Source of the DNA: an uncultured Pelagibacteraceae bacterium
Lineage (GTDB): Bacteria > Pseudomonadota > Alphaproteobacteria > Pelagibacterales > Pelagibacteraceae
Assembly (NCBI GenBank): GCA_902559935.1
Contig: CACEJN010000006.1
Span: forward strand, 1-43,964
DNA: 43,964 nt
Reading direction: 5' to 3'
The notes beneath the pieces are model-generated. The model ran no database searches, had not been told where the DNA came from, and was given only the letters and a program-made list of their open reading frames with translations. Both the position numbers and the translations under genes were made by a program. Positions 1 to 43,964 of the stretch are shown here, piece after piece; positions within the stretch are counted from its first letter, which is position 1, and each line of letters starts with the position of its first letter.

Positions 1-1
1 C

Positions 2-115
2 TCACCTTTAGATACTAGCACTGTTGCGGACGAATATGAGTTACAATTAAATGAAGACGGAAGCCATGAGCTTCCAGAAATTTTAAAAAAGTATCAGTTT
101 AGTCGACCAAGGTAA
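2..115 (+). CDS. 3' end of an unidentified gene (partial)
   Basis: The reading frame is open from the left edge to a TAA at 113-115 and encodes the last 37 residues of a protein ending in QFSRPR. The tail is acidic and polar (DEYELQLNEDG) with no membrane segment. Nothing in it lets me name a family. It converges on the SMR-like gene on the other strand and overlaps its 3' end by about 22 nt (94-115). The other two forward frames are closed quickly by stops, which supports this frame. It could also be chance open sequence, given its shortness. Confidence 0.55.
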   Translation, partial: SPLDTSTVADEYELQLNEDGSHELPEILKKYQFSRPR

Positions 116-429
116 TTAACCATTACTACGCCAATTATAATTAAAATAATTCCAATAGTTCCATAAATATTAGGAACTTGGTTAAATTTTAAAACAGCGA
201 AAAGGACAACTCCAGTTACTGTTAAGCCGCTGTAAGTAGAGTAGGCAAATCCAACTGGAAGTGCTGACATGGCTTTTGCAATAGAAAACATTGTAATACA
301 CATAAACAAAATGCATAAAACAGATGGCATTAATTTAGTAAATCCTTCAGAAATTTTAGCAAAACTATTCGAAGCAATACCAAAAATAATTCCATTAGCC
401 AAAAACAAATATCCAAACAAAGGTTTCAT
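94..429 (-). CDS. SMR-like small membrane protein A (lacks the usual TM1 glutamate)
   Basis: A 111-residue protein with four predicted membrane helices and the small multidrug resistance (EmrE/QacE) layout. TM1 is followed by SEGFTKLMPS, TM3 carries FAYSTYSG (EmrE AYAIWSG), and the protein ends VNYLGRLN. The start is ATG at 429, giving MKPLFGY, two nt after the DUF2798 stop; an in-frame extension upstream would run through that gene. An ungapped alignment back from SEGF puts glycine 17 where EmrE has its essential Glu14, so classical proton-coupled drug efflux is doubtful. The TM3 tyrosine is kept, while the following tryptophan is tyrosine here. It is probably one half of a heterodimer with the paralogue at 662-994. 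Confidence 0.85.
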   Translation of the reverse strand: MKPLFGYLFLANGIIFGIASNSFAKISEGFTKLMPSVLCILFMCITMFSIAKAMSALPVGFAYSTYSGLTVTGVVLFAVLKFNQVPNIYGTIGIILIIIGVVMVNYLGRLN

Positions 430-431
430 GA

Positions 432-659
432 TTATTCTTTTGATGCAATTTTGTTTACCAAAGGTCTCATTATTGGAGCCATTGTAAAGGCAGCAGCTAA
501 AGCAACTGGAAATGCAAACATCCAAGAATAAAACCATCTACTTATAAAGCCATCTGTAACTCCAGTGTTTACAGCAACTACAACACCACTCATAATTACA
601 CTCATGCCAAAGGACATAAAAATCATGAATAATGGTTGAGCATATTTTTTTGAAATCAT
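432..659 (-). CDS. DUF2798-type two-helix membrane protein
   Basis: A 75-residue protein with two hydrophobic helices: residues about 9-30 (LFMIFMSFGMSVIMSGVVVA) and about 44-62 (WMFAFPVALAAAF). The pattern MSxxMSGVVxAxNTG, then a short W-rich loop and P-V-A near a basic end, is that of the DUF2798 family, whose function is unknown to me. It sits between two SMR-like genes with 2-nt gaps on both sides, so the three are surely co-transcribed and may form one membrane complex. The family call rests on recalled consensus only. Confidence 0.8.
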   Translation of the reverse strand: MISKKYAQPLFMIFMSFGMSVIMSGVVVAVNTGVTDGFISRWFYSWMFAFPVALAAAFTMAPIMRPLVNKIASKE

Positions 660-661
660 AA

Positions 662-994
662 TTAATTATTACCTAACAGGTTAACCATAAAAACACCAAC
701 AATAATAAAAGCTAAACCAATTAATGAATATAAATTAGGTACTTGATTAAATCTAATTATACCCACAACAACAGTTGCTATAATTGTTAATCCCGCAAAG
801 GAAGCATAAGTAATTCCCATGGGAATATTTTTCATTACTAAAGATAGAGCATACATACACAACACAATAGTTATTGCAGTGATTATACTTGGAATTAGAA
901 GGGTAAAGCCTTCAGCACTCTTTGCAAAACTATTTGAGGTAACTCCCAAGAAAACAGCTATACCTAGAAATAAATAAGATGTGGCAAGACTCAT
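662..994 (-). CDS. SMR-like small membrane protein B (lacks the usual TM1 glutamate)
   Basis: 110 residues and four membrane helices, clearly paralogous to the protein at 94-429. They share SNSFAK-x-x-EGFT, a Y-x-G-L-T segment in TM3, RFNQVPNxY and a VNLLG end. EmrE Glu14 aligns with glycine 17 in this copy too. It is the first gene of the SMR/DUF2798/SMR trio and lies 38 nt downstream of the NTF2-like gene. Paired SMR subunits are a known arrangement (EbrAB, YkkCD, MdtIJ). A role in flipping or exporting a lipid or metabolite, as for the SMR-related ArnE/F proteins, is an alternative to drug efflux. The substrate is unknown. Confidence 0.85.
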   Translation of the reverse strand: MSLATSYLFLGIAVFLGVTSNSFAKSAEGFTLLIPSIITAITIVLCMYALSLVMKNIPMGITYASFAGLTIIATVVVGIIRFNQVPNLYSLIGLAFIIVGVFMVNLLGNN

Positions 995-1032
995 TTAATA
1001 ATCTTAAATGAAATCTCGCCAAATATATATAA

Positions 1033-1353
1033 TTATTTTGGCATTGGAGTAGCGCCAGTTTCTAAACTTATAATTTTTCCATTATTGTATTTATAAACTG
1101 CCATTACAGCCTCTACATTTCCATCATCAAAAGTAACAAATGAATGATGAATACCAACTTCATCATTTTCATAAACAACTCTAACTTTATCTTGATTAAT
1201 GTCGCCACTCATTGCCCATTTGATAACATCACCTTTGCCTAAAACATTTCCTGATTTATGCATTGTGAATTTAAAATCATCATGTAACAACTCATTCATC
1301 ACTGCTTCATCTTTATTTTTTATTGCAGCACTATATTTTTCTAATATAGACAT
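1033..1353 (-). CDS. NTF2-like / SnoaL-fold small protein
   Basis: A 106-residue soluble protein. It opens with MSILEKYSAAIKNKDEAVM and continues LLHDDFKFTMH, the helix-then-strand start typical of NTF2/SnoaL-like proteins (a-Y-x-A-a-x-x-x-D...L-x-D-D-x). The later FDDGNVEAVMAVYKYNNGKI also fits the curved sheet of that fold. No signal peptide is seen. An AAAGGGAT ribosome site precedes the ATG. It belongs to the run of small - strand genes, 15 nt after the GYD-like gene. Members of this fold are isomerases, hydrolases or binding proteins, and nothing here identifies a substrate. Confidence 0.7.
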   Translation of the reverse strand: MSILEKYSAAIKNKDEAVMNELLHDDFKFTMHKSGNVLGKGDVIKWAMSGDINQDKVRVVYENDEVGIHHSFVTFDDGNVEAVMAVYKYNNGKIISLETGATPMPK

Positions 1354-1368
1354 ATTATCCCTTTCTAT

Positions 1369-1692
1369 TTACTCACCTGGTTTTTTAAATTTTTTTCCAG
1401 CATCTGCAGCTTTATTAAAAGTTTTATTGTAATCAAAAACTTCATGGATCATAATGTCTTCCATTAAACCTGCATTCATAATTGCAACTTTCATCCCAAG
1501 CACACTTTCATAATCCCCCTCAATAACATTGATTACGTCAAATCTTCCTCTAACCCATTCATAACTATGAAATTTAACTCCTACTGTTTCGCAAATAGTC
1601 TTAATTGCTGCACCTCTATCTGCATTAGGATCACTTTGCATTCTTTTGGCAAGATCACGACTGATTTTACCTATAATATAAAATTTAGACAT
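1369..1692 (-). CDS. GYD-domain-like small protein
   Basis: I start this 107-residue protein at the ATG at 1692 (MSKFYIIGKI), which overlaps the TAA of the cupin gene by one base (TAATG). Starting four codons earlier would only extend into that gene. The segment WVRGRFDVINVIEGDYESVLGMKVAIMNAG resembles the GYD/dimeric alpha-beta barrel pattern, in which a G-x-[FY]-D strand is followed by an alanine-rich helix and a second strand. No catalytic residues can be assigned. Translational coupling to the cupin suggests the two work on the same compound or as a pair. Confidence 0.65.
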   Translation of the reverse strand: MSKFYIIGKISRDLAKRMQSDPNADRGAAIKTICETVGVKFHSYEWVRGRFDVINVIEGDYESVLGMKVAIMNAGLMEDIMIHEVFDYNKTFNKAADAGKKFKKPGE

Positions 1693-2042
1693 TATTCGCC
1701 CCACATTCCATGAAACTCATATACTACTGCTGGCTTATCTCCTACAACCCATCCATCATGTCCAGGTTGGATTGAATATGCATCTCCAGTTTTATAAGTT
1801 AGTTCAGTTCCATCATTATGTTTTGCACAAACAGCTCCAGAAATTATAATTCCTATATGCGTTGCTTGGCAGCTATCACCACCAACTGTTGGCTTTATAT
1901 CTTTTGACCATTGCCAACCAGGTTGCAAAGTAAGCTTCATCAATCTTTGGTTTCCAACTTTAACAGCTTCAATTTTAGCATTATTAAAATTATCATTTAC
2001 TTCATCTGCTTTATCAAAACTTTTAACCTCTATTCCAGCCAT
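1692..2042 (-). CDS. Single-domain cupin protein
   Basis: A 116-residue protein with a small cupin core. It has LTLQPGWQWSKDIKP, then ATHIGIIISGAVCAKHNDGTELTYKTGDAYSI, then PGHDGWVVGDKPAVVYEF. The glycine-rich turns and the PGHDGW loop match the beta-barrel cupin motifs. Few of the usual metal-binding histidines are in place (H57-type in ATHIG and H in PGHDGW), so metal binding is uncertain. The start is supported by a strong GAGGAGG site just before ATG 2042. The gene is coupled by TAATG to the GYD-like gene downstream. Function unknown. Confidence 0.75.
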   Translation of the reverse strand: MAGIEVKSFDKADEVNDNFNNAKIEAVKVGNQRLMKLTLQPGWQWSKDIKPTVGGDSCQATHIGIIISGAVCAKHNDGTELTYKTGDAYSIQPGHDGWVVGDKPAVVYEFHGMWGE

Positions 2043-2117
2043 TTTTCCTCCTCATTAACTATAATTTAATTACTAAGTTTAGCAGAGATTAGTCAGTATG
2101 TGTACCTAAGTCTTCTA

Positions 2118-2399
2118 CTATACTTTAGCTAACTCATAAATTTCATAACCAGTCATTACTTCATCAAATACAGGTTTTGAAACTGGATTTGATCCATCCA
2201 TAAATGAATGAAGTGCTGCCATGTCATGAACTACAATTTTAAACATTACAGTTGATTTATCTGGTGAAACACTTGCAATCGTTTTAGTAACATCTGCAAC
2301 TTTTTTTCTTTCTGTCATACCTTCATCTGACTGCATGAAACCCATAAATTTTTCAAAGGCTCCTTCTTTTAGTTTTCCTACTACTAGTATATCTTTCAT
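2118..2399 (-). CDS. Conserved small soluble protein, function unknown
   Basis: 93 residues without signal peptide or membrane helix. It begins MKDILVVGKLKEGAFEKFMGFM, has VMFKIVVHDMAALHSFM in the middle and ends VMTGYEIYELAKV. This strand-helix-strand-strand-helix rhythm suggests a dimeric ferredoxin-like alpha-beta fold, as in stress-responsive or ABM-type proteins, but I cannot name the family. A very strong AAGGAGG site lies a few bases before the ATG. It lies between the secreted 124-residue protein and the cupin in the same - strand run. Confidence 0.6.
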   Translation of the reverse strand: MKDILVVGKLKEGAFEKFMGFMQSDEGMTERKKVADVTKTIASVSPDKSTVMFKIVVHDMAALHSFMDGSNPVSKPVFDEVMTGYEIYELAKV

Positions 2400-2418
2400 T
2401 TTTTCCTCCTTTTTTTTG

Positions 2419-2793
2419 TTAATATAGAGTTTGTACTACTTTTTTAACTCTTTCTTCTCCATTAGGTATGGTTGAATTTACAAAATTATGACAGTCATTT
2501 GTTTTACCTTCGTCATATTTAGAGCCATAGAATTTATCTACAGCTTTGTTTACGCCTTCATCCCATTCCTTTTCAGGAATTCCTACTTCTAAAGCATAAG
2601 CTTTTAAAACTTTTACAGATGCCATAGATTTTTCTTTCATACTATATTCAAATGTTTCTCCTGAAGGTAAGAAGTAGTTAGCCATATATATCCCACTGCA
2701 TTCCCAAGCTTTATTTTTATCGCTATCATTCATATCTGCATATGCAGATGTTAGAAATAAAACACTGAATAAAGTTATTATTATATTTTTCAT
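2419..2793 (-). CDS. Small secreted protein with two cysteines
   Basis: 124 residues with a clear signal peptide (KNIIITLFSVLFLTSAYA, cleavage after residue ~19). The mature protein is helical and charged, with one cysteine in WECSGIY and one in NDCHNF that could form a disulfide. The helix-rich layout and the aromatic GIYMANY segment give no family I recognise. It lies 9 nt downstream of another secreted protein (2803-3291), so both are likely exported together to the periplasm. Function unknown. Confidence 0.65.
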   Translation of the reverse strand: MKNIIITLFSVLFLTSAYADMNDSDKNKAWECSGIYMANYFLPSGETFEYSMKEKSMASVKVLKAYALEVGIPEKEWDEGVNKAVDKFYGSKYDEGKTNDCHNFVNSTIPNGEERVKKVVQTLY

Positions 2794-2802
2794 ATTATTT
2801 TC

Positions 2803-3291
2803 CTATTTTTTTAATGTATAAGTGCCCCTGTAATAATTCGTTGCATGTATTTTACCTTCCTGAGCAGGCTTAATTTGTGTATAACCTGTAGTTCCACTGC
2901 ATTCGATACCTTCATATCTACCTGTACCACTGATACATTTAAAAGTACCTTCCATTGAGTAACCTAATTTTATTTCATAATAAATTATTGCTGTGTCACC
3001 ATTTATAAACATTATTTTGCAGTGACCCATTTCAAAACCTTTACCTGGAATTGTTCCTGCGCCTATACAATGATGTGATGAATTATCACCAAATGAAGTA
3101 CCTTCAATTGCATTAAATCCACTTAGACCTTCATATGTAAAAGTCATGACGTTTCCTTTTTCATCTACAATAGCTTTAGCATCGCCAACAAAAAAACCAG
3201 CAAGACTAATTTTTCCACTATGACCATCTGCAAATGATATTGAAGGCATTGACATTAATGTAAAAATTAATGCTAGTATTATTTTCCTCAT
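2803..3291 (-). CDS. Secreted beta-barrel-like protein with four cysteines
   Basis: 162 residues with a signal peptide (KIILALIFTLMSMPSISFADG). The mature part is strand-rich and carries four cysteines, in HHCIG, GHCKI, FKCIS and IECSG. The motif CISGTGRYEGIECSGT, a glycine-rich turn repeated around short strands, resembles the allene-oxide-cyclase/dirigent or lipocalin-like barrel repeat (G-G-T-G-x-Y-x-G). It is the promoter-proximal gene of the nine-gene - strand run. The ligand is unknown, and the fold suggestion is by pattern only. Confidence 0.65.
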   Translation of the reverse strand: MRKIILALIFTLMSMPSISFADGHSGKISLAGFFVGDAKAIVDEKGNVMTFTYEGLSGFNAIEGTSFGDNSSHHCIGAGTIPGKGFEMGHCKIMFINGDTAIIYYEIKLGYSMEGTFKCISGTGRYEGIECSGTTGYTQIKPAQEGKIHATNYYRGTYTLKK

Positions 3292-3450
3292 AATATTCCT
3301 TTCCGAATAGTTGAACCGTAACCTAAGACTGTTACATTTTTATTGCAGAGTCTCTTGTGTTTATATCGCGCGACAGATATGCAGTTTTAACCTGTAAAAA
3401 TCGTTGAATTAATTGTTTTATTTAATTTTAATTTTTGATAACGTTTTAAT
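3292..3450. promoter_or_regulatory. Divergent intergenic region, 159 bp
   Basis: This gap must hold the promoter of the nine-gene - strand run and that of the + strand membrane protein. It contains a GTAAC (3318-3322)/GTTAC (3331-3335) short stem, with an alternative AGACT/AGTCT pairing, and an isolated perfect palindrome TCGCGCGA at 3366-3373 that stands out in such A+T-rich DNA. No coding frame or tRNA is apparent. I could not assign convincing -35/-10 boxes. Confidence 0.4.
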
Positions 3451-3867
3451 ATGATCGAAAAATTTAATGGAATTTTTTATTTAATTGTATTTTTAGTACA
3501 TTTTGTAATTTTTGCTGTTTATGCATATCAGACTGTTTTTGCTACAAAAAAATTTTTAGATAAATTCGGCATCGACGATACTGGTGCTGGAATGACAAGA
3601 TTTTTCGGATCATTATTTATTGGAGCTGTTGCTATGGCTATATGGGTTGGGTTCATAAGACCCGATGGGCTTCAAGGAACATGGGCTTTTTTTAATTTAG
3701 TATTTTTACAAAACCTTTCAGCTTTTTGTGTAGGAATTTATACAATTAAAATAAATAAATTAGGCCATACTCCACAAACATCTAATGAAGGAATTATTGC
3801 ACCCGGTATTTTAACTTTCTTAAGTGCAATACTTTGTTACGGCTTAGCCGATAAAATTTATATCTAA
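3451..3867 (+). CDS. Four-helix inner-membrane protein, unknown
   Basis: 138 residues with four hydrophobic stretches: residues about 7-28, about 49-70, about 77-99 and about 115-134. The first loop is charged (KKFLDKFGIDDTGAG). The overall shape resembles small DoxX- or DUF-type four-helix membrane proteins, but no diagnostic motif is visible. It is a single gene with its own promoter in the 159-bp gap and overlaps the cysK 3' end by four bases on the other strand. Function unknown. Confidence 0.65.
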   Translation: MIEKFNGIFYLIVFLVHFVIFAVYAYQTVFATKKFLDKFGIDDTGAGMTRFFGSLFIGAVAMAIWVGFIRPDGLQGTWAFFNLVFLQNLSAFCVGIYTIKINKLGHTPQTSNEGIIAPGILTFLSAILCYGLADKIYI

Positions 3868-4865
3868 AACCAATTAGGTATTGGTAGACCTTTTTCTTCT
3901 AGAAATTTTTTATTGAACATTTTAGTTGCGTATTTATCACTTCTATCACAAAGAATTGTTACAATAGTTTTACCAGGTCCCAATTCTTTACCCATTCTTA
4001 TTGCTCCAGCGATATTGATACCACAACTAGTACCTAGGCTTAGACCTTCATTTTGAATTAAATCATAAAGTACAGGTAATGCTTCATGATCATCAATTGA
4101 ATAGGCATCATCTATTTTAGCTTCGCCAAAGTTAGCTGTTACCCTGCTTGAACCAATTCCTTCAGTAATTGATCCACCTTCTGACTTTAGTTTGCCATTC
4201 TTTATATAACTATAAAGAGCTGAACCTTTTGGATCAGATAGGTAAATTTTTATATCTTTGTTCTTTTCTTTAAGAGCATTACTCACACCAGAAATAGTTC
4301 CTCCTGTTCCAGAAGAACATACAAAGCCATCAACTTTACCTTCAGTTTGTTCCCAAATCTCTTGGCCTGTTCCTTCGTAATGACCTTTGGCATTTGCTGT
4401 GTTATCAAACTGGTTAGCCCAAATTACACCGTTATTATTTGTTGGTCTTAATTCATCTGCAAGTCTCGCTGCCACTTTAACAAAATTGTTATCATCTTTA
4501 TAAGGTTTTGGTGGCACTAATCTTAATTCAGCTCCTAGATTTCTAAGTAAATCTTTTTTTTCTTGAGTTTGATTGTCATTCATTACGATGATTGTTTTAT
4601 AACCTAAGGAATTTCCTAATAGACCCAAACCAATTCCAGTGTTACCGGCTGTTCCTTCAACAACTGTCCCACCTTTTGTAATTAATTTTTTTTCTTGAGC
4701 ATCTTTAATTAATGCAAGTGCAGCTCTATCTTTTACTGATCCTCCTGGATTTAAAAATTCTGCTTTTCCATAAATGTTACATCCAGTTATTTCTGAAGCA
4801 GCTCTTAGTTTGATTAATGGAGTGTTTCCTATTCCTGAAATAAAATCGTTTTGTGTATTATTCAT
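3864..4865 (-). CDS. cysK: Cysteine synthase (O-acetylserine sulfhydrylase)
   Basis: A PLP enzyme of 333 residues that makes cysteine from O-acetylserine and sulfide in the cytoplasm. Visible motifs are GNTPLIKL near residue 13, the PLP lysine K45 in [10 protein letters not shown], the substrate loop EGTAGNTG (70-77), the phosphate-binding SSGTGGT and the late GTSCG. I chose ATG 4865 (MNNTQND) because it overlaps the end of cysE by 8 nt; a longer frame up to 4901 would run far into cysE. Length and motifs agree with the CysK/CysM family. Pairing with cysE makes the cysteine-biosynthetic role nearly certain. Confidence 0.95.
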
Positions 4866-5442
4866 TATCTGATTTTTTATCACTGTCAGGTGTAATACCA
4901 TAAGGTTTAAATTCGCTATCAGCTATCCCAACACTTCTCGCTGGAATTCCAACCATCACAGCATTTTCTGCAACATCTTTAGTAATTACTGCATTAGCTC
5001 CAATTCTTGCACCTCTACCAACTATTACTGGTCCTAACACTTGTGCACCTGAACCAATAACTACATCCTCTTTTATAGTAGGATGTCTTTTAGTATTACG
5101 TTGATCATTTGAATTTATGCTTGGAGCAATTCCACCTAATGTAACCATATGGTAAATAGTTACATTATCACCAATGTCAGATGTTTCTCCAATCACAACC
5201 CCCATACCATGATCGATAAATAAATTTTTTCCAATTTTTGCATTTGGATGAATTTCAATTCCAGTTAAGAATCTTGAAAATTGAGAAATGATTCTTGCAA
5301 TCAAATGAAACTTAGCAGTACTAAAAAAATTAGCTATTCTATGAAAGAATACTGCTTTCACTCCTGGGTAAGTTAATATTAAACTTAATTTAGATTTTGC
5401 CGCAGGATCTCTATCAATTATTGATTGTAAAAAATTGCTCAT
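4858..5442 (-). CDS. cysE: Serine O-acetyltransferase
   Basis: 194 residues. Acetylates serine with acetyl-CoA, the committed step of cysteine synthesis. The N-terminal helical part (to ~65) is shorter than in E. coli CysE, so this is the compact EpsC/SAT type. The left-handed beta-helix follows, with hexapeptide turns such as [22 protein letters not shown]. Catalytic D77-H78 and the TLGG stretch (101-104) are present. It is the first gene of cysE-cysK and is divergent from the VOC gene across 75 bp. Product feedback by cysteine is known for the family but cannot be read from the sequence. Confidence 0.95.
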
Positions 5443-5517
5443 TATTATTCTTTTTTTGATTTTGTGTTAAAAACAGGCTTTATATAGTGATTAATTTATT
5501 ATATTAAAGGTTTTATT

Positions 5518-5928
5518 ATGTACAAAAATACTAATTGTTTTCATTTAGCAATACCTTGTGGTGATTTAGAAGTAGCAAAGAAATTTTATAGCGAAACTCT
5601 AGGATGTAGATTAGATAATTCTGCACAAGAATGGGCTGACGTTGATTTTTGGGGTAATGAACTTACTCTTCATAAAAGTGAACACAAACTAGACAATGAA
5701 AGACATGATGTGGATATGGGCAATGTATCAGTTCCACATTTTGGAGTTCATTTATCTAGAAAAGATTTTGATGCTCTTAAGCAAAGATTAAAAGATAGTG
5801 GCACTAAATATTATGATGAGCCTTATCTAAGATTTAAAGGAACTAAGTATGAGCAGGAGACTTTTTTTGTAAAAGACCCTAATGAAAATATTTTAGAAAT
5901 AAAAACTCTTACTTCAAATCCAGATTAG
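5518..5928 (+). CDS. VOC (glyoxalase/bleomycin-resistance) superfamily protein
   Basis: 136 residues with two beta-alpha-beta-beta-beta units. The first starts NCFHLAIPCGDLEVAKKFYSETLG, a typical VOC opening with a metal-ligand histidine. The second includes VPHFGVHLSRKDFDALKQRL and ends KDPNENILEIKTL, with the usual C-terminal glutamate ligand. Such enzymes are dioxygenases, lyases or isomerases acting on small substrates. The substrate cannot be inferred. It is monocistronic by position, divergent from cysE and followed by the promoter region of proX. Confidence 0.85.
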   Translation: MYKNTNCFHLAIPCGDLEVAKKFYSETLGCRLDNSAQEWADVDFWGNELTLHKSEHKLDNERHDVDMGNVSVPHFGVHLSRKDFDALKQRLKDSGTKYYDEPYLRFKGTKYEQETFFVKDPNENILEIKTLTSNPD

Positions 5929-6036
5929 TTCTTTATAATAATTCTAATATATACCACAATATATAGACCTCAATTTTCTTTGACTCATTATCTCAATTCG
6001 CGTTAAGCTTAATTTTTAAATTTAAAAGGAGATAAT
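5929..6036 (+). promoter_or_regulatory. proX upstream region with possible promoter
   Basis: The 108-bp gap before proX. TTGACT at 5980-5985 resembles a -35 box, but the -10 candidate about 17 nt later (TTAAGC) is poor, so the promoter is tentative. A strong AAAGGAG ribosome site lies about 6 nt before ATG 6037, consistent with a highly translated binding protein. Confidence 0.35.
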
Positions 6037-6999
6037 ATGCGAATAATTAAAACTACACTTGTAGCTGGATTAATCTCAATTTTATCAATCTTTTCTGCAC
6101 AAGCAGAAAAAGTTAAAATTGGAGATCCAGGATGGACAGGTGCTACAGCTATTGCAAACTTATTAGCTGCAGTTGTTACAGACAAAATGGGTGGAGAAGC
6201 TGAGCTTGTTCCAGGAAACAATACTGCAATTTATGCAGCGATTGATAGAGGAAAAGGTGAAATTGATGTACATCCTGACATTTGGTTACCAAACCAAGAA
6301 GCTTATACAAATGATTTAGTTCCAAAAGGAACTTTGAAATTAAGTAGCAAACCTTACGAAGGAAACCAAGGTTATTGTGTTTCGCAACAGTTTGCTAAAA
6401 AAATGAACATTACAGCAATTGAAGACTTAGCAAGACCTGAAGTTGTTAAAGCTATGGATAGTGATGGCAATGGAAAAGGTGAGTTCTGGATTGGCGCTGA
6501 TGGTTGGGCTTCTGCAAATGTGAACCAAGTTAAATTAAGAGACTATGGTTTATATGATGCTGGTATCGAAGCTGTTAGAGCTGCTGAAGCAGTTAAAAAC
6601 GCTAGAGTACTAGACTCAATCAAAAAAGGGGAAGGTTATGCATTCTATTGTTACAAACCTCATGCAATTTGGGGAATGGCTGACGTAGTGATGTTAACAG
6701 AACCAAAATATGATCCTGCAAAATATAAAATGATTCAACCTAAAGCAGATGCTGACTGGTACAAGAAATCTTATGTTGCATCAAAAGATGCACTTAAGCA
6801 AATCCAAATCGGTTGGGCTACATCTTTAGAGAGTCAATCACCAGCAATTGTAGAATTCTTTAAGAATTTTCAATTAACAGCTGATGATGTTTCTGCAATG
6901 GCTTATTCAGTTTCAGTTGAGAAAAAAGATCCAGCTGATGTTGCAAGAGCTTGGATGGAAGCAAATAAATCAACTGTAGACGGTTGGTTAGGACTATAA
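6037..6999 (+). CDS. proX: Glycine betaine/proline-type ABC substrate-binding protein
   Basis: 320 residues with a signal peptide ending AQA at residue 23. The mature protein starts VKIGDPGWTGATAIANLLA, the standard OpuAC/ProX opening, and has the aromatic-box candidate DIWLPNQ at 81-87 and further tryptophans (FWIGADGWAS, GWATSLES) that could cage a quaternary ammonium. Two cysteines (GYC and FYC) could form a disulfide. It is periplasmic, feeding ProVW. It has a strong ribosome site and is followed within 15 nt by a terminator-like hairpin. Substrate: glycine betaine, proline betaine or related; the exact ligand is not decidable. Confidence 0.93.
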   Translation: MRIIKTTLVAGLISILSIFSAQAEKVKIGDPGWTGATAIANLLAAVVTDKMGGEAELVPGNNTAIYAAIDRGKGEIDVHPDIWLPNQEAYTNDLVPKGTLKLSSKPYEGNQGYCVSQQFAKKMNITAIEDLARPEVVKAMDSDGNGKGEFWIGADGWASANVNQVKLRDYGLYDAGIEAVRAAEAVKNARVLDSIKKGEGYAFYCYKPHAIWGMADVVMLTEPKYDPAKYKMIQPKADADWYKKSYVASKDALKQIQIGWATSLESQSPAIVEFFKNFQLTADDVSAMAYSVSVEKKDPADVARAWMEANKSTVDGWLGL

Positions 7000-7013
7000 T
7001 CTAAATCAAAATT

Positions 7014-7044
7014 TATACTCGGTAATTTAAGATTGCCGGGTATA
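7014..7044 (+). terminator. Hairpin between proX and proV
   Basis: A 12-bp stem (7014-7025 with 7033-7044) containing two G-U pairs, with a 7-nt loop and then TTTT. It lies 15 nt after the proX stop and 24 nt before proV. It looks like a partial intrinsic terminator or 3'-end stabiliser that would leave proX mRNA in excess of proVW. Confidence 0.75.
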
Positions 7045-7067
7045 TTTTCCTATAATAAAAGATAAAA

Positions 7068-8129
7068 ATGGATTCATCGAGTTCAGCTATAAAAATTGAA
7101 AATGTTTGGAAAGTGTTTGGCAATACTTCTACCGAAGCATTGGATGCAATCCAAAATAAAGGAATTTCAAAAACTGAAGCTTTAGAAGAATATAACTCAG
7201 TTATAGGTGTATCAGATGTTTCATTTGATGTTAATCAAGGAGAAATATTTTGTGTGATGGGTTTATCTGGTAGTGGAAAATCTACATTAGTTAGACATAT
7301 AAACAGACTTTTAGAACCTACATCAGGAAAGATTTTGATAAACGGTCAAGATGTAATGCAGCTTGATAGTGATCATTTGCAAGAACTAAGAAATAAAAAG
7401 ATAGGCATGGTTTTTCAAAACTTTGCGCTTATGCCTCATAGATCAGTAGTAGATAATATTGCAATGCCTCTTGAAATAAGAGGAGTAAGTAAAAATGATC
7501 GTTTAGATGCAGCTAATAAAATTTTAGAAATAGTTGAATTACAAGGTTGGGGTAACAAATTTGCTCATGAATTATCTGGAGGAATGCAACAAAGAGTAGG
7601 ACTTGCAAGAGCACTAGCTGCAGATCCAGAATTACTTTTAATGGATGAGCCTTTTAGTGCATTAGACCCATTAATTAGAAGACAGCTTCAATCAGAATTT
7701 ATCAAACTTTCAAAACAGATGAAAAAGACAACAGTTTTTATAACTCACGATTTAGATGAGGCAGTAAGAGTAGGGCATAGAATTGCTATTATGAGAGACG
7801 GAAAGGTAATTCAAATTGGCACCCCTGAAGAAATCGTAGTTAATCCAGCTGATGAATATGTTGCAGACTTTGTTAAAGGAATTTCTAGACTTAAAGTTGT
7901 TCAGGCAAAAACAATTATGCAAACCGTTGAAAGTTATGAAAATTTAAATGGTAAGTTGGAAGAAAATTTACAAAGTGTAGATGAGCATGAATTGCTAAGT
8001 AAATTAATTGAAGTTTCAAAATCAAAAGATAAGCCATTAGTTGTTAAAAATAATGAGCAAAAAAATATTGGAGTTATTACACAATCAGATCTTTTAAAAG
8101 CTGTAATAGAGGGTGGAGATGGAGAATAA
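7068..8129 (+). CDS. proV: Glycine betaine/proline ABC transporter ATPase
   Basis: 353 residues. Walker A GLSGSGKST (65-73), signature LSGGMQQR (169-176), Walker B LLLMDEP (189-195), switch histidine in ITHD, and a C-terminal tail with a CBS-like segment (about 285-350: DKPLVVKNNEQKNIGVI). The N-terminal insertion with ISKTEALE before VSDVSFDV is typical of ProV/OpuAA. It powers import through ProW. No Shine-Dalgarno is obvious before ATG 7068, unlike proX. The 3' end overlaps proW by 11 nt. The CBS-like tail may sense ionic strength, as in OpuA (family knowledge). Confidence 0.95.
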   Translation: MDSSSSAIKIENVWKVFGNTSTEALDAIQNKGISKTEALEEYNSVIGVSDVSFDVNQGEIFCVMGLSGSGKSTLVRHINRLLEPTSGKILINGQDVMQLDSDHLQELRNKKIGMVFQNFALMPHRSVVDNIAMPLEIRGVSKNDRLDAANKILEIVELQGWGNKFAHELSGGMQQRVGLARALAADPELLLMDEPFSALDPLIRRQLQSEFIKLSKQMKKTTVFITHDLDEAVRVGHRIAIMRDGKVIQIGTPEEIVVNPADEYVADFVKGISRLKVVQAKTIMQTVESYENLNGKLEENLQSVDEHELLSKLIEVSKSKDKPLVVKNNEQKNIGVITQSDLLKAVIEGGDGE

Positions 8130-9624
8130 ACAAATAAATAACCCTAGTAGATCTGAGCTAATTACTGATTTTGTTAAGTCAAATCCAGAATATTATATTA
8201 AAGAGTTCCAAAAAATTGGAAGTAAACCAACATTCTCATTTTCATTTAATTTATATGCGGGAATCCTAGGTCCAATTTGGTTTGGAATGAGAAATATATG
8301 GAATTGGGCATTAGCCTTTTTGATAATTGAAACATTTTCAGTTGTTCAAATTATAAGAGGTTTATTTGGGAATATTACCAAAGATGCTGTTGAAAAAATA
8401 AAACAAGTTGAATCTACAATAGCATTTAGAAATAAACAGTTAGAAGCAGCTATTACTAACAATCCAGATAAAGTTGATGTTTATAAACGTAATATTAAAT
8501 CCTTAGAGGATGCAATGCAGGGATATATTGATGAAGTTGCAAGAATTGAAGCATCTGCAATTTGGATAACTATTTTTGGTATTGCTTTATTAATTTCGAT
8601 TAAAATAGTTCAAGGGATTCTTGCTAATTCTGTATTAGAAAAAAGATATTCAGAATGGTTATCTGACAAAACAATAAGACCAGGAATGCAAACTAAGAAC
8701 TTTATTTCCAGCACAATTTTTGCTGCAGTGATTATGTTTTTCTCAGTTGTGCATTATAGTTTTCCAGGTGTTATTACTATAATGGATGACTTTCCAACTC
8801 ATCCAGACATAAGACTTACTTCAATAAAATGGGTAGAAACTATTTTTGACTATGCTGTTTTAAAAGGAGATGCTTTATTTACAGCAATCACTATTGGTAT
8901 TAGATCAGTATTGGATTTTTTAGAATTACTATTTGTTAAAACTCCATGGATAGTAATCATTACTACCATAGTAACTTTAACAGGACTAGCTGCAGGCCCA
9001 AGAGCTGCAATTTATTCAGCAGGATTTTTATGTTACATGGGATTTTTAGGTTTTTGGGTAAAAGCCATGACTACCTTGGCTCTTCTAGGAACAGCTGCTG
9101 TACTAAGTATTGTTATTGGAATTCCGCTTGGAATTTTTTGCGCAAGACGTCAAAGATTTTATTCAATGATAAGACCAATAATGGATTTTATGCAAACAAT
9201 GCCAGCCTTTGTTTTCATGATCCCAGTAATTGCATTCTTTGGTACAGGGAAGGTCGCTGCGGTTATAATTACAATGATTTTTGGAGGGACACCTGTGGTA
9301 AGATTAACAGTCCTAGGATTAAGAGGTGTACCTGAAACAATTAGAGAAGCTGCAATCGCTTATGGCGCATCTAAATGGTATCTATTAAGAAAAGTAGACT
9401 TACCATTAGCAACACCATCTATCTTAGCAGGTGTAAACCAAACAGTAATGTTAAGCTTAGCAATGGTGGTAGTTGCATCTCTAATCGGTGCAAAAGGATT
9501 AGGACAAGATGTTTTAGAAGCACTTCAATATGCAAATGTTGGACAAGGTATTTTAGCAGGTGTTGCAATTTTATTTGTTGCGTTAATTCTTGATAGGGTT
9601 GTTCAAGGTAAGAAAAGAGTTTAA
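8119..9624 (+). CDS. proW: Betaine ABC permease with long N-terminal extension
   Basis: 501 residues from ATG 8119, preferred over an in-frame GTG at 8113 because GAGGG at 8108-8112 is well spaced for 8119. The C-terminal part (about 315-501) is the MetI-type permease core with EAA loop 410-435 (EAAIAYGASKWYLLRK). The first ~310 residues exceed ordinary ProW. Residues 42-72 (FNLYAGILGPIWFGMRNIW) look like a DUF2628 membrane module. A coiled-coil-like stretch (about 88-145) and several extra membrane helices up to about 310 follow. The overlap with proV implies coupled translation. The role of the extension is unknown. Confidence 0.9.
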   Translation: MENKQINNPSRSELITDFVKSNPEYYIKEFQKIGSKPTFSFSFNLYAGILGPIWFGMRNIWNWALAFLIIETFSVVQIIRGLFGNITKDAVEKIKQVESTIAFRNKQLEAAITNNPDKVDVYKRNIKSLEDAMQGYIDEVARIEASAIWITIFGIALLISIKIVQGILANSVLEKRYSEWLSDKTIRPGMQTKNFISSTIFAAVIMFFSVVHYSFPGVITIMDDFPTHPDIRLTSIKWVETIFDYAVLKGDALFTAITIGIRSVLDFLELLFVKTPWIVIITTIVTLTGLAAGPRAAIYSAGFLCYMGFLGFWVKAMTTLALLGTAAVLSIVIGIPLGIFCARRQRFYSMIRPIMDFMQTMPAFVFMIPVIAFFGTGKVAAVIITMIFGGTPVVRLTVLGLRGVPETIREAAIAYGASKWYLLRKVDLPLATPSILAGVNQTVMLSLAMVVVASLIGAKGLGQDVLEALQYANVGQGILAGVAILFVALILDRVVQGKKRV

Positions 9625-9633
9625 TTATTCCTA

Positions 9634-10239
9634 ATGGAATATGCTTTATTAGGATTTTTTACAGGATTAAGTTTAATTTTAGCTATAGGCGCACAAAATA
9701 TTTTTGTAATTGAACAAGGTTTAAAAAAACAGCACGTATTTCTTGTTTGTTTAATATGTTCAATATCTGATTTAATATTAATATTTTTAGGCATCTTCCT
9801 TTTTCATTATTTTAATCAAATCTTTAATCAAACAGTAGAATTAATCTTAAATATACTTCTGATATTGTTTTTATTGCACTTCATTTATACAAAACTAAAA
9901 GCTCATTATTCAGAAATTAACTTTAGTAATGATTTAACAAATATTTCAAAAACAAATATATTTATAAAAACTCTTGGATTTACATACCTAAATCCACACG
10001 TTTACTCAGACACAGTTTTTTTTCTTGGGAATTTTTCTAAAAATTATTTATTAAACCAAAAAGTAGCTTTTGGGATTGGCGCAGCTATAGCTTCATTTTT
10101 ATTTTTTTTTGCTTTAGGTTACCTATCAAATTATTTATCTAAATATGCTAAAAGTAGGAAAATTTGGAGAGTTATTAATATATTTATTATAACTTTTATG
10201 AGTATTTTAGTTTTATATATAGTTAAGGAGACATTATGA
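9634..10239 (+). CDS. LysE/ArgO-type amino-acid exporter
   Basis: 201 residues and about six membrane helices. The N-terminus GFFTGLSLILAIGAQNIFVIEQGL is the hallmark G-x-x-x-G-x-x-x-x-x-G-x-Q-N motif of the LysE family, and LGFTYLNPHVYSDT is the second conserved block. Members export lysine, arginine or other amino acids. The gene follows proW by 9 nt and overlaps the next gene by ATGA, so it is probably co-transcribed with the betaine importer. One guess is that it releases amino acids or osmolytes on osmotic downshift, but nothing proves the substrate. Confidence 0.88.
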   Translation: MEYALLGFFTGLSLILAIGAQNIFVIEQGLKKQHVFLVCLICSISDLILIFLGIFLFHYFNQIFNQTVELILNILLILFLLHFIYTKLKAHYSEINFSNDLTNISKTNIFIKTLGFTYLNPHVYSDTVFFLGNFSKNYLLNQKVAFGIGAAIASFLFFFALGYLSNYLSKYAKSRKIWRVINIFIITFMSILVLYIVKETL

Positions 10240-10988
10240 GCAGTATTTATGTAGATGATGTAGGAAAAGGTTTTCCATTTGTTTTTGTCCATGGATATCT
10301 TGGTTCATCTGAAATGTGGTGTTTTCAAAAAAATTATTTCTCAAAATATTACAGAGTCATTGCACCTGCTTTACCTGGATTTGGTGAAAGCTATAAAACA
10401 CAATCTTTAAACTCTATTAATGATATGGCGAATAAAATAATAGAAATTCTAAATCAAAAGAAAATTGATAAATTTAATTTGATTGGTCATTCCATGGGAG
10501 GAATGGTTGTTCAAGAAATAACAAAAATCGTTGGTTATAGAGTTAATAAATTAATTTGTTTTGCTACAGGATCTATAGGAGATATTCCTGGTAGATTTGA
10601 AACAATGGATGAAACAAGAGAAAAATTAAAAAAAGATGGAACAAAAATTTCATTTTCAAGAGTTCCTCCAAAATGGTTTGTAAAAGGCAATAAAGATAAA
10701 AATTATTTTTTATGTGAAAATGCTGTTAAAAATGTTTCATTAGAAACAGCTGATAATGCTTTGCTTGCTATGAAAAATTGGAAAGGAATTGATAATTTAA
10801 AAAATATCAAAAACGAAACTTTAATTATTTGGGGAGATAAAGATATTTCTTATAATTTTGATCAAGTTGATACTTTAAATAAAAATATTAAAAATAGCCG
10901 TTTAGAAATCTTTAAAGGATGTTGTCATAATGTTCATTTAGAACAACCGGATAATTTTAATATTTTAATAAAAAATTTTTTAGATTAA
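10236..10988 (+). CDS. Alpha/beta-hydrolase fold protein
   Basis: 250 residues, cytoplasmic. Oxyanion-side HG at 19-20 (VFVHGYLGS), nucleophile elbow GHSMGG with Ser86, acid GDKD (D201/D203), and base His231 in GCCHNVHLEQP. The set is a complete triad of the lipase/esterase/haloperoxidase group. A GGAG site overlaps the end of the exporter gene, and the ATG shares four bases with its stop. Substrate unknown. It could act on an ester or on a product of the neighbouring betaine or glycoside uptake systems. Confidence 0.88.
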   Translation: MSSIYVDDVGKGFPFVFVHGYLGSSEMWCFQKNYFSKYYRVIAPALPGFGESYKTQSLNSINDMANKIIEILNQKKIDKFNLIGHSMGGMVVQEITKIVGYRVNKLICFATGSIGDIPGRFETMDETREKLKKDGTKISFSRVPPKWFVKGNKDKNYFLCENAVKNVSLETADNALLAMKNWKGIDNLKNIKNETLIIWGDKDISYNFDQVDTLNKNIKNSRLEIFKGCCHNVHLEQPDNFNILIKNFLD

Positions 10989-11013
10989 TATTCTTAAAAA
11001 GATAAAAAATTAA

Positions 11014-12069
11014 ATGGCAAACATAAAATTTACTGGTGTTCATAAATCATTTGGTGCTAATAAGATAATTAAAAATTTTAATCTTTTAGGTAAAGAAGAT
11101 GAATTTCTTGTTTTGGTAGGACCATCAGGATGTGGAAAATCAACTCTATTAAGAATGATTGCGGGATTAGAAAAAATAGATGAAGGTGAAATTTTTATTA
11201 ATGATCAAAAAATTAATGAACTTCATCCTTCAAAACGTCAAACTGCAATGGTTTTTCAGTCTTATGCTCTTTATCCTCATATGAACGTTTATGAAAATAT
11301 GTCTTTTGGTTTAAAGATTGAAAAAAGACCTAAAGAAGAAATTAATATAAAAGTTATGCAAGCCGCAAAAATTTTAAAAATTGAGGAACTATTAGAGAGA
11401 AAACCAAAACAACTATCTGGAGGTCAAAGACAACGTGTTGCTATTGGAAGAGCTATTACAAGAAATCCAAAAATATTTTTATTTGATGAACCTTTATCTA
11501 ACCTCGATGCAGCATTGAGAGCAGAAATGAGGGTTGAAATATCTAAATTACACAATCAAATCAAAACAAATATGATTTATGTAACTCATGATCAAGTAGA
11601 AGCTATGACACTAGCAGATAGAATAGTTATTTTAAATCAAGGAAATATTGAACAGGTTGGTACACCTGAGGAAATATATAATGATCCTGCAAATATTTTT
11701 GTTGCTCAATTTATTGGCACTCCTAAAATGAATATTTTAGATGTGAAAGAAGAAAATATTGTTTCAGAAAATACAATTAAATTGCTAGGTAATGATATCC
11801 AATTCGAAAAATTAAAATTAAAAAAAACTAAACATTTTTTGGGTATTAGACCTGAGCATTTGAGAGCAAATCAAAAAACTCAATGTACTTTTAATCCTGA
11901 AATAGAATTGATCGAAAACCTTGGTAATGAAAAAATTGTATATATGAAAAAAGATGAACATCAATTAAGTGCAAAAATTCCAAGCAATATTGAAATAGGA
12001 AATTCTATAGGTTTTGATTTAAATGATATTTTTATTTTTGATGAAAATAGTAATAGATTAAGATCATAA
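11014..12069 (+). CDS. Sugar-type ABC transporter ATPase (UgpC/MalK family)
   Basis: 351 residues. Walker A GPSGCGKST (36-44), signature LSGGQRQR (134-141), Walker B IFLFDEP (154-160), D-loop SNLDAALR, switch THDQ (191-194). After about residue 235 comes a TOBE/MalK-type regulatory tail with GIRPEHL. This subfamily serves CUT1 carbohydrate importers, matching the binding protein and two permeases downstream. It precedes them by 142 bp of non-coding leader, so it may be expressed separately. The short gap (25 nt) to the hydrolase upstream suggests read-through from there. Confidence 0.93.
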   Translation: MANIKFTGVHKSFGANKIIKNFNLLGKEDEFLVLVGPSGCGKSTLLRMIAGLEKIDEGEIFINDQKINELHPSKRQTAMVFQSYALYPHMNVYENMSFGLKIEKRPKEEINIKVMQAAKILKIEELLERKPKQLSGGQRQRVAIGRAITRNPKIFLFDEPLSNLDAALRAEMRVEISKLHNQIKTNMIYVTHDQVEAMTLADRIVILNQGNIEQVGTPEEIYNDPANIFVAQFIGTPKMNILDVKEENIVSENTIKLLGNDIQFEKLKLKKTKHFLGIRPEHLRANQKTQCTFNPEIELIENLGNEKIVYMKKDEHQLSAKIPSNIEIGNSIGFDLNDIFIFDENSNRLRS

Positions 12070-12211
12070 CACAACTTATAATTGACAAATTTTAATTTTT
12101 TCACATTTTTTAAATAAATGATATGAGACAATCACATAGCTGATATGTGTCGGCCCTGTCTTTGCTAAATAGAATCATTTTAATATAGTTTCTCTATTAA
12201 AAGGAGGAGAA
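12070..12211 (+). promoter_or_regulatory. Structured leader before the glycoside-binding protein gene
   Basis: 142 bp without a gene. TTGACA at 12082-12087 matches a -35 box; no good -10 is found at the right distance. A nested fold is visible: AGACA (12126-12130) with TGTCT (12157-12161) outside, CACATA (12133-12138) with TATGTG (12144-12149) inside, and a 5-nt loop GCTGA. The GC-rich TCGGCCC strip lies between the arms. A second weak stem (TTTTAA.../...TTAAAA) abuts the strong AAGGAGGAG ribosome site. It may be a regulatory RNA leader; no known riboswitch class is recognised. Confidence 0.4.
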
Positions 12212-13543
12212 ATGAAAAATATAATAAAAATGTTTTGCGTAATTTCGTTTTTTATTTCGAATATTGTTTACGCAGACATAAAGTTTTGGACTACAGAAGT
12301 TCAGCCTGCCCGAATGGCTAAGCAAGAGGAAATGGCAAAAGCTTTTGAAGCTAAAACAGGTATTAAAGTAGATGTGATACCGGTTGAAGAAAAAGAACTA
12401 GGTACAAGAGCTACAGCTGCTGCTGCAGCAGGAGACTTACCAGACGTTATTTATCACACTTTACAATATGTATTACCATGGGCTGAAGCAGGAATATTAG
12501 ATGTAGATGCTAACAATGCAGTTGTGAAAGAATTAGGTAAAGATACATTTGCACCAGGTGCACTTAACATGGCAAAAAAAGGTTCAAAGATTGCAGCTGT
12601 TCCCGTTGATGGATGGACACAAATGGTTGTTTACAGAAAAGACCTTTTTGAAAATGCAGATTTAGCACCTCCAACAAGTTATGCAAACATTGTAGCTGCT
12701 GTTGAGAAGCTATCAAAACAAAATGGAATGTTTGGTTTTGTTGCTGCAACTAAAACTGATGAAAATTTCATGAGTCAGGTTTTAGAACACGTTCTTTTAG
12801 CAAATGGGGTTAATATTGTTAAAAAGGGTGGTATCAAGAAACAAGGTAAAAAACTAAAAGAAGCATTAGAGTTTTATAAAGTAATTGCTAAAGCAAGTCC
12901 TCCAGGTGAATTGTACTGGAAACAATCTAGAGCACTTTACTTTGCAGGAAAAACTCCAATGATTATTTGGTCACCATTTATTATGGATGAGCTTGCAGGT
13001 TTAAGAGACTCGGCTCCACCAACAATTAACAGTGACCCTACATCACCTGAACTAGCGTCTAAAACTGGTTTCATAACTAATTTTAGTGGACCTAGTAACA
13101 AAAAAGGTGCTGCATGGGCAGATATTAGATATTTTGGTATAACAGCTGACGCTGACACAGATGAAGCTAAACAATTTATCATGTACTCAATGGATGAAGG
13201 TTACACAAGTACATTATCGATAGCTCCAGAAGGTAAATTTCCTGTAAGAAGAGGAAATTCAAGTGACCCTGAAGCTTTCACGAAAGCTTGGAGTAAACTA
13301 CCTGTTGGAGTTGATAGAAAAGCACCTTTGTCAGATCTATACGACCCAGATGTAATTAATAATATTGTAGCTGGTTTGGATACTGCAAATAGATGGGGTG
13401 TTAAAGAAGGTGAACTATCAAGAGCATCAAAAGTCATAAATTCTCAATTTATTAATAGAATTACTAGACTTTATATTGATGATCAAATTGATGTCGATGA
13501 AGCTGTTGATATGATTAATAAATCATTAGCTAAATTCAATTAA
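12212..13543 (+). CDS. Extracellular sugar/glycoside-binding protein (CUT1 type)
   Basis: 443 residues with a signal peptide (MKNIIKMFCVISFFISNIVYA, cut after ~21). The mature start IKFWTTEVQPARMAKQEEMAKAFEAKTGIKVDVIPV and the later AAAGDLPDVIYHT are classic for family 1 (maltose/UgpB-like) binding proteins. PVDGWTQMVVYRKDLF is the conserved hinge-side block. It is periplasmic and presents a carbohydrate to the two permeases that follow. Codon choice looks less A+T-driven than in the neighbouring permeases, as expected for an abundant protein. With a GH63-type hydrolase at the operon end, the ligand is probably a glycoside such as glucosylglycerate, mannosylglycerate or a disaccharide. Confidence 0.9.
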   Translation: MKNIIKMFCVISFFISNIVYADIKFWTTEVQPARMAKQEEMAKAFEAKTGIKVDVIPVEEKELGTRATAAAAAGDLPDVIYHTLQYVLPWAEAGILDVDANNAVVKELGKDTFAPGALNMAKKGSKIAAVPVDGWTQMVVYRKDLFENADLAPPTSYANIVAAVEKLSKQNGMFGFVAATKTDENFMSQVLEHVLLANGVNIVKKGGIKKQGKKLKEALEFYKVIAKASPPGELYWKQSRALYFAGKTPMIIWSPFIMDELAGLRDSAPPTINSDPTSPELASKTGFITNFSGPSNKKGAAWADIRYFGITADADTDEAKQFIMYSMDEGYTSTLSIAPEGKFPVRRGNSSDPEAFTKAWSKLPVGVDRKAPLSDLYDPDVINNIVAGLDTANRWGVKEGELSRASKVINSQFINRITRLYIDDQIDVDEAVDMINKSLAKFN

Positions 13544-13555
13544 TTTAAATTTTTT

Positions 13556-13589
13556 AAAAAAGCGGATAATATAAATTATCCGCTTTTTT
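13556..13589 (+). terminator. Perfect 15-bp hairpin ending in U-tract, abutting the permease start
   Basis: Arms 13556-13570 and 13575-13589 are perfectly complementary, with loop ATAA and a GC-containing middle (AGCGGATAAT). The 3' side is a run of seven T. It lies 12 nt after the binding-protein stop, and the permease ATG begins two bases after the stem. It reads as an intrinsic attenuator that lets only part of the transcripts reach the permease genes. Confidence 0.9.
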
Positions 13590-13590
13590 T

Positions 13591-14850
13591 ATGAATGATA
13601 CTTTAGCAAATACAGAAAAAAAAACTGCATATATACTAACACTACCTGCAGTCCTTTTAGTTTTTTCAATAATTTTATTTCCAATTTTTGCAAATATTTG
13701 GATTAGTTTTAAAGAAGTTGAATTAAAAGATATTCGAATTCCAGAACCAAGAGCAAAAAAAATTGTAAAATCTATTTCTGATGAGCCCTCTAAAATAAAA
13801 ATATTATATAAGTTAAGAAACAGTTCATTAATTCAAGAGATAAGATACGTTTCATTTCAAGATAATTTTCCAAAAAATTTTGAAATTGAAAATTTAGATC
13901 CAAGATGTTCTTACGAAAAGTATAAGTTAAAATGTGAATTTGGAAATTGGCCAGCTAAATATAGGGAAAATTTCCAAGTAATATTTGCAACAAATGATGG
14001 ATCAAAAATAGACAAAAAAAATCTTAAATCTATTAAACCAAAATTGGATGGGAAATCTGATAATATATTGCTTAATACTAACTTTACTCTTAAAAACTTT
14101 AAAAAAGTTTTATTTGAGAATGAATTTATAGATTTACTACTAACAACGTTTTATTACACATTCTTTGGAACCGTTGGCTCAATAGTATTTGGGATTTTAA
14201 CAGCTCAAATGGTAAATCAAAAATTTTATGGAAGAACATTTATGAGAAGTGTTCTGCTTTTCCCTTATGTTGCTCCAGTTGTTGCATTAGCTTATACTTG
14301 GGAACTGTTACTAGATCCGAATAGCGGAACGTTAAATAGTTTACTATTAAATTATCAAATTATTGAAACACCAATAAATCTTCTTGGACAAAAATATATT
14401 GAAATTAGTATATTGGGTTTTGATTTTAAATTAAGGTTAGCGCTTACAACAGTTATTATGTTTGAAATTTGGAGGTATTTTCCTTTAGCCTTTTTATTTA
14501 TTCTTGCGAGACTTCAAGCAATTCCAAAAGAATTATATGAGGCCGCTGATGTTGATGGAGCAAGTCCTTTTCAAAAATTTTTTAATATTACACTTCCTCA
14601 AATTACCGCAGTAATTTCGATTTTATTCATGATTAGGTTTATTTGGAATTTTAATAAATTTGAGGACGTCTTTTTATTAACTGGAGGTGCATCAGGAACG
14701 AGAACTTTACCAATAAATGTTTATCAACAAGGTTTTGCAATATCAGACATTGGAATGGGTTCAGCTGTTTCAATAGTAATCGTTGTGTTGCTTTTAATGT
14801 TTATGTTTTTTTATTTTAAACTTTTAGGAAAGAAAGTAGATGAGAACTAA
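13591..14850 (+). CDS. CUT1 ABC permease, MalF-like, with periplasmic insertion
   Basis: 419 residues. TM1 at about 15-36, then a soluble insertion of about 120 residues (about 45-165) containing Cys106 and Cys114, then the permease core from about 178 with EAA loop 314-336 (ELYEAADVDGASPFQKF). MalF of enteric bacteria also has a large periplasmic loop between early helices, so the architecture is comparable, though this insert is of no family I recognise. The ATG lies directly against a terminator hairpin and there is no Shine-Dalgarno, so translation is probably weak. Overlaps the next permease by 11 nt. Confidence 0.9.
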   Translation: MNDTLANTEKKTAYILTLPAVLLVFSIILFPIFANIWISFKEVELKDIRIPEPRAKKIVKSISDEPSKIKILYKLRNSSLIQEIRYVSFQDNFPKNFEIENLDPRCSYEKYKLKCEFGNWPAKYRENFQVIFATNDGSKIDKKNLKSIKPKLDGKSDNILLNTNFTLKNFKKVLFENEFIDLLLTTFYYTFFGTVGSIVFGILTAQMVNQKFYGRTFMRSVLLFPYVAPVVALAYTWELLLDPNSGTLNSLLLNYQIIETPINLLGQKYIEISILGFDFKLRLALTTVIMFEIWRYFPLAFLFILARLQAIPKELYEAADVDGASPFQKFFNITLPQITAVISILFMIRFIWNFNKFEDVFLLTGGASGTRTLPINVYQQGFAISDIGMGSAVSIVIVVLLLMFMFFYFKLLGKKVDEN

Positions 14851-16033
14851 AAATACAATATTATTTTCATTGATATCTACTTTTTTCTTAATTTTTTTAA
14901 TTTCGATTTGGAAGATATTAGCAACATTGCAAGGTTTAAGTATTAATAGTTTTAATATAGAAATAATTTTTATATTTGGTTTTTTTATATCATTAACTCA
15001 CTTAGGAATAGGTGATAGAATTAAATCAATTTATAAATCAATCATTTTTTCATCTATATTTGTTTTTTGTGATGGTTACTTAATACAAAAATTGCCAATT
15101 TGGTATAATGTAGGTATATTTTTAATATTATATTTTTTCACCAATAAAATTAGCAAATATACTTTTATAGGTTTAAAAGAAGAGCACTCTACACAAGTAA
15201 TTTTATTCGACTTCTTAACATTATTTGGAATTTTATTTTTCTCTTTTGTAATACTTTTTCCATTTTACATGATGTTAGTAACAAGTTTCAAAACACAAAT
15301 AGCTTTGTTAGTGAATCCTTTAGATTTTAGTATCAATTTCGGACAAGATATAAAAGATTTATTTAAATCTTATTTTGTAATTTTTAAATCTTATAAATTT
15401 GGAAAATATATAGTGACAAGTACTATTGTTTCTGTTGGTACCGTTATTATCACTCTTCTTTTTGCAATACCTGCTGCTTATGCAGTTGCAAGATTAAATT
15501 TCTTTGGAAAAACATTTTTGTCTACTTCTATACTGATAATATACATGTTCCCTGCAATTGTTCTTGTTATTCCATTGTATACGATATTTAGTCAATTGGG
15601 CTTACGTAACTCTATAGAAGGTTTATTAATTGTATATACAGCAACAACTCTTCCAGTAGCTATTTATATGTTACAAGGATATTTTAAAAGCATACCGAAA
15701 GAATTAGAGGAAGCTGCAATTTTAGACAAATTAAGTTGGTTTGGAATTATAACAAAAATTATAATTCCCTTGAGCATTCCTGCAATTTCATCTGTAGCTT
15801 TATATGTTTTTATGATTGCTTGGAATGAGTTTTTATTTTCTTTGATGTTTTTAGACAATCCTAATTCATTTACATTATCAAGGGCTATCCAATATTTAAG
15901 TGGAGATGCAGAAACGCCAAGACAATATTTAATGGCAGGCTCAGTGGTTGTTACATTACCAGTACTATTTATATTTGTTTATTTTGAAAAATATTTAGTA
16001 AGTGGTCTGACTGCAGGAAGTGTCAAAGGTTAA
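14840..16033 (+). CDS. CUT1 ABC permease, MalG-like, with extra N-terminal helices
   Basis: 397 residues, about 100 longer than a usual MalG. Residues about 8-112 form roughly four additional hydrophobic segments (LISTFFLIFLISIW, IIFIFGFFISL, IIFSSIFVFC, VGIFLILYFF). The canonical part starts near 125 (FLTLFGILFFSFVILFPFYMMLVTSFK) and includes the EAA loop ELEEAAILDKLSWFGIITKI. The second transmembrane subunit of the glycoside importer. ATG overlaps the upstream gene; its own stop overlaps the hydrolase start as TAATG. Confidence 0.9.
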   Translation: MRTKNTILFSLISTFFLIFLISIWKILATLQGLSINSFNIEIIFIFGFFISLTHLGIGDRIKSIYKSIIFSSIFVFCDGYLIQKLPIWYNVGIFLILYFFTNKISKYTFIGLKEEHSTQVILFDFLTLFGILFFSFVILFPFYMMLVTSFKTQIALLVNPLDFSINFGQDIKDLFKSYFVIFKSYKFGKYIVTSTIVSVGTVIITLLFAIPAAYAVARLNFFGKTFLSTSILIIYMFPAIVLVIPLYTIFSQLGLRNSIEGLLIVYTATTLPVAIYMLQGYFKSIPKELEEAAILDKLSWFGIITKIIIPLSIPAISSVALYVFMIAWNEFLFSLMFLDNPNSFTLSRAIQYLSGDAETPRQYLMAGSVVVTLPVLFIFVYFEKYLVSGLTAGSVKG

Positions 16034-17289
16034 TGAGAAATTTGATTAATAAAGCTCAAAAGACCTTACTGGGTAACAGAAGAAAAGGGTATACCTTACC
16101 TACAAATAATAAGCTTTACCCAGCTCAATGGAATTGGGACTCTGCGTTTATAGCACTAGGTTATTCTTATTTTAATTTAAACCATGCACTTAAAGAAATT
16201 ACAACATTGCTAGATGGTCAGTGGAAAGATGGCATGGTTCCTCACATATTATTTCATGATACGAATACAAACTATTATCCAAATTATACTGCTTGGAATT
16301 GTGGTAATAAAATTCATTCATCTGGTATTACTCAGCCTCCTATTTTATCAACTATTTTGAAATTGATTTTAGATAAAAACAAAATATCTAATAAACAAAC
16401 TAAAGAAGTTAAAAAAATTGTAAAAAAAATAATTAGATTTCATGAATGGTTTATTAAATTTAGAGATCCGAAGAAAACTGGGTTAGTTTCAATTCTTCAT
16501 CCTTGGGAAAGTGGATATGATAATTCTCCTATTTGGGATGAACCAATGGAAAAAGTAACTATTGAAAAAAATTTAAAATATAAAAGAGCAGATAATAAAC
16601 TTGTTAACCCAGATCATCGACCTCTTAATATAGACTATGATAGATATGTATCTATTAAGAATAATTTAAGAAAAAAAAAATATAATCCTAAAAAAATTTT
16701 TAAATCTTCTTTATTTAATGTTGTGGATGTTGGATTTAATTCTTTATTTTTAAAGGCTAACAAAGATCTTATTCAAATATTAAATAAGTTTAATCTAGAG
16801 AGTTCTAAAATAAGTAATTATGTCAAAATTACTGAAAAAAATATTTTAAAGTTATATGACAAAAAGAAAGAAGCTTTTTTTTCAAAGGATATAAGAAATA
16901 AGAAAAAAATTTATGTACCTTCGATTACAAATTATTTTATCCTTTTTGCAGATTTAAATAACGATTTAATTAATAAGAAATTAATTAAAAGTCTTAAAAA
17001 TCATAATAAAAATGATAAATATTTTTTTTCTTCAATTAAACCAAATCATAAAAGTTTTGAGGAAAAAAGGTATTGGAGGGGTCCGATTTGGGTAAATTGT
17101 AATTGGTTTATTTACAAAGGATTAATGAATAAAGACAATTCTTTTTCAAGAAAAATTAAAAGAAAAACGATACAAATGATTGAGGCAAATGGTTTTCATG
17201 AATATTATACCCGAAAAAGTGCTAAACCTATGGGGGCCAAGAATTTTTCTTGGTCAGCAGCTCTTTATTTAGACTTAGTGTTAAATTAA
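16033..17289 (+). CDS. GH63-type glycoside hydrolase, cytoplasmic
   Basis: 418 residues and no signal peptide. The (alpha/alpha)6 hydrolase motifs of the glucosylglycerate/mannosylglycerate hydrolase branch of GH63 are visible: WNWDSAF (33-39), HPWESGYDNSPIWD (156-169) with the likely acid Asp163, YWRGPIWVNCNW (347-358), and FHEYY with the likely base Glu390 followed by FSWSAAL. It would cleave the imported glycoside inside the cell. Translation is coupled to the permease by TAATG. The gene is extremely A-rich (many lysine codons), suggesting low expression. Alternatives are trehalase-like or other alpha-glycosidase activity. Confidence 0.85.
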   Translation: MRNLINKAQKTLLGNRRKGYTLPTNNKLYPAQWNWDSAFIALGYSYFNLNHALKEITTLLDGQWKDGMVPHILFHDTNTNYYPNYTAWNCGNKIHSSGITQPPILSTILKLILDKNKISNKQTKEVKKIVKKIIRFHEWFIKFRDPKKTGLVSILHPWESGYDNSPIWDEPMEKVTIEKNLKYKRADNKLVNPDHRPLNIDYDRYVSIKNNLRKKKYNPKKIFKSSLFNVVDVGFNSLFLKANKDLIQILNKFNLESSKISNYVKITEKNILKLYDKKKEAFFSKDIRNKKKIYVPSITNYFILFADLNNDLINKKLIKSLKNHNKNDKYFFSSIKPNHKSFEEKRYWRGPIWVNCNWFIYKGLMNKDNSFSRKIKRKTIQMIEANGFHEYYTRKSAKPMGAKNFSWSAALYLDLVLN

Positions 17290-17291
17290 AA

Positions 17292-18578
17292 TTAACCTGT
17301 ATATCCGTATTTTTTCAATCTTACGTCACCAGTTCTTGCATGTGCTTCCATACCCTCGTATCTTGAAAGTCTTGCAGCTGCAGCTCCAACTAATTCTGTA
17401 GATTCTTTTGTCATTCTTTGGAAGCTTAGTGTTTTGATGAATTTTCCTACAAATAAACCACCTGTGTATCTTCCAGCTCCTTTTGTAGGTAAAATATGAT
17501 TTGTTCCTGAACATTTATCTCCATAAGCAACAGTTGTTTCTTCACCAACAAATAAAGAACCATAATTTTTTAATCTGTTGTGGAACCAATCTAAATTCTT
17601 TGTTTGTACCTCTAAGTGTTCAGGTGCATACTCATCACTAATAGTAGCCATCTCTTCATCACTATCACAAAGAACTACTTCTCCGTAATCTCTCCAAGCT
17701 GCCTCAGCATTTGTTCTTGGTAATTCTGGTAATTCAGCAATTAATTCTGGAACTCTTTTCATTACTTTTTCTGCTAGTTCTTTACTTGTAGTGTACAACC
17801 AAGCAGGTGAATTATAGCCATGCTCAGCTTGACCAACTAAATCTACAGCTACAATTTCTGGATCAGCAGTTTCATCAGCGATTATTGCAATTTCAGTTGG
17901 ACCTGCAAATAAATCTATTCCAACTTTACCAAATAAAATTCTTTTTGCTTCAGCAACAAATTGATTACCTGGACCTACTAAAATATCAGCAGGCGCATTT
18001 CCAAATAAACCATTTGTCATAGCTGCAATTGCTTGTACTCCACCTAAGTTCATTATTACATCTGCACCACAAAGATCAGCTGTATAAACAATAGTAGGAT
18101 GAACACCAACACCTGGTTTTGGTGAGCTACATACTAGAATATTTTTAACACCAGCAACTTTTGCAGTTGTTACACTCATCACAGCAGAAGCTATATGTGC
18201 GTATCTACCAGCAGGAACATAACATCCAGCAGTATTTACAGGAATTAATCTTTGACCAGCATACAAACCTTCTGAAAGTTCAACCTCAAAATCTTGTCCA
18301 TAATTTTTTAATTGTGCTTCTGCAAATTTTCTAACTCTTTCATGAGAAAACTGAACATCATCTTTAGTTTTTTGATCTAAATTTTTTTTAATCTCTTCAA
18401 TTTTTTCTTTGGAAACGATTACATCACCCTCAAATTTATCAAATTTTTTTGAAAGTTCTTTACAGCCTTCTTCTTTAGTTTTTTCAATATCTTTTAAAAT
18501 ATTTTCAACTATTTCTCTTGTTTTTGTATCATCTGTTGAAGATGTTTTTGGTGATTTTTTTAAATATTGTATTGCCAT
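17292..18578 (-). CDS. HisD-family dehydrogenase, probably sulfopropanediol 3-dehydrogenase (HpsN-like)
   Basis: 428 residues. Metal/catalytic residues of histidinol dehydrogenase are all in place: Q250, H253, E320-H321, D354, H361, H413. However, the segment GDKCSGTNHILPTKGAGRYTGG...KFIKTLSFQRM (353-388) follows the HpsN-type paralogues, which oxidise 2,3-dihydroxypropane-1-sulfonate to sulfolactate, rather than true HisD (SGPSHVLPT). There are no histidine genes nearby. The upstream co-directional gene is a phosphotransacetylase, and taurine genes follow within 4 kb. I infer sulfonate metabolism. A different diol or amino-alcohol substrate remains possible. Confidence 0.8.
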   Translation of the reverse strand: MAIQYLKKSPKTSSTDDTKTREIVENILKDIEKTKEEGCKELSKKFDKFEGDVIVSKEKIEEIKKNLDQKTKDDVQFSHERVRKFAEAQLKNYGQDFEVELSEGLYAGQRLIPVNTAGCYVPAGRYAHIASAVMSVTTAKVAGVKNILVCSSPKPGVGVHPTIVYTADLCGADVIMNLGGVQAIAAMTNGLFGNAPADILVGPGNQFVAEAKRILFGKVGIDLFAGPTEIAIIADETADPEIVAVDLVGQAEHGYNSPAWLYTTSKELAEKVMKRVPELIAELPELPRTNAEAAWRDYGEVVLCDSDEEMATISDEYAPEHLEVQTKNLDWFHNRLKNYGSLFVGEETTVAYGDKCSGTNHILPTKGAGRYTGGLFVGKFIKTLSFQRMTKESTELVGAAAARLSRYEGMEAHARTGDVRLKKYGYTG

Positions 18579-18653
18579 TATCGTTTCCTTTTTTTTGAGC
18601 CTCTTTAATAAAGTATAAAAGCAATGAATTCAATAAGTTTGCTTAATTTAGAA

Positions 18654-19565
18654 CTAATCTAATGCAACTACTGCCGCTGCAATAGAGGCTAATCGTGCTT
18701 GAGCTTCATCAGATCTACTTGTGATCACAACTGGTACTTTTCCACCGACCACAACTCCTGCGGCACATGCTCCACTAAAATATATCAGCATTTTTACTAA
18801 AGCATTCCCAGTTTCTACACTCGGCACTAACAATACATCCGCCTCACCAGCAACTAAATTTTTAATTCCTTTTATTGCTGCTGATTTTTTTGAAATACTG
18901 TTATCAAATGCTAAAGGACCAAATACATCAGCATTTAAATTTTCTTCTTTTGCTAATTTTGTAATTTCTGCAGCTTCAATAGAACTTGGCACACTTTCCA
19001 AAACTTCTTCAGTAGCAGATAATACGGATACTTTTGGTCTTTCTATTCCTATTCTATTTGAAAAATTAACGACATTCTTAAGAATATGCATTTTTGTTTT
19101 AACATTTGGTAAAACATTTAATGCTCCATCAGTAATAATTAATGGCTTATCATCTTTACCGATAGTCATATGCCAAATATGACTTAATCTTGTTTTTCCC
19201 AACAAATTATATTCACGTTTAAGCACTTCTTTCATAAGTACATCAGTATGAATATGGCCTTTCACTATTATTTTTACCTTGCCTTCACTTGCTAATTTAG
19301 CAGCAATTTTAGCCGTATCATTCTCTACAGGTTCATGAATAAGCTCATATTTAGAGATATCCCACTTAATATCTTCAGCACATTTTTGAATTTCTACTTC
19401 ATGACCAATAAATATAGGCTCAATTAAATTTTCATTAACCGCGTCTTGAACGGATAACATAGGCAAAGGTTTGCCAGCATTTACAACTGCAACTTTAACT
19501 CCTTTTTTTTTATGAGCTAAATCTAATAAGTTGTTTGGACAGACAATTTCTTTGTTTGAAAGCAT
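18654..19565 (-). CDS. Phosphate acetyl/butyryl transferase
   Basis: 303 residues of the Pta/Ptb fold: VKVAVVNAGKPLPMLSVQDAV at the start, IIVKGHIHTDVLMKEVL, and near the end ADVLLVPSVETGNALVKMLIYFSGACAAGVVVGGKVPVVITSRSD, the conserved substrate/CoA block. It is the size of Ptb or short Pta. It converts acetyl phosphate and CoA to acetyl-CoA (or the butyryl equivalent). In sulfonate degraders such an enzyme processes acetyl phosphate from sulfoacetaldehyde acetyltransferase. First gene of the unit with the HisD-family gene (75-nt gap) and divergent from the symporter. Confidence 0.88.
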   Translation of the reverse strand: MLSNKEIVCPNNLLDLAHKKKGVKVAVVNAGKPLPMLSVQDAVNENLIEPIFIGHEVEIQKCAEDIKWDISKYELIHEPVENDTAKIAAKLASEGKVKIIVKGHIHTDVLMKEVLKREYNLLGKTRLSHIWHMTIGKDDKPLIITDGALNVLPNVKTKMHILKNVVNFSNRIGIERPKVSVLSATEEVLESVPSSIEAAEITKLAKEENLNADVFGPLAFDNSISKKSAAIKGIKNLVAGEADVLLVPSVETGNALVKMLIYFSGACAAGVVVGGKVPVVITSRSDEAQARLASIAAAVVALD

Positions 19566-19591
19566 TTTTTTCTACAAATAAGTGAAAAAAC

Positions 19592-19605
19592 TGAACATGT
19601 ATATA
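19592..19605 (-). promoter_or_regulatory. Candidate operator upstream of the phosphotransacetylase gene
   Basis: TGAACATGTATATA (read on +) lies 26 nt upstream of the phosphotransacetylase ATG and matches 12 of 14 positions of the longer element at 19627-19641 and 21497-21511. It may be a binding site for the regulator encoded at 20514-21476. Confidence 0.4.
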
Positions 19606-19626
19606 AAAAAAATTCTTTATATAAAT

Positions 19627-19641
19627 TGAACAAGTTTATAT
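19627..19641 (+). promoter_or_regulatory. Candidate operator upstream of the BASS symporter gene
   Basis: TGAACAAGTTTATAT, 24 nt before the symporter start. The identical 15-mer occurs at 21497-21511 upstream of the regulator gene. A shared exact 15-mer in two control regions 1.9 kb apart suggests a common transcription factor. No perfect dyad is present, so the bound protein may read it as a direct or asymmetric site. Confidence 0.55.
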
Positions 19642-19665
19642 AATTGATCTTGAGCGGGGGAGACT

Positions 19666-20517
19666 TTGGAAATTGTAACTAAAATAGCGCCAATCATATT
19701 GGCCTTGATAATGTTAGGCTTAGGCCTAGGATTAAAGCTAGAAGATTTTGGCAGAGTATTAAAATCACCAAAAGATTTTATTGTTGGTTTTATTTCTCAA
19801 TTAATAATTCTTCCAATTGTAGCATATCTATTAATTTTAATTTTTAAAACACCGCCAGAAATAGCAATAGGGGTTATGATCATAGCTGCAGCTCCAGGTG
19901 GAGTTACGTCTAATATTATGACTAAATTTGCTGATGGAGATGTTGCATTATCAATATCTTTAACAGCTGTTATTAGTTTGTTAAGTATAATTACCGTTCC
20001 TTTAATAATCTTTAATTCCGCAGACATGTTAGGGATAACTGAAGTTTCTCAAAATATTTCAATGACAGGGATAGCATTAAAAATGTTTTTAGTGGTAACG
20101 GTACCTGTAATTTTAGGAATGATTATCAGAAAATTTGCTGAAAATTTTGTAGCTTCTAAAGTTGGAATATTTAACAAACTCAACATCGTGTTATTTGCAA
20201 TTTTCTTTTTTGCAGCGTTTTACGAAGAAAAAGAAAATTTAGTTAGCTTCATAATGCAAGCTGGTTTAATTACTTTGATATTAAATGTATCGATGATGGT
20301 TATTGCATATTACATTGCAAAAGCTTTTGCCTCAGGAGTTAAACAAATGAGATGTATTGCCTTAGAATGTGGATTACAAAATGGTACTTTAGCTATATTC
20401 GTTTCTACACAAATATTTGGCACTGATATATTATATGCAATACCAACAGCTGCTTATGCATTAATCATGTATATAACTGGATTTATATTTATTTTTATTT
20501 TAAGAAAGTCCAATTAA
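19666..20517 (+). CDS. BASS-family (bile acid:sodium symporter-like) transporter
   Basis: 283 residues, eight to ten membrane helices. Features include LGLGLKLEDFGRVLKSPKDFIVGFISQLIILPIVAYLL, the AAAPGGVTSNIMTKFADGDVALSISLTA block with the G-G-x-x-S-N sodium-site motif, and a late CGLQNGTLAIFVS crossover. The start is TTG at 19666, supported by the GGGGGAG site ending 4 nt before it; the next in-frame ATG is 16 codons in. Family members import organic anions (bile acids, pyruvate, pantothenate-like acids). Divergent from phosphotransacetylase/HpsN-like genes, so a sulfonate or carboxylate is the likely cargo. Confidence 0.88.
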   Translation: MEIVTKIAPIILALIMLGLGLGLKLEDFGRVLKSPKDFIVGFISQLIILPIVAYLLILIFKTPPEIAIGVMIIAAAPGGVTSNIMTKFADGDVALSISLTAVISLLSIITVPLIIFNSADMLGITEVSQNISMTGIALKMFLVVTVPVILGMIIRKFAENFVASKVGIFNKLNIVLFAIFFFAAFYEEKENLVSFIMQAGLITLILNVSMMVIAYYIAKAFASGVKQMRCIALECGLQNGTLAIFVSTQIFGTDILYAIPTAAYALIMYITGFIFIFILRKSN

Positions 20518-21476
20518 GTATTGATTATTCTTATTTGATTAAAAACTTTATAAATAAAATGGCTTAAGCTAAGCATATTTTTATTAACCATACCCTTTGT
20601 TGTTACAAAAGCACTATCTTTAGCATTGTATGTAATTAATTTTTTATCATTTATATGAAGAAATTTTTTATCAACTAAATATTTTATTTTTCTAACAACT
20701 GTAGGTCTAGGAATACCAGTTATCTCAGAAATTGACATGGCATTAACCCCTCTTTTATCTGATCCCCGAATCTCTTTTCTATATGAATCTAAATGTTGTT
20801 TTTTTGGAGTAAATTTTGGATTTTTAATTGTATTTATTAGCACAACCATGCCGATTGCAAAAACTTCTAAATCCTTTAATTCTTCTCTCCATCTTTTAAT
20901 AAAAATAAACCAAAATTTATTAAACTGATATAAGCAATAAGAAAAATTTTCTTTTATTGCTAATATTATTTCTTTAACAGAGTAAACTTCGGTTACTAAT
21001 TTTTCTTTTTTTAAAATTTTATTAAATTCATGCAACATATTTGCAACCTCAGTAAGAGTATCGACCGCTTTTGCTGAGTAAAGGGTATCTCGAACAACAA
21101 ATATTTTCTTACCGGTTCTTTTAATTACTCTTTGTTCTTCTAATTCTAAAACTTTTCTTCTAATACTTTCTTTTGGAACTCCTAGATCTTTTGAAATGTC
21201 TGAAATATTAATTTTATTAATTTCGATTGATTTATCCCTATAAAATGTGTCGTAGTTAATTTTTACACCATTTTGTCTGAAATATATAAGGTCTTGATGT
21301 ATCAAATATATAATGAGAACAAACTTATCTATGTCTTTGTAATGATCATAGGCTCTTACAAACCAGTTGCTTGTTAAAGTAAAATAAGCGGGCGCCAGTG
21401 CGGCAAAATTATCTTGAATTACTTTATTGATTGTCTTCTCATCAATATGTTCAGATATACTTGGTATTGTGTTCAT
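20514..21476 (-). CDS. Putative transcriptional regulator with two winged-helix segments
   Basis: 320 residues, no signal or membrane part. Two separate HTH-like stretches are seen: residues about 88-128 (INISDISKDLGVPKESIRRKVLELEEQRVIKRTG) and about 245-282 (MSISEITGIPRPTVVRKIKYLVDKKFLHIND). Both read as recognition helix plus wing. The middle (about 130-235) is helical, perhaps a dimer or ligand part. I do not recognise the family. It faces the symporter (4-nt 3' overlap), and its own upstream region carries the 15-mer also found before the symporter, hinting at autoregulation and control of this cluster. Confidence 0.75.
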   Translation of the reverse strand: MNTIPSISEHIDEKTINKVIQDNFAALAPAYFTLTSNWFVRAYDHYKDIDKFVLIIYLIHQDLIYFRQNGVKINYDTFYRDKSIEINKINISDISKDLGVPKESIRRKVLELEEQRVIKRTGKKIFVVRDTLYSAKAVDTLTEVANMLHEFNKILKKEKLVTEVYSVKEIILAIKENFSYCLYQFNKFWFIFIKRWREELKDLEVFAIGMVVLINTIKNPKFTPKKQHLDSYRKEIRGSDKRGVNAMSISEITGIPRPTVVRKIKYLVDKKFLHINDKKLITYNAKDSAFVTTKGMVNKNMLSLSHFIYKVFNQIRIINT

Positions 21477-21496
21477 ATTTTAAAAAAAACCCAATA

Positions 21497-21511
21497 TGAA
21501 CAAGTTTATAT
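21497..21511 (-). promoter_or_regulatory. Candidate operator upstream of the regulator gene
   Basis: TGAACAAGTTTATAT (on +), 20 nt upstream of the regulator ATG and 80 nt upstream of the micro-protein gene at 21592. Identical to 19627-19641. A TATAAT at 21559-21564 may be the -10 box of the micro-protein gene. Confidence 0.55.
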
Positions 21512-21591
21512 TTAGAGTCAACCCATTATGGACAACCCTAGTATGTAATAAATGATCTTATAATGATTAAAATTAGACTTATAAAATAAAT

Positions 21592-21789
21592 ATGAGTACA
21601 GAAAGCTTACATAGAACATCCGAGATTGTAGAGACCCCCTCTCAATATGTTGAAGCTCCGAAAAGGGTTAACGTGGATGTTCTAAAGCAAAGACTTCTAG
21701 AAGAAAAGAAGAAGGAAAAAGTTAAACGAACAATAATTTTATCATCTGTTATCGTTTCTTTGGGTGCTCTAACGATGTTAACTTATTAA
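21592..21789 (+). CDS. One-TM micro-protein, paralogue of 31701-31910
   Basis: 65 residues. A polar N-terminal half (about 1-40) is followed by a basic helix (QRLLEEKKKEKVKR) and a single C-terminal membrane helix (IILSSVIVSLGALTML). The second copy at 31701-31910 shares the layout N-V-x-x-L-x-x-R...K-x-x-K-K/R-R-x-I-x-x-S...SL-x-x-L. It overlaps the 3' end of the convergent Ldh2-type gene by 12 nt. No family known to me. It may be a membrane-tethered modulator of an adjacent transporter. Confidence 0.65.
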   Translation: MSTESLHRTSEIVETPSQYVEAPKRVNVDVLKQRLLEEKKKEKVKRTIILSSVIVSLGALTMLTY

Positions 21790-22782
21790 ATTTTCTAAAT
21801 CTTTCTTTATTATATCCGGTATAGAAATTTCTTTTTTTGAGTTATTTTTATACCGGACATATTTATTTTGTCCTGGATACATTATTTCCTTAACACCTTT
21901 TATCTTAGGAAGTTTTTTTATTGTTTTAATATTTTCTTTAATTCGTTGGTTGAAATTTTTTTGAAATAAATTTGCTTTAAAAGTAATAAATAAATGTCCA
22001 ATATTTTGTGGACCTGAAAAATCATCAAATGGATCTTTAACTCTTCCTGCGTGATTTCCTCCAGTTAAAACTCCACTTAATATATCTACCATCCAAGCAA
22101 GTCCCGATCCTCTAAAGCCTGCAATTGGTAATTGAACTCCGGCTAATGCTTTTTTTGCATCGATGGTTGGTTTGCCAAATTTATCTAAAGCAACTCCCGT
22201 AGGAATTGATTGATTATTTCTTGCGGCAACTCTAATTTTGCCTCTGTTAATTACTGAAATTGATGTGTCTAAAATAAAAGGGATTTTAGAACCAGTAGGG
22301 GATCCAAAACAAATTGGATTTGTTCCAAATAAAGATTTTAAAGCACCGTGGGGAGCAACTGCAGGTGGAGCATTTGTATAGATCATTGTAATTAAATTTT
22401 TCTTTACCGCTTGTTCTGCGTAGTAACCAGATAAACCATAGTGACCACTGTTTTTAACCGCTACCATTCCTATTCCAGTTTTTTGTGCATGCTTGATTGC
22501 AGTTTTAATTCCTAGATCTGCAGCAACAAAACCAATACTATTTTTTGCATCTATGTGTGAAATAGAAGAAGAAATTTTTTTAATTTTAATTTTTGGTTTT
22601 GGATTAATTACTTTTTTAGAAATTCGATCACAGTACATTTTAAGTCTTGATAAACCATGTCCATATGCACCAACTAGTTCAGCGTTGATTAATGCATTAG
22701 CAGAAATCAAAGCATGATCTTTACTTAGGCCAAATTTTTGGAATATTTTAATGACTTGTTTTTTTAAAACTGGGGTCTTCAT
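21778..22782 (-). CDS. Ldh2/Mdh2-family NAD(P)-dependent 2-hydroxyacid dehydrogenase
   Basis: 334 residues of the malate/L-lactate/sulfolactate dehydrogenase family. Signposts are GAYGHGLSR (H42), KNSGHYGLSGYYAE (H114), GTNPICFGSP, ILDTS (D172) and GSGLAWMVDILSGVLTGG. It follows tauC by 16 nt and is co-directional, so it is probably part of the taurine operon. That context favours (R)-sulfolactate dehydrogenase (ComC/SlcC-like) or another sulfonate-linked 2-hydroxyacid enzyme over central malate metabolism. The family also contains ureidoglycolate dehydrogenase and piperideine-2-carboxylate reductase. Confidence 0.85.
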   Translation of the reverse strand: MKTPVLKKQVIKIFQKFGLSKDHALISANALINAELVGAYGHGLSRLKMYCDRISKKVINPKPKIKIKKISSSISHIDAKNSIGFVAADLGIKTAIKHAQKTGIGMVAVKNSGHYGLSGYYAEQAVKKNLITMIYTNAPPAVAPHGALKSLFGTNPICFGSPTGSKIPFILDTSISVINRGKIRVAARNNQSIPTGVALDKFGKPTIDAKKALAGVQLPIAGFRGSGLAWMVDILSGVLTGGNHAGRVKDPFDDFSGPQNIGHLFITFKANLFQKNFNQRIKENIKTIKKLPKIKGVKEIMYPGQNKYVRYKNNSKKEISIPDIIKKDLENLIS

Positions 22783-22798
22783 TTCATCCCCTTAACAT

Positions 22799-24724
22799 TT
22801 ATCCTTTTCCACGCCAAGGAATAGTTTTATCAATTATTTTTCTTAATGTAATATCAAATAAAAGACCTAGTAGACCCATAATAAATATCGTTATCCAAAT
22901 TACCTCATATTGGAAGTACTTTTTAGCAACGTTTTCAACAAAACCAATACCGGTTGTACCTGCTAAAAACTCTGCAGCAACAAGCGTTCCCCAACACATA
23001 CCAACAGCAACTCTAATTCCTGTAAGAATTTCAGGAAGTGAATTTGGGAAAATTACATGTCTTAAAATTTGTTTTTTAGTAGCTCCTAGCGAGTGGGCTG
23101 CATGGATTTTTGATAGTTGTGTTCCTGAAGCACCAGCTCTTGCAGAAATAATCATTATCGACAAAGAGACCATAAATAACAAGAATACTTTTCCTGAGTT
23201 GTCAATTCCAAGTACCGAAATAATCAAAGGTGCCCATGCAAGAGGAGGAACAGGTCTGTAAAGTTCAATTAATGGATCAAAAAAACCTTTTGCAAATCTG
23301 TTTAGGCCCATAAATAATCCTAAAGGTACACCAATTATAATACCGAAGATTAATCCTAAAAACACTCTCATAAAAGAGTCCCAGATATGTCCGTATGGAA
23401 CAGGTACTTTAAATAATTTAAAGTCACCTGTAACAAATTTTAATACATTGCTCTTAAAGTTTTCTTTTACAATTCCATCTTTTGAATGTACCGGATATTC
23501 ACCGGGCAATATATCTGCTATCCAATCTGGTAAAATAAATCCTATCATTTTACTCACATCAACCATTTCAATCCATAAAAGAGGAATATTTTTGTAGCCA
23601 ACGCTTGGTTTTGACATCAGTATAAATTTATTAAAAGTATCAGATGGCTTTGGTAACCATCTTCCTGATCCTTGTTCAGAGCATGTTGGTCCACTTGCTA
23701 CAATTGTTCCTGCTGGAAATAGAAGAATATCAATTAATCTTAATCCACCTTGTTCTTTATTTTGCAATTCGTCAAATTCAATTATTGCAGCCTGCATTTC
23801 ATTTAATGCATTAGGGGGATAGATACTTGCAAACTCTATTCTTCTTGCAATTTTAACAATGTTCTTTGCATAATCAGATGCAATTTCTTCATTATCATTT
23901 AAACCTTTTCTATATGTTTTAATATCATCTTTAAGTTGTTTAATTGAGCTTTTGAACTGTGGGTTATGATTTTTTAATTTGAAAAATTTGTCATCAATTT
24001 TTTTTAGTTCTGCTGCAGCTGCATTAAATTTTAAGCCTTTATTAGTTTGAGGTGCAGTCGGTATTTCAATGGTATTTTCTATAGAACCACTTCCAGAATC
24101 TATTGTTGTTATTCCCCAACCACCTTGTTCATTAATAAGTTTCTGTCTTTCAGTTTTCTGAGCATCTGTTTCAAAAGGATAATCTTTTTTTTGGAAATTT
24201 GAACTTAGAAGTTTTATTTCTTCAGTCATTTCCTTAAGTTTAATTTTGGTATCCATTTCCATTAATTCTTCATTTGTTAAAAAAGGAATTAATTTAGAAG
24301 TTCTATCAATGTAACTTACAAGGATTGTTTTTTGTTGATCATTTAGATCTGGAGATGCTTTTATTTCATTTGCAATTTTTACAAGATTTTTATTTTCAAT
24401 TTTAATAATGGATGTGCTTTTAAATTCTCTTTCTTCAATAGGGAACTGATATTTTAAACCTAATAATGATTCATTAATTTTAGCGACTTGACATAATTCA
24501 TTTGCTGATTTTGGATAAAAACCTTTTGCAATGTCCCAGGAATAATAAAGCCATAGCATTAGAATTACACTGCTACCAACGATTACCCAGTGCGTTCCAC
24601 CTTTAGCTCTTTCAGGATTACCAAAGACTGCATCCACTTTTTCAGTTCTAATTAATCTTCTTCCATAAAGAATGCATCCAATTACAGCTACAAATATTAA
24701 GATCGTTACAAATTGGGTTAACAT
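22799..24724 (-). CDS. tauC: Taurine-type ABC permease with ~440-residue N-terminal extension
   Basis: 641 residues, against about 275 for ordinary TauC. The permease core is about 445-641, with WDSFMRVFLGLIFGIIIGVPLG and EAA loop 541-566 (HAAHSLGATKKQILRH). In front are two membrane helices (about 4-20 and 45-62), then some 300 residues of lysine/glutamate-rich, coiled-coil-prone sequence (about 100-325), and a further region with two cysteines (C79, C348) up to 440. By topology this long part should be periplasmic. Its stop and start are coupled with tauB by TAATG. The extension has no family I recognise. Confidence 0.88.
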   Translation of the reverse strand: MLTQFVTILIFVAVIGCILYGRRLIRTEKVDAVFGNPERAKGGTHWVIVGSSVILMLWLYYSWDIAKGFYPKSANELCQVAKINESLLGLKYQFPIEEREFKSTSIIKIENKNLVKIANEIKASPDLNDQQKTILVSYIDRTSKLIPFLTNEELMEMDTKIKLKEMTEEIKLLSSNFQKKDYPFETDAQKTERQKLINEQGGWGITTIDSGSGSIENTIEIPTAPQTNKGLKFNAAAAELKKIDDKFFKLKNHNPQFKSSIKQLKDDIKTYRKGLNDNEEIASDYAKNIVKIARRIEFASIYPPNALNEMQAAIIEFDELQNKEQGGLRLIDILLFPAGTIVASGPTCSEQGSGRWLPKPSDTFNKFILMSKPSVGYKNIPLLWIEMVDVSKMIGFILPDWIADILPGEYPVHSKDGIVKENFKSNVLKFVTGDFKLFKVPVPYGHIWDSFMRVFLGLIFGIIIGVPLGLFMGLNRFAKGFFDPLIELYRPVPPLAWAPLIISVLGIDNSGKVFLLFMVSLSIMIISARAGASGTQLSKIHAAHSLGATKKQILRHVIFPNSLPEILTGIRVAVGMCWGTLVAAEFLAGTTGIGFVENVAKKYFQYEVIWITIFIMGLLGLLFDITLRKIIDKTIPWRGKG

Positions 24725-25521
24725 TAATTATCTTTCCCCATTATTTCTTCTTCCATATTCCAAATCATGGATAAAATTTCTTCTCTTGTTGATGAAAATT
24801 CTTTATTTTTTTTAATTTCCCTTAAATCTTGTGTAAGACCCATTTCAGCAAATGGAAGATTGTACTCTTTATGTATACGCCCTGGTCTTGGTGCCATCAC
24901 ATACAATCTTTCACCAAGTAACAATGCTTCTTCAACGGAGTGTGTAATTAAGATAATTGTTTTTCCTGTTTCTTTCCAAATTTTTAAAACTAAAGACTGC
25001 ATCTTTTCTCTTGTTAATGCATCTAAAGCTCCTAATGGTTCATCCATTAAAATTAAATCTGGATCATTGATTAAACATCTTGCAAGCGCAACTCTTTGCT
25101 GCATACCTCCAGATAGTTGATAAGTAGGTGTGTTACCAAAACCTTTAAGACCAACGATATCTAACCATTCGTCAACTTTCTTAGCTGTAACTTCAGGATC
25201 TTCTTTCTTCATCCTAAGTCCAAAATTTACATTCTCAGCTACCGTTAACCATTCAAACAAAGCACCTTGTTGAAATACCATTCCTCTTTCAACACCAGGT
25301 CCATCAATTTCATTATTATTAAGTGTTATTTTTCCTGAGGTAGGTCTTAAAAATCCAGCAGTAATATTTAGTAAAGTTGTTTTTCCACAACCAGAAGGAC
25401 CAAGAACTGTAAGCAATTCTCCTTTTTTTAAAGTAAAGCTGACGTCCTTTAAAGCATGAACTGTTTCTCCTTTGGGAGTTTTAAAAATCATGTTCAGATT
25501 TTGAGAAATCAGATCACTCAT
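24724..25521 (-). CDS. tauB: Taurine-type ABC transporter ATPase
   Basis: 265 residues. Walker A GPSGCGKTT (41-49), Q-loop QQGALFEW, signature LSGGMQQR (136-143), Walker B LILMDEP (156-162), LDALTREKMQ D-loop and THS switch (H194). The LGALDALTRE pattern is diagnostic for the nitrate/sulfonate/taurine (SsuB/TauB) ATPases. It lies between tauA, from which it is separated by a terminator hairpin, and tauC (TAATG). AAGG before ATG 25521 could serve as a weak ribosome site. Confidence 0.93.
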   Translation of the reverse strand: MSDLISQNLNMIFKTPKGETVHALKDVSFTLKKGELLTVLGPSGCGKTTLLNITAGFLRPTSGKITLNNNEIDGPGVERGMVFQQGALFEWLTVAENVNFGLRMKKEDPEVTAKKVDEWLDIVGLKGFGNTPTYQLSGGMQQRVALARCLINDPDLILMDEPLGALDALTREKMQSLVLKIWKETGKTIILITHSVEEALLLGERLYVMAPRPGRIHKEYNLPFAEMGLTQDLREIKKNKEFSSTREEILSMIWNMEEEIMGKDN

Positions 25522-25550
25522 AAGTGCCTTATATTAGAAATTTGATAAAA

Positions 25551-25584
25551 AAATAGGCACCAATTATAAAATCAGTGCCTATTT
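25551..25584 (-). terminator. Terminator hairpin between tauA and tauB with an alternative partner
   Basis: On the - strand: a 10-bp stem AAATAGGCAC/GTGCCTATTT (arms 25575-25584 and 25551-25560) with a 14-nt loop, followed by a continuous U-run. The same AGGCAC core is repeated at 25524-25529, directly in front of the tauB ATG and overlapping its AAGG. The middle GTGCCT can therefore pair either upstream (terminator) or downstream (covering the tauB ribosome site). Confidence 0.85.
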
Positions 25585-25605
25585 AAAAGTTTTAAACCCT
25601 TAAAA

Positions 25606-26547
25606 TTATAAAGGTAAGAAACTTGTATCTACAGCTCCTCCTGGAGTTCCCATACCTTTTAGGAAACCATCAAGATTACCGCTTTCCATAGATGCTTTTG
25701 TTTCTTCTGGAGTTAAGAATTTGAAACCACTTAAAGTGTCTTTCATATCTGCAACTGTCATTTCAGAAGCTTTCGCCATAGAATTCATATCAGCTTTACC
25801 AGCTTTGTATCTAGCATTTGCTTCATGAGTAACTTCAATGAAAGTTCTTAACATACCAGGGTTTTCTTTCATGAATTTATCTGTAACAGAAGTGATATCT
25901 ATACCTAAGATACCAGCTGCTCTAGCTTCATCTACAGTTAAAAGTCTTGATCCAACTGCAGTTGCTGCTTTGATAGAATTACCACCAAATAAACATGCCA
26001 TTACAACATCACCGCTTACCAATGCAGCAGCACCTTCTTCTGGGTCCATTTGAATAATATCCATTTTACCTCTGTCAGCACCAACAACTTTCATACTTTC
26101 ATCAAAAACGTATTCAGCCATTGTTCCTAAAGGAACAGCAACTTTTTTACCCTCTAACTCAGTAGCGTTTGCTTTTGTAATTCCAGAAGCATTAGATGTA
26201 ACACATGTAGTTCCACCCATTCCGTATTCCATAGCAATATCAACCAATTTGATAGGTGCATTAGATTTTACAGCATTGATAAAAGGTACTAATCCTTGTG
26301 AGTAAGAAATATCGATATCTCCTGCTAACATTGCATCAGTCATTGCTCCACCATTAGTGAAATTTGTCCATTTTACTGGAACACCAAGAGCTTTAGCAAA
26401 ATTCTTTTTCTGCATGTCTTCTAAATTTGGGCTTGGCCATTCTAGAAAGTATGCAACTCTAACTTCATTTGCAGCTGAATTAGCAACTGAAATTGATAGG
26501 TTAAGTGCAAAAATAGATCCTAGAATAAAACTTAGTATTTTTTTCAT
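25606..26547 (-). CDS. tauA: Taurine-type ABC substrate-binding protein
   Basis: 313 residues with a signal peptide (KKILSFILGSIFALNLSISVANS, cut near 23-25). The mature part VRVAYFLEWPSPNLEDMQKKNFAKALG...FTNGGAMTDAMLAGDIDISYSQG is the TauA/SsuA pattern (NMT1-like fold), with a late VMACLFGG block. Periplasmic, hands substrate to TauBC. GGGGAA before the ATG is a good ribosome site. First gene of tauA-tauB-tauC-dehydrogenase, divergent from the aminotransferase operon. Taurine is the favoured ligand because of the aminotransferase/Ald neighbours; other sulfonates are possible. Confidence 0.9.
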   Translation of the reverse strand: MKKILSFILGSIFALNLSISVANSAANEVRVAYFLEWPSPNLEDMQKKNFAKALGVPVKWTNFTNGGAMTDAMLAGDIDISYSQGLVPFINAVKSNAPIKLVDIAMEYGMGGTTCVTSNASGITKANATELEGKKVAVPLGTMAEYVFDESMKVVGADRGKMDIIQMDPEEGAAALVSGDVVMACLFGGNSIKAATAVGSRLLTVDEARAAGILGIDITSVTDKFMKENPGMLRTFIEVTHEANARYKAGKADMNSMAKASEMTVADMKDTLSGFKFLTPEETKASMESGNLDGFLKGMGTPGGAVDTSFLPL

Positions 26548-26729
26548 TTATTCCCCTATGTTTAATTAATTAAATTCTGGATATTTAAATTCAAATTGTC
26601 TCCGAAGTAAAACAAAAAAAGAAACTTATACAATTTCTGGTTGTGTCAATAATGTGGTAGTTAATCCATTTATTTTAGTCTAAAGAGGCCTTAAGATTAA
26701 ATTAAAATATTTTATAGAAAGAAATTTTT
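26548..26729. promoter_or_regulatory. Divergent control region between tauA and the aminotransferase operon
   Basis: 182 bp with no gene. It holds both promoters of the taurine block. An inverted pair AAATTGT (26593-26599)/ACAATTT (26630-26636) spaced by 30 nt could be a regulator site. A perfect palindrome TTTAATTAATTAAA at 26561-26574 is probably just A+T bias. No canonical -35/-10 pair is convincing, and the 15-mer operator of the neighbouring cluster is absent. Confidence 0.4.
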
Positions 26730-28076
26730 ATGAGTACACAAAATAAAACAGCAATTCCAAATTCTTTAAATGAGCACTGGATGCCATTCACATCTAACAA
26801 AGATTTTAAAGAGAACCCAAGATTAATTGTTGAAGCTAAAGGTGTGTATTTAAAAAATCATCAAGGACAAACGCAAATTGATGCAAGCTCAGGATTGTTT
26901 TGTAATCCTTTAGGGCATGGTAGGGAAGAAATTATTGAAGCAATAACAAATCAATTAAAAACTTTGGATTATTGTCAACCTTTTCAACAAGGTTTTGGTG
27001 GATCTTTTGAATTAGCTACTAGGATATCAAAACACACTCCAGGAAATTTAAATAGAATGTTTTATACCATTTGTGGTTCTACTGCTGTTGAAACTGCAAT
27101 TAAAATCGCAATCGCTTATCACAGAGCAAGAGGAGATAGTCAAAGATTTAGATTTGTAGGAAGAGAAAGAGGTTACCACGGAATGAACATTGGTGCGACT
27201 TCTGTTGGGGGTATGGTTAATAACGTAAAAACTTTTGCAAGTGTTTTAATGCCAGGTGTAGTTCATATGAGACACACACATTTACCAGAACATAAATTTG
27301 TAAGTGGTCAACCAGAAACAGGTGTTGAGTTAGCGGAAGACTTAGAAAGAATTTGTATGAACTTTGGAGCTGAAAATATAGCAGCTTGTATTGTTGAACC
27401 TATCGCAGGATCAACAGGTACATTAGTTCCACCAAAAGGATATCTACAAAGATTAAGAGAGATTTGTGATAAGCATGGAATACTTTTGATTTTTGATGAA
27501 GTAATTACAGGATGGGGAAGAACAGGTTCTCCATTTGCATCACAAGAGTATGGAGTAACTCCTGATATGATGACAATGGCAAAAGCTACAACAAATGGTA
27601 TTAGCCCTATGGGAGTTGTTGCATGTAAAGAAGATATATATGATGCCATTGCAGAAAATGCTCCTAAAGGAACAATTGAATTATTCCATGGATATACTTA
27701 TTCAGGAATTCCAATTTCTGTAGCTGCTGGATTAGCTGTGCAAGATATCATTGAAAAAGATGATATTTTTAACAGAGCTAAAAATTTAGCACCTTATTTC
27801 CAAGAAGGTTTAATGTCTTTAAAAGATATCGATGTTGTTGATAACATCAGAGGATACGGAATGATGGGTGGAATTGATATTGTTATGGATAAAAAACCAG
27901 GTGCTGCTGGATTTACTTGTTTCAAACATTGCTATGAAGCAGGGGTAAATTTCAAAGCTACTGGTGATTGTTTAATCATTGCTCCAATGTTTATTTGTGA
28001 AAAAAAACACATTGATGAGATTATTGAAAAACTTCGAACTGGAATAACAAATTACGCAAAAAGTAAAAAGAATTAA
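26730..28076 (+). CDS. Class III omega-aminotransferase, probably taurine:pyruvate aminotransferase
   Basis: 448 residues. It closely follows beta-alanine/omega-amino acid:pyruvate aminotransferases: HWMPFTSNKDFKENPRLIVEAKG, GSTAVETA (116-123), RGYHGMNIGATSVGG, ILLIFDEVITGWGRTG (D256) and PLP lysine K285 in MAKATTNG. In an operon with alanine dehydrogenase and opposite tauABC, the likely reaction is taurine + pyruvate to sulfoacetaldehyde + alanine (Tpa). Beta-alanine, hypotaurine or GABA are alternative donors. ATG 26730 opens the operon; gap to ald 9 nt. Confidence 0.88.
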   Translation: MSTQNKTAIPNSLNEHWMPFTSNKDFKENPRLIVEAKGVYLKNHQGQTQIDASSGLFCNPLGHGREEIIEAITNQLKTLDYCQPFQQGFGGSFELATRISKHTPGNLNRMFYTICGSTAVETAIKIAIAYHRARGDSQRFRFVGRERGYHGMNIGATSVGGMVNNVKTFASVLMPGVVHMRHTHLPEHKFVSGQPETGVELAEDLERICMNFGAENIAACIVEPIAGSTGTLVPPKGYLQRLREICDKHGILLIFDEVITGWGRTGSPFASQEYGVTPDMMTMAKATTNGISPMGVVACKEDIYDAIAENAPKGTIELFHGYTYSGIPISVAAGLAVQDIIEKDDIFNRAKNLAPYFQEGLMSLKDIDVVDNIRGYGMMGGIDIVMDKKPGAAGFTCFKHCYEAGVNFKATGDCLIIAPMFICEKKHIDEIIEKLRTGITNYAKSKKN

Positions 28077-28085
28077 TTTTCGTTT

Positions 28086-29204
28086 ATGAAAATTGGAGTT
28101 CCTAAAGAAATAAAACCTCAGGAAAATAGAATTGGTTTAACACCAGACAGTGTTAAAACTTTAGTTTCAGAAGGTCATGAAGTGTTTGTTGAAAACAACG
28201 GTGGTTTTGAAGCTGGTTTTGAGAACGATCAATATATAAAAGCTGGAGCTAAAATTGCTGACACAGCAGCTGACATTTTTAATGATGCAGAAATAATTGT
28301 TAAAGTAAAAGAACCTCAAAAAGTAGAAGTTGATATGATTAGAGAAAATCAAATCGTATATACTTATCTTCATTTAGCAGCTGCAAAAGAACTAACCGAG
28401 GGACTAATAAAATCTAAAAGTATTAATATTGCTTATGAAACAGTAACAGATGATAATGGAAGATTGCCTTTGCTTGCACCTATGAGTGCTGTTGCAGGAA
28501 GAATGTCAGTACAAGCAGGCGCTCATTGTTTGGAGAAAAATCAAAGTGGTAGAGGTTTGTTGCTAGGGGGCGCACCAGGTGTAACAGGTGGAACAGTGGT
28601 TATTTTAGGTGGAGGAGTTGTTGGAGAGAATGCTGCAGTGATTGCAACTGGTATGCAGGCAAAAGTTCATATTGTAGATAAATCTGAAGCTAGATTAAAA
28701 CAACTTGTTGAAATGTTTGGAGATAAAATTATTCCAGAACAAAGTGATAAAACTGATTTAGATAAATTAGTTGCTGAAGCAGATCTTTTAGTTGGTGGAG
28801 TATTAATTCCAGGTGCAGAAGCACCAAAATTAATTACTAAAGAAATGATTAAAACAATGAAAAGAGGTTCTGTAATTGTTGATGTTGCTATAGATCAAGG
28901 TGGCTGTGTAGAAACCAGTAAACCAACAACACACGGTGATCCAACTTATATAGTGGATGATGTAGTTCATTATTGTGTGGCAAATATGCCAGGAGGTGTA
29001 CCTAGAACATCGACATTGGCATTAAATAATGCAACTTTACCTTTCTTAGTTAAGCTTGCTAATAAAGGTTATCAAAAAGCATTAAGTGAAGATAAAAACT
29101 TTTTAGCAGGGTTAAATGTTCATAAAGGTCAAGTAACATACAAAGCTGTTGCGGATGTTTTTGGACATAATTTCGTAGAACCTGGAGAAGCTATCAAACA
29201 TTAG
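28086..29204 (+). CDS. ald: Alanine dehydrogenase
   Basis: 372 residues, the usual length for Ald. MKIGVPKEIKPQENRIGLTP with R15, KVKEP with K75, YLHLAA with H96, and a NAD Rossmann motif GGGVVGENAA all match characterised alanine dehydrogenases. Oxidatively deaminates L-alanine to pyruvate and ammonium. Between the aminotransferase (9 nt) and the DMGDH-like gene (2 nt), it would regenerate the pyruvate acceptor and release the amino nitrogen for assimilation. Start ATG 28086. Confidence 0.95.
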   Translation: MKIGVPKEIKPQENRIGLTPDSVKTLVSEGHEVFVENNGGFEAGFENDQYIKAGAKIADTAADIFNDAEIIVKVKEPQKVEVDMIRENQIVYTYLHLAAAKELTEGLIKSKSINIAYETVTDDNGRLPLLAPMSAVAGRMSVQAGAHCLEKNQSGRGLLLGGAPGVTGGTVVILGGGVVGENAAVIATGMQAKVHIVDKSEARLKQLVEMFGDKIIPEQSDKTDLDKLVAEADLLVGGVLIPGAEAPKLITKEMIKTMKRGSVIVDVAIDQGGCVETSKPTTHGDPTYIVDDVVHYCVANMPGGVPRTSTLALNNATLPFLVKLANKGYQKALSEDKNFLAGLNVHKGQVTYKAVADVFGHNFVEPGEAIKH

Positions 29205-29206
29205 AA

Positions 29207-31651
29207 ATGGAAAAAAACTATCCTTCAAGCGCAAAGGTAGTTGTAATAGGAGGAGGTGTTGCTGGTACCTCTTGTGCTTATCATTTAGCTAAATTTGGCT
29301 GGAAAGATGTTGTTTTATTAGAAAGAGATCAACTTACTTCTGGAACGACATGGCATGCTGCAGGATTAATGGGTCAATTAGGAGCTACTTCTACTATAAC
29401 TAAATTAAGAAAATATTCTTTAGATCTTTACAAAGAGCTAGAAAAAACAACAGGTTTATCAACTGGTCTTAAACAGAATGGAGCAATAACAGTAGCTTCT
29501 TCAAAAGAAAGAATGCAGGAGTTGTTAAGGCAAGCTACAACTGCACAACTTTCTAATGTTGAGGTAGAAGTTTTAAACAAAGAAAGAATAAAAGAATTGT
29601 ATCCAGTTGTAAAAAACGAGGATTTAGTTGGTGGTGTTTATATGCCTAAAGATGGTCAGGCAGATCCTGTTGGAGTTACCAATGTATTGGCTAAAGCTGC
29701 CAAAATGTTAGGTGTTCAAATATTTGAGAAGACACCAGTAAAAAAAATTTTAGCAAAAAATAAACAGATATGTGGTGTTGAAACTTCTCAAGGAAAAATT
29801 GATTGTGAATACGTAGTTTTAGCTACAGGAATGTGGTCTAGACAAATTGGAAAAGATATTGGCGTTAGTGTTCCGTTATATCCTAATGAGCATTTCTATG
29901 TAATTACAGAACCTATGAAAGATCTTCCAAAAGATTTACCTGTCTTAAGGGATTACAATGCTTGTCTATATTTAAAAGAGGATGCTGGAAAAATGTTAGT
30001 TGGAATTTTTGAACCTAATGCAAAACCTGCTTTTAAAGATAGTGCAAGAGTTCCCGATGATTTTTCATTTGGAGAATTTCCTGACGATTTTGATCACTTC
30101 GAGCCCTATCTTGAAAAATCTTTTCATAGACTTCCGATGTTGGAAAACGCAGGCATAAGAAAATTTTTTTCAGGCCCAGAGTCTTTTACACCTGATACTC
30201 AATACTTATTGGGAGAAACACCAGAAGTAAAAAATCTCTACACCTGTTGTGGATTTAACAGTATTGGGATAGCAAGTTCAGGAGGTGCTGGAAGAGTTAC
30301 AGCTGAATGGATGATAAATGGTTATATTAATGAAGATTTATTTTCACTAGATATTAAAAGATTTCAAAAGTTTCATTCATCAAAAAAATTTATTATGGAT
30401 AGGGTTACAGAAACCCTAGGAGACTTATATGGCATGCATTGGCCTTATAAACAACACTCAACTTCTAGAAATGAAAAATTATTACCTTATCATGATGAAT
30501 TAAAAAAAGCTGGTGCATGTTTTGGTGTAGCAGGAGGGTTTGAAAGACCTATGTGGTACTCCCTAAACGGAGAAGAGCCAAAATATAATTATAATTTTAA
30601 TTATCAAAATTGGTACCCATCTGCAAAACACGAAACAATGAATGCTAGAAAAAATGTCGGACTTTTTGATTTTTCAACTTTTTCTAAATTTGACTTAAAA
30701 GGTGAAAAAACTCATAGTGAATTACAAAAAATTTGTACAGCTAACATTAAAAATGAAATTGGAAAAACTACTTATACTCACATGCTAAATGAGGACGGTG
30801 GAATAGAAACTGATTTAACTGTTGTTTGTATAGATAAAAATTATTTTAGAATAGTAAGTTCAGCTGCTACAAGAGAAAGAGATAAATTTCACATTTTAAA
30901 ATATTTATCTGAAGATATTAAATTTTCTGATGTTACAGACGATATTTGTTGTTTGGGTTTATTTGGTCCTAAAAGTAGAGATATGATTCAAAAGATTAGT
31001 GATGAAGATTATTCACCAGAAAATTTTCAATTTGGATCAGGAAAAAATGTATTGATTGAGAATATAAAAGTTTGGGCACAAAGAATATCTTATGTGGGTG
31101 AACTTGGCTTTGAATTATATATTAATAAAGAAAATGCTTTAGATTTATATAAAATTTTAATTAGTGAAGGCAAAAACTTTGGCTTATCTCATTGCGGCAT
31201 GCATGCAATGGATACAATGAGAATGGAAAGTGGTTTTTTACATTGGGGCCATGACATTTCGCCAGAAGAAAATCAATATCAAGCAGGTTTAAATTTTACC
31301 ATTAGTTACAAAAAAAATGTAAATTTTATAGGTAAAGACGCATTGTTAAAAATTAAAGACAAACCTTTAACAAAGACAATGATGATGTTTACATTAAAAG
31401 ATAGTAAACCAGGTCAACCTTTGTTGTTACATGAAGAGCCTATATATTTAGATGATAAAATCATTGGAAGAACAACTTCAGGAAATTATTCATTCTGCTT
31501 TGATAAAAATTTATCATTTGGCTATGTTAATTCAGGAAACACGATAGATACGCTTAAAGATAAAAATTTGTTCATAGAAGTAGAGAAGATCAAATATCCG
31601 ATCGAAATTCTTTCAAAACCACTAAATACTAAAGATTTTAGAAAAATTTAG
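29207..31651 (+). CDS. Dimethylglycine/sarcosine dehydrogenase-like flavoprotein (FAD domain + GcvT domain)
   Basis: 814 residues. N-terminal FAD oxidoreductase: VVVIGGGVAGTSCAYHLA (dinucleotide motif) and TWHAAG with H50, the position of covalent FAD in DMGDH. A linker with GPESFTPDTQYLLGE follows. From about 430 comes a GcvT/aminomethyltransferase-like region (NVGLFDFSTFSKFDLKG, YVGELGFELYI, FIGKDAL). Such proteins demethylate N-methylated amines and pass the one-carbon unit to folate. Placed 2 nt after ald in the taurine operon, it may act on N-methyltaurine-type compounds; dimethylglycine or sarcosine are the default alternatives. Confidence 0.88.
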   Translation: MEKNYPSSAKVVVIGGGVAGTSCAYHLAKFGWKDVVLLERDQLTSGTTWHAAGLMGQLGATSTITKLRKYSLDLYKELEKTTGLSTGLKQNGAITVASSKERMQELLRQATTAQLSNVEVEVLNKERIKELYPVVKNEDLVGGVYMPKDGQADPVGVTNVLAKAAKMLGVQIFEKTPVKKILAKNKQICGVETSQGKIDCEYVVLATGMWSRQIGKDIGVSVPLYPNEHFYVITEPMKDLPKDLPVLRDYNACLYLKEDAGKMLVGIFEPNAKPAFKDSARVPDDFSFGEFPDDFDHFEPYLEKSFHRLPMLENAGIRKFFSGPESFTPDTQYLLGETPEVKNLYTCCGFNSIGIASSGGAGRVTAEWMINGYINEDLFSLDIKRFQKFHSSKKFIMDRVTETLGDLYGMHWPYKQHSTSRNEKLLPYHDELKKAGACFGVAGGFERPMWYSLNGEEPKYNYNFNYQNWYPSAKHETMNARKNVGLFDFSTFSKFDLKGEKTHSELQKICTANIKNEIGKTTYTHMLNEDGGIETDLTVVCIDKNYFRIVSSAATRERDKFHILKYLSEDIKFSDVTDDICCLGLFGPKSRDMIQKISDEDYSPENFQFGSGKNVLIENIKVWAQRISYVGELGFELYINKENALDLYKILISEGKNFGLSHCGMHAMDTMRMESGFLHWGHDISPEENQYQAGLNFTISYKKNVNFIGKDALLKIKDKPLTKTMMMFTLKDSKPGQPLLLHEEPIYLDDKIIGRTTSGNYSFCFDKNLSFGYVNSGNTIDTLKDKNLFIEVEKIKYPIEILSKPLNTKDFRKI

Positions 31652-31700
31652 TTAATTTTAATTTTATTGTATTTAAGTTAATTAGCTGGTTAAATTAACT

Positions 31701-31910
31701 GTGAAAAAAAACGATCAAGACACATCATTATTTAGTACTGGTATTGCTCCAAGCGAAGATTTTGAAGTAGATAAGATTAAAACTACTAATGTAAATATTT
31801 TATTAAATAGAGTTCGATTGGATCAAAAAAGAATTTTAAAAAAAAGAATAATTTTTTCAATTATTTTAGCTAGTTTAGTTAGTTCGTTAGCTATTTATTT
31901 TATTATTTAG
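31701..31910 (+). CDS. One-TM micro-protein, paralogue of 21592-21789
   Basis: 69 residues: an acidic, polar N-terminus, then NVNILLNRVRLDQKRILKKR and a single C-terminal membrane helix (IIFSIILASLVSSLAIYFII). The arrangement and several residues match the micro-protein at 21592. The helix is C-terminal and preceded by positive charges, so the N-terminus is probably cytoplasmic. It is 49 nt after the DMGDH-like gene and may be the last cistron of that operon. Function unknown. Confidence 0.65.
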   Translation: MKKNDQDTSLFSTGIAPSEDFEVDKIKTTNVNILLNRVRLDQKRILKKRIIFSIILASLVSSLAIYFII

Positions 31911-31935
31911 TTTAGAATTTGATTTAAAAAGTTTA

Positions 31936-31963
31936 TTGAAACAATAAAGATTTGTATTATAAA
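31936..31963 (+). promoter_or_regulatory. Probable promoter of the tRNA-phosphoribosyltransferase unit
   Basis: TTGAAA (31936-31941) and TATAAA (31958-31963) are 16 nt apart, and initiation would fall just upstream of the tRNA at 31979. By eye it fits a sigma-70 pattern; the A+T-rich background lowers confidence. Confidence 0.45.
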
Positions 31964-31978
31964 CCATCTATCAATTAT

Positions 31979-32055
31979 GGCGGGGTAGCTCAGTTGGTTA
32001 GAGCGCGGGACTCATAAGCCCGAGGTCAGTGGTTCGATCCCACTTCCCGCTACCA
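31979..32055 (+). tRNA. tRNA with CAU anticodon (elongator Met likely; Ile2 possible)
   Basis: 77 nt including encoded CCA. Acceptor arms GGCGGGG/TCCCGCT pair with G-U at both ends. The D arm is GCTC..GAGC, the anticodon loop CTCATAA (CAU), and the T arm AGTGG-TTCGATC-CCACT. It is not the initiator type (a standard GAGC D stem and no initiator features), so it is methionine elongator or the lysidine-modified isoleucine tRNA. The closing pair of the anticodon stem is an A-G mismatch. Confidence 0.93.
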
Positions 32056-32061
32056 AAAATT

Positions 32062-32577
32062 ATGAAAGATATTTATATAACTTGGGAAGATTATCATAAT
32101 AAGATAGAGCAATTAGCTAAAAAAATTCATGATGATAATTTAAAATTTAATCAAATTATTTGTATTGCAAAAGGTGGATTAAGGGTTGGAGATATTTTTA
32201 GTAGACTTTTTAATGTCCCTTTAGCCATTTTATCTGTTGAGTCTTACCATGGTGATAGTGATGATATAAAAAATCAACAAGGACAGTTTACTTTTTCAAG
32301 AGATTTAGCAAAAACTACTCCAAATTTAGGTTCACATGTTTTGTTAGTTGATGATTTAGCAGATTCAGGGAAAACTTTAATAAAAAGTATTAAATGGTTA
32401 GAACATTTTTATGGTTTTTATTTTGATGAAAAAATTAAAACTGCAGTTTTATGGCATAAATCAACTTCAAAATTTAAACCTGATTATTCTGTAGATTATT
32501 TAAAAGACTCTCCTTGGATACATATGCCTTTTGAAAAATATGAAACTACAAATATAAAAGATTTTAAATTCGAATAA
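32062..32577 (+). CDS. Purine (xanthine/hypoxanthine/guanine-type) phosphoribosyltransferase
   Basis: 171 residues. The PRPP-binding motif VLLVDDLADSGKT (93-105), the early YITWEDYHNKIEQLAKKI and IAKGGLRVGD, and the C-terminal WIHMPFE resemble Gpt-type purine salvage enzymes. ATG 32062 is chosen because the reading frame upstream of it runs back into the tRNA. Only six bases separate the tRNA CCA from the ATG, so the mRNA must start as the tRNA transcript or as its processed 3' part. It converges with guaC (4-nt gap), which fits purine salvage. Confidence 0.88.
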   Translation: MKDIYITWEDYHNKIEQLAKKIHDDNLKFNQIICIAKGGLRVGDIFSRLFNVPLAILSVESYHGDSDDIKNQQGQFTFSRDLAKTTPNLGSHVLLVDDLADSGKTLIKSIKWLEHFYGFYFDEKIKTAVLWHKSTSKFKPDYSVDYLKDSPWIHMPFEKYETTNIKDFKFE

Positions 32578-32581
32578 TTTG

Positions 32582-33616
32582 TTATTTAATTAAACTGTCA
32601 TTAAATTGACTGGATACTCTAACGAAAGTTGTGCATTTACTTAATTGTTTAAGTGACGGTGCACCAACATAAGTGCAGCTACTTCTTACACCACCAAGAA
32701 TATTTAAAATTGTATCGTTAATTTTACCTCTATATTTTACTCTTACTTTACGTCCTTCACTGCTTCGATAATCTGATAGTCCACCATAGTGTTTTTTATT
32801 TGCAACTTCAGAACTAGATCCGTAGAACTCTATATATTTTTCTCCATTAACTTTAACAATTTTACCGTTACCTTCATCATGACCTGCAAGCATACCGCCA
32901 AGCATAACAAAATCTGCTCCACCTCCAAAACCTTTAGCAACATCACCAGGACATGTGCATCCTCCATCTGCAATTACATGCGCGCCAAGTCCATGTGCCG
33001 CATCAGCACATTCTATAACTGCACTTAATTGAGGATATCCAACTCCAGTTTGAATTCTTGTTGTACAAACACTTCCAGGTCCAATTCCAACTTTAACAAT
33101 ATCTGCTCCACTTAATACTAATTCTTGTGTCATATCTGCAGTCACTACATTTCCAGCAATAATTGTTTTGGTAGGATATTTATCCCTTACTGATTTAATG
33201 AAATTCGTAAAATGTTCCGTATATCCATTAGCAACATCAATACAGATAAATTTAAAAAAACTAAATTCTTTTAATACCTTATCTAAATTTTGAAAATCTT
33301 CTTTTTTGATACCAACACTTAGTGCGATATTAGGATAAATTTTTTTGATATTTTTATTTTGTTTAATTTTTTTAACATCATGTTGTTTTGTTAAAGATGT
33401 GATCATTCCATATTCATTCAATTTTTCAGCTACACTTATCTCACCAACTCCGTCCATATTTGCTGCCATTATGGGTATACCTGACCATTCGTTTTTACTA
33501 TATTTAAATCGATAGGTTCTCAATAAATTTACATCTTTACGACTTTTAAGAGTACTTCTTTTTGGTCTAAATAATACGTCAGAATAATCTAGCTTTAATT
33601 CTTCTTCAATTCTCAT
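32582..33616 (-). CDS. guaC: GMP reductase
   Basis: 344 residues. MRIEEELKLDYSDVLFRPKRSTLKSRKDV is nearly the E. coli GuaC start, and AANMDGVG and the active loop GIGPGSVCTTR (C184, T186) follow. No CBS insertion is present, which separates it from IMP dehydrogenase. It reduces GMP to IMP and ammonia with NADPH, balancing guanine and adenine nucleotides. It converges with the phosphoribosyltransferase gene, and 202 bp separate it from rmlC upstream. Confidence 0.95.
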   Translation of the reverse strand: MRIEEELKLDYSDVLFRPKRSTLKSRKDVNLLRTYRFKYSKNEWSGIPIMAANMDGVGEISVAEKLNEYGMITSLTKQHDVKKIKQNKNIKKIYPNIALSVGIKKEDFQNLDKVLKEFSFFKFICIDVANGYTEHFTNFIKSVRDKYPTKTIIAGNVVTADMTQELVLSGADIVKVGIGPGSVCTTRIQTGVGYPQLSAVIECADAAHGLGAHVIADGGCTCPGDVAKGFGGGADFVMLGGMLAGHDEGNGKIVKVNGEKYIEFYGSSSEVANKKHYGGLSDYRSSEGRKVRVKYRGKINDTILNILGGVRSSCTYVGAPSLKQLSKCTTFVRVSSQFNDSLIK

Positions 33617-33818
33617 ATTACTTAAAATTATAACTATAAAAATTTATTTCAAATTAATTTATACCTTGTGGATAAGTTCTTAGACATTATTCAGATAATA
33701 ATCCCCTAGATTTTGAAATAATCATCATTTTTTTTTGAGATAATTTAATTTTTAAACATTTTGTTATGATATTAAGCAAATTTCCCTTTGCTAACTGTAA
33801 GTGGAATGTAATATTTCA
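33617..33818. other. Intergenic region, 202 bp, with one DnaA-box match
   Basis: The largest gap in the window. It contains the guaC promoter region, a perfect DnaA-box sequence (TTATCCACA on the - strand, 33667-33675), and a short stem AGCAAA/TTTGCT around 33774-33791 that could end the rml transcript, although no U-run follows. No ORF or tRNA is apparent. The rest is A+T-rich without pattern. Confidence 0.5.
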
Positions 33819-34343
33819 TTATAAGTACATTTCTTTATATTTATGAAAAGTAATTCCTCTTTGATCTTTTTTTGAAATTATTTTTTTTTTAGATGGCCAT
33901 TTTATATTAAAATTTTTATCATTAACATTGATAGCAACTTCGTTATTTTTATCTCTATATTTTGTACAACTATAGATTATATAATTTTCCTTCTCCAAAC
34001 CTTGAAATCCATGTGCAAAACCCTCGGGTATGAAAATAGATTTTGAATTTCTTTCACTTAAAATACAATTATATATTTTTCCAAAAGTTTTAGAATTTTT
34101 TCTTAAATCAACTGCAACATCAAAAATTTTTCCTTTTACAACAGTTACAAATTTACCTTGAGAATTTTTTGTTTGAATATGCAAACCTCTTACAACGTTT
34201 TGTTTGGAAAAAGACATTACCAAAAAAGGAAATTTTTTGGACAATTTATTTTCTCTTATAATCTCTCTAAAATAACCTCTTTTATCTTTAAAATTTTTAT
34301 TTTTATAAATGAAAAGACCTTTAAATTTTGTTTTTAAAATCAT
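33819..34343 (-). CDS. rmlC: dTDP-4-dehydrorhamnose 3,5-epimerase
   Basis: 174 residues, cupin-like barrel. DKRGYFREI at 20-28, NVVRGLHIQ with R52 and H55, KGKIFDVAVDLRKNSKTFGK, and PEGFAHGFQ are the RmlC motifs. It epimerises dTDP-4-keto-6-deoxyglucose at C3 and C5. ATG 34343 overlaps the rmlA stop as TAATG. It is the last gene of rmlB-rmlA-rmlC; no rmlD follows within the window. Confidence 0.93.
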   Translation of the reverse strand: MILKTKFKGLFIYKNKNFKDKRGYFREIIRENKLSKKFPFLVMSFSKQNVVRGLHIQTKNSQGKFVTVVKGKIFDVAVDLRKNSKTFGKIYNCILSERNSKSIFIPEGFAHGFQGLEKENYIIYSCTKYRDKNNEVAINVNDKNFNIKWPSKKKIISKKDQRGITFHKYKEMYL

Positions 34344-35209
34344 TATGATATAATTTTTTTAAGATATTTAGAGTATTCACAATTTCCATAAAACTTTATG
34401 GCTTCAAGTATATCTCTTTTTTTTATCCATTTGTTATTTAAAGCTATTTCCTCAAGACATGCTATTTTAAATCCTTGCTGATTTTCTATAGCTGAAACAA
34501 AATTTGTAGTTTTATAAAAATCTTCAATCGATCCTGTATCAAGCCATGCACCACCTCTTCCAAGAAATTCTGCAGATAATTTGTTATGATTTTTATAAAT
34601 ATTCAATAAATCTACTATTTCTAATTCATTTCTTTTTGAGGGTTTAAGTTTCTTTGCAAATTCTACAACTTTATTATCTAAAAAATACAATCCTGTAATT
34701 GCAAAATTAGATATAAATTTTTTTGGTTTTTCTTTTATTGAAATAATTTTTTTACCTTTTACGACAGCTACACCAAAATTTTCTGGATTTATAACTTTAT
34801 GAAGAACAACTTTTGCTCCATTTTTATTTTTCACACAATTTTTAAGCATTTTACTTAATGACTGACCATAAAAAAAGTTATCACCCAAAATCATTGCAAC
34901 ACTATCTTTTTTTATAAAATCTTTTCCTAATATAAATGCGTCAGGTAATCCTTTTGGTTTATCTTGCTCTAAAAAAGAAATTTTAATACCGAATCTATTT
35001 CCATTTGGAATTATTTTTTTATATTGATCAAGCTGTCCTTTATTTACAATAATTAATATGTCTCTTATTTTTGCTAACATTAAGATTGATAAAGGATAAA
35101 AGATTAAAGGTTTATCATATATAGGAAGCAACTGTTTATTTACTGCTTTAGTAATAGGGCTCATTCTAGTGCCCATTCCGCCTGCTAAAATTATTCCTTT
35201 TTTTATCAT
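34343..35209 (-). CDS. rmlA: Glucose-1-phosphate thymidylyltransferase
   Basis: 288 residues, the standard RmlA size. GIILAGGMGTRMSPITKAVNKQLLPIYDKPLIFYPLS contains the nucleotidyltransferase signature. VAMILGDNFFYGQS carries the metal aspartate region, and GRGGAWLDTGS follows. It makes dTDP-glucose from dTTP and glucose-1-phosphate. Start ATG 35209 overlaps the rmlB TGA by four bases (ATGA). Confidence 0.95.
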   Translation of the reverse strand: MIKKGIILAGGMGTRMSPITKAVNKQLLPIYDKPLIFYPLSILMLAKIRDILIIVNKGQLDQYKKIIPNGNRFGIKISFLEQDKPKGLPDAFILGKDFIKKDSVAMILGDNFFYGQSLSKMLKNCVKNKNGAKVVLHKVINPENFGVAVVKGKKIISIKEKPKKFISNFAITGLYFLDNKVVEFAKKLKPSKRNELEIVDLLNIYKNHNKLSAEFLGRGGAWLDTGSIEDFYKTTNFVSAIENQQGFKIACLEEIALNNKWIKKRDILEAIKFYGNCEYSKYLKKIIS

Positions 35210-36219
35210 TTATTACCTAATCGTTTATGAATATCTTTTTTATTTAGAGAGTTGTAATACTTTTTATTGTTATTATACCAATCAAAAGTTAATTTTATAC
35301 CTTCGTTAAAAGTTGTTTTTGCTTTCCAATCCAATTCTTTTTTAATTTTATTACTATTTAAGGCGTATCTAATATCATGACCAGGTCTATCTTTTACAAA
35401 ATTTATTTTTACATTTTTTCCTAGTGAAACTATTTTTTTCGACACAGAGATAAGCTTATTACAAACCTCAAGATTATTTAAATTTTTATTTGAACCAATG
35501 TTATAAAATTCTCCTACTTTTCCTTTTCTATAAACCTCTATAAGCGCTTCACAATGGTCTTTAACATAAATCCATTCTCTAGAATTTTTACCTTTTCCAT
35601 AAATTGGTAAAGATTTGTTGTTTAGAATATTATAAATTAATTTAGGTATAAGTTTTTCAGGATGTTGCTTAGGACCATAATTATTTGAACAGTTAGTCAC
35701 AATTGCTGGTATCTTATAAGTTTTAATGTAAGAACTAACTAAATGATCTGAAGCTGCTTTACTTGCTGCATAAGGTGAACTAGGTTGATATGGATAGTTT
35801 TCAGAAGATCTACCCGATAGTACATCTCCATAAACCTCATCTGTTGAAATATGTATTAATTTAGATTTATTTTTTTTTGTTAAATCTTTAAAGCCCTCAA
35901 GTAAATTGTAAACACCCACAATGTTACTTTGAATAAAATTCTCTGGGTTATCTATTGATCTATCAACATGAGTTTCAGCAGCTAGATTAAATAAACATGA
36001 GGGTTTAAATTTAAATAATATTTTTCTAAATTTACGCTCTTTTATATTACATTTAATAAACTTGTAGTTTTTTGAATTCTTAAATTCCTTTATATTGTAA
36101 AAATTTGAAGAATAGGTCACCTTATCTACATTTATGACTTTAAAATTTTTTTTAAGCAAAAGTTCAATTAGGTTACTACCTATAAAACCTAAACCACCGG
36201 TAACAATTATTTTTTTCAT
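35206..36219 (-). CDS. rmlB: dTDP-glucose 4,6-dehydratase
   Basis: 337 residues of the extended SDR family: NAD motif GGLGFIGSN at 8-16, NLAAETHVDRSIDNP, HISTDEVYGD, and the Y-x-x-x-K pair in PYAASKAASDHL. It converts dTDP-glucose to dTDP-4-keto-6-deoxyglucose. First gene of rmlBAC; 60 bp separate it from the divergent glycosyltransferase. Lysine-rich and A+T-rich like most cell-surface sugar genes here. Confidence 0.95.
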   Translation of the reverse strand: MKKIIVTGGLGFIGSNLIELLLKKNFKVINVDKVTYSSNFYNIKEFKNSKNYKFIKCNIKERKFRKILFKFKPSCLFNLAAETHVDRSIDNPENFIQSNIVGVYNLLEGFKDLTKKNKSKLIHISTDEVYGDVLSGRSSENYPYQPSSPYAASKAASDHLVSSYIKTYKIPAIVTNCSNNYGPKQHPEKLIPKLIYNILNNKSLPIYGKGKNSREWIYVKDHCEALIEVYRKGKVGEFYNIGSNKNLNNLEVCNKLISVSKKIVSLGKNVKINFVKDRPGHDIRYALNSNKIKKELDWKAKTTFNEGIKLTFDWYNNNKKYYNSLNKKDIHKRLGNK

Positions 36220-36279
36220 TGGTTAAATTATTTTTTTACATTAGTAAAAAGTATTAGTATATTTTGATACACATATCAT

Positions 36280-37170
36280 ATGTCAATATCTAGGCAAACT
36301 TTAACAATCGTAATTGTCACTTTTAAAAGTGAAAAAGTAATAGATAATTGTATCAAATCTATATCTGATCAAATTAAAATAATAATAGTCGATAATTCAA
36401 ATGATCAAAATTTCAAAGATACTTTGGAAAAAAAATATGAAAATGTTGAGTGTATATTGTCATCTTCTAATTTAGGTATGGGTTCAGGAAACAACTTAGG
36501 ACTTAATAATGTAAAAACTGAATATGCTTTAATACTTAATCCAGATGTAATTCTACGCGATAATACAATTAGTGAAATAATTAACGAGTCAAAAAAAATA
36601 GATTCATTTGCAGTACTTGCTCCATTATCAGAAGATGACAAGAACCCAAATTATAAAATTAAAAAAATCGATAAAAAAAATATAAACAATCTAAATCCAT
36701 TTAAGGTCGAAAGTGTTGATGGTTTTGCAATGCTTTTAAATTTAAAAAAAATAAATCAAATAACTGATTTTCAAAATAAAAGATATTTTGATGAAAATTT
36801 TTTCATGTATCTAGAAAATGATGATTTTTGTAAAAGATTAAGTCAGTATAATCAAAATATTTTTATTATTCCAAAATCGAGGATTAAACATCTTGGCGCT
36901 AAAGCAGTTAGTGATGAATATGCATATGAAGTTGAACTTTCTAGAAATTGGCATTGGATATGGTCAAAATTTTATTTCAATAAAAAACATTTTGGTTTTC
37001 CTTATGCTTTGATGAATGGTTTACCAGTATTTTTATCCGCAATTACAAAAGTTTTATTTTACTTTTTTATAAATAAAAAAAAGAAACAGATATATTTACA
37101 AAGATGTCGTGGATATCTAAATGCATTATTTGGAAAGAAATCCTTTTATAGACCTAAAATAAATTTTTAA
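36280..37170 (+). CDS. Family 2 glycosyltransferase, rhamnosyltransferase-like
   Basis: 296 residues. GT-A start TIVIVTFKSEKVIDNCIKSI, acceptor/donor loop ALILNPDVIL (DxD-like NPD), and a later FDENFFMYLENDDFCKRL with the E-N-D-D catalytic base motif, as in WbbL-type rhamnosyltransferases. A C-terminal hydrophobic/basic helix (about 248-270) may tether it to the membrane. Divergent from rmlB across 60 bp, it probably uses the dTDP-sugar made by RmlBAC to decorate surface polysaccharide. The sugar is an inference. Confidence 0.85.
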   Translation: MSISRQTLTIVIVTFKSEKVIDNCIKSISDQIKIIIVDNSNDQNFKDTLEKKYENVECILSSSNLGMGSGNNLGLNNVKTEYALILNPDVILRDNTISEIINESKKIDSFAVLAPLSEDDKNPNYKIKKIDKKNINNLNPFKVESVDGFAMLLNLKKINQITDFQNKRYFDENFFMYLENDDFCKRLSQYNQNIFIIPKSRIKHLGAKAVSDEYAYEVELSRNWHWIWSKFYFNKKHFGFPYALMNGLPVFLSAITKVLFYFFINKKKKQIYLQRCRGYLNALFGKKSFYRPKINF

Positions 37171-37694
37171 TGACCTGGAAATTCAATTAAGTTTTCTACT
37201 TTATAATTTTTTTTTATTAAATTTTCACATCCTCCTAGATCAAACAAATTAATTACAAATATGAATGCAGCAACTCTCCCATTTGAAATTTCAACAAGAT
37301 TTGCTGCAGCTTCAGCAGTGCCACCTGTTGCTATTAAATCATCAATGATTAAAACGTTATCTTCTTCATTTATTGAGTCTTTATGAACTTCAATAGTTGC
37401 AGTTCCATACTCTAACTCAAAATCTACAGAATGGACTTCTGCAGGTAATTTATTTTTTTTTCTAAGCATTATAAAAGGTTTTTTTAAAATATATGATACT
37501 GCTGAAGCAAATACAAAACCTCTAGACTCTATAGCTGCAATTTTTGTAAAATTATATTTTTTTGACCTATCAATGATTTGATTAATTGTTTCTTCAAATG
37601 CATTTTCGTCTTTAATTAGCGTAGTTATATCTCTAAATAAAATACCTTTTTTTGGATAATCAGGAATTGATCTAATATAATCTTTTAAGTTCAT
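37167..37694 (-). CDS. apt: Adenine phosphoribosyltransferase
   Basis: 175 residues. GILFRDITTLIKD, AAIESRGFVFASAVSY, LRKKNKLPAE and the PRPP motif VLIIDDLIATGGTAEAA identify Apt. It converts adenine plus PRPP to AMP. It is divergent (41 bp) from mtnP, whose reaction releases adenine from methylthioadenosine, so both likely serve the same recycling. The 3' end overlaps the glycosyltransferase by four bases. Confidence 0.95.
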   Translation of the reverse strand: MNLKDYIRSIPDYPKKGILFRDITTLIKDENAFEETINQIIDRSKKYNFTKIAAIESRGFVFASAVSYILKKPFIMLRKKNKLPAEVHSVDFELEYGTATIEVHKDSINEEDNVLIIDDLIATGGTAEAAANLVEISNGRVAAFIFVINLFDLGGCENLIKKNYKVENLIEFPGH

Positions 37695-37735
37695 AATAGT
37701 TAATTATAAAAGTATAAATAAATAAAATTTAGATT

Positions 37736-38608
37736 ATGACAACTAATAAATTAGCAATTATTGGTGGCAGCGGCCTTTATGATGTTGAAGAGTTTAAAGA
37801 CAGAGAGTTGCTTCAATTAAATACCCCTTGGGGCAAACCATCAGATCAAATTTTAAAAACTAAATATAATGGTAAGGAAGTTTACTTTTTACCAAGACAT
37901 GGTCGAGGGCATTTTATTAGCCCATCTAACATTAATTTTAGAGCAAATATAGATGCACTTAAACAACTTGGAGTTACTGATGTTGTTTCTGTATCAGCTG
38001 TTGGATCTCTTAAAGAAGATTTACCTCCTGGAAAATTTGTAATTGTAGATCAATTTATTGACAGAACCTTCGCAAGAGCAAAAACATTTTTTGATGATGA
38101 GATAGTAGCTCATGTATCAATGGCTCATCCTACTTCTAATGGATTAATGAATGCATGTGAGGATGCAATTAAAATATCAAATATAGATTATCAAAGAAAT
38201 GGAACTTATGTAGTTATGGAAGGGCCTCAATTTTCAACATTAGCAGAGTCTAATTTATATAGATCATGGAAGGCCGATGTAATTGGAATGACTAATATGC
38301 CAGAGGCAAAACTAGCAAGAGAAGCCGAAATTAGATATGCATCAGTTTCGATGGTTACAGATTTTGATTGTTGGCATCCAGATCATGAAAATGTTGATGT
38401 TCAACAAGTAATTAAAGTTTTATTAGGTAACGCTGAAAAAGCAAAAGTAATGATTAAAAATTTAATAGATAATTATGAAAATCACATTGATCCTGATGAT
38501 CCAACTAATAATTGTTTAGATTTAGCAATAATTACAGCTCCAGAAAAAAGAACAAAAAAGACTATAGATAAATTAAAAAATGTAGCAGGTAGAGTTTTAA
38601 ATAAATGA
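37736..38608 (+). CDS. mtnP: S-methyl-5'-thioadenosine phosphorylase
   Basis: 290 residues. IIGGSGLYD at 8-16, FLPRHGRGH, SVSAVGSLKEDLPPG, VVMEGPQFST and GMTNMPEAKLAREAEIRYASVSMVTDFDCW are the MTAP motifs (M-T-N at the purine pocket). It splits methylthioadenosine to adenine and 5-methylthioribose-1-phosphate. First of four overlapping or adjacent genes ending in speDE, whose reaction yields methylthioadenosine. No clear Shine-Dalgarno before the ATG; overlaps mtnA by four bases. Confidence 0.95.
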   Translation: MTTNKLAIIGGSGLYDVEEFKDRELLQLNTPWGKPSDQILKTKYNGKEVYFLPRHGRGHFISPSNINFRANIDALKQLGVTDVVSVSAVGSLKEDLPPGKFVIVDQFIDRTFARAKTFFDDEIVAHVSMAHPTSNGLMNACEDAIKISNIDYQRNGTYVVMEGPQFSTLAESNLYRSWKADVIGMTNMPEAKLAREAEIRYASVSMVTDFDCWHPDHENVDVQQVIKVLLGNAEKAKVMIKNLIDNYENHIDPDDPTNNCLDLAIITAPEKRTKKTIDKLKNVAGRVLNK

Positions 38609-39675
38609 AAATAGAGGGAAAAGAGTATAGAACTATTTGGTTTGAAAATAATGTTGTTAAGATTATTGATCAAACAAAACTTCCTCACCAATTCATAATT
38701 AAAGAACTTAAAACTGTTGATGATGCAATTAATGCAATTAAAGTTATGGAGGTAAGAGGAGCACCTCTAATTGGAGGTACAGCTGCCTATGGTCTAGCTT
38801 TGGCAGTTCAAGAAAATAATGATCCAGAATTTATAAAAAAAAGTGCAAAAGAATTAATTCAATCAAGACCTACTGCTATTAATTTAAAGTGGGCTGTAGA
38901 CCGAATGATAAAAAAATTATCAGGAATTAACAGTGATCAAATATTAAGTATAGCTTTAAATGAGGCAAAAGAAATATGTGATGAGGATGAAAAGTTTTGT
39001 GAAAATATTGGTATTAATGGATTAAAAATAATTGAAGAAATTTATAATAAAAAGAAAGATACAGTAAACATATTAACACATTGTAATGCTGGTTGGTTAG
39101 CAACTATAAATTGGGGTACAGCAACATCGCCAATTTACCATGCTCATAAAAAAGGAATACCAGTTCATGTATGGGTAGATGAAACAAGACCAAGAAATCA
39201 AGGTGCAAACCTAACATCATACGAATTAAACGAAGAGAAAATTCCAAATACAATTATTGCTGATAATACAGGAGGTATTTTAATGCAGAGGGGTGAAGTT
39301 GATATGTGTATTGTTGGAACTGATAGAACTTTATCTAATGGAGACGTTTGTAATAAAATTGGAACTTACCTTAAAGCATTAGCTGCTCATGATAATAATG
39401 TTCCTTTTTATGTGGCTCTTCCAAGCTCAACAATTGATTGGGATATTAAAGATGCAAAAGATATTCCTATTGAAGAGAGAAATTCAGAGGAATTATCTCA
39501 TGTTGAAGGTATAGATGAGAATAATGAAATTAAGAAAATTATGATATACCCAGCTAAAAGTAAAGCAATGAACTTAGCTTTTGATGTTACACCTGCAAAA
39601 TATGTAACAGGATTAATAACTGAAAGAGGGATTTCAGAAGCTTCTGTCGATGGATTAAGCAATTTATTTAAATGA
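38605..39675 (+). CDS. mtnA: Methylthioribose-1-phosphate isomerase
   Basis: 356 residues. RGAPLIGGTAAYG (51-63), THCNAGWLAT with C160, and GTDRTLSNGDVCNKIGTYLKA with D240; both catalytic positions equal those of Bacillus MtnA. It isomerises 5-methylthioribose-1-phosphate to the ribulose form. ATGA overlap with mtnP and with the aldolase gene. Confidence 0.95.
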   Translation: MKIEGKEYRTIWFENNVVKIIDQTKLPHQFIIKELKTVDDAINAIKVMEVRGAPLIGGTAAYGLALAVQENNDPEFIKKSAKELIQSRPTAINLKWAVDRMIKKLSGINSDQILSIALNEAKEICDEDEKFCENIGINGLKIIEEIYNKKKDTVNILTHCNAGWLATINWGTATSPIYHAHKKGIPVHVWVDETRPRNQGANLTSYELNEEKIPNTIIADNTGGILMQRGEVDMCIVGTDRTLSNGDVCNKIGTYLKALAAHDNNVPFYVALPSSTIDWDIKDAKDIPIEERNSEELSHVEGIDENNEIKKIMIYPAKSKAMNLAFDVTPAKYVTGLITERGISEASVDGLSNLFK

Positions 39676-40337
39676 AAAATTTAAAAGAAAGAGAAGAGGT
39701 AATTGAGTATTCAATTAAACTGAATATAACTAATTTATCTTCTTTAAGATCAGGAAATATTTCTGTGAGAGGAATTGAAGATGGTATTGAAGGTTTTTTT
39801 ATAACTCCATCTGGAAAGAAGTATGAATCTTTAAAACCAGAAGATATTGTTTTTTTATCTTTAACTGAGGAAAAAGACTTCTTATCTTGGTTTAATTCTG
39901 GAAAAAATCCATCATCAGAATGGCGTTTTCATCAAGATATTTATAAAAACAAGTGGGAAGCAAAAGCAATAGTCCATGCTCATTCACCCCATGCTACAGC
40001 AGTATCTACTCATGGAAGATCTATTCCACCATTTCATTACATGATTGCTCTTGCAGGTGGTGAAGATATTAGATGCTCTGAATATGCAACTTTTGGTACC
40101 CATGAACTTTCAGTCAATATGATTAAAGCATTAAAAGATAGAAAGGCATGTCTTATGGCAAACCATGGACAGGTTGCATTTGGAGTAAATTTATCTAAAG
40201 CTTTCGAACTTGCACAAGAGGTAGAAAATATTTGCCATCAATATATTATTGCTTTAAAGATGGGTGAACCTAAGAATCTTTCATTAGCTGAAATGAAAAA
40301 AATCTTAGAAAAAGTTAAAAATTATAAAAGTAGTTAG
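39672..40337 (+). CDS. Class II aldolase/adducin-family protein (MtnB- or Ald2-like)
   Basis: 221 residues. Zinc ligands HAH (H102, H104) and NHG (H165), catalytic-type glutamate E83 in SSEWRFH, and SGNISVR near residue 27. Two options follow from context: dehydratase MtnB of the methionine salvage pathway, or the aldolase of the DHAP shunt, which splits methylthioribulose-1-phosphate to DHAP and methylthioacetaldehyde. No mtnC, mtnD or mtnK is beside it, favouring the second. It starts within the last bases of mtnA (four-base ATGA overlap). Confidence 0.85.
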   Translation: MKNLKEREEVIEYSIKLNITNLSSLRSGNISVRGIEDGIEGFFITPSGKKYESLKPEDIVFLSLTEEKDFLSWFNSGKNPSSEWRFHQDIYKNKWEAKAIVHAHSPHATAVSTHGRSIPPFHYMIALAGGEDIRCSEYATFGTHELSVNMIKALKDRKACLMANHGQVAFGVNLSKAFELAQEVENICHQYIIALKMGEPKNLSLAEMKKILEKVKNYKSS

Positions 40338-40341
40338 TTAT

Positions 40342-41382
40342 ATGACTAAAGTTGGGGAGCATATTACTCTAGATATTGTTGGAACAACTAAAGAGTATGA
40401 TCCGTCTGTATTTGAAAAAGTAATTAATAATATTGCAAAAGCTGCAAATGTAACAATTTTAAATATTTCAAAATATAAATTTGAACCCCAAGGTTTTACA
40501 ATTCTTGCTTTATTAGCTGAAAGTCACATTAGTTTTCACACATTCCCTGAAAAAGGAATAATAAGTTTTGACTTTTTTACATGTGGAAAAGTTAGTCCAT
40601 CGGTCGCAATAGAAATAATAAAGAAAGAATTCGAATATAAAAGAATAGTTAAAAAGGAATTCAACAGAGACACTAAATCTCTTTATCATGATATCTATAG
40701 TTCACCAGGCTTACAAAAATCATATGTAGTGAACGATGTTTTAGAAGATTTTAAATCTAAAGTTGGTCAACATATAGAAATTTTAGACTTAGAACAATTT
40801 GGTAAATCTTTATTTATTGATGGTGAAATACAAGTTGCTGCTACTGACGAACATTTATACAGTTCTACTTTCGTTGGTTCTGGTTTAAATTTAAACAAAG
40901 ATAATGATAGAGCTGCTATTATTGGTGGTGGTGATGGTGGAGTTGCAAGAGAATGTATTTCAAAAAATTTTAACTTTATCGATTGGTATGAGCTTGATCC
41001 TGAAGTTGTAGATGTTTGCAATAAACATCTTGGAGATATTGGAAAAAAAGCAACAGAAAAAAATTCAGTGAAATGTGTATGGGGTGATGCTTTTGAAAGC
41101 ATTAAATCAGTAAGTGATGATACTTATGATCATATTTTTGTGGATCTTAATGACGATCAATTTTGTATAGACTTAGCTGCAAAAAATATGGACTCACTTG
41201 TAAGAATTTTAAAACCAAAAGGAGTTATTACCACACAAGTCGGTAGTCAGGATAAAAAACCACAGCAGGTTGAAAATTGGTTAAATGTATTTAACCAGAA
41301 CTTTGGAAACGCAAAATTATCAAGAGTTTACATACCTAGTTTTGATTGTTCTTGGAATTTTTCCTCTTCTATAAATCATTAA
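40342..41382 (+). CDS. SpeD-SpeE fusion: S-adenosylmethionine decarboxylase plus aminopropyltransferase
   Basis: 346 residues. Residues 1 to about 115 are bacterial SpeD: GEHITLDIVG, then the self-cleavage site E60-S61 in AESHISFHTFPE, H66, and C81 in FFTCG. Residues about 118-346 are spermidine synthase: GKSLFIDGEIQVAATDEHLY, the AdoMet-binding IGGGDGG (195-201), YELDPEVVDVC, VDLNDDQF. One chain thus makes decarboxylated AdoMet and uses it to build a polyamine. Fusions of this sort have been described in several bacteria including Pelagibacter. Four nt after the aldolase gene; methylthioadenosine by-product goes to MtnP. Confidence 0.95.
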   Translation: MTKVGEHITLDIVGTTKEYDPSVFEKVINNIAKAANVTILNISKYKFEPQGFTILALLAESHISFHTFPEKGIISFDFFTCGKVSPSVAIEIIKKEFEYKRIVKKEFNRDTKSLYHDIYSSPGLQKSYVVNDVLEDFKSKVGQHIEILDLEQFGKSLFIDGEIQVAATDEHLYSSTFVGSGLNLNKDNDRAAIIGGGDGGVARECISKNFNFIDWYELDPEVVDVCNKHLGDIGKKATEKNSVKCVWGDAFESIKSVSDDTYDHIFVDLNDDQFCIDLAAKNMDSLVRILKPKGVITTQVGSQDKKPQQVENWLNVFNQNFGNAKLSRVYIPSFDCSWNFSSSINH

Positions 41383-41440
41383 TTTTTCTTTTTTCTTATT
41401 TAAAACTGTGAAATAATTATTCTAATTAAAGGAGAAAATA

Positions 41441-42292
41441 ATGAATATATTCAAAAAAACTATTTTAACAGTTCTAGCTTCTTTATTGTTAATCGGTAAT
41501 GTTTATGCTGATAAAATAAAAATTGGAACTGAGGGTGCTTACCCACCATGGAATTCAAAAGATGCATCTGGTAATCTTATTGGTTTTGAGGTTGAGTTGG
41601 CTCAAGAGCTTTGTGCAATCATGAAACATGAATGTACGATAGTTGAACAAGATTGGGATGGAATGATCCCTGCATTATTAATGAGAAAGTTTGATGCGAT
41701 TATGGCAGGTATGTCAATTACAGCAGAAAGACAAAAGACAATTACTTTTTCACAAGGTTACGCTGATGAAGTTGCATCTCTTGCAGTAATGAAAGGTTCA
41801 AGTTTAGAGGGCATGGATACACCAGAAGGTATTAATCTTTCTTTAGGTGGCTCTGATGTTAAAAAAGCTCTTAAAACTTTAACAGGGGCACTTGCTGGTA
41901 AAACAGTTTGTACTCAAACAGGAACAATTCACCAAAACTTTTTAGAATCTGGTGATGTAGGAAGTGTAAATGTTAGAACTTATAAAACTCAAGATGAAGT
42001 TAACTTAGATTTAACATCTGGAAGATGTGATGTTGCATTAGCTGCAGCAGTTGCATTTACAGACTACGCTGATAAATCAGGTAAACCAGTTGTGTTAGTT
42101 GGACCAACATTTTCAGGTGGAGCATTTGGTAATGGTGTGGGTGTTGGAATTAGACAAGGTGGTGATGATGCAATTGGAAAAAGAGATGCAAAATTACTTA
42201 AAGATTTCAACAGAGCAATTAATGTAGCTCGAAAAAATGGTATTATTAGCAAACTTGCTATTAAACACTTTGGTTTCGACGCATCTATGTAA
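41441..42292 (+). CDS. Polar amino-acid ABC substrate-binding protein
   Basis: 283 residues with signal peptide (NIFKKTILTVLASLLLIGNVYA, cut after ~23). The mature start IKIGTEGAYPPWNSKDASGNLIGFEVELAQELCAIM and DWDGMIPALLMRKFDAIMAGMSIT are standard for family 3 (HisJ/ArtJ/octopine) binding proteins. A long glycine-rich loop is inserted before the hinge. Periplasmic. An AAAGGAG site precedes it. The ligand is probably a basic or opine-like amino acid; arginine/ornithine would suit the neighbouring polyamine genes, but this is a guess. Confidence 0.9.
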   Translation: MNIFKKTILTVLASLLLIGNVYADKIKIGTEGAYPPWNSKDASGNLIGFEVELAQELCAIMKHECTIVEQDWDGMIPALLMRKFDAIMAGMSITAERQKTITFSQGYADEVASLAVMKGSSLEGMDTPEGINLSLGGSDVKKALKTLTGALAGKTVCTQTGTIHQNFLESGDVGSVNVRTYKTQDEVNLDLTSGRCDVALAAAVAFTDYADKSGKPVVLVGPTFSGGAFGNGVGVGIRQGGDDAIGKRDAKLLKDFNRAINVARKNGIISKLAIKHFGFDASM

Positions 42293-42300
42293 TCATTTTC

Positions 42301-42334
42301 AGATTTGGCGACTATAATATATAGTCGCCAATCT
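42301..42334 (+). terminator. Hairpin between amino-acid binding protein and permease
   Basis: TTGGCGACTAT (42305-42315) pairs perfectly with ATAGTCGCCAA (42321-42331) around a 5-nt loop. AGA/TCT extend it past one bulged T. It starts 8 nt after the stop and ends 2 nt before the permease ATG, with no U-run, so it may protect the upstream mRNA more than terminate. Confidence 0.75.
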
Positions 42335-42336
42335 AT

Positions 42337-43029
42337 ATGGAACTTCTCGCATTTGGTAAAACAGGTTGGGGTGATGAGCTATTCTATGCAACCCTAATGA
42401 CAATTGCTGTATCGATTACAGCAATGTTAGTTGGTTTTTTTTTCGCTTTAATTTTTACTCCTTTAAAACTTTCAAAATATAAAACTTTAAATTTAGTTGG
42501 TAATTTTTACACAACAGTTATTAGAGGAGTTCCTGAGCTTTTAGTTATTTATCTTTTCTTCTTTGGGGGGAGTGGAGCCATAATGTATGTAGCTTCTATT
42601 TTTGGTTATTATGAATACATAGAAATTAACGCCTTTATTACTGGCTCAATGGCTATTGGAATTATTTCAGGAGCTTATTCAACTGAAGTATTTAGGGGAG
42701 CAATTCAATCCATAGACAAAGGTCAATTTGAAGCCGCAAAGGTTCTTGGAATAAATAAGTTTGGGCAGTTCTATAAAATAATTTTACCTCAAATGCTAAG
42801 GTTAGCTATTCCAAATTTAAGTAATGTTTGGCAAATAACATTAAAAGATACTTCTCTTATTTCAGTTACGGGATTGGTTGAAATAATGAGACAATCTTAT
42901 ATTGCAGCAGGATCTACTAGAGATCCATTATTCTTCTACTCCTTTGCAGCAGTTTTATATTTGTTGCTTACTTATGTGAGTATGAAATTAATTAACAAGT
43001 TAGAAGTTAGGTATAGCAGGGGGTATTAA
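42337..43029 (+). CDS. Polar amino-acid ABC permease, HisQ/ArtQ type
   Basis: 230 residues, ordinary size, about five membrane helices. EVFRGAIQSIDKGQFEAAKVLGINKFGQFYKIILPQMLR is the EAA loop (about residues 128-168). TVIRGVPELLVIYLFFF is the entry motif of the His/Glu/Gln/Arg/opine permeases. No Shine-Dalgarno before ATG 42337, which directly follows a hairpin. One-base overlap with the second permease (TAATG). Confidence 0.92.
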   Translation: MELLAFGKTGWGDELFYATLMTIAVSITAMLVGFFFALIFTPLKLSKYKTLNLVGNFYTTVIRGVPELLVIYLFFFGGSGAIMYVASIFGYYEYIEINAFITGSMAIGIISGAYSTEVFRGAIQSIDKGQFEAAKVLGINKFGQFYKIILPQMLRLAIPNLSNVWQITLKDTSLISVTGLVEIMRQSYIAAGSTRDPLFFYSFAAVLYLLLTYVSMKLINKLEVRYSRGY

Positions 43030-43706
43030 TGGATTTTGATTTAATGATCACCAGTTTCCCTAAACTTTTAGGAGCAACAGTAGTTACTTTAAAATTATTA
43101 TCTGCATCATTATTTTTTGGATTATTCCTAGGTCTTTTCTTTGCAATTTTAAGATTAAATAAAAATATATTTATTAATAAATTTGCTTATGGCTATTCAT
43201 ATATTTTTAGGGGAACACCATTATTAGTCCAGATTTTCATAATTTATTTTGGATTGGGCCAAATTGAATATTTAAGAACAACATTTCTATGGGTAATTTT
43301 AAAAGAACCTTATTGGTGTGCAATTATAGCATTTACTTTAAATACTGGCGCATATACCTCTGAAATTTTAAGATCAGCATTTCAAACAATTAAACCTGGT
43401 ATAATCGAGGCTGGAAAAAGTTTAGGAATATCAAGCAAAATAATCTTTTATAAAATTCAAATACCAATCGCTATTAGACAATCACTCCCTGCATATGGAA
43501 ATGAAATAATATTGATGATGAAAGGAACTTCATTAGCAAGTACAGTAACTTTGATGGATTTAACAGGTGTTGCTAAATATATAATTTCAACAACTTTTAA
43601 ACCAATCGAAGTATTCATTGTTGCTGGTGGAATTTATTTGTTCATGACTTTTATTATTCATAATGTGATTAAATATTTAGAGAAAAAGTACAGCTTTCAA
43701 CAGTAG
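43029..43706 (+). CDS. Polar amino-acid ABC permease, HisM/ArtM type
   Basis: 225 residues. YSYIFRGTPLLVQIFIIYFGLG and EILRSAFQTIKPGIIEAGKSLGISSKIIFYKIQIPIAIR (EAA loop) mark the second permease of the pair. It overlaps its partner by one base. The matching ATPase gene does not follow; instead a PhyH-type gene begins 2 nt later. Confidence 0.92.
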   Translation: MDFDLMITSFPKLLGATVVTLKLLSASLFFGLFLGLFFAILRLNKNIFINKFAYGYSYIFRGTPLLVQIFIIYFGLGQIEYLRTTFLWVILKEPYWCAIIAFTLNTGAYTSEILRSAFQTIKPGIIEAGKSLGISSKIIFYKIQIPIAIRQSLPAYGNEIILMMKGTSLASTVTLMDLTGVAKYIISTTFKPIEVFIVAGGIYLFMTFIIHNVIKYLEKKYSFQQ

Positions 43707-43708
43707 AA

Positions 43709-43964
43709 ATGTTTTTATCCGATAAACAAATTAATAATTATCAAAATGATGGTGTAATAATAATCAAGGATGTATTTAAAGATTGGATTGAACCACTTAG
43801 AAAAGGATTTCAAAAAGTTTTAGATAATCCAAGTAAGCACGGAAGAGAAAATGTAACTGATGATAATGGAAGATTCTTTGAAGATTATTGCAATTGGGAA
43901 AGGATAGAGGAATTTAAGGATTGTTTATATAATTCACCTGCAGCTCAAATAGTTGCAGAAGCAA
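43709..43964 (+). CDS. Phytanoyl-CoA dioxygenase (PhyH)-like protein, 5' part
   Basis: The first 85 codons of a gene cut by the window edge. MFLSDKQINNYQNDGVIIIKDVF matches the opening of the PhyH/Fe(II)-2-oxoglutarate dioxygenase family (L-x-x-x-Q-x-x-x-F/Y-x-x-D-G-x-x-x-x-x-x-x-F). The iron-binding residues would lie beyond the edge. It starts two bases after the permease stop, so it is probably in the amino-acid transporter operon and could hydroxylate the imported compound or a derivative. Confidence 0.75.
   Translation, partial: MFLSDKQINNYQNDGVIIIKDVFKDWIEPLRKGFQKVLDNPSKHGRENVTDDNGRFFEDYCNWERIEEFKDCLYNSPAAQIVAEA

Follow-up and report, generated by a model that had tools for sequence, protein, structure and literature searches.

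A probable sulfonate-catabolism island built around an HpsN-family dehydrogenase in SAR11 bacteria

Introduction

Sulfonates are exchanged on a large scale between algae and bacteria, and SAR11 bacteria are very abundant in the ocean. What do the genes around a SAR11 hpsN form together, and on what compound does the encoded enzyme act? In the pelagic surface ocean, far more hpsN transcript comes from SAR11 than from Roseobacteraceae, according to the available text of PMC11131964. If SAR11 hpsN sits in an island for taurine and C3-sulfonates, perhaps with another substrate, such transcripts would mislead when read as use of dihydroxypropanesulfonate (DHPS). Publications already report HpsN, suyAB and xsc from SAR11; the accessible portions of PMC11131964, on the SAR11 homologue CuHpsN, and of PMC12636525, on suyAB, xsc and aprAB as Pelagibacteraceae core genes, concern the same bacteria and the same pathway genes and do not describe the hpsN neighbourhood or an operator. 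We found no published description of the island itself.

The locus lies in a stretch of 43,964 nucleotides, here called the window, from an uncultured Pelagibacteraceae bacterium whose assembly is 58% complete. A sequence-only reading had proposed that positions 17292-21476 form a compact module for uptake and oxidation of DHPS.

Results

The four open reading frames of that proposal, for a HisD-family enzyme, a phosphotransacetylase, a BASS transporter and a regulator, are all present. "Compact module" is too narrow a description, as genes outside 17292-21476 recur alongside the four. The four genes belong to a larger island that here also encodes a ComC-like dehydrogenase, a TauABC-type importer, a transaminase and an alanine dehydrogenase:

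17292..18578, minus strand: hpsN, predicted HpsN-family NAD/Zn sulfonate-alcohol dehydrogenase, 428 aa
18654..19565, minus strand: pta, stand-alone phosphotransacetylase, 303 aa, 75 bp upstream of hpsN
19566..19665: divergent pta/BASS intergenic region with two operator-like sites, 19592-19606 and 19627-19641
19666..20517, plus strand: BASS-family (SBF) secondary transporter, 283 aa, TTG start
20514..21476, minus strand: reg, putative regulator with two winged-helix-like halves, 320 aa, overlapping BASS by 4 bp
21497..21511, plus strand: third operator-like site, upstream of reg, an exact 15-base copy of the 19627 site
21778..22782, minus strand: Ldh_2-family dehydrogenase, ComC-like by its nearest relatives
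22799..24724, minus strand: tauC-like permease with about 440 additional N-terminal residues
24724..25521, minus strand: tauB-like ATPase
25606..26547, minus strand: tauA-like binding protein, distant from canonical TauA
26730..28076, plus strand: omega-aminotransferase, probably a taurine:pyruvate transaminase
28086..29204, plus strand: alanine dehydrogenase (TIGR00518, 487 bits for a cut-off of 392)
29207..31651, plus strand: FAD/GcvT demethylase-like protein, probable island member

The omega-aminotransferase matches the AptA model with 571 bits for a cut-off of 500. An AptA homologue lies close to xsc in 3/3 sister-family loci, and the FAD/GcvT gene adjoins the transaminase and alanine dehydrogenase genes in relatives.

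Pfam (PF00815, 441 bits) and NCBIfam both label the first protein histidinol dehydrogenase, and its gene is the only HisD-family gene of the incomplete source assembly. We nevertheless consider it extremely improbable that this is a biosynthetic histidinol dehydrogenase beside unrelated genes. The protein scores 540 bits against HpsN of Cupriavidus pinatubonensis (CpHpsN; 8v35, 58% identity) and 517 against another (R)-DHPS dehydrogenase, compared with 240 against the best HisD. In the phylogeny, a check proposed by the sequence-only reading, it joins the proteins with a GRY(A/S)H segment (support 97/92), apart from HisD, which is split off at 100/100. Among 23 genomes (22 at a completeness of at least 97 and the source genome), an HpsN-type gene occurs in 21, and a HisD-type gene that is separate and distant from it likewise in 21. 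On these bit scores, the tree and the separate HisD-type genes, the HisD identity was rejected. The positions equivalent to Q259, H262, D360 and H419 of E. coli HisD, which we take to be metal and catalytic residues, are retained in the window protein, as the sequence-only reading had stated. So are E326 and H327, numbered as in the available text of PMC11382572, giving six of six; the zinc ligands, the Glu/His bases and the sulfonate-contact residues His126 and Lys353 are all conserved. The protein carries GRYAH, described as HpsN-specific in the same portion of PMC11382572; in the HpsN class, GRY(A/S)H replaces GSAPL. Judged by its sequence, then, the protein belongs with the HpsN sulfonate dehydrogenases and not with the histidine enzymes.

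The segment SGTNHILPT, also put forward as an HpsN hallmark, is present, but we discarded it as a marker because 6an0, a plain HisD, carries SGTNHTLPT. A subclade has GRYNN in place of GRYAH. The SAR11 clade falls outside that of the other HpsN proteins, with weak support (92/77), so the substrate cannot be read from the tree.

The phosphotransacetylase gene (PF01515, 119 bits) is the closest companion of hpsN, lying within 300 bp of it in all 44 genus genomes that have hpsN and upstream of it in 78 of the 79 named loci with more than 1.1 kb of upstream sequence. Its proposed role as the step after Xsc is supported. Acetate kinase was found in 0/61 genus genomes, and xsc is present above cut-off in 71 of 101 relatives and in 13 of 14 chosen genomes, that is, in all 13 other near-complete genomes searched; in the source assembly Pta was found and xsc was not. 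The expectation that comE would be encoded elsewhere failed, with no match above cut-off in the same 61 genomes. Since these lack both a comE match above cut-off and acetate kinase, Pta most likely serves Xsc. The five best matches to the comE model TIGR03846 were dismissed as phosphonopyruvate decarboxylases, four of them above the cut-off for that enzyme and one below (285 bits for 312.5). In the sister family, a Pta homologue of 45-52% identity occurs in 12 of 14 genomes.

The desulfonation gene sought elsewhere in the source genome was found as a piece of suyB that opens contig C26, 65% identical to the Cupriavidus protein, with aprA and aprB above cut-off nearby. NCBIfam gave no SuyB match for this piece, and suyA, which would fall past the contig break, was not seen. 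Thus neither outcome that would have spoken against the sequence-only reading, a grouping with HisD or a source genome lacking any other desulfonation gene, was obtained. In 13/13 genomes with xsc, this gene is divergent from suyA-suyB, and the SuyB encoded beside it shares 64-66% identity with its counterpart in the Cupriavidus hps cluster. The best NCBIfam match of the ComC-like protein is L-sulfolactate dehydrogenase (NF040650, 236 bits, under the cut-off of 500), and its nearest solved structure is the L-sulfolactate dehydrogenase 2x06 at 188 bits, with a malate dehydrogenase at 183.

A secondary transporter had been proposed to stand in for an ABC system. The transporter itself is confirmed as a BASS-family protein (PF01758, 131 bits for a cut-off of 24.3; TIGR00841 below cut-off), but the words "instead of" are not supported, as the TauABC-type importer adjoins the four genes in the window. 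The tauB-like ATPase has TauB as its top model (269 bits for a cut-off of 357), and the permease matches TauC best, below cut-off and over residues 444-640 only. The binding protein scores higher with the SsuA family (98 bits) than with TauA (85 bits, below cut-off), its best plasmid relatives being 38-42% identical. This importer is present in 8/8 near-complete-genome loci that reach far enough; of the 35 named loci that extend far enough for the test, 19 have TauC next to the ComC-like gene and the remaining 16 have other sequence there.

BASS is the more constant neighbour of the two. It occurs in 57 of the 60 named loci with more than 8 kb upstream, of which 20 have TauC, and within 20.5 kb of hpsN in all 31 genomes with both genes on one contig. 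Together with its divergent orientation from pta-hpsN across a common operator-like region, these counts favour a free-standing four-gene DHPS unit supplied mainly by BASS. We regard such a unit as improbable, given the adjoining importer, the lack of a BASS match in 7 of the 44 genus genomes that have hpsN, two loci (L244 and L245) where the island has BASS at its far end, and 20 of 80 named loci where another ABC ATPase lies directly upstream of pta.

The regulator has a single helix-turn-helix match above cut-off (TrmB, 28.8 bits for 25.6) alongside weaker ones. Its structure model has a pLDDT of 86, and a Foldseek search gave no match under an E value of 0.1, returning just short winged-helix pieces. 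The claim that the genes have their own regulator gains moderate support from a repeated word of 15 bases, picked after inspection of the sequence, which is common to the pta/BASS and reg promoter regions with three matches where 0.07 would be expected. No equally long word was shared in any of 1000 shuffled promoter pairs; 54 words of 15 bases recur in the window, so the rarity lies in the placement rather than in the repetition itself. Among 30 relatives that we selected, three of them without gene labels, both BASS-side sites are found with at most two mismatches in 14 and the reg-side site in just four; the 16 lacking the site pair include loci with an inserted ABC transporter or with a regulator at most 71% identical. 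The repeated word, in both promoters, is the probable target of the regulator.

Discussion

On balance, we favor the reading that these genes form a SAR11 (Pelagibacter) sulfonate-catabolism island in which R-DHPS is the most probable HpsN substrate. Sulfonates would be taken up by the TauABC-type importer and perhaps also by the BASS symporter. By analogy with its family, HpsN would oxidize the primary alcohol of a C3-sulfonate, likeliest R-DHPS, twice with NAD+ to R-sulfolactate, which SuyAB, encoded elsewhere, would cleave to pyruvate and sulfite; the ComC-like enzyme may connect sulfolactate and sulfopyruvate. Families and gene content suggest a parallel taurine branch, in which the transaminase and alanine dehydrogenase would yield sulfoacetaldehyde, Xsc, also encoded elsewhere, would convert it to acetyl phosphate and sulfite, and Pta would form acetyl-CoA. 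The island probably allows SAR11 to use small algal sulfur compounds. Of its proteins, HpsN, TauA, BASS and the regulator have directly testable ligands.

Several observations count against this reading. CuHpsN (PU1002_02401) has a Km of 106 mM for R-DHPS and an efficiency on histidinol just 2.2-fold below that on R-DHPS, according to the available text of PMC11131964; it is a homologue and may not be the orthologue of the window protein. The ComC-like, TauA, TauB and TauC assignments all fall below curated cut-offs, xsc is missing from the assembly, TauC is missing next to the ComC-like gene in 16 of the 35 named loci that could be tested, and the relatives of the SAR11 importer include two cuyA-hpsN loci. 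The GRYNN subclade, the place of the SAR11 clade outside the other HpsN and the lack of an hpsO or hpsP match near hpsN weigh on the same side.

Amino-sulfonates such as cysteinolate are the serious rival, although we think it rather unlikely that SAR11 HpsN mainly oxidizes cysteinolate (2-amino-3-hydroxypropanesulfonate), or such a compound released from its N-methylated relatives, with cysteate as the product. In this scheme, the substrate would come in by way of the TauABC-type importer, a general aminotransferase would yield sulfopyruvate, and reduction of the latter by the ComC-like enzyme would supply R-sulfolactate for cleavage by SuyAB; a ComC-like gene and suyAB without comE fit such a reduction. 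HisD oxidizes a 2-amino alcohol, a point in favor of the rival. Eight named loci combine an HpsN-like gene with cuyA, an aminotransferase gene and cuyB, with no hpsO or hpsP in their flanks, and CuyA and CuyB are above cut-offs in the two that were scanned (L182 and L263). The importer nearest that of SAR11 (TauB 68-69%, TauA 38-42% identical) adjoins cuyA-cuyB-hpsN in Paracoccus seriniphilus, whose operon TauA is 42% identical to the SAR11 protein, and in Ruegeria sp. SCSIO 43209; upstream in P. seriniphilus, folD and purU accompany an FAD/GcvT demethylase-like gene, and the SAR11 island has an FAD/GcvT gene too. Cysteinolic acid occurs widely among algae (PMC8703288, available text), and the accessible portions of two further papers report that CpHpsN binds L-cysteate much as it does R-sulfolactate (PMC11382572) and that CuHpsN is poor on DHPS (PMC11131964).

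Against the cysteinolate scheme, the window has no match to cuyA or cuyB, and L-cysteate inhibits CpHpsN weakly, with an IC50 of 2.4 mM (PMC11382572, available text). Among the six close TauA relatives listed, the other four comprise three without hpsN within 7 kb and one unannotated record, and the TauA proteins encoded in the other cuyA operons share just 22-25% identity with the SAR11 protein. When HpsN proteins linked to hpsOP (19) are compared with those linked to the aminotransferase and CuyA (12), the zinc, catalytic and sulfonate-contact positions are identical, and the remaining positions that separate the two groups, a grouping confounded with phylogeny, are mixed in SAR11. R-DHPS remains the likeliest substrate. 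Slightly more doubtful still is an undescribed pathway in which HpsN serves chiefly cysteinolate or its N-methylated relatives, together with the TauABC-type importer, the FAD/GcvT demethylase, a reversed ComC, SuyAB and the new two-winged-helix regulator; if true, a second form of this amino-sulfonate pathway would be seen in the importer-cuyA-cuyB-hpsN operons that other Alphaproteobacteria carry.

With the hpsRNOUP-suyAB cluster of C. pinatubonensis (PMC11382572), the SAR11 genes have in common an HpsN with GRYAH and the zinc, catalytic and sulfonate-contact residues, as well as suyAB in the genus. The window differs in having no hpsO, hpsP or hpsU match (hpsO and hpsP are likewise without a match in ten near-complete-genome loci) and in having pta, a ComC-like gene, TauABC, BASS and a different regulator, with suyAB elsewhere, adjoining xsc. 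The operons with an ABC importer, cuyA, an aminotransferase gene, cuyB and hpsN resemble the island in their HpsN-like gene, TauABC-type importer and lack of hpsOP, but have cuyA and cuyB adjacent where SAR11 has pta and the ComC-like gene. The TRAP-hpsNOP operons of Paracoccaceae and Roseobacteraceae, where a TRAP transporter, hpsO and hpsP are adjacent, unlike in the window, encode a homologous HpsN of 59-62% identity.

Identity of the HisD-like dehydrogenase

The four genes of the compact 2,3-dihydroxypropanesulfonate (DHPS) unit proposed in the sequence-only reading were all found where it placed them. Against solved structures, the HisD-like protein scores 540 bits with HpsN of Cupriavidus pinatubonensis (CpHpsN, 8v35) and 517 bits with another (R)-DHPS dehydrogenase (8wwe), versus 240 bits with the best HisD. 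All six HisD metal and catalytic residues are kept. A tree of 62 rows groups the SAR11 proteins as a single clade (support 100/98) inside a set of GRY-motif proteins (97/92), separate from HisD (100/100). The protein also carries GRYAH, described as HpsN-specific in PMC11382572. The bit scores, motif and tree split rule out HisD and agree with the earlier assignment to HpsN, which is what the protein is as judged by sequence.

The best 80 of its 555 named relatives are all SAR11, titled Pelagibacteraceae, Pelagibacterales or Pelagibacter. An HpsN-type gene at ≥72% identity occurs in 44 of 61 genus genomes, including the window's own, and was found in none of 40 sister-family genomes. Among 23 genomes (22 with completeness of at least 97, plus the window's), the HpsN type is present in 21 and a separate, distant HisD type also in 21; the latter was not found in the window's genome, a 58%-complete assembly of 52 contigs. 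In a SAR11 subclade at ~73% identity (loci L053, L054, L061, L219 and L243), HpsN carries GRYNN, a loss of the sulfonate-contacting histidine; other HpsN among the matches listed have GR(Y/F)(A/S)H.

Composition and conservation of the island

The genes of the island are as follows.

17292–18578, minus strand: hpsN
18654–19565, minus strand: pta
19666–20517, plus strand: BASS symporter
20514–21476, minus strand: putative regulator
21778–22782, minus strand, as hpsN and pta: Ldh_2-family dehydrogenase (ComC-like; ldh2)
22799–26547, minus strand, as ldh2: TauCBA-type importer
from 26730, divergent from ldh2/TauCBA: omega-aminotransferase
from 28086, divergent from ldh2/TauCBA: alanine dehydrogenase
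29207–31651, divergent from ldh2/TauCBA: FAD/GcvT demethylase-like protein (probable island member)

Each of the 44 genus genomes that carry hpsN has pta no more than 300 bp away from it, and two more have a pta of the hpsN-linked type without an hpsN match. Among named loci, which as closest relatives are a biased sample, pta adjoins hpsN in 78 of 79 with >1.1 kb upstream (the exception is L115); the 60 with >8 kb upstream include BASS in 57, the ComC-like gene in 53, the regulator in 49 and TauC in 20. TauC stands beside the ComC-like gene in 19 of the 35 named loci reaching at least 2.5 kb past it. Among ten loci from near-complete genomes, nine hold the ComC-like gene. TauC-TauB is present in eight of the ten, and the remaining two stop short of its position. 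In the wider genus, TauC was seen in 11 of 20 stretches, and L042, L045 and L046 show the order hpsN-pta-ldh2-tauC-tauB-tauA with neither BASS nor the regulator.

BASS homologues occur in 42 of 61 genus genomes, 37 of which also have hpsN, on the same contig in 31 and on different contigs in six; no BASS match was found in seven genus genomes with hpsN. The distance is at most 20.5 kb in all 31 same-contig pairs and at most 5 kb in 19 of them, and in L244 and L245 BASS sits at the opposite island end, past the FAD/GcvT gene. From these counts and places, the steady core is pta-hpsN, with BASS, the ComC-like gene, the regulator and TauABC as frequent, movable members.

HpsN, suyAB and xsc are already known in SAR11. 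No description of the island, of BASS in sulfonate use, or of the regulator or operator was found in a literature survey mostly without full texts; SAR11 hps genes are reported as not in one operon in PMC11131964.

Adjoining hpsN, 11014–17289 encodes a carbohydrate-type ABC transporter and a glucosylglycerate-hydrolase-like protein, the latter retained in 34 of the 68 named loci that extend >6 kb downstream. The TauC-like permease (22799–24724) has ~440 extra N-terminal residues, the TauC model matching residues 444–640 only.

Transport and regulation

The proposal of a secondary transporter instead of an ABC system does not hold for the window, because a TauABC-type importer adjoins the four genes. 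BASS may take up a sulfonate or may instead export a product. An ABC ATPase lies directly upstream of pta in 20 of 80 named loci; in L092 (3705–8008), the sole one of the 20 scanned, the nearest system is the putative 2-aminoethylphosphonate importer PhnS2/U2/T2, all parts below cut-off.

The word TGAACAAGTTTATAT, a pattern picked post hoc from the sequence itself, occurs at 19627 between pta and BASS and at 21497 upstream of the regulator gene, with a one-mismatch copy at 19592; with one mismatch allowed, the window holds no further matches (0.07 expected). A 15-base word common to the two promoter regions is longer than in all 1000 shuffled pairs. Among 30 relatives of our selection, 14 keep the pair by BASS but only four the site by the regulator gene; the latter site is thus the weaker part of the case for an operator. 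The regulator model (pLDDT 86) is predicted to have two winged-helix-like halves on our reading of its secondary structure, and a fold search gave no solved counterpart at E <0.1.

Substrate of the SAR11 HpsN

Characterised HpsN oxidises R-DHPS, and SuyAB takes R-sulfolactate, so R-DHPS is the default substrate assumed for SAR11. Four points argue for caution. In PMC11131964, a SAR11 HpsN homologue, which may or may not be the window protein's orthologue, had a Km of 106 mM for R-DHPS and a similar efficiency with histidinol. In other Alphaproteobacteria, HpsN stands in two contexts, unmixed in our sample: with hpsO and/or hpsP in 14 of 19 class loci (leaving out a 33% SDR match in L198), and with an aminotransferase plus CuyA/CuyB or TauABC in four, one short contig showing neither. 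Thirteen further named loci of our selection divide 5 versus 8 between the hpsO/hpsP and aminotransferase contexts. SAR11 has the ComC-like gene and suyAB, but neither hpsOP in the island nor comE above cut-off was found.

Fourth, the neighbours of plasmid relatives of the SAR11 TauA suggest cysteinolate, possibly plus N-methylated relatives, as an alternative. The six closest share 38–42% identity; of five with surroundings examined, two (Paracoccus seriniphilus and Ruegeria sp. SCSIO 43209, whose HpsN has GRYSH) adjoin cuyA, cuyB and an HpsN-like gene, and three do not. The P. seriniphilus locus also holds a FAD/GcvT protein (30% identical to that of SAR11), folD and purU. According to PMC11382572, L-cysteate sits in CpHpsN essentially like the product, and CuyA is a branch of DHPS breakdown via HpsNOP and sulfopyruvate. 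The latter view agrees poorly with the named cuyA operons that have no hpsOP in their flanks. Residue comparison between the contexts gives no decision on the SAR11 substrate, and the literature on cysteinolic acid, surveyed mostly without full texts, yielded no HpsN assay on it. Beside the default of R-DHPS, an amino-sulfonate reading of the island is bolder and testable.

CuyA, CuyB and a hisD-annotated HpsN-like gene co-occur in L182, L221–L225, L230, L233 and L263, most of which also have an ABC importer and an aminotransferase, possibly a cysteinolate pathway. The FAD/GcvT protein, beside the transaminase, may demethylate N-methylated taurines, since a homologue lies between transaminase and xsc in two of three sister-family loci.

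Remaining steps of the pathway

Above cut-off, xsc is present in 71 of 101 relatives. It occurs in 13 of 14 chosen genomes, the window's being the only one without, and in all 13 is divergent from suyA-suyB, with SuyB 64–66% identical to the Cupriavidus protein. In the window's genome, contig C26 starts with a 361-aa suyB piece (65% identity), followed by a YeiH-like exporter (below cut-off) and aprA and aprB (both above). Given the order conserved in relatives, suyA and xsc would be expected past the contig end. PMC12636525 counts suyAB and xsc among the core or near-core genes of Pelagibacteraceae, with aprAB as the probable outlet for sulfite.

Acetate kinase was found in none of the 61 genus genomes, so that the natural supplier of acetyl phosphate to Pta is Xsc. 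A larger Pta-domain protein of the genus (one genome scanned) is nearest to NADP-dependent malic enzyme, below cut-off. Above cut-off, comE was likewise found in none of the 61, the five best matches to its model being phosphonopyruvate decarboxylases. This decarboxylase occurs in five SAR11 genomes (L174–L178), four above cut-off, with nucleotidyltransferase-like neighbours that by eye form a phosphonate-making context.
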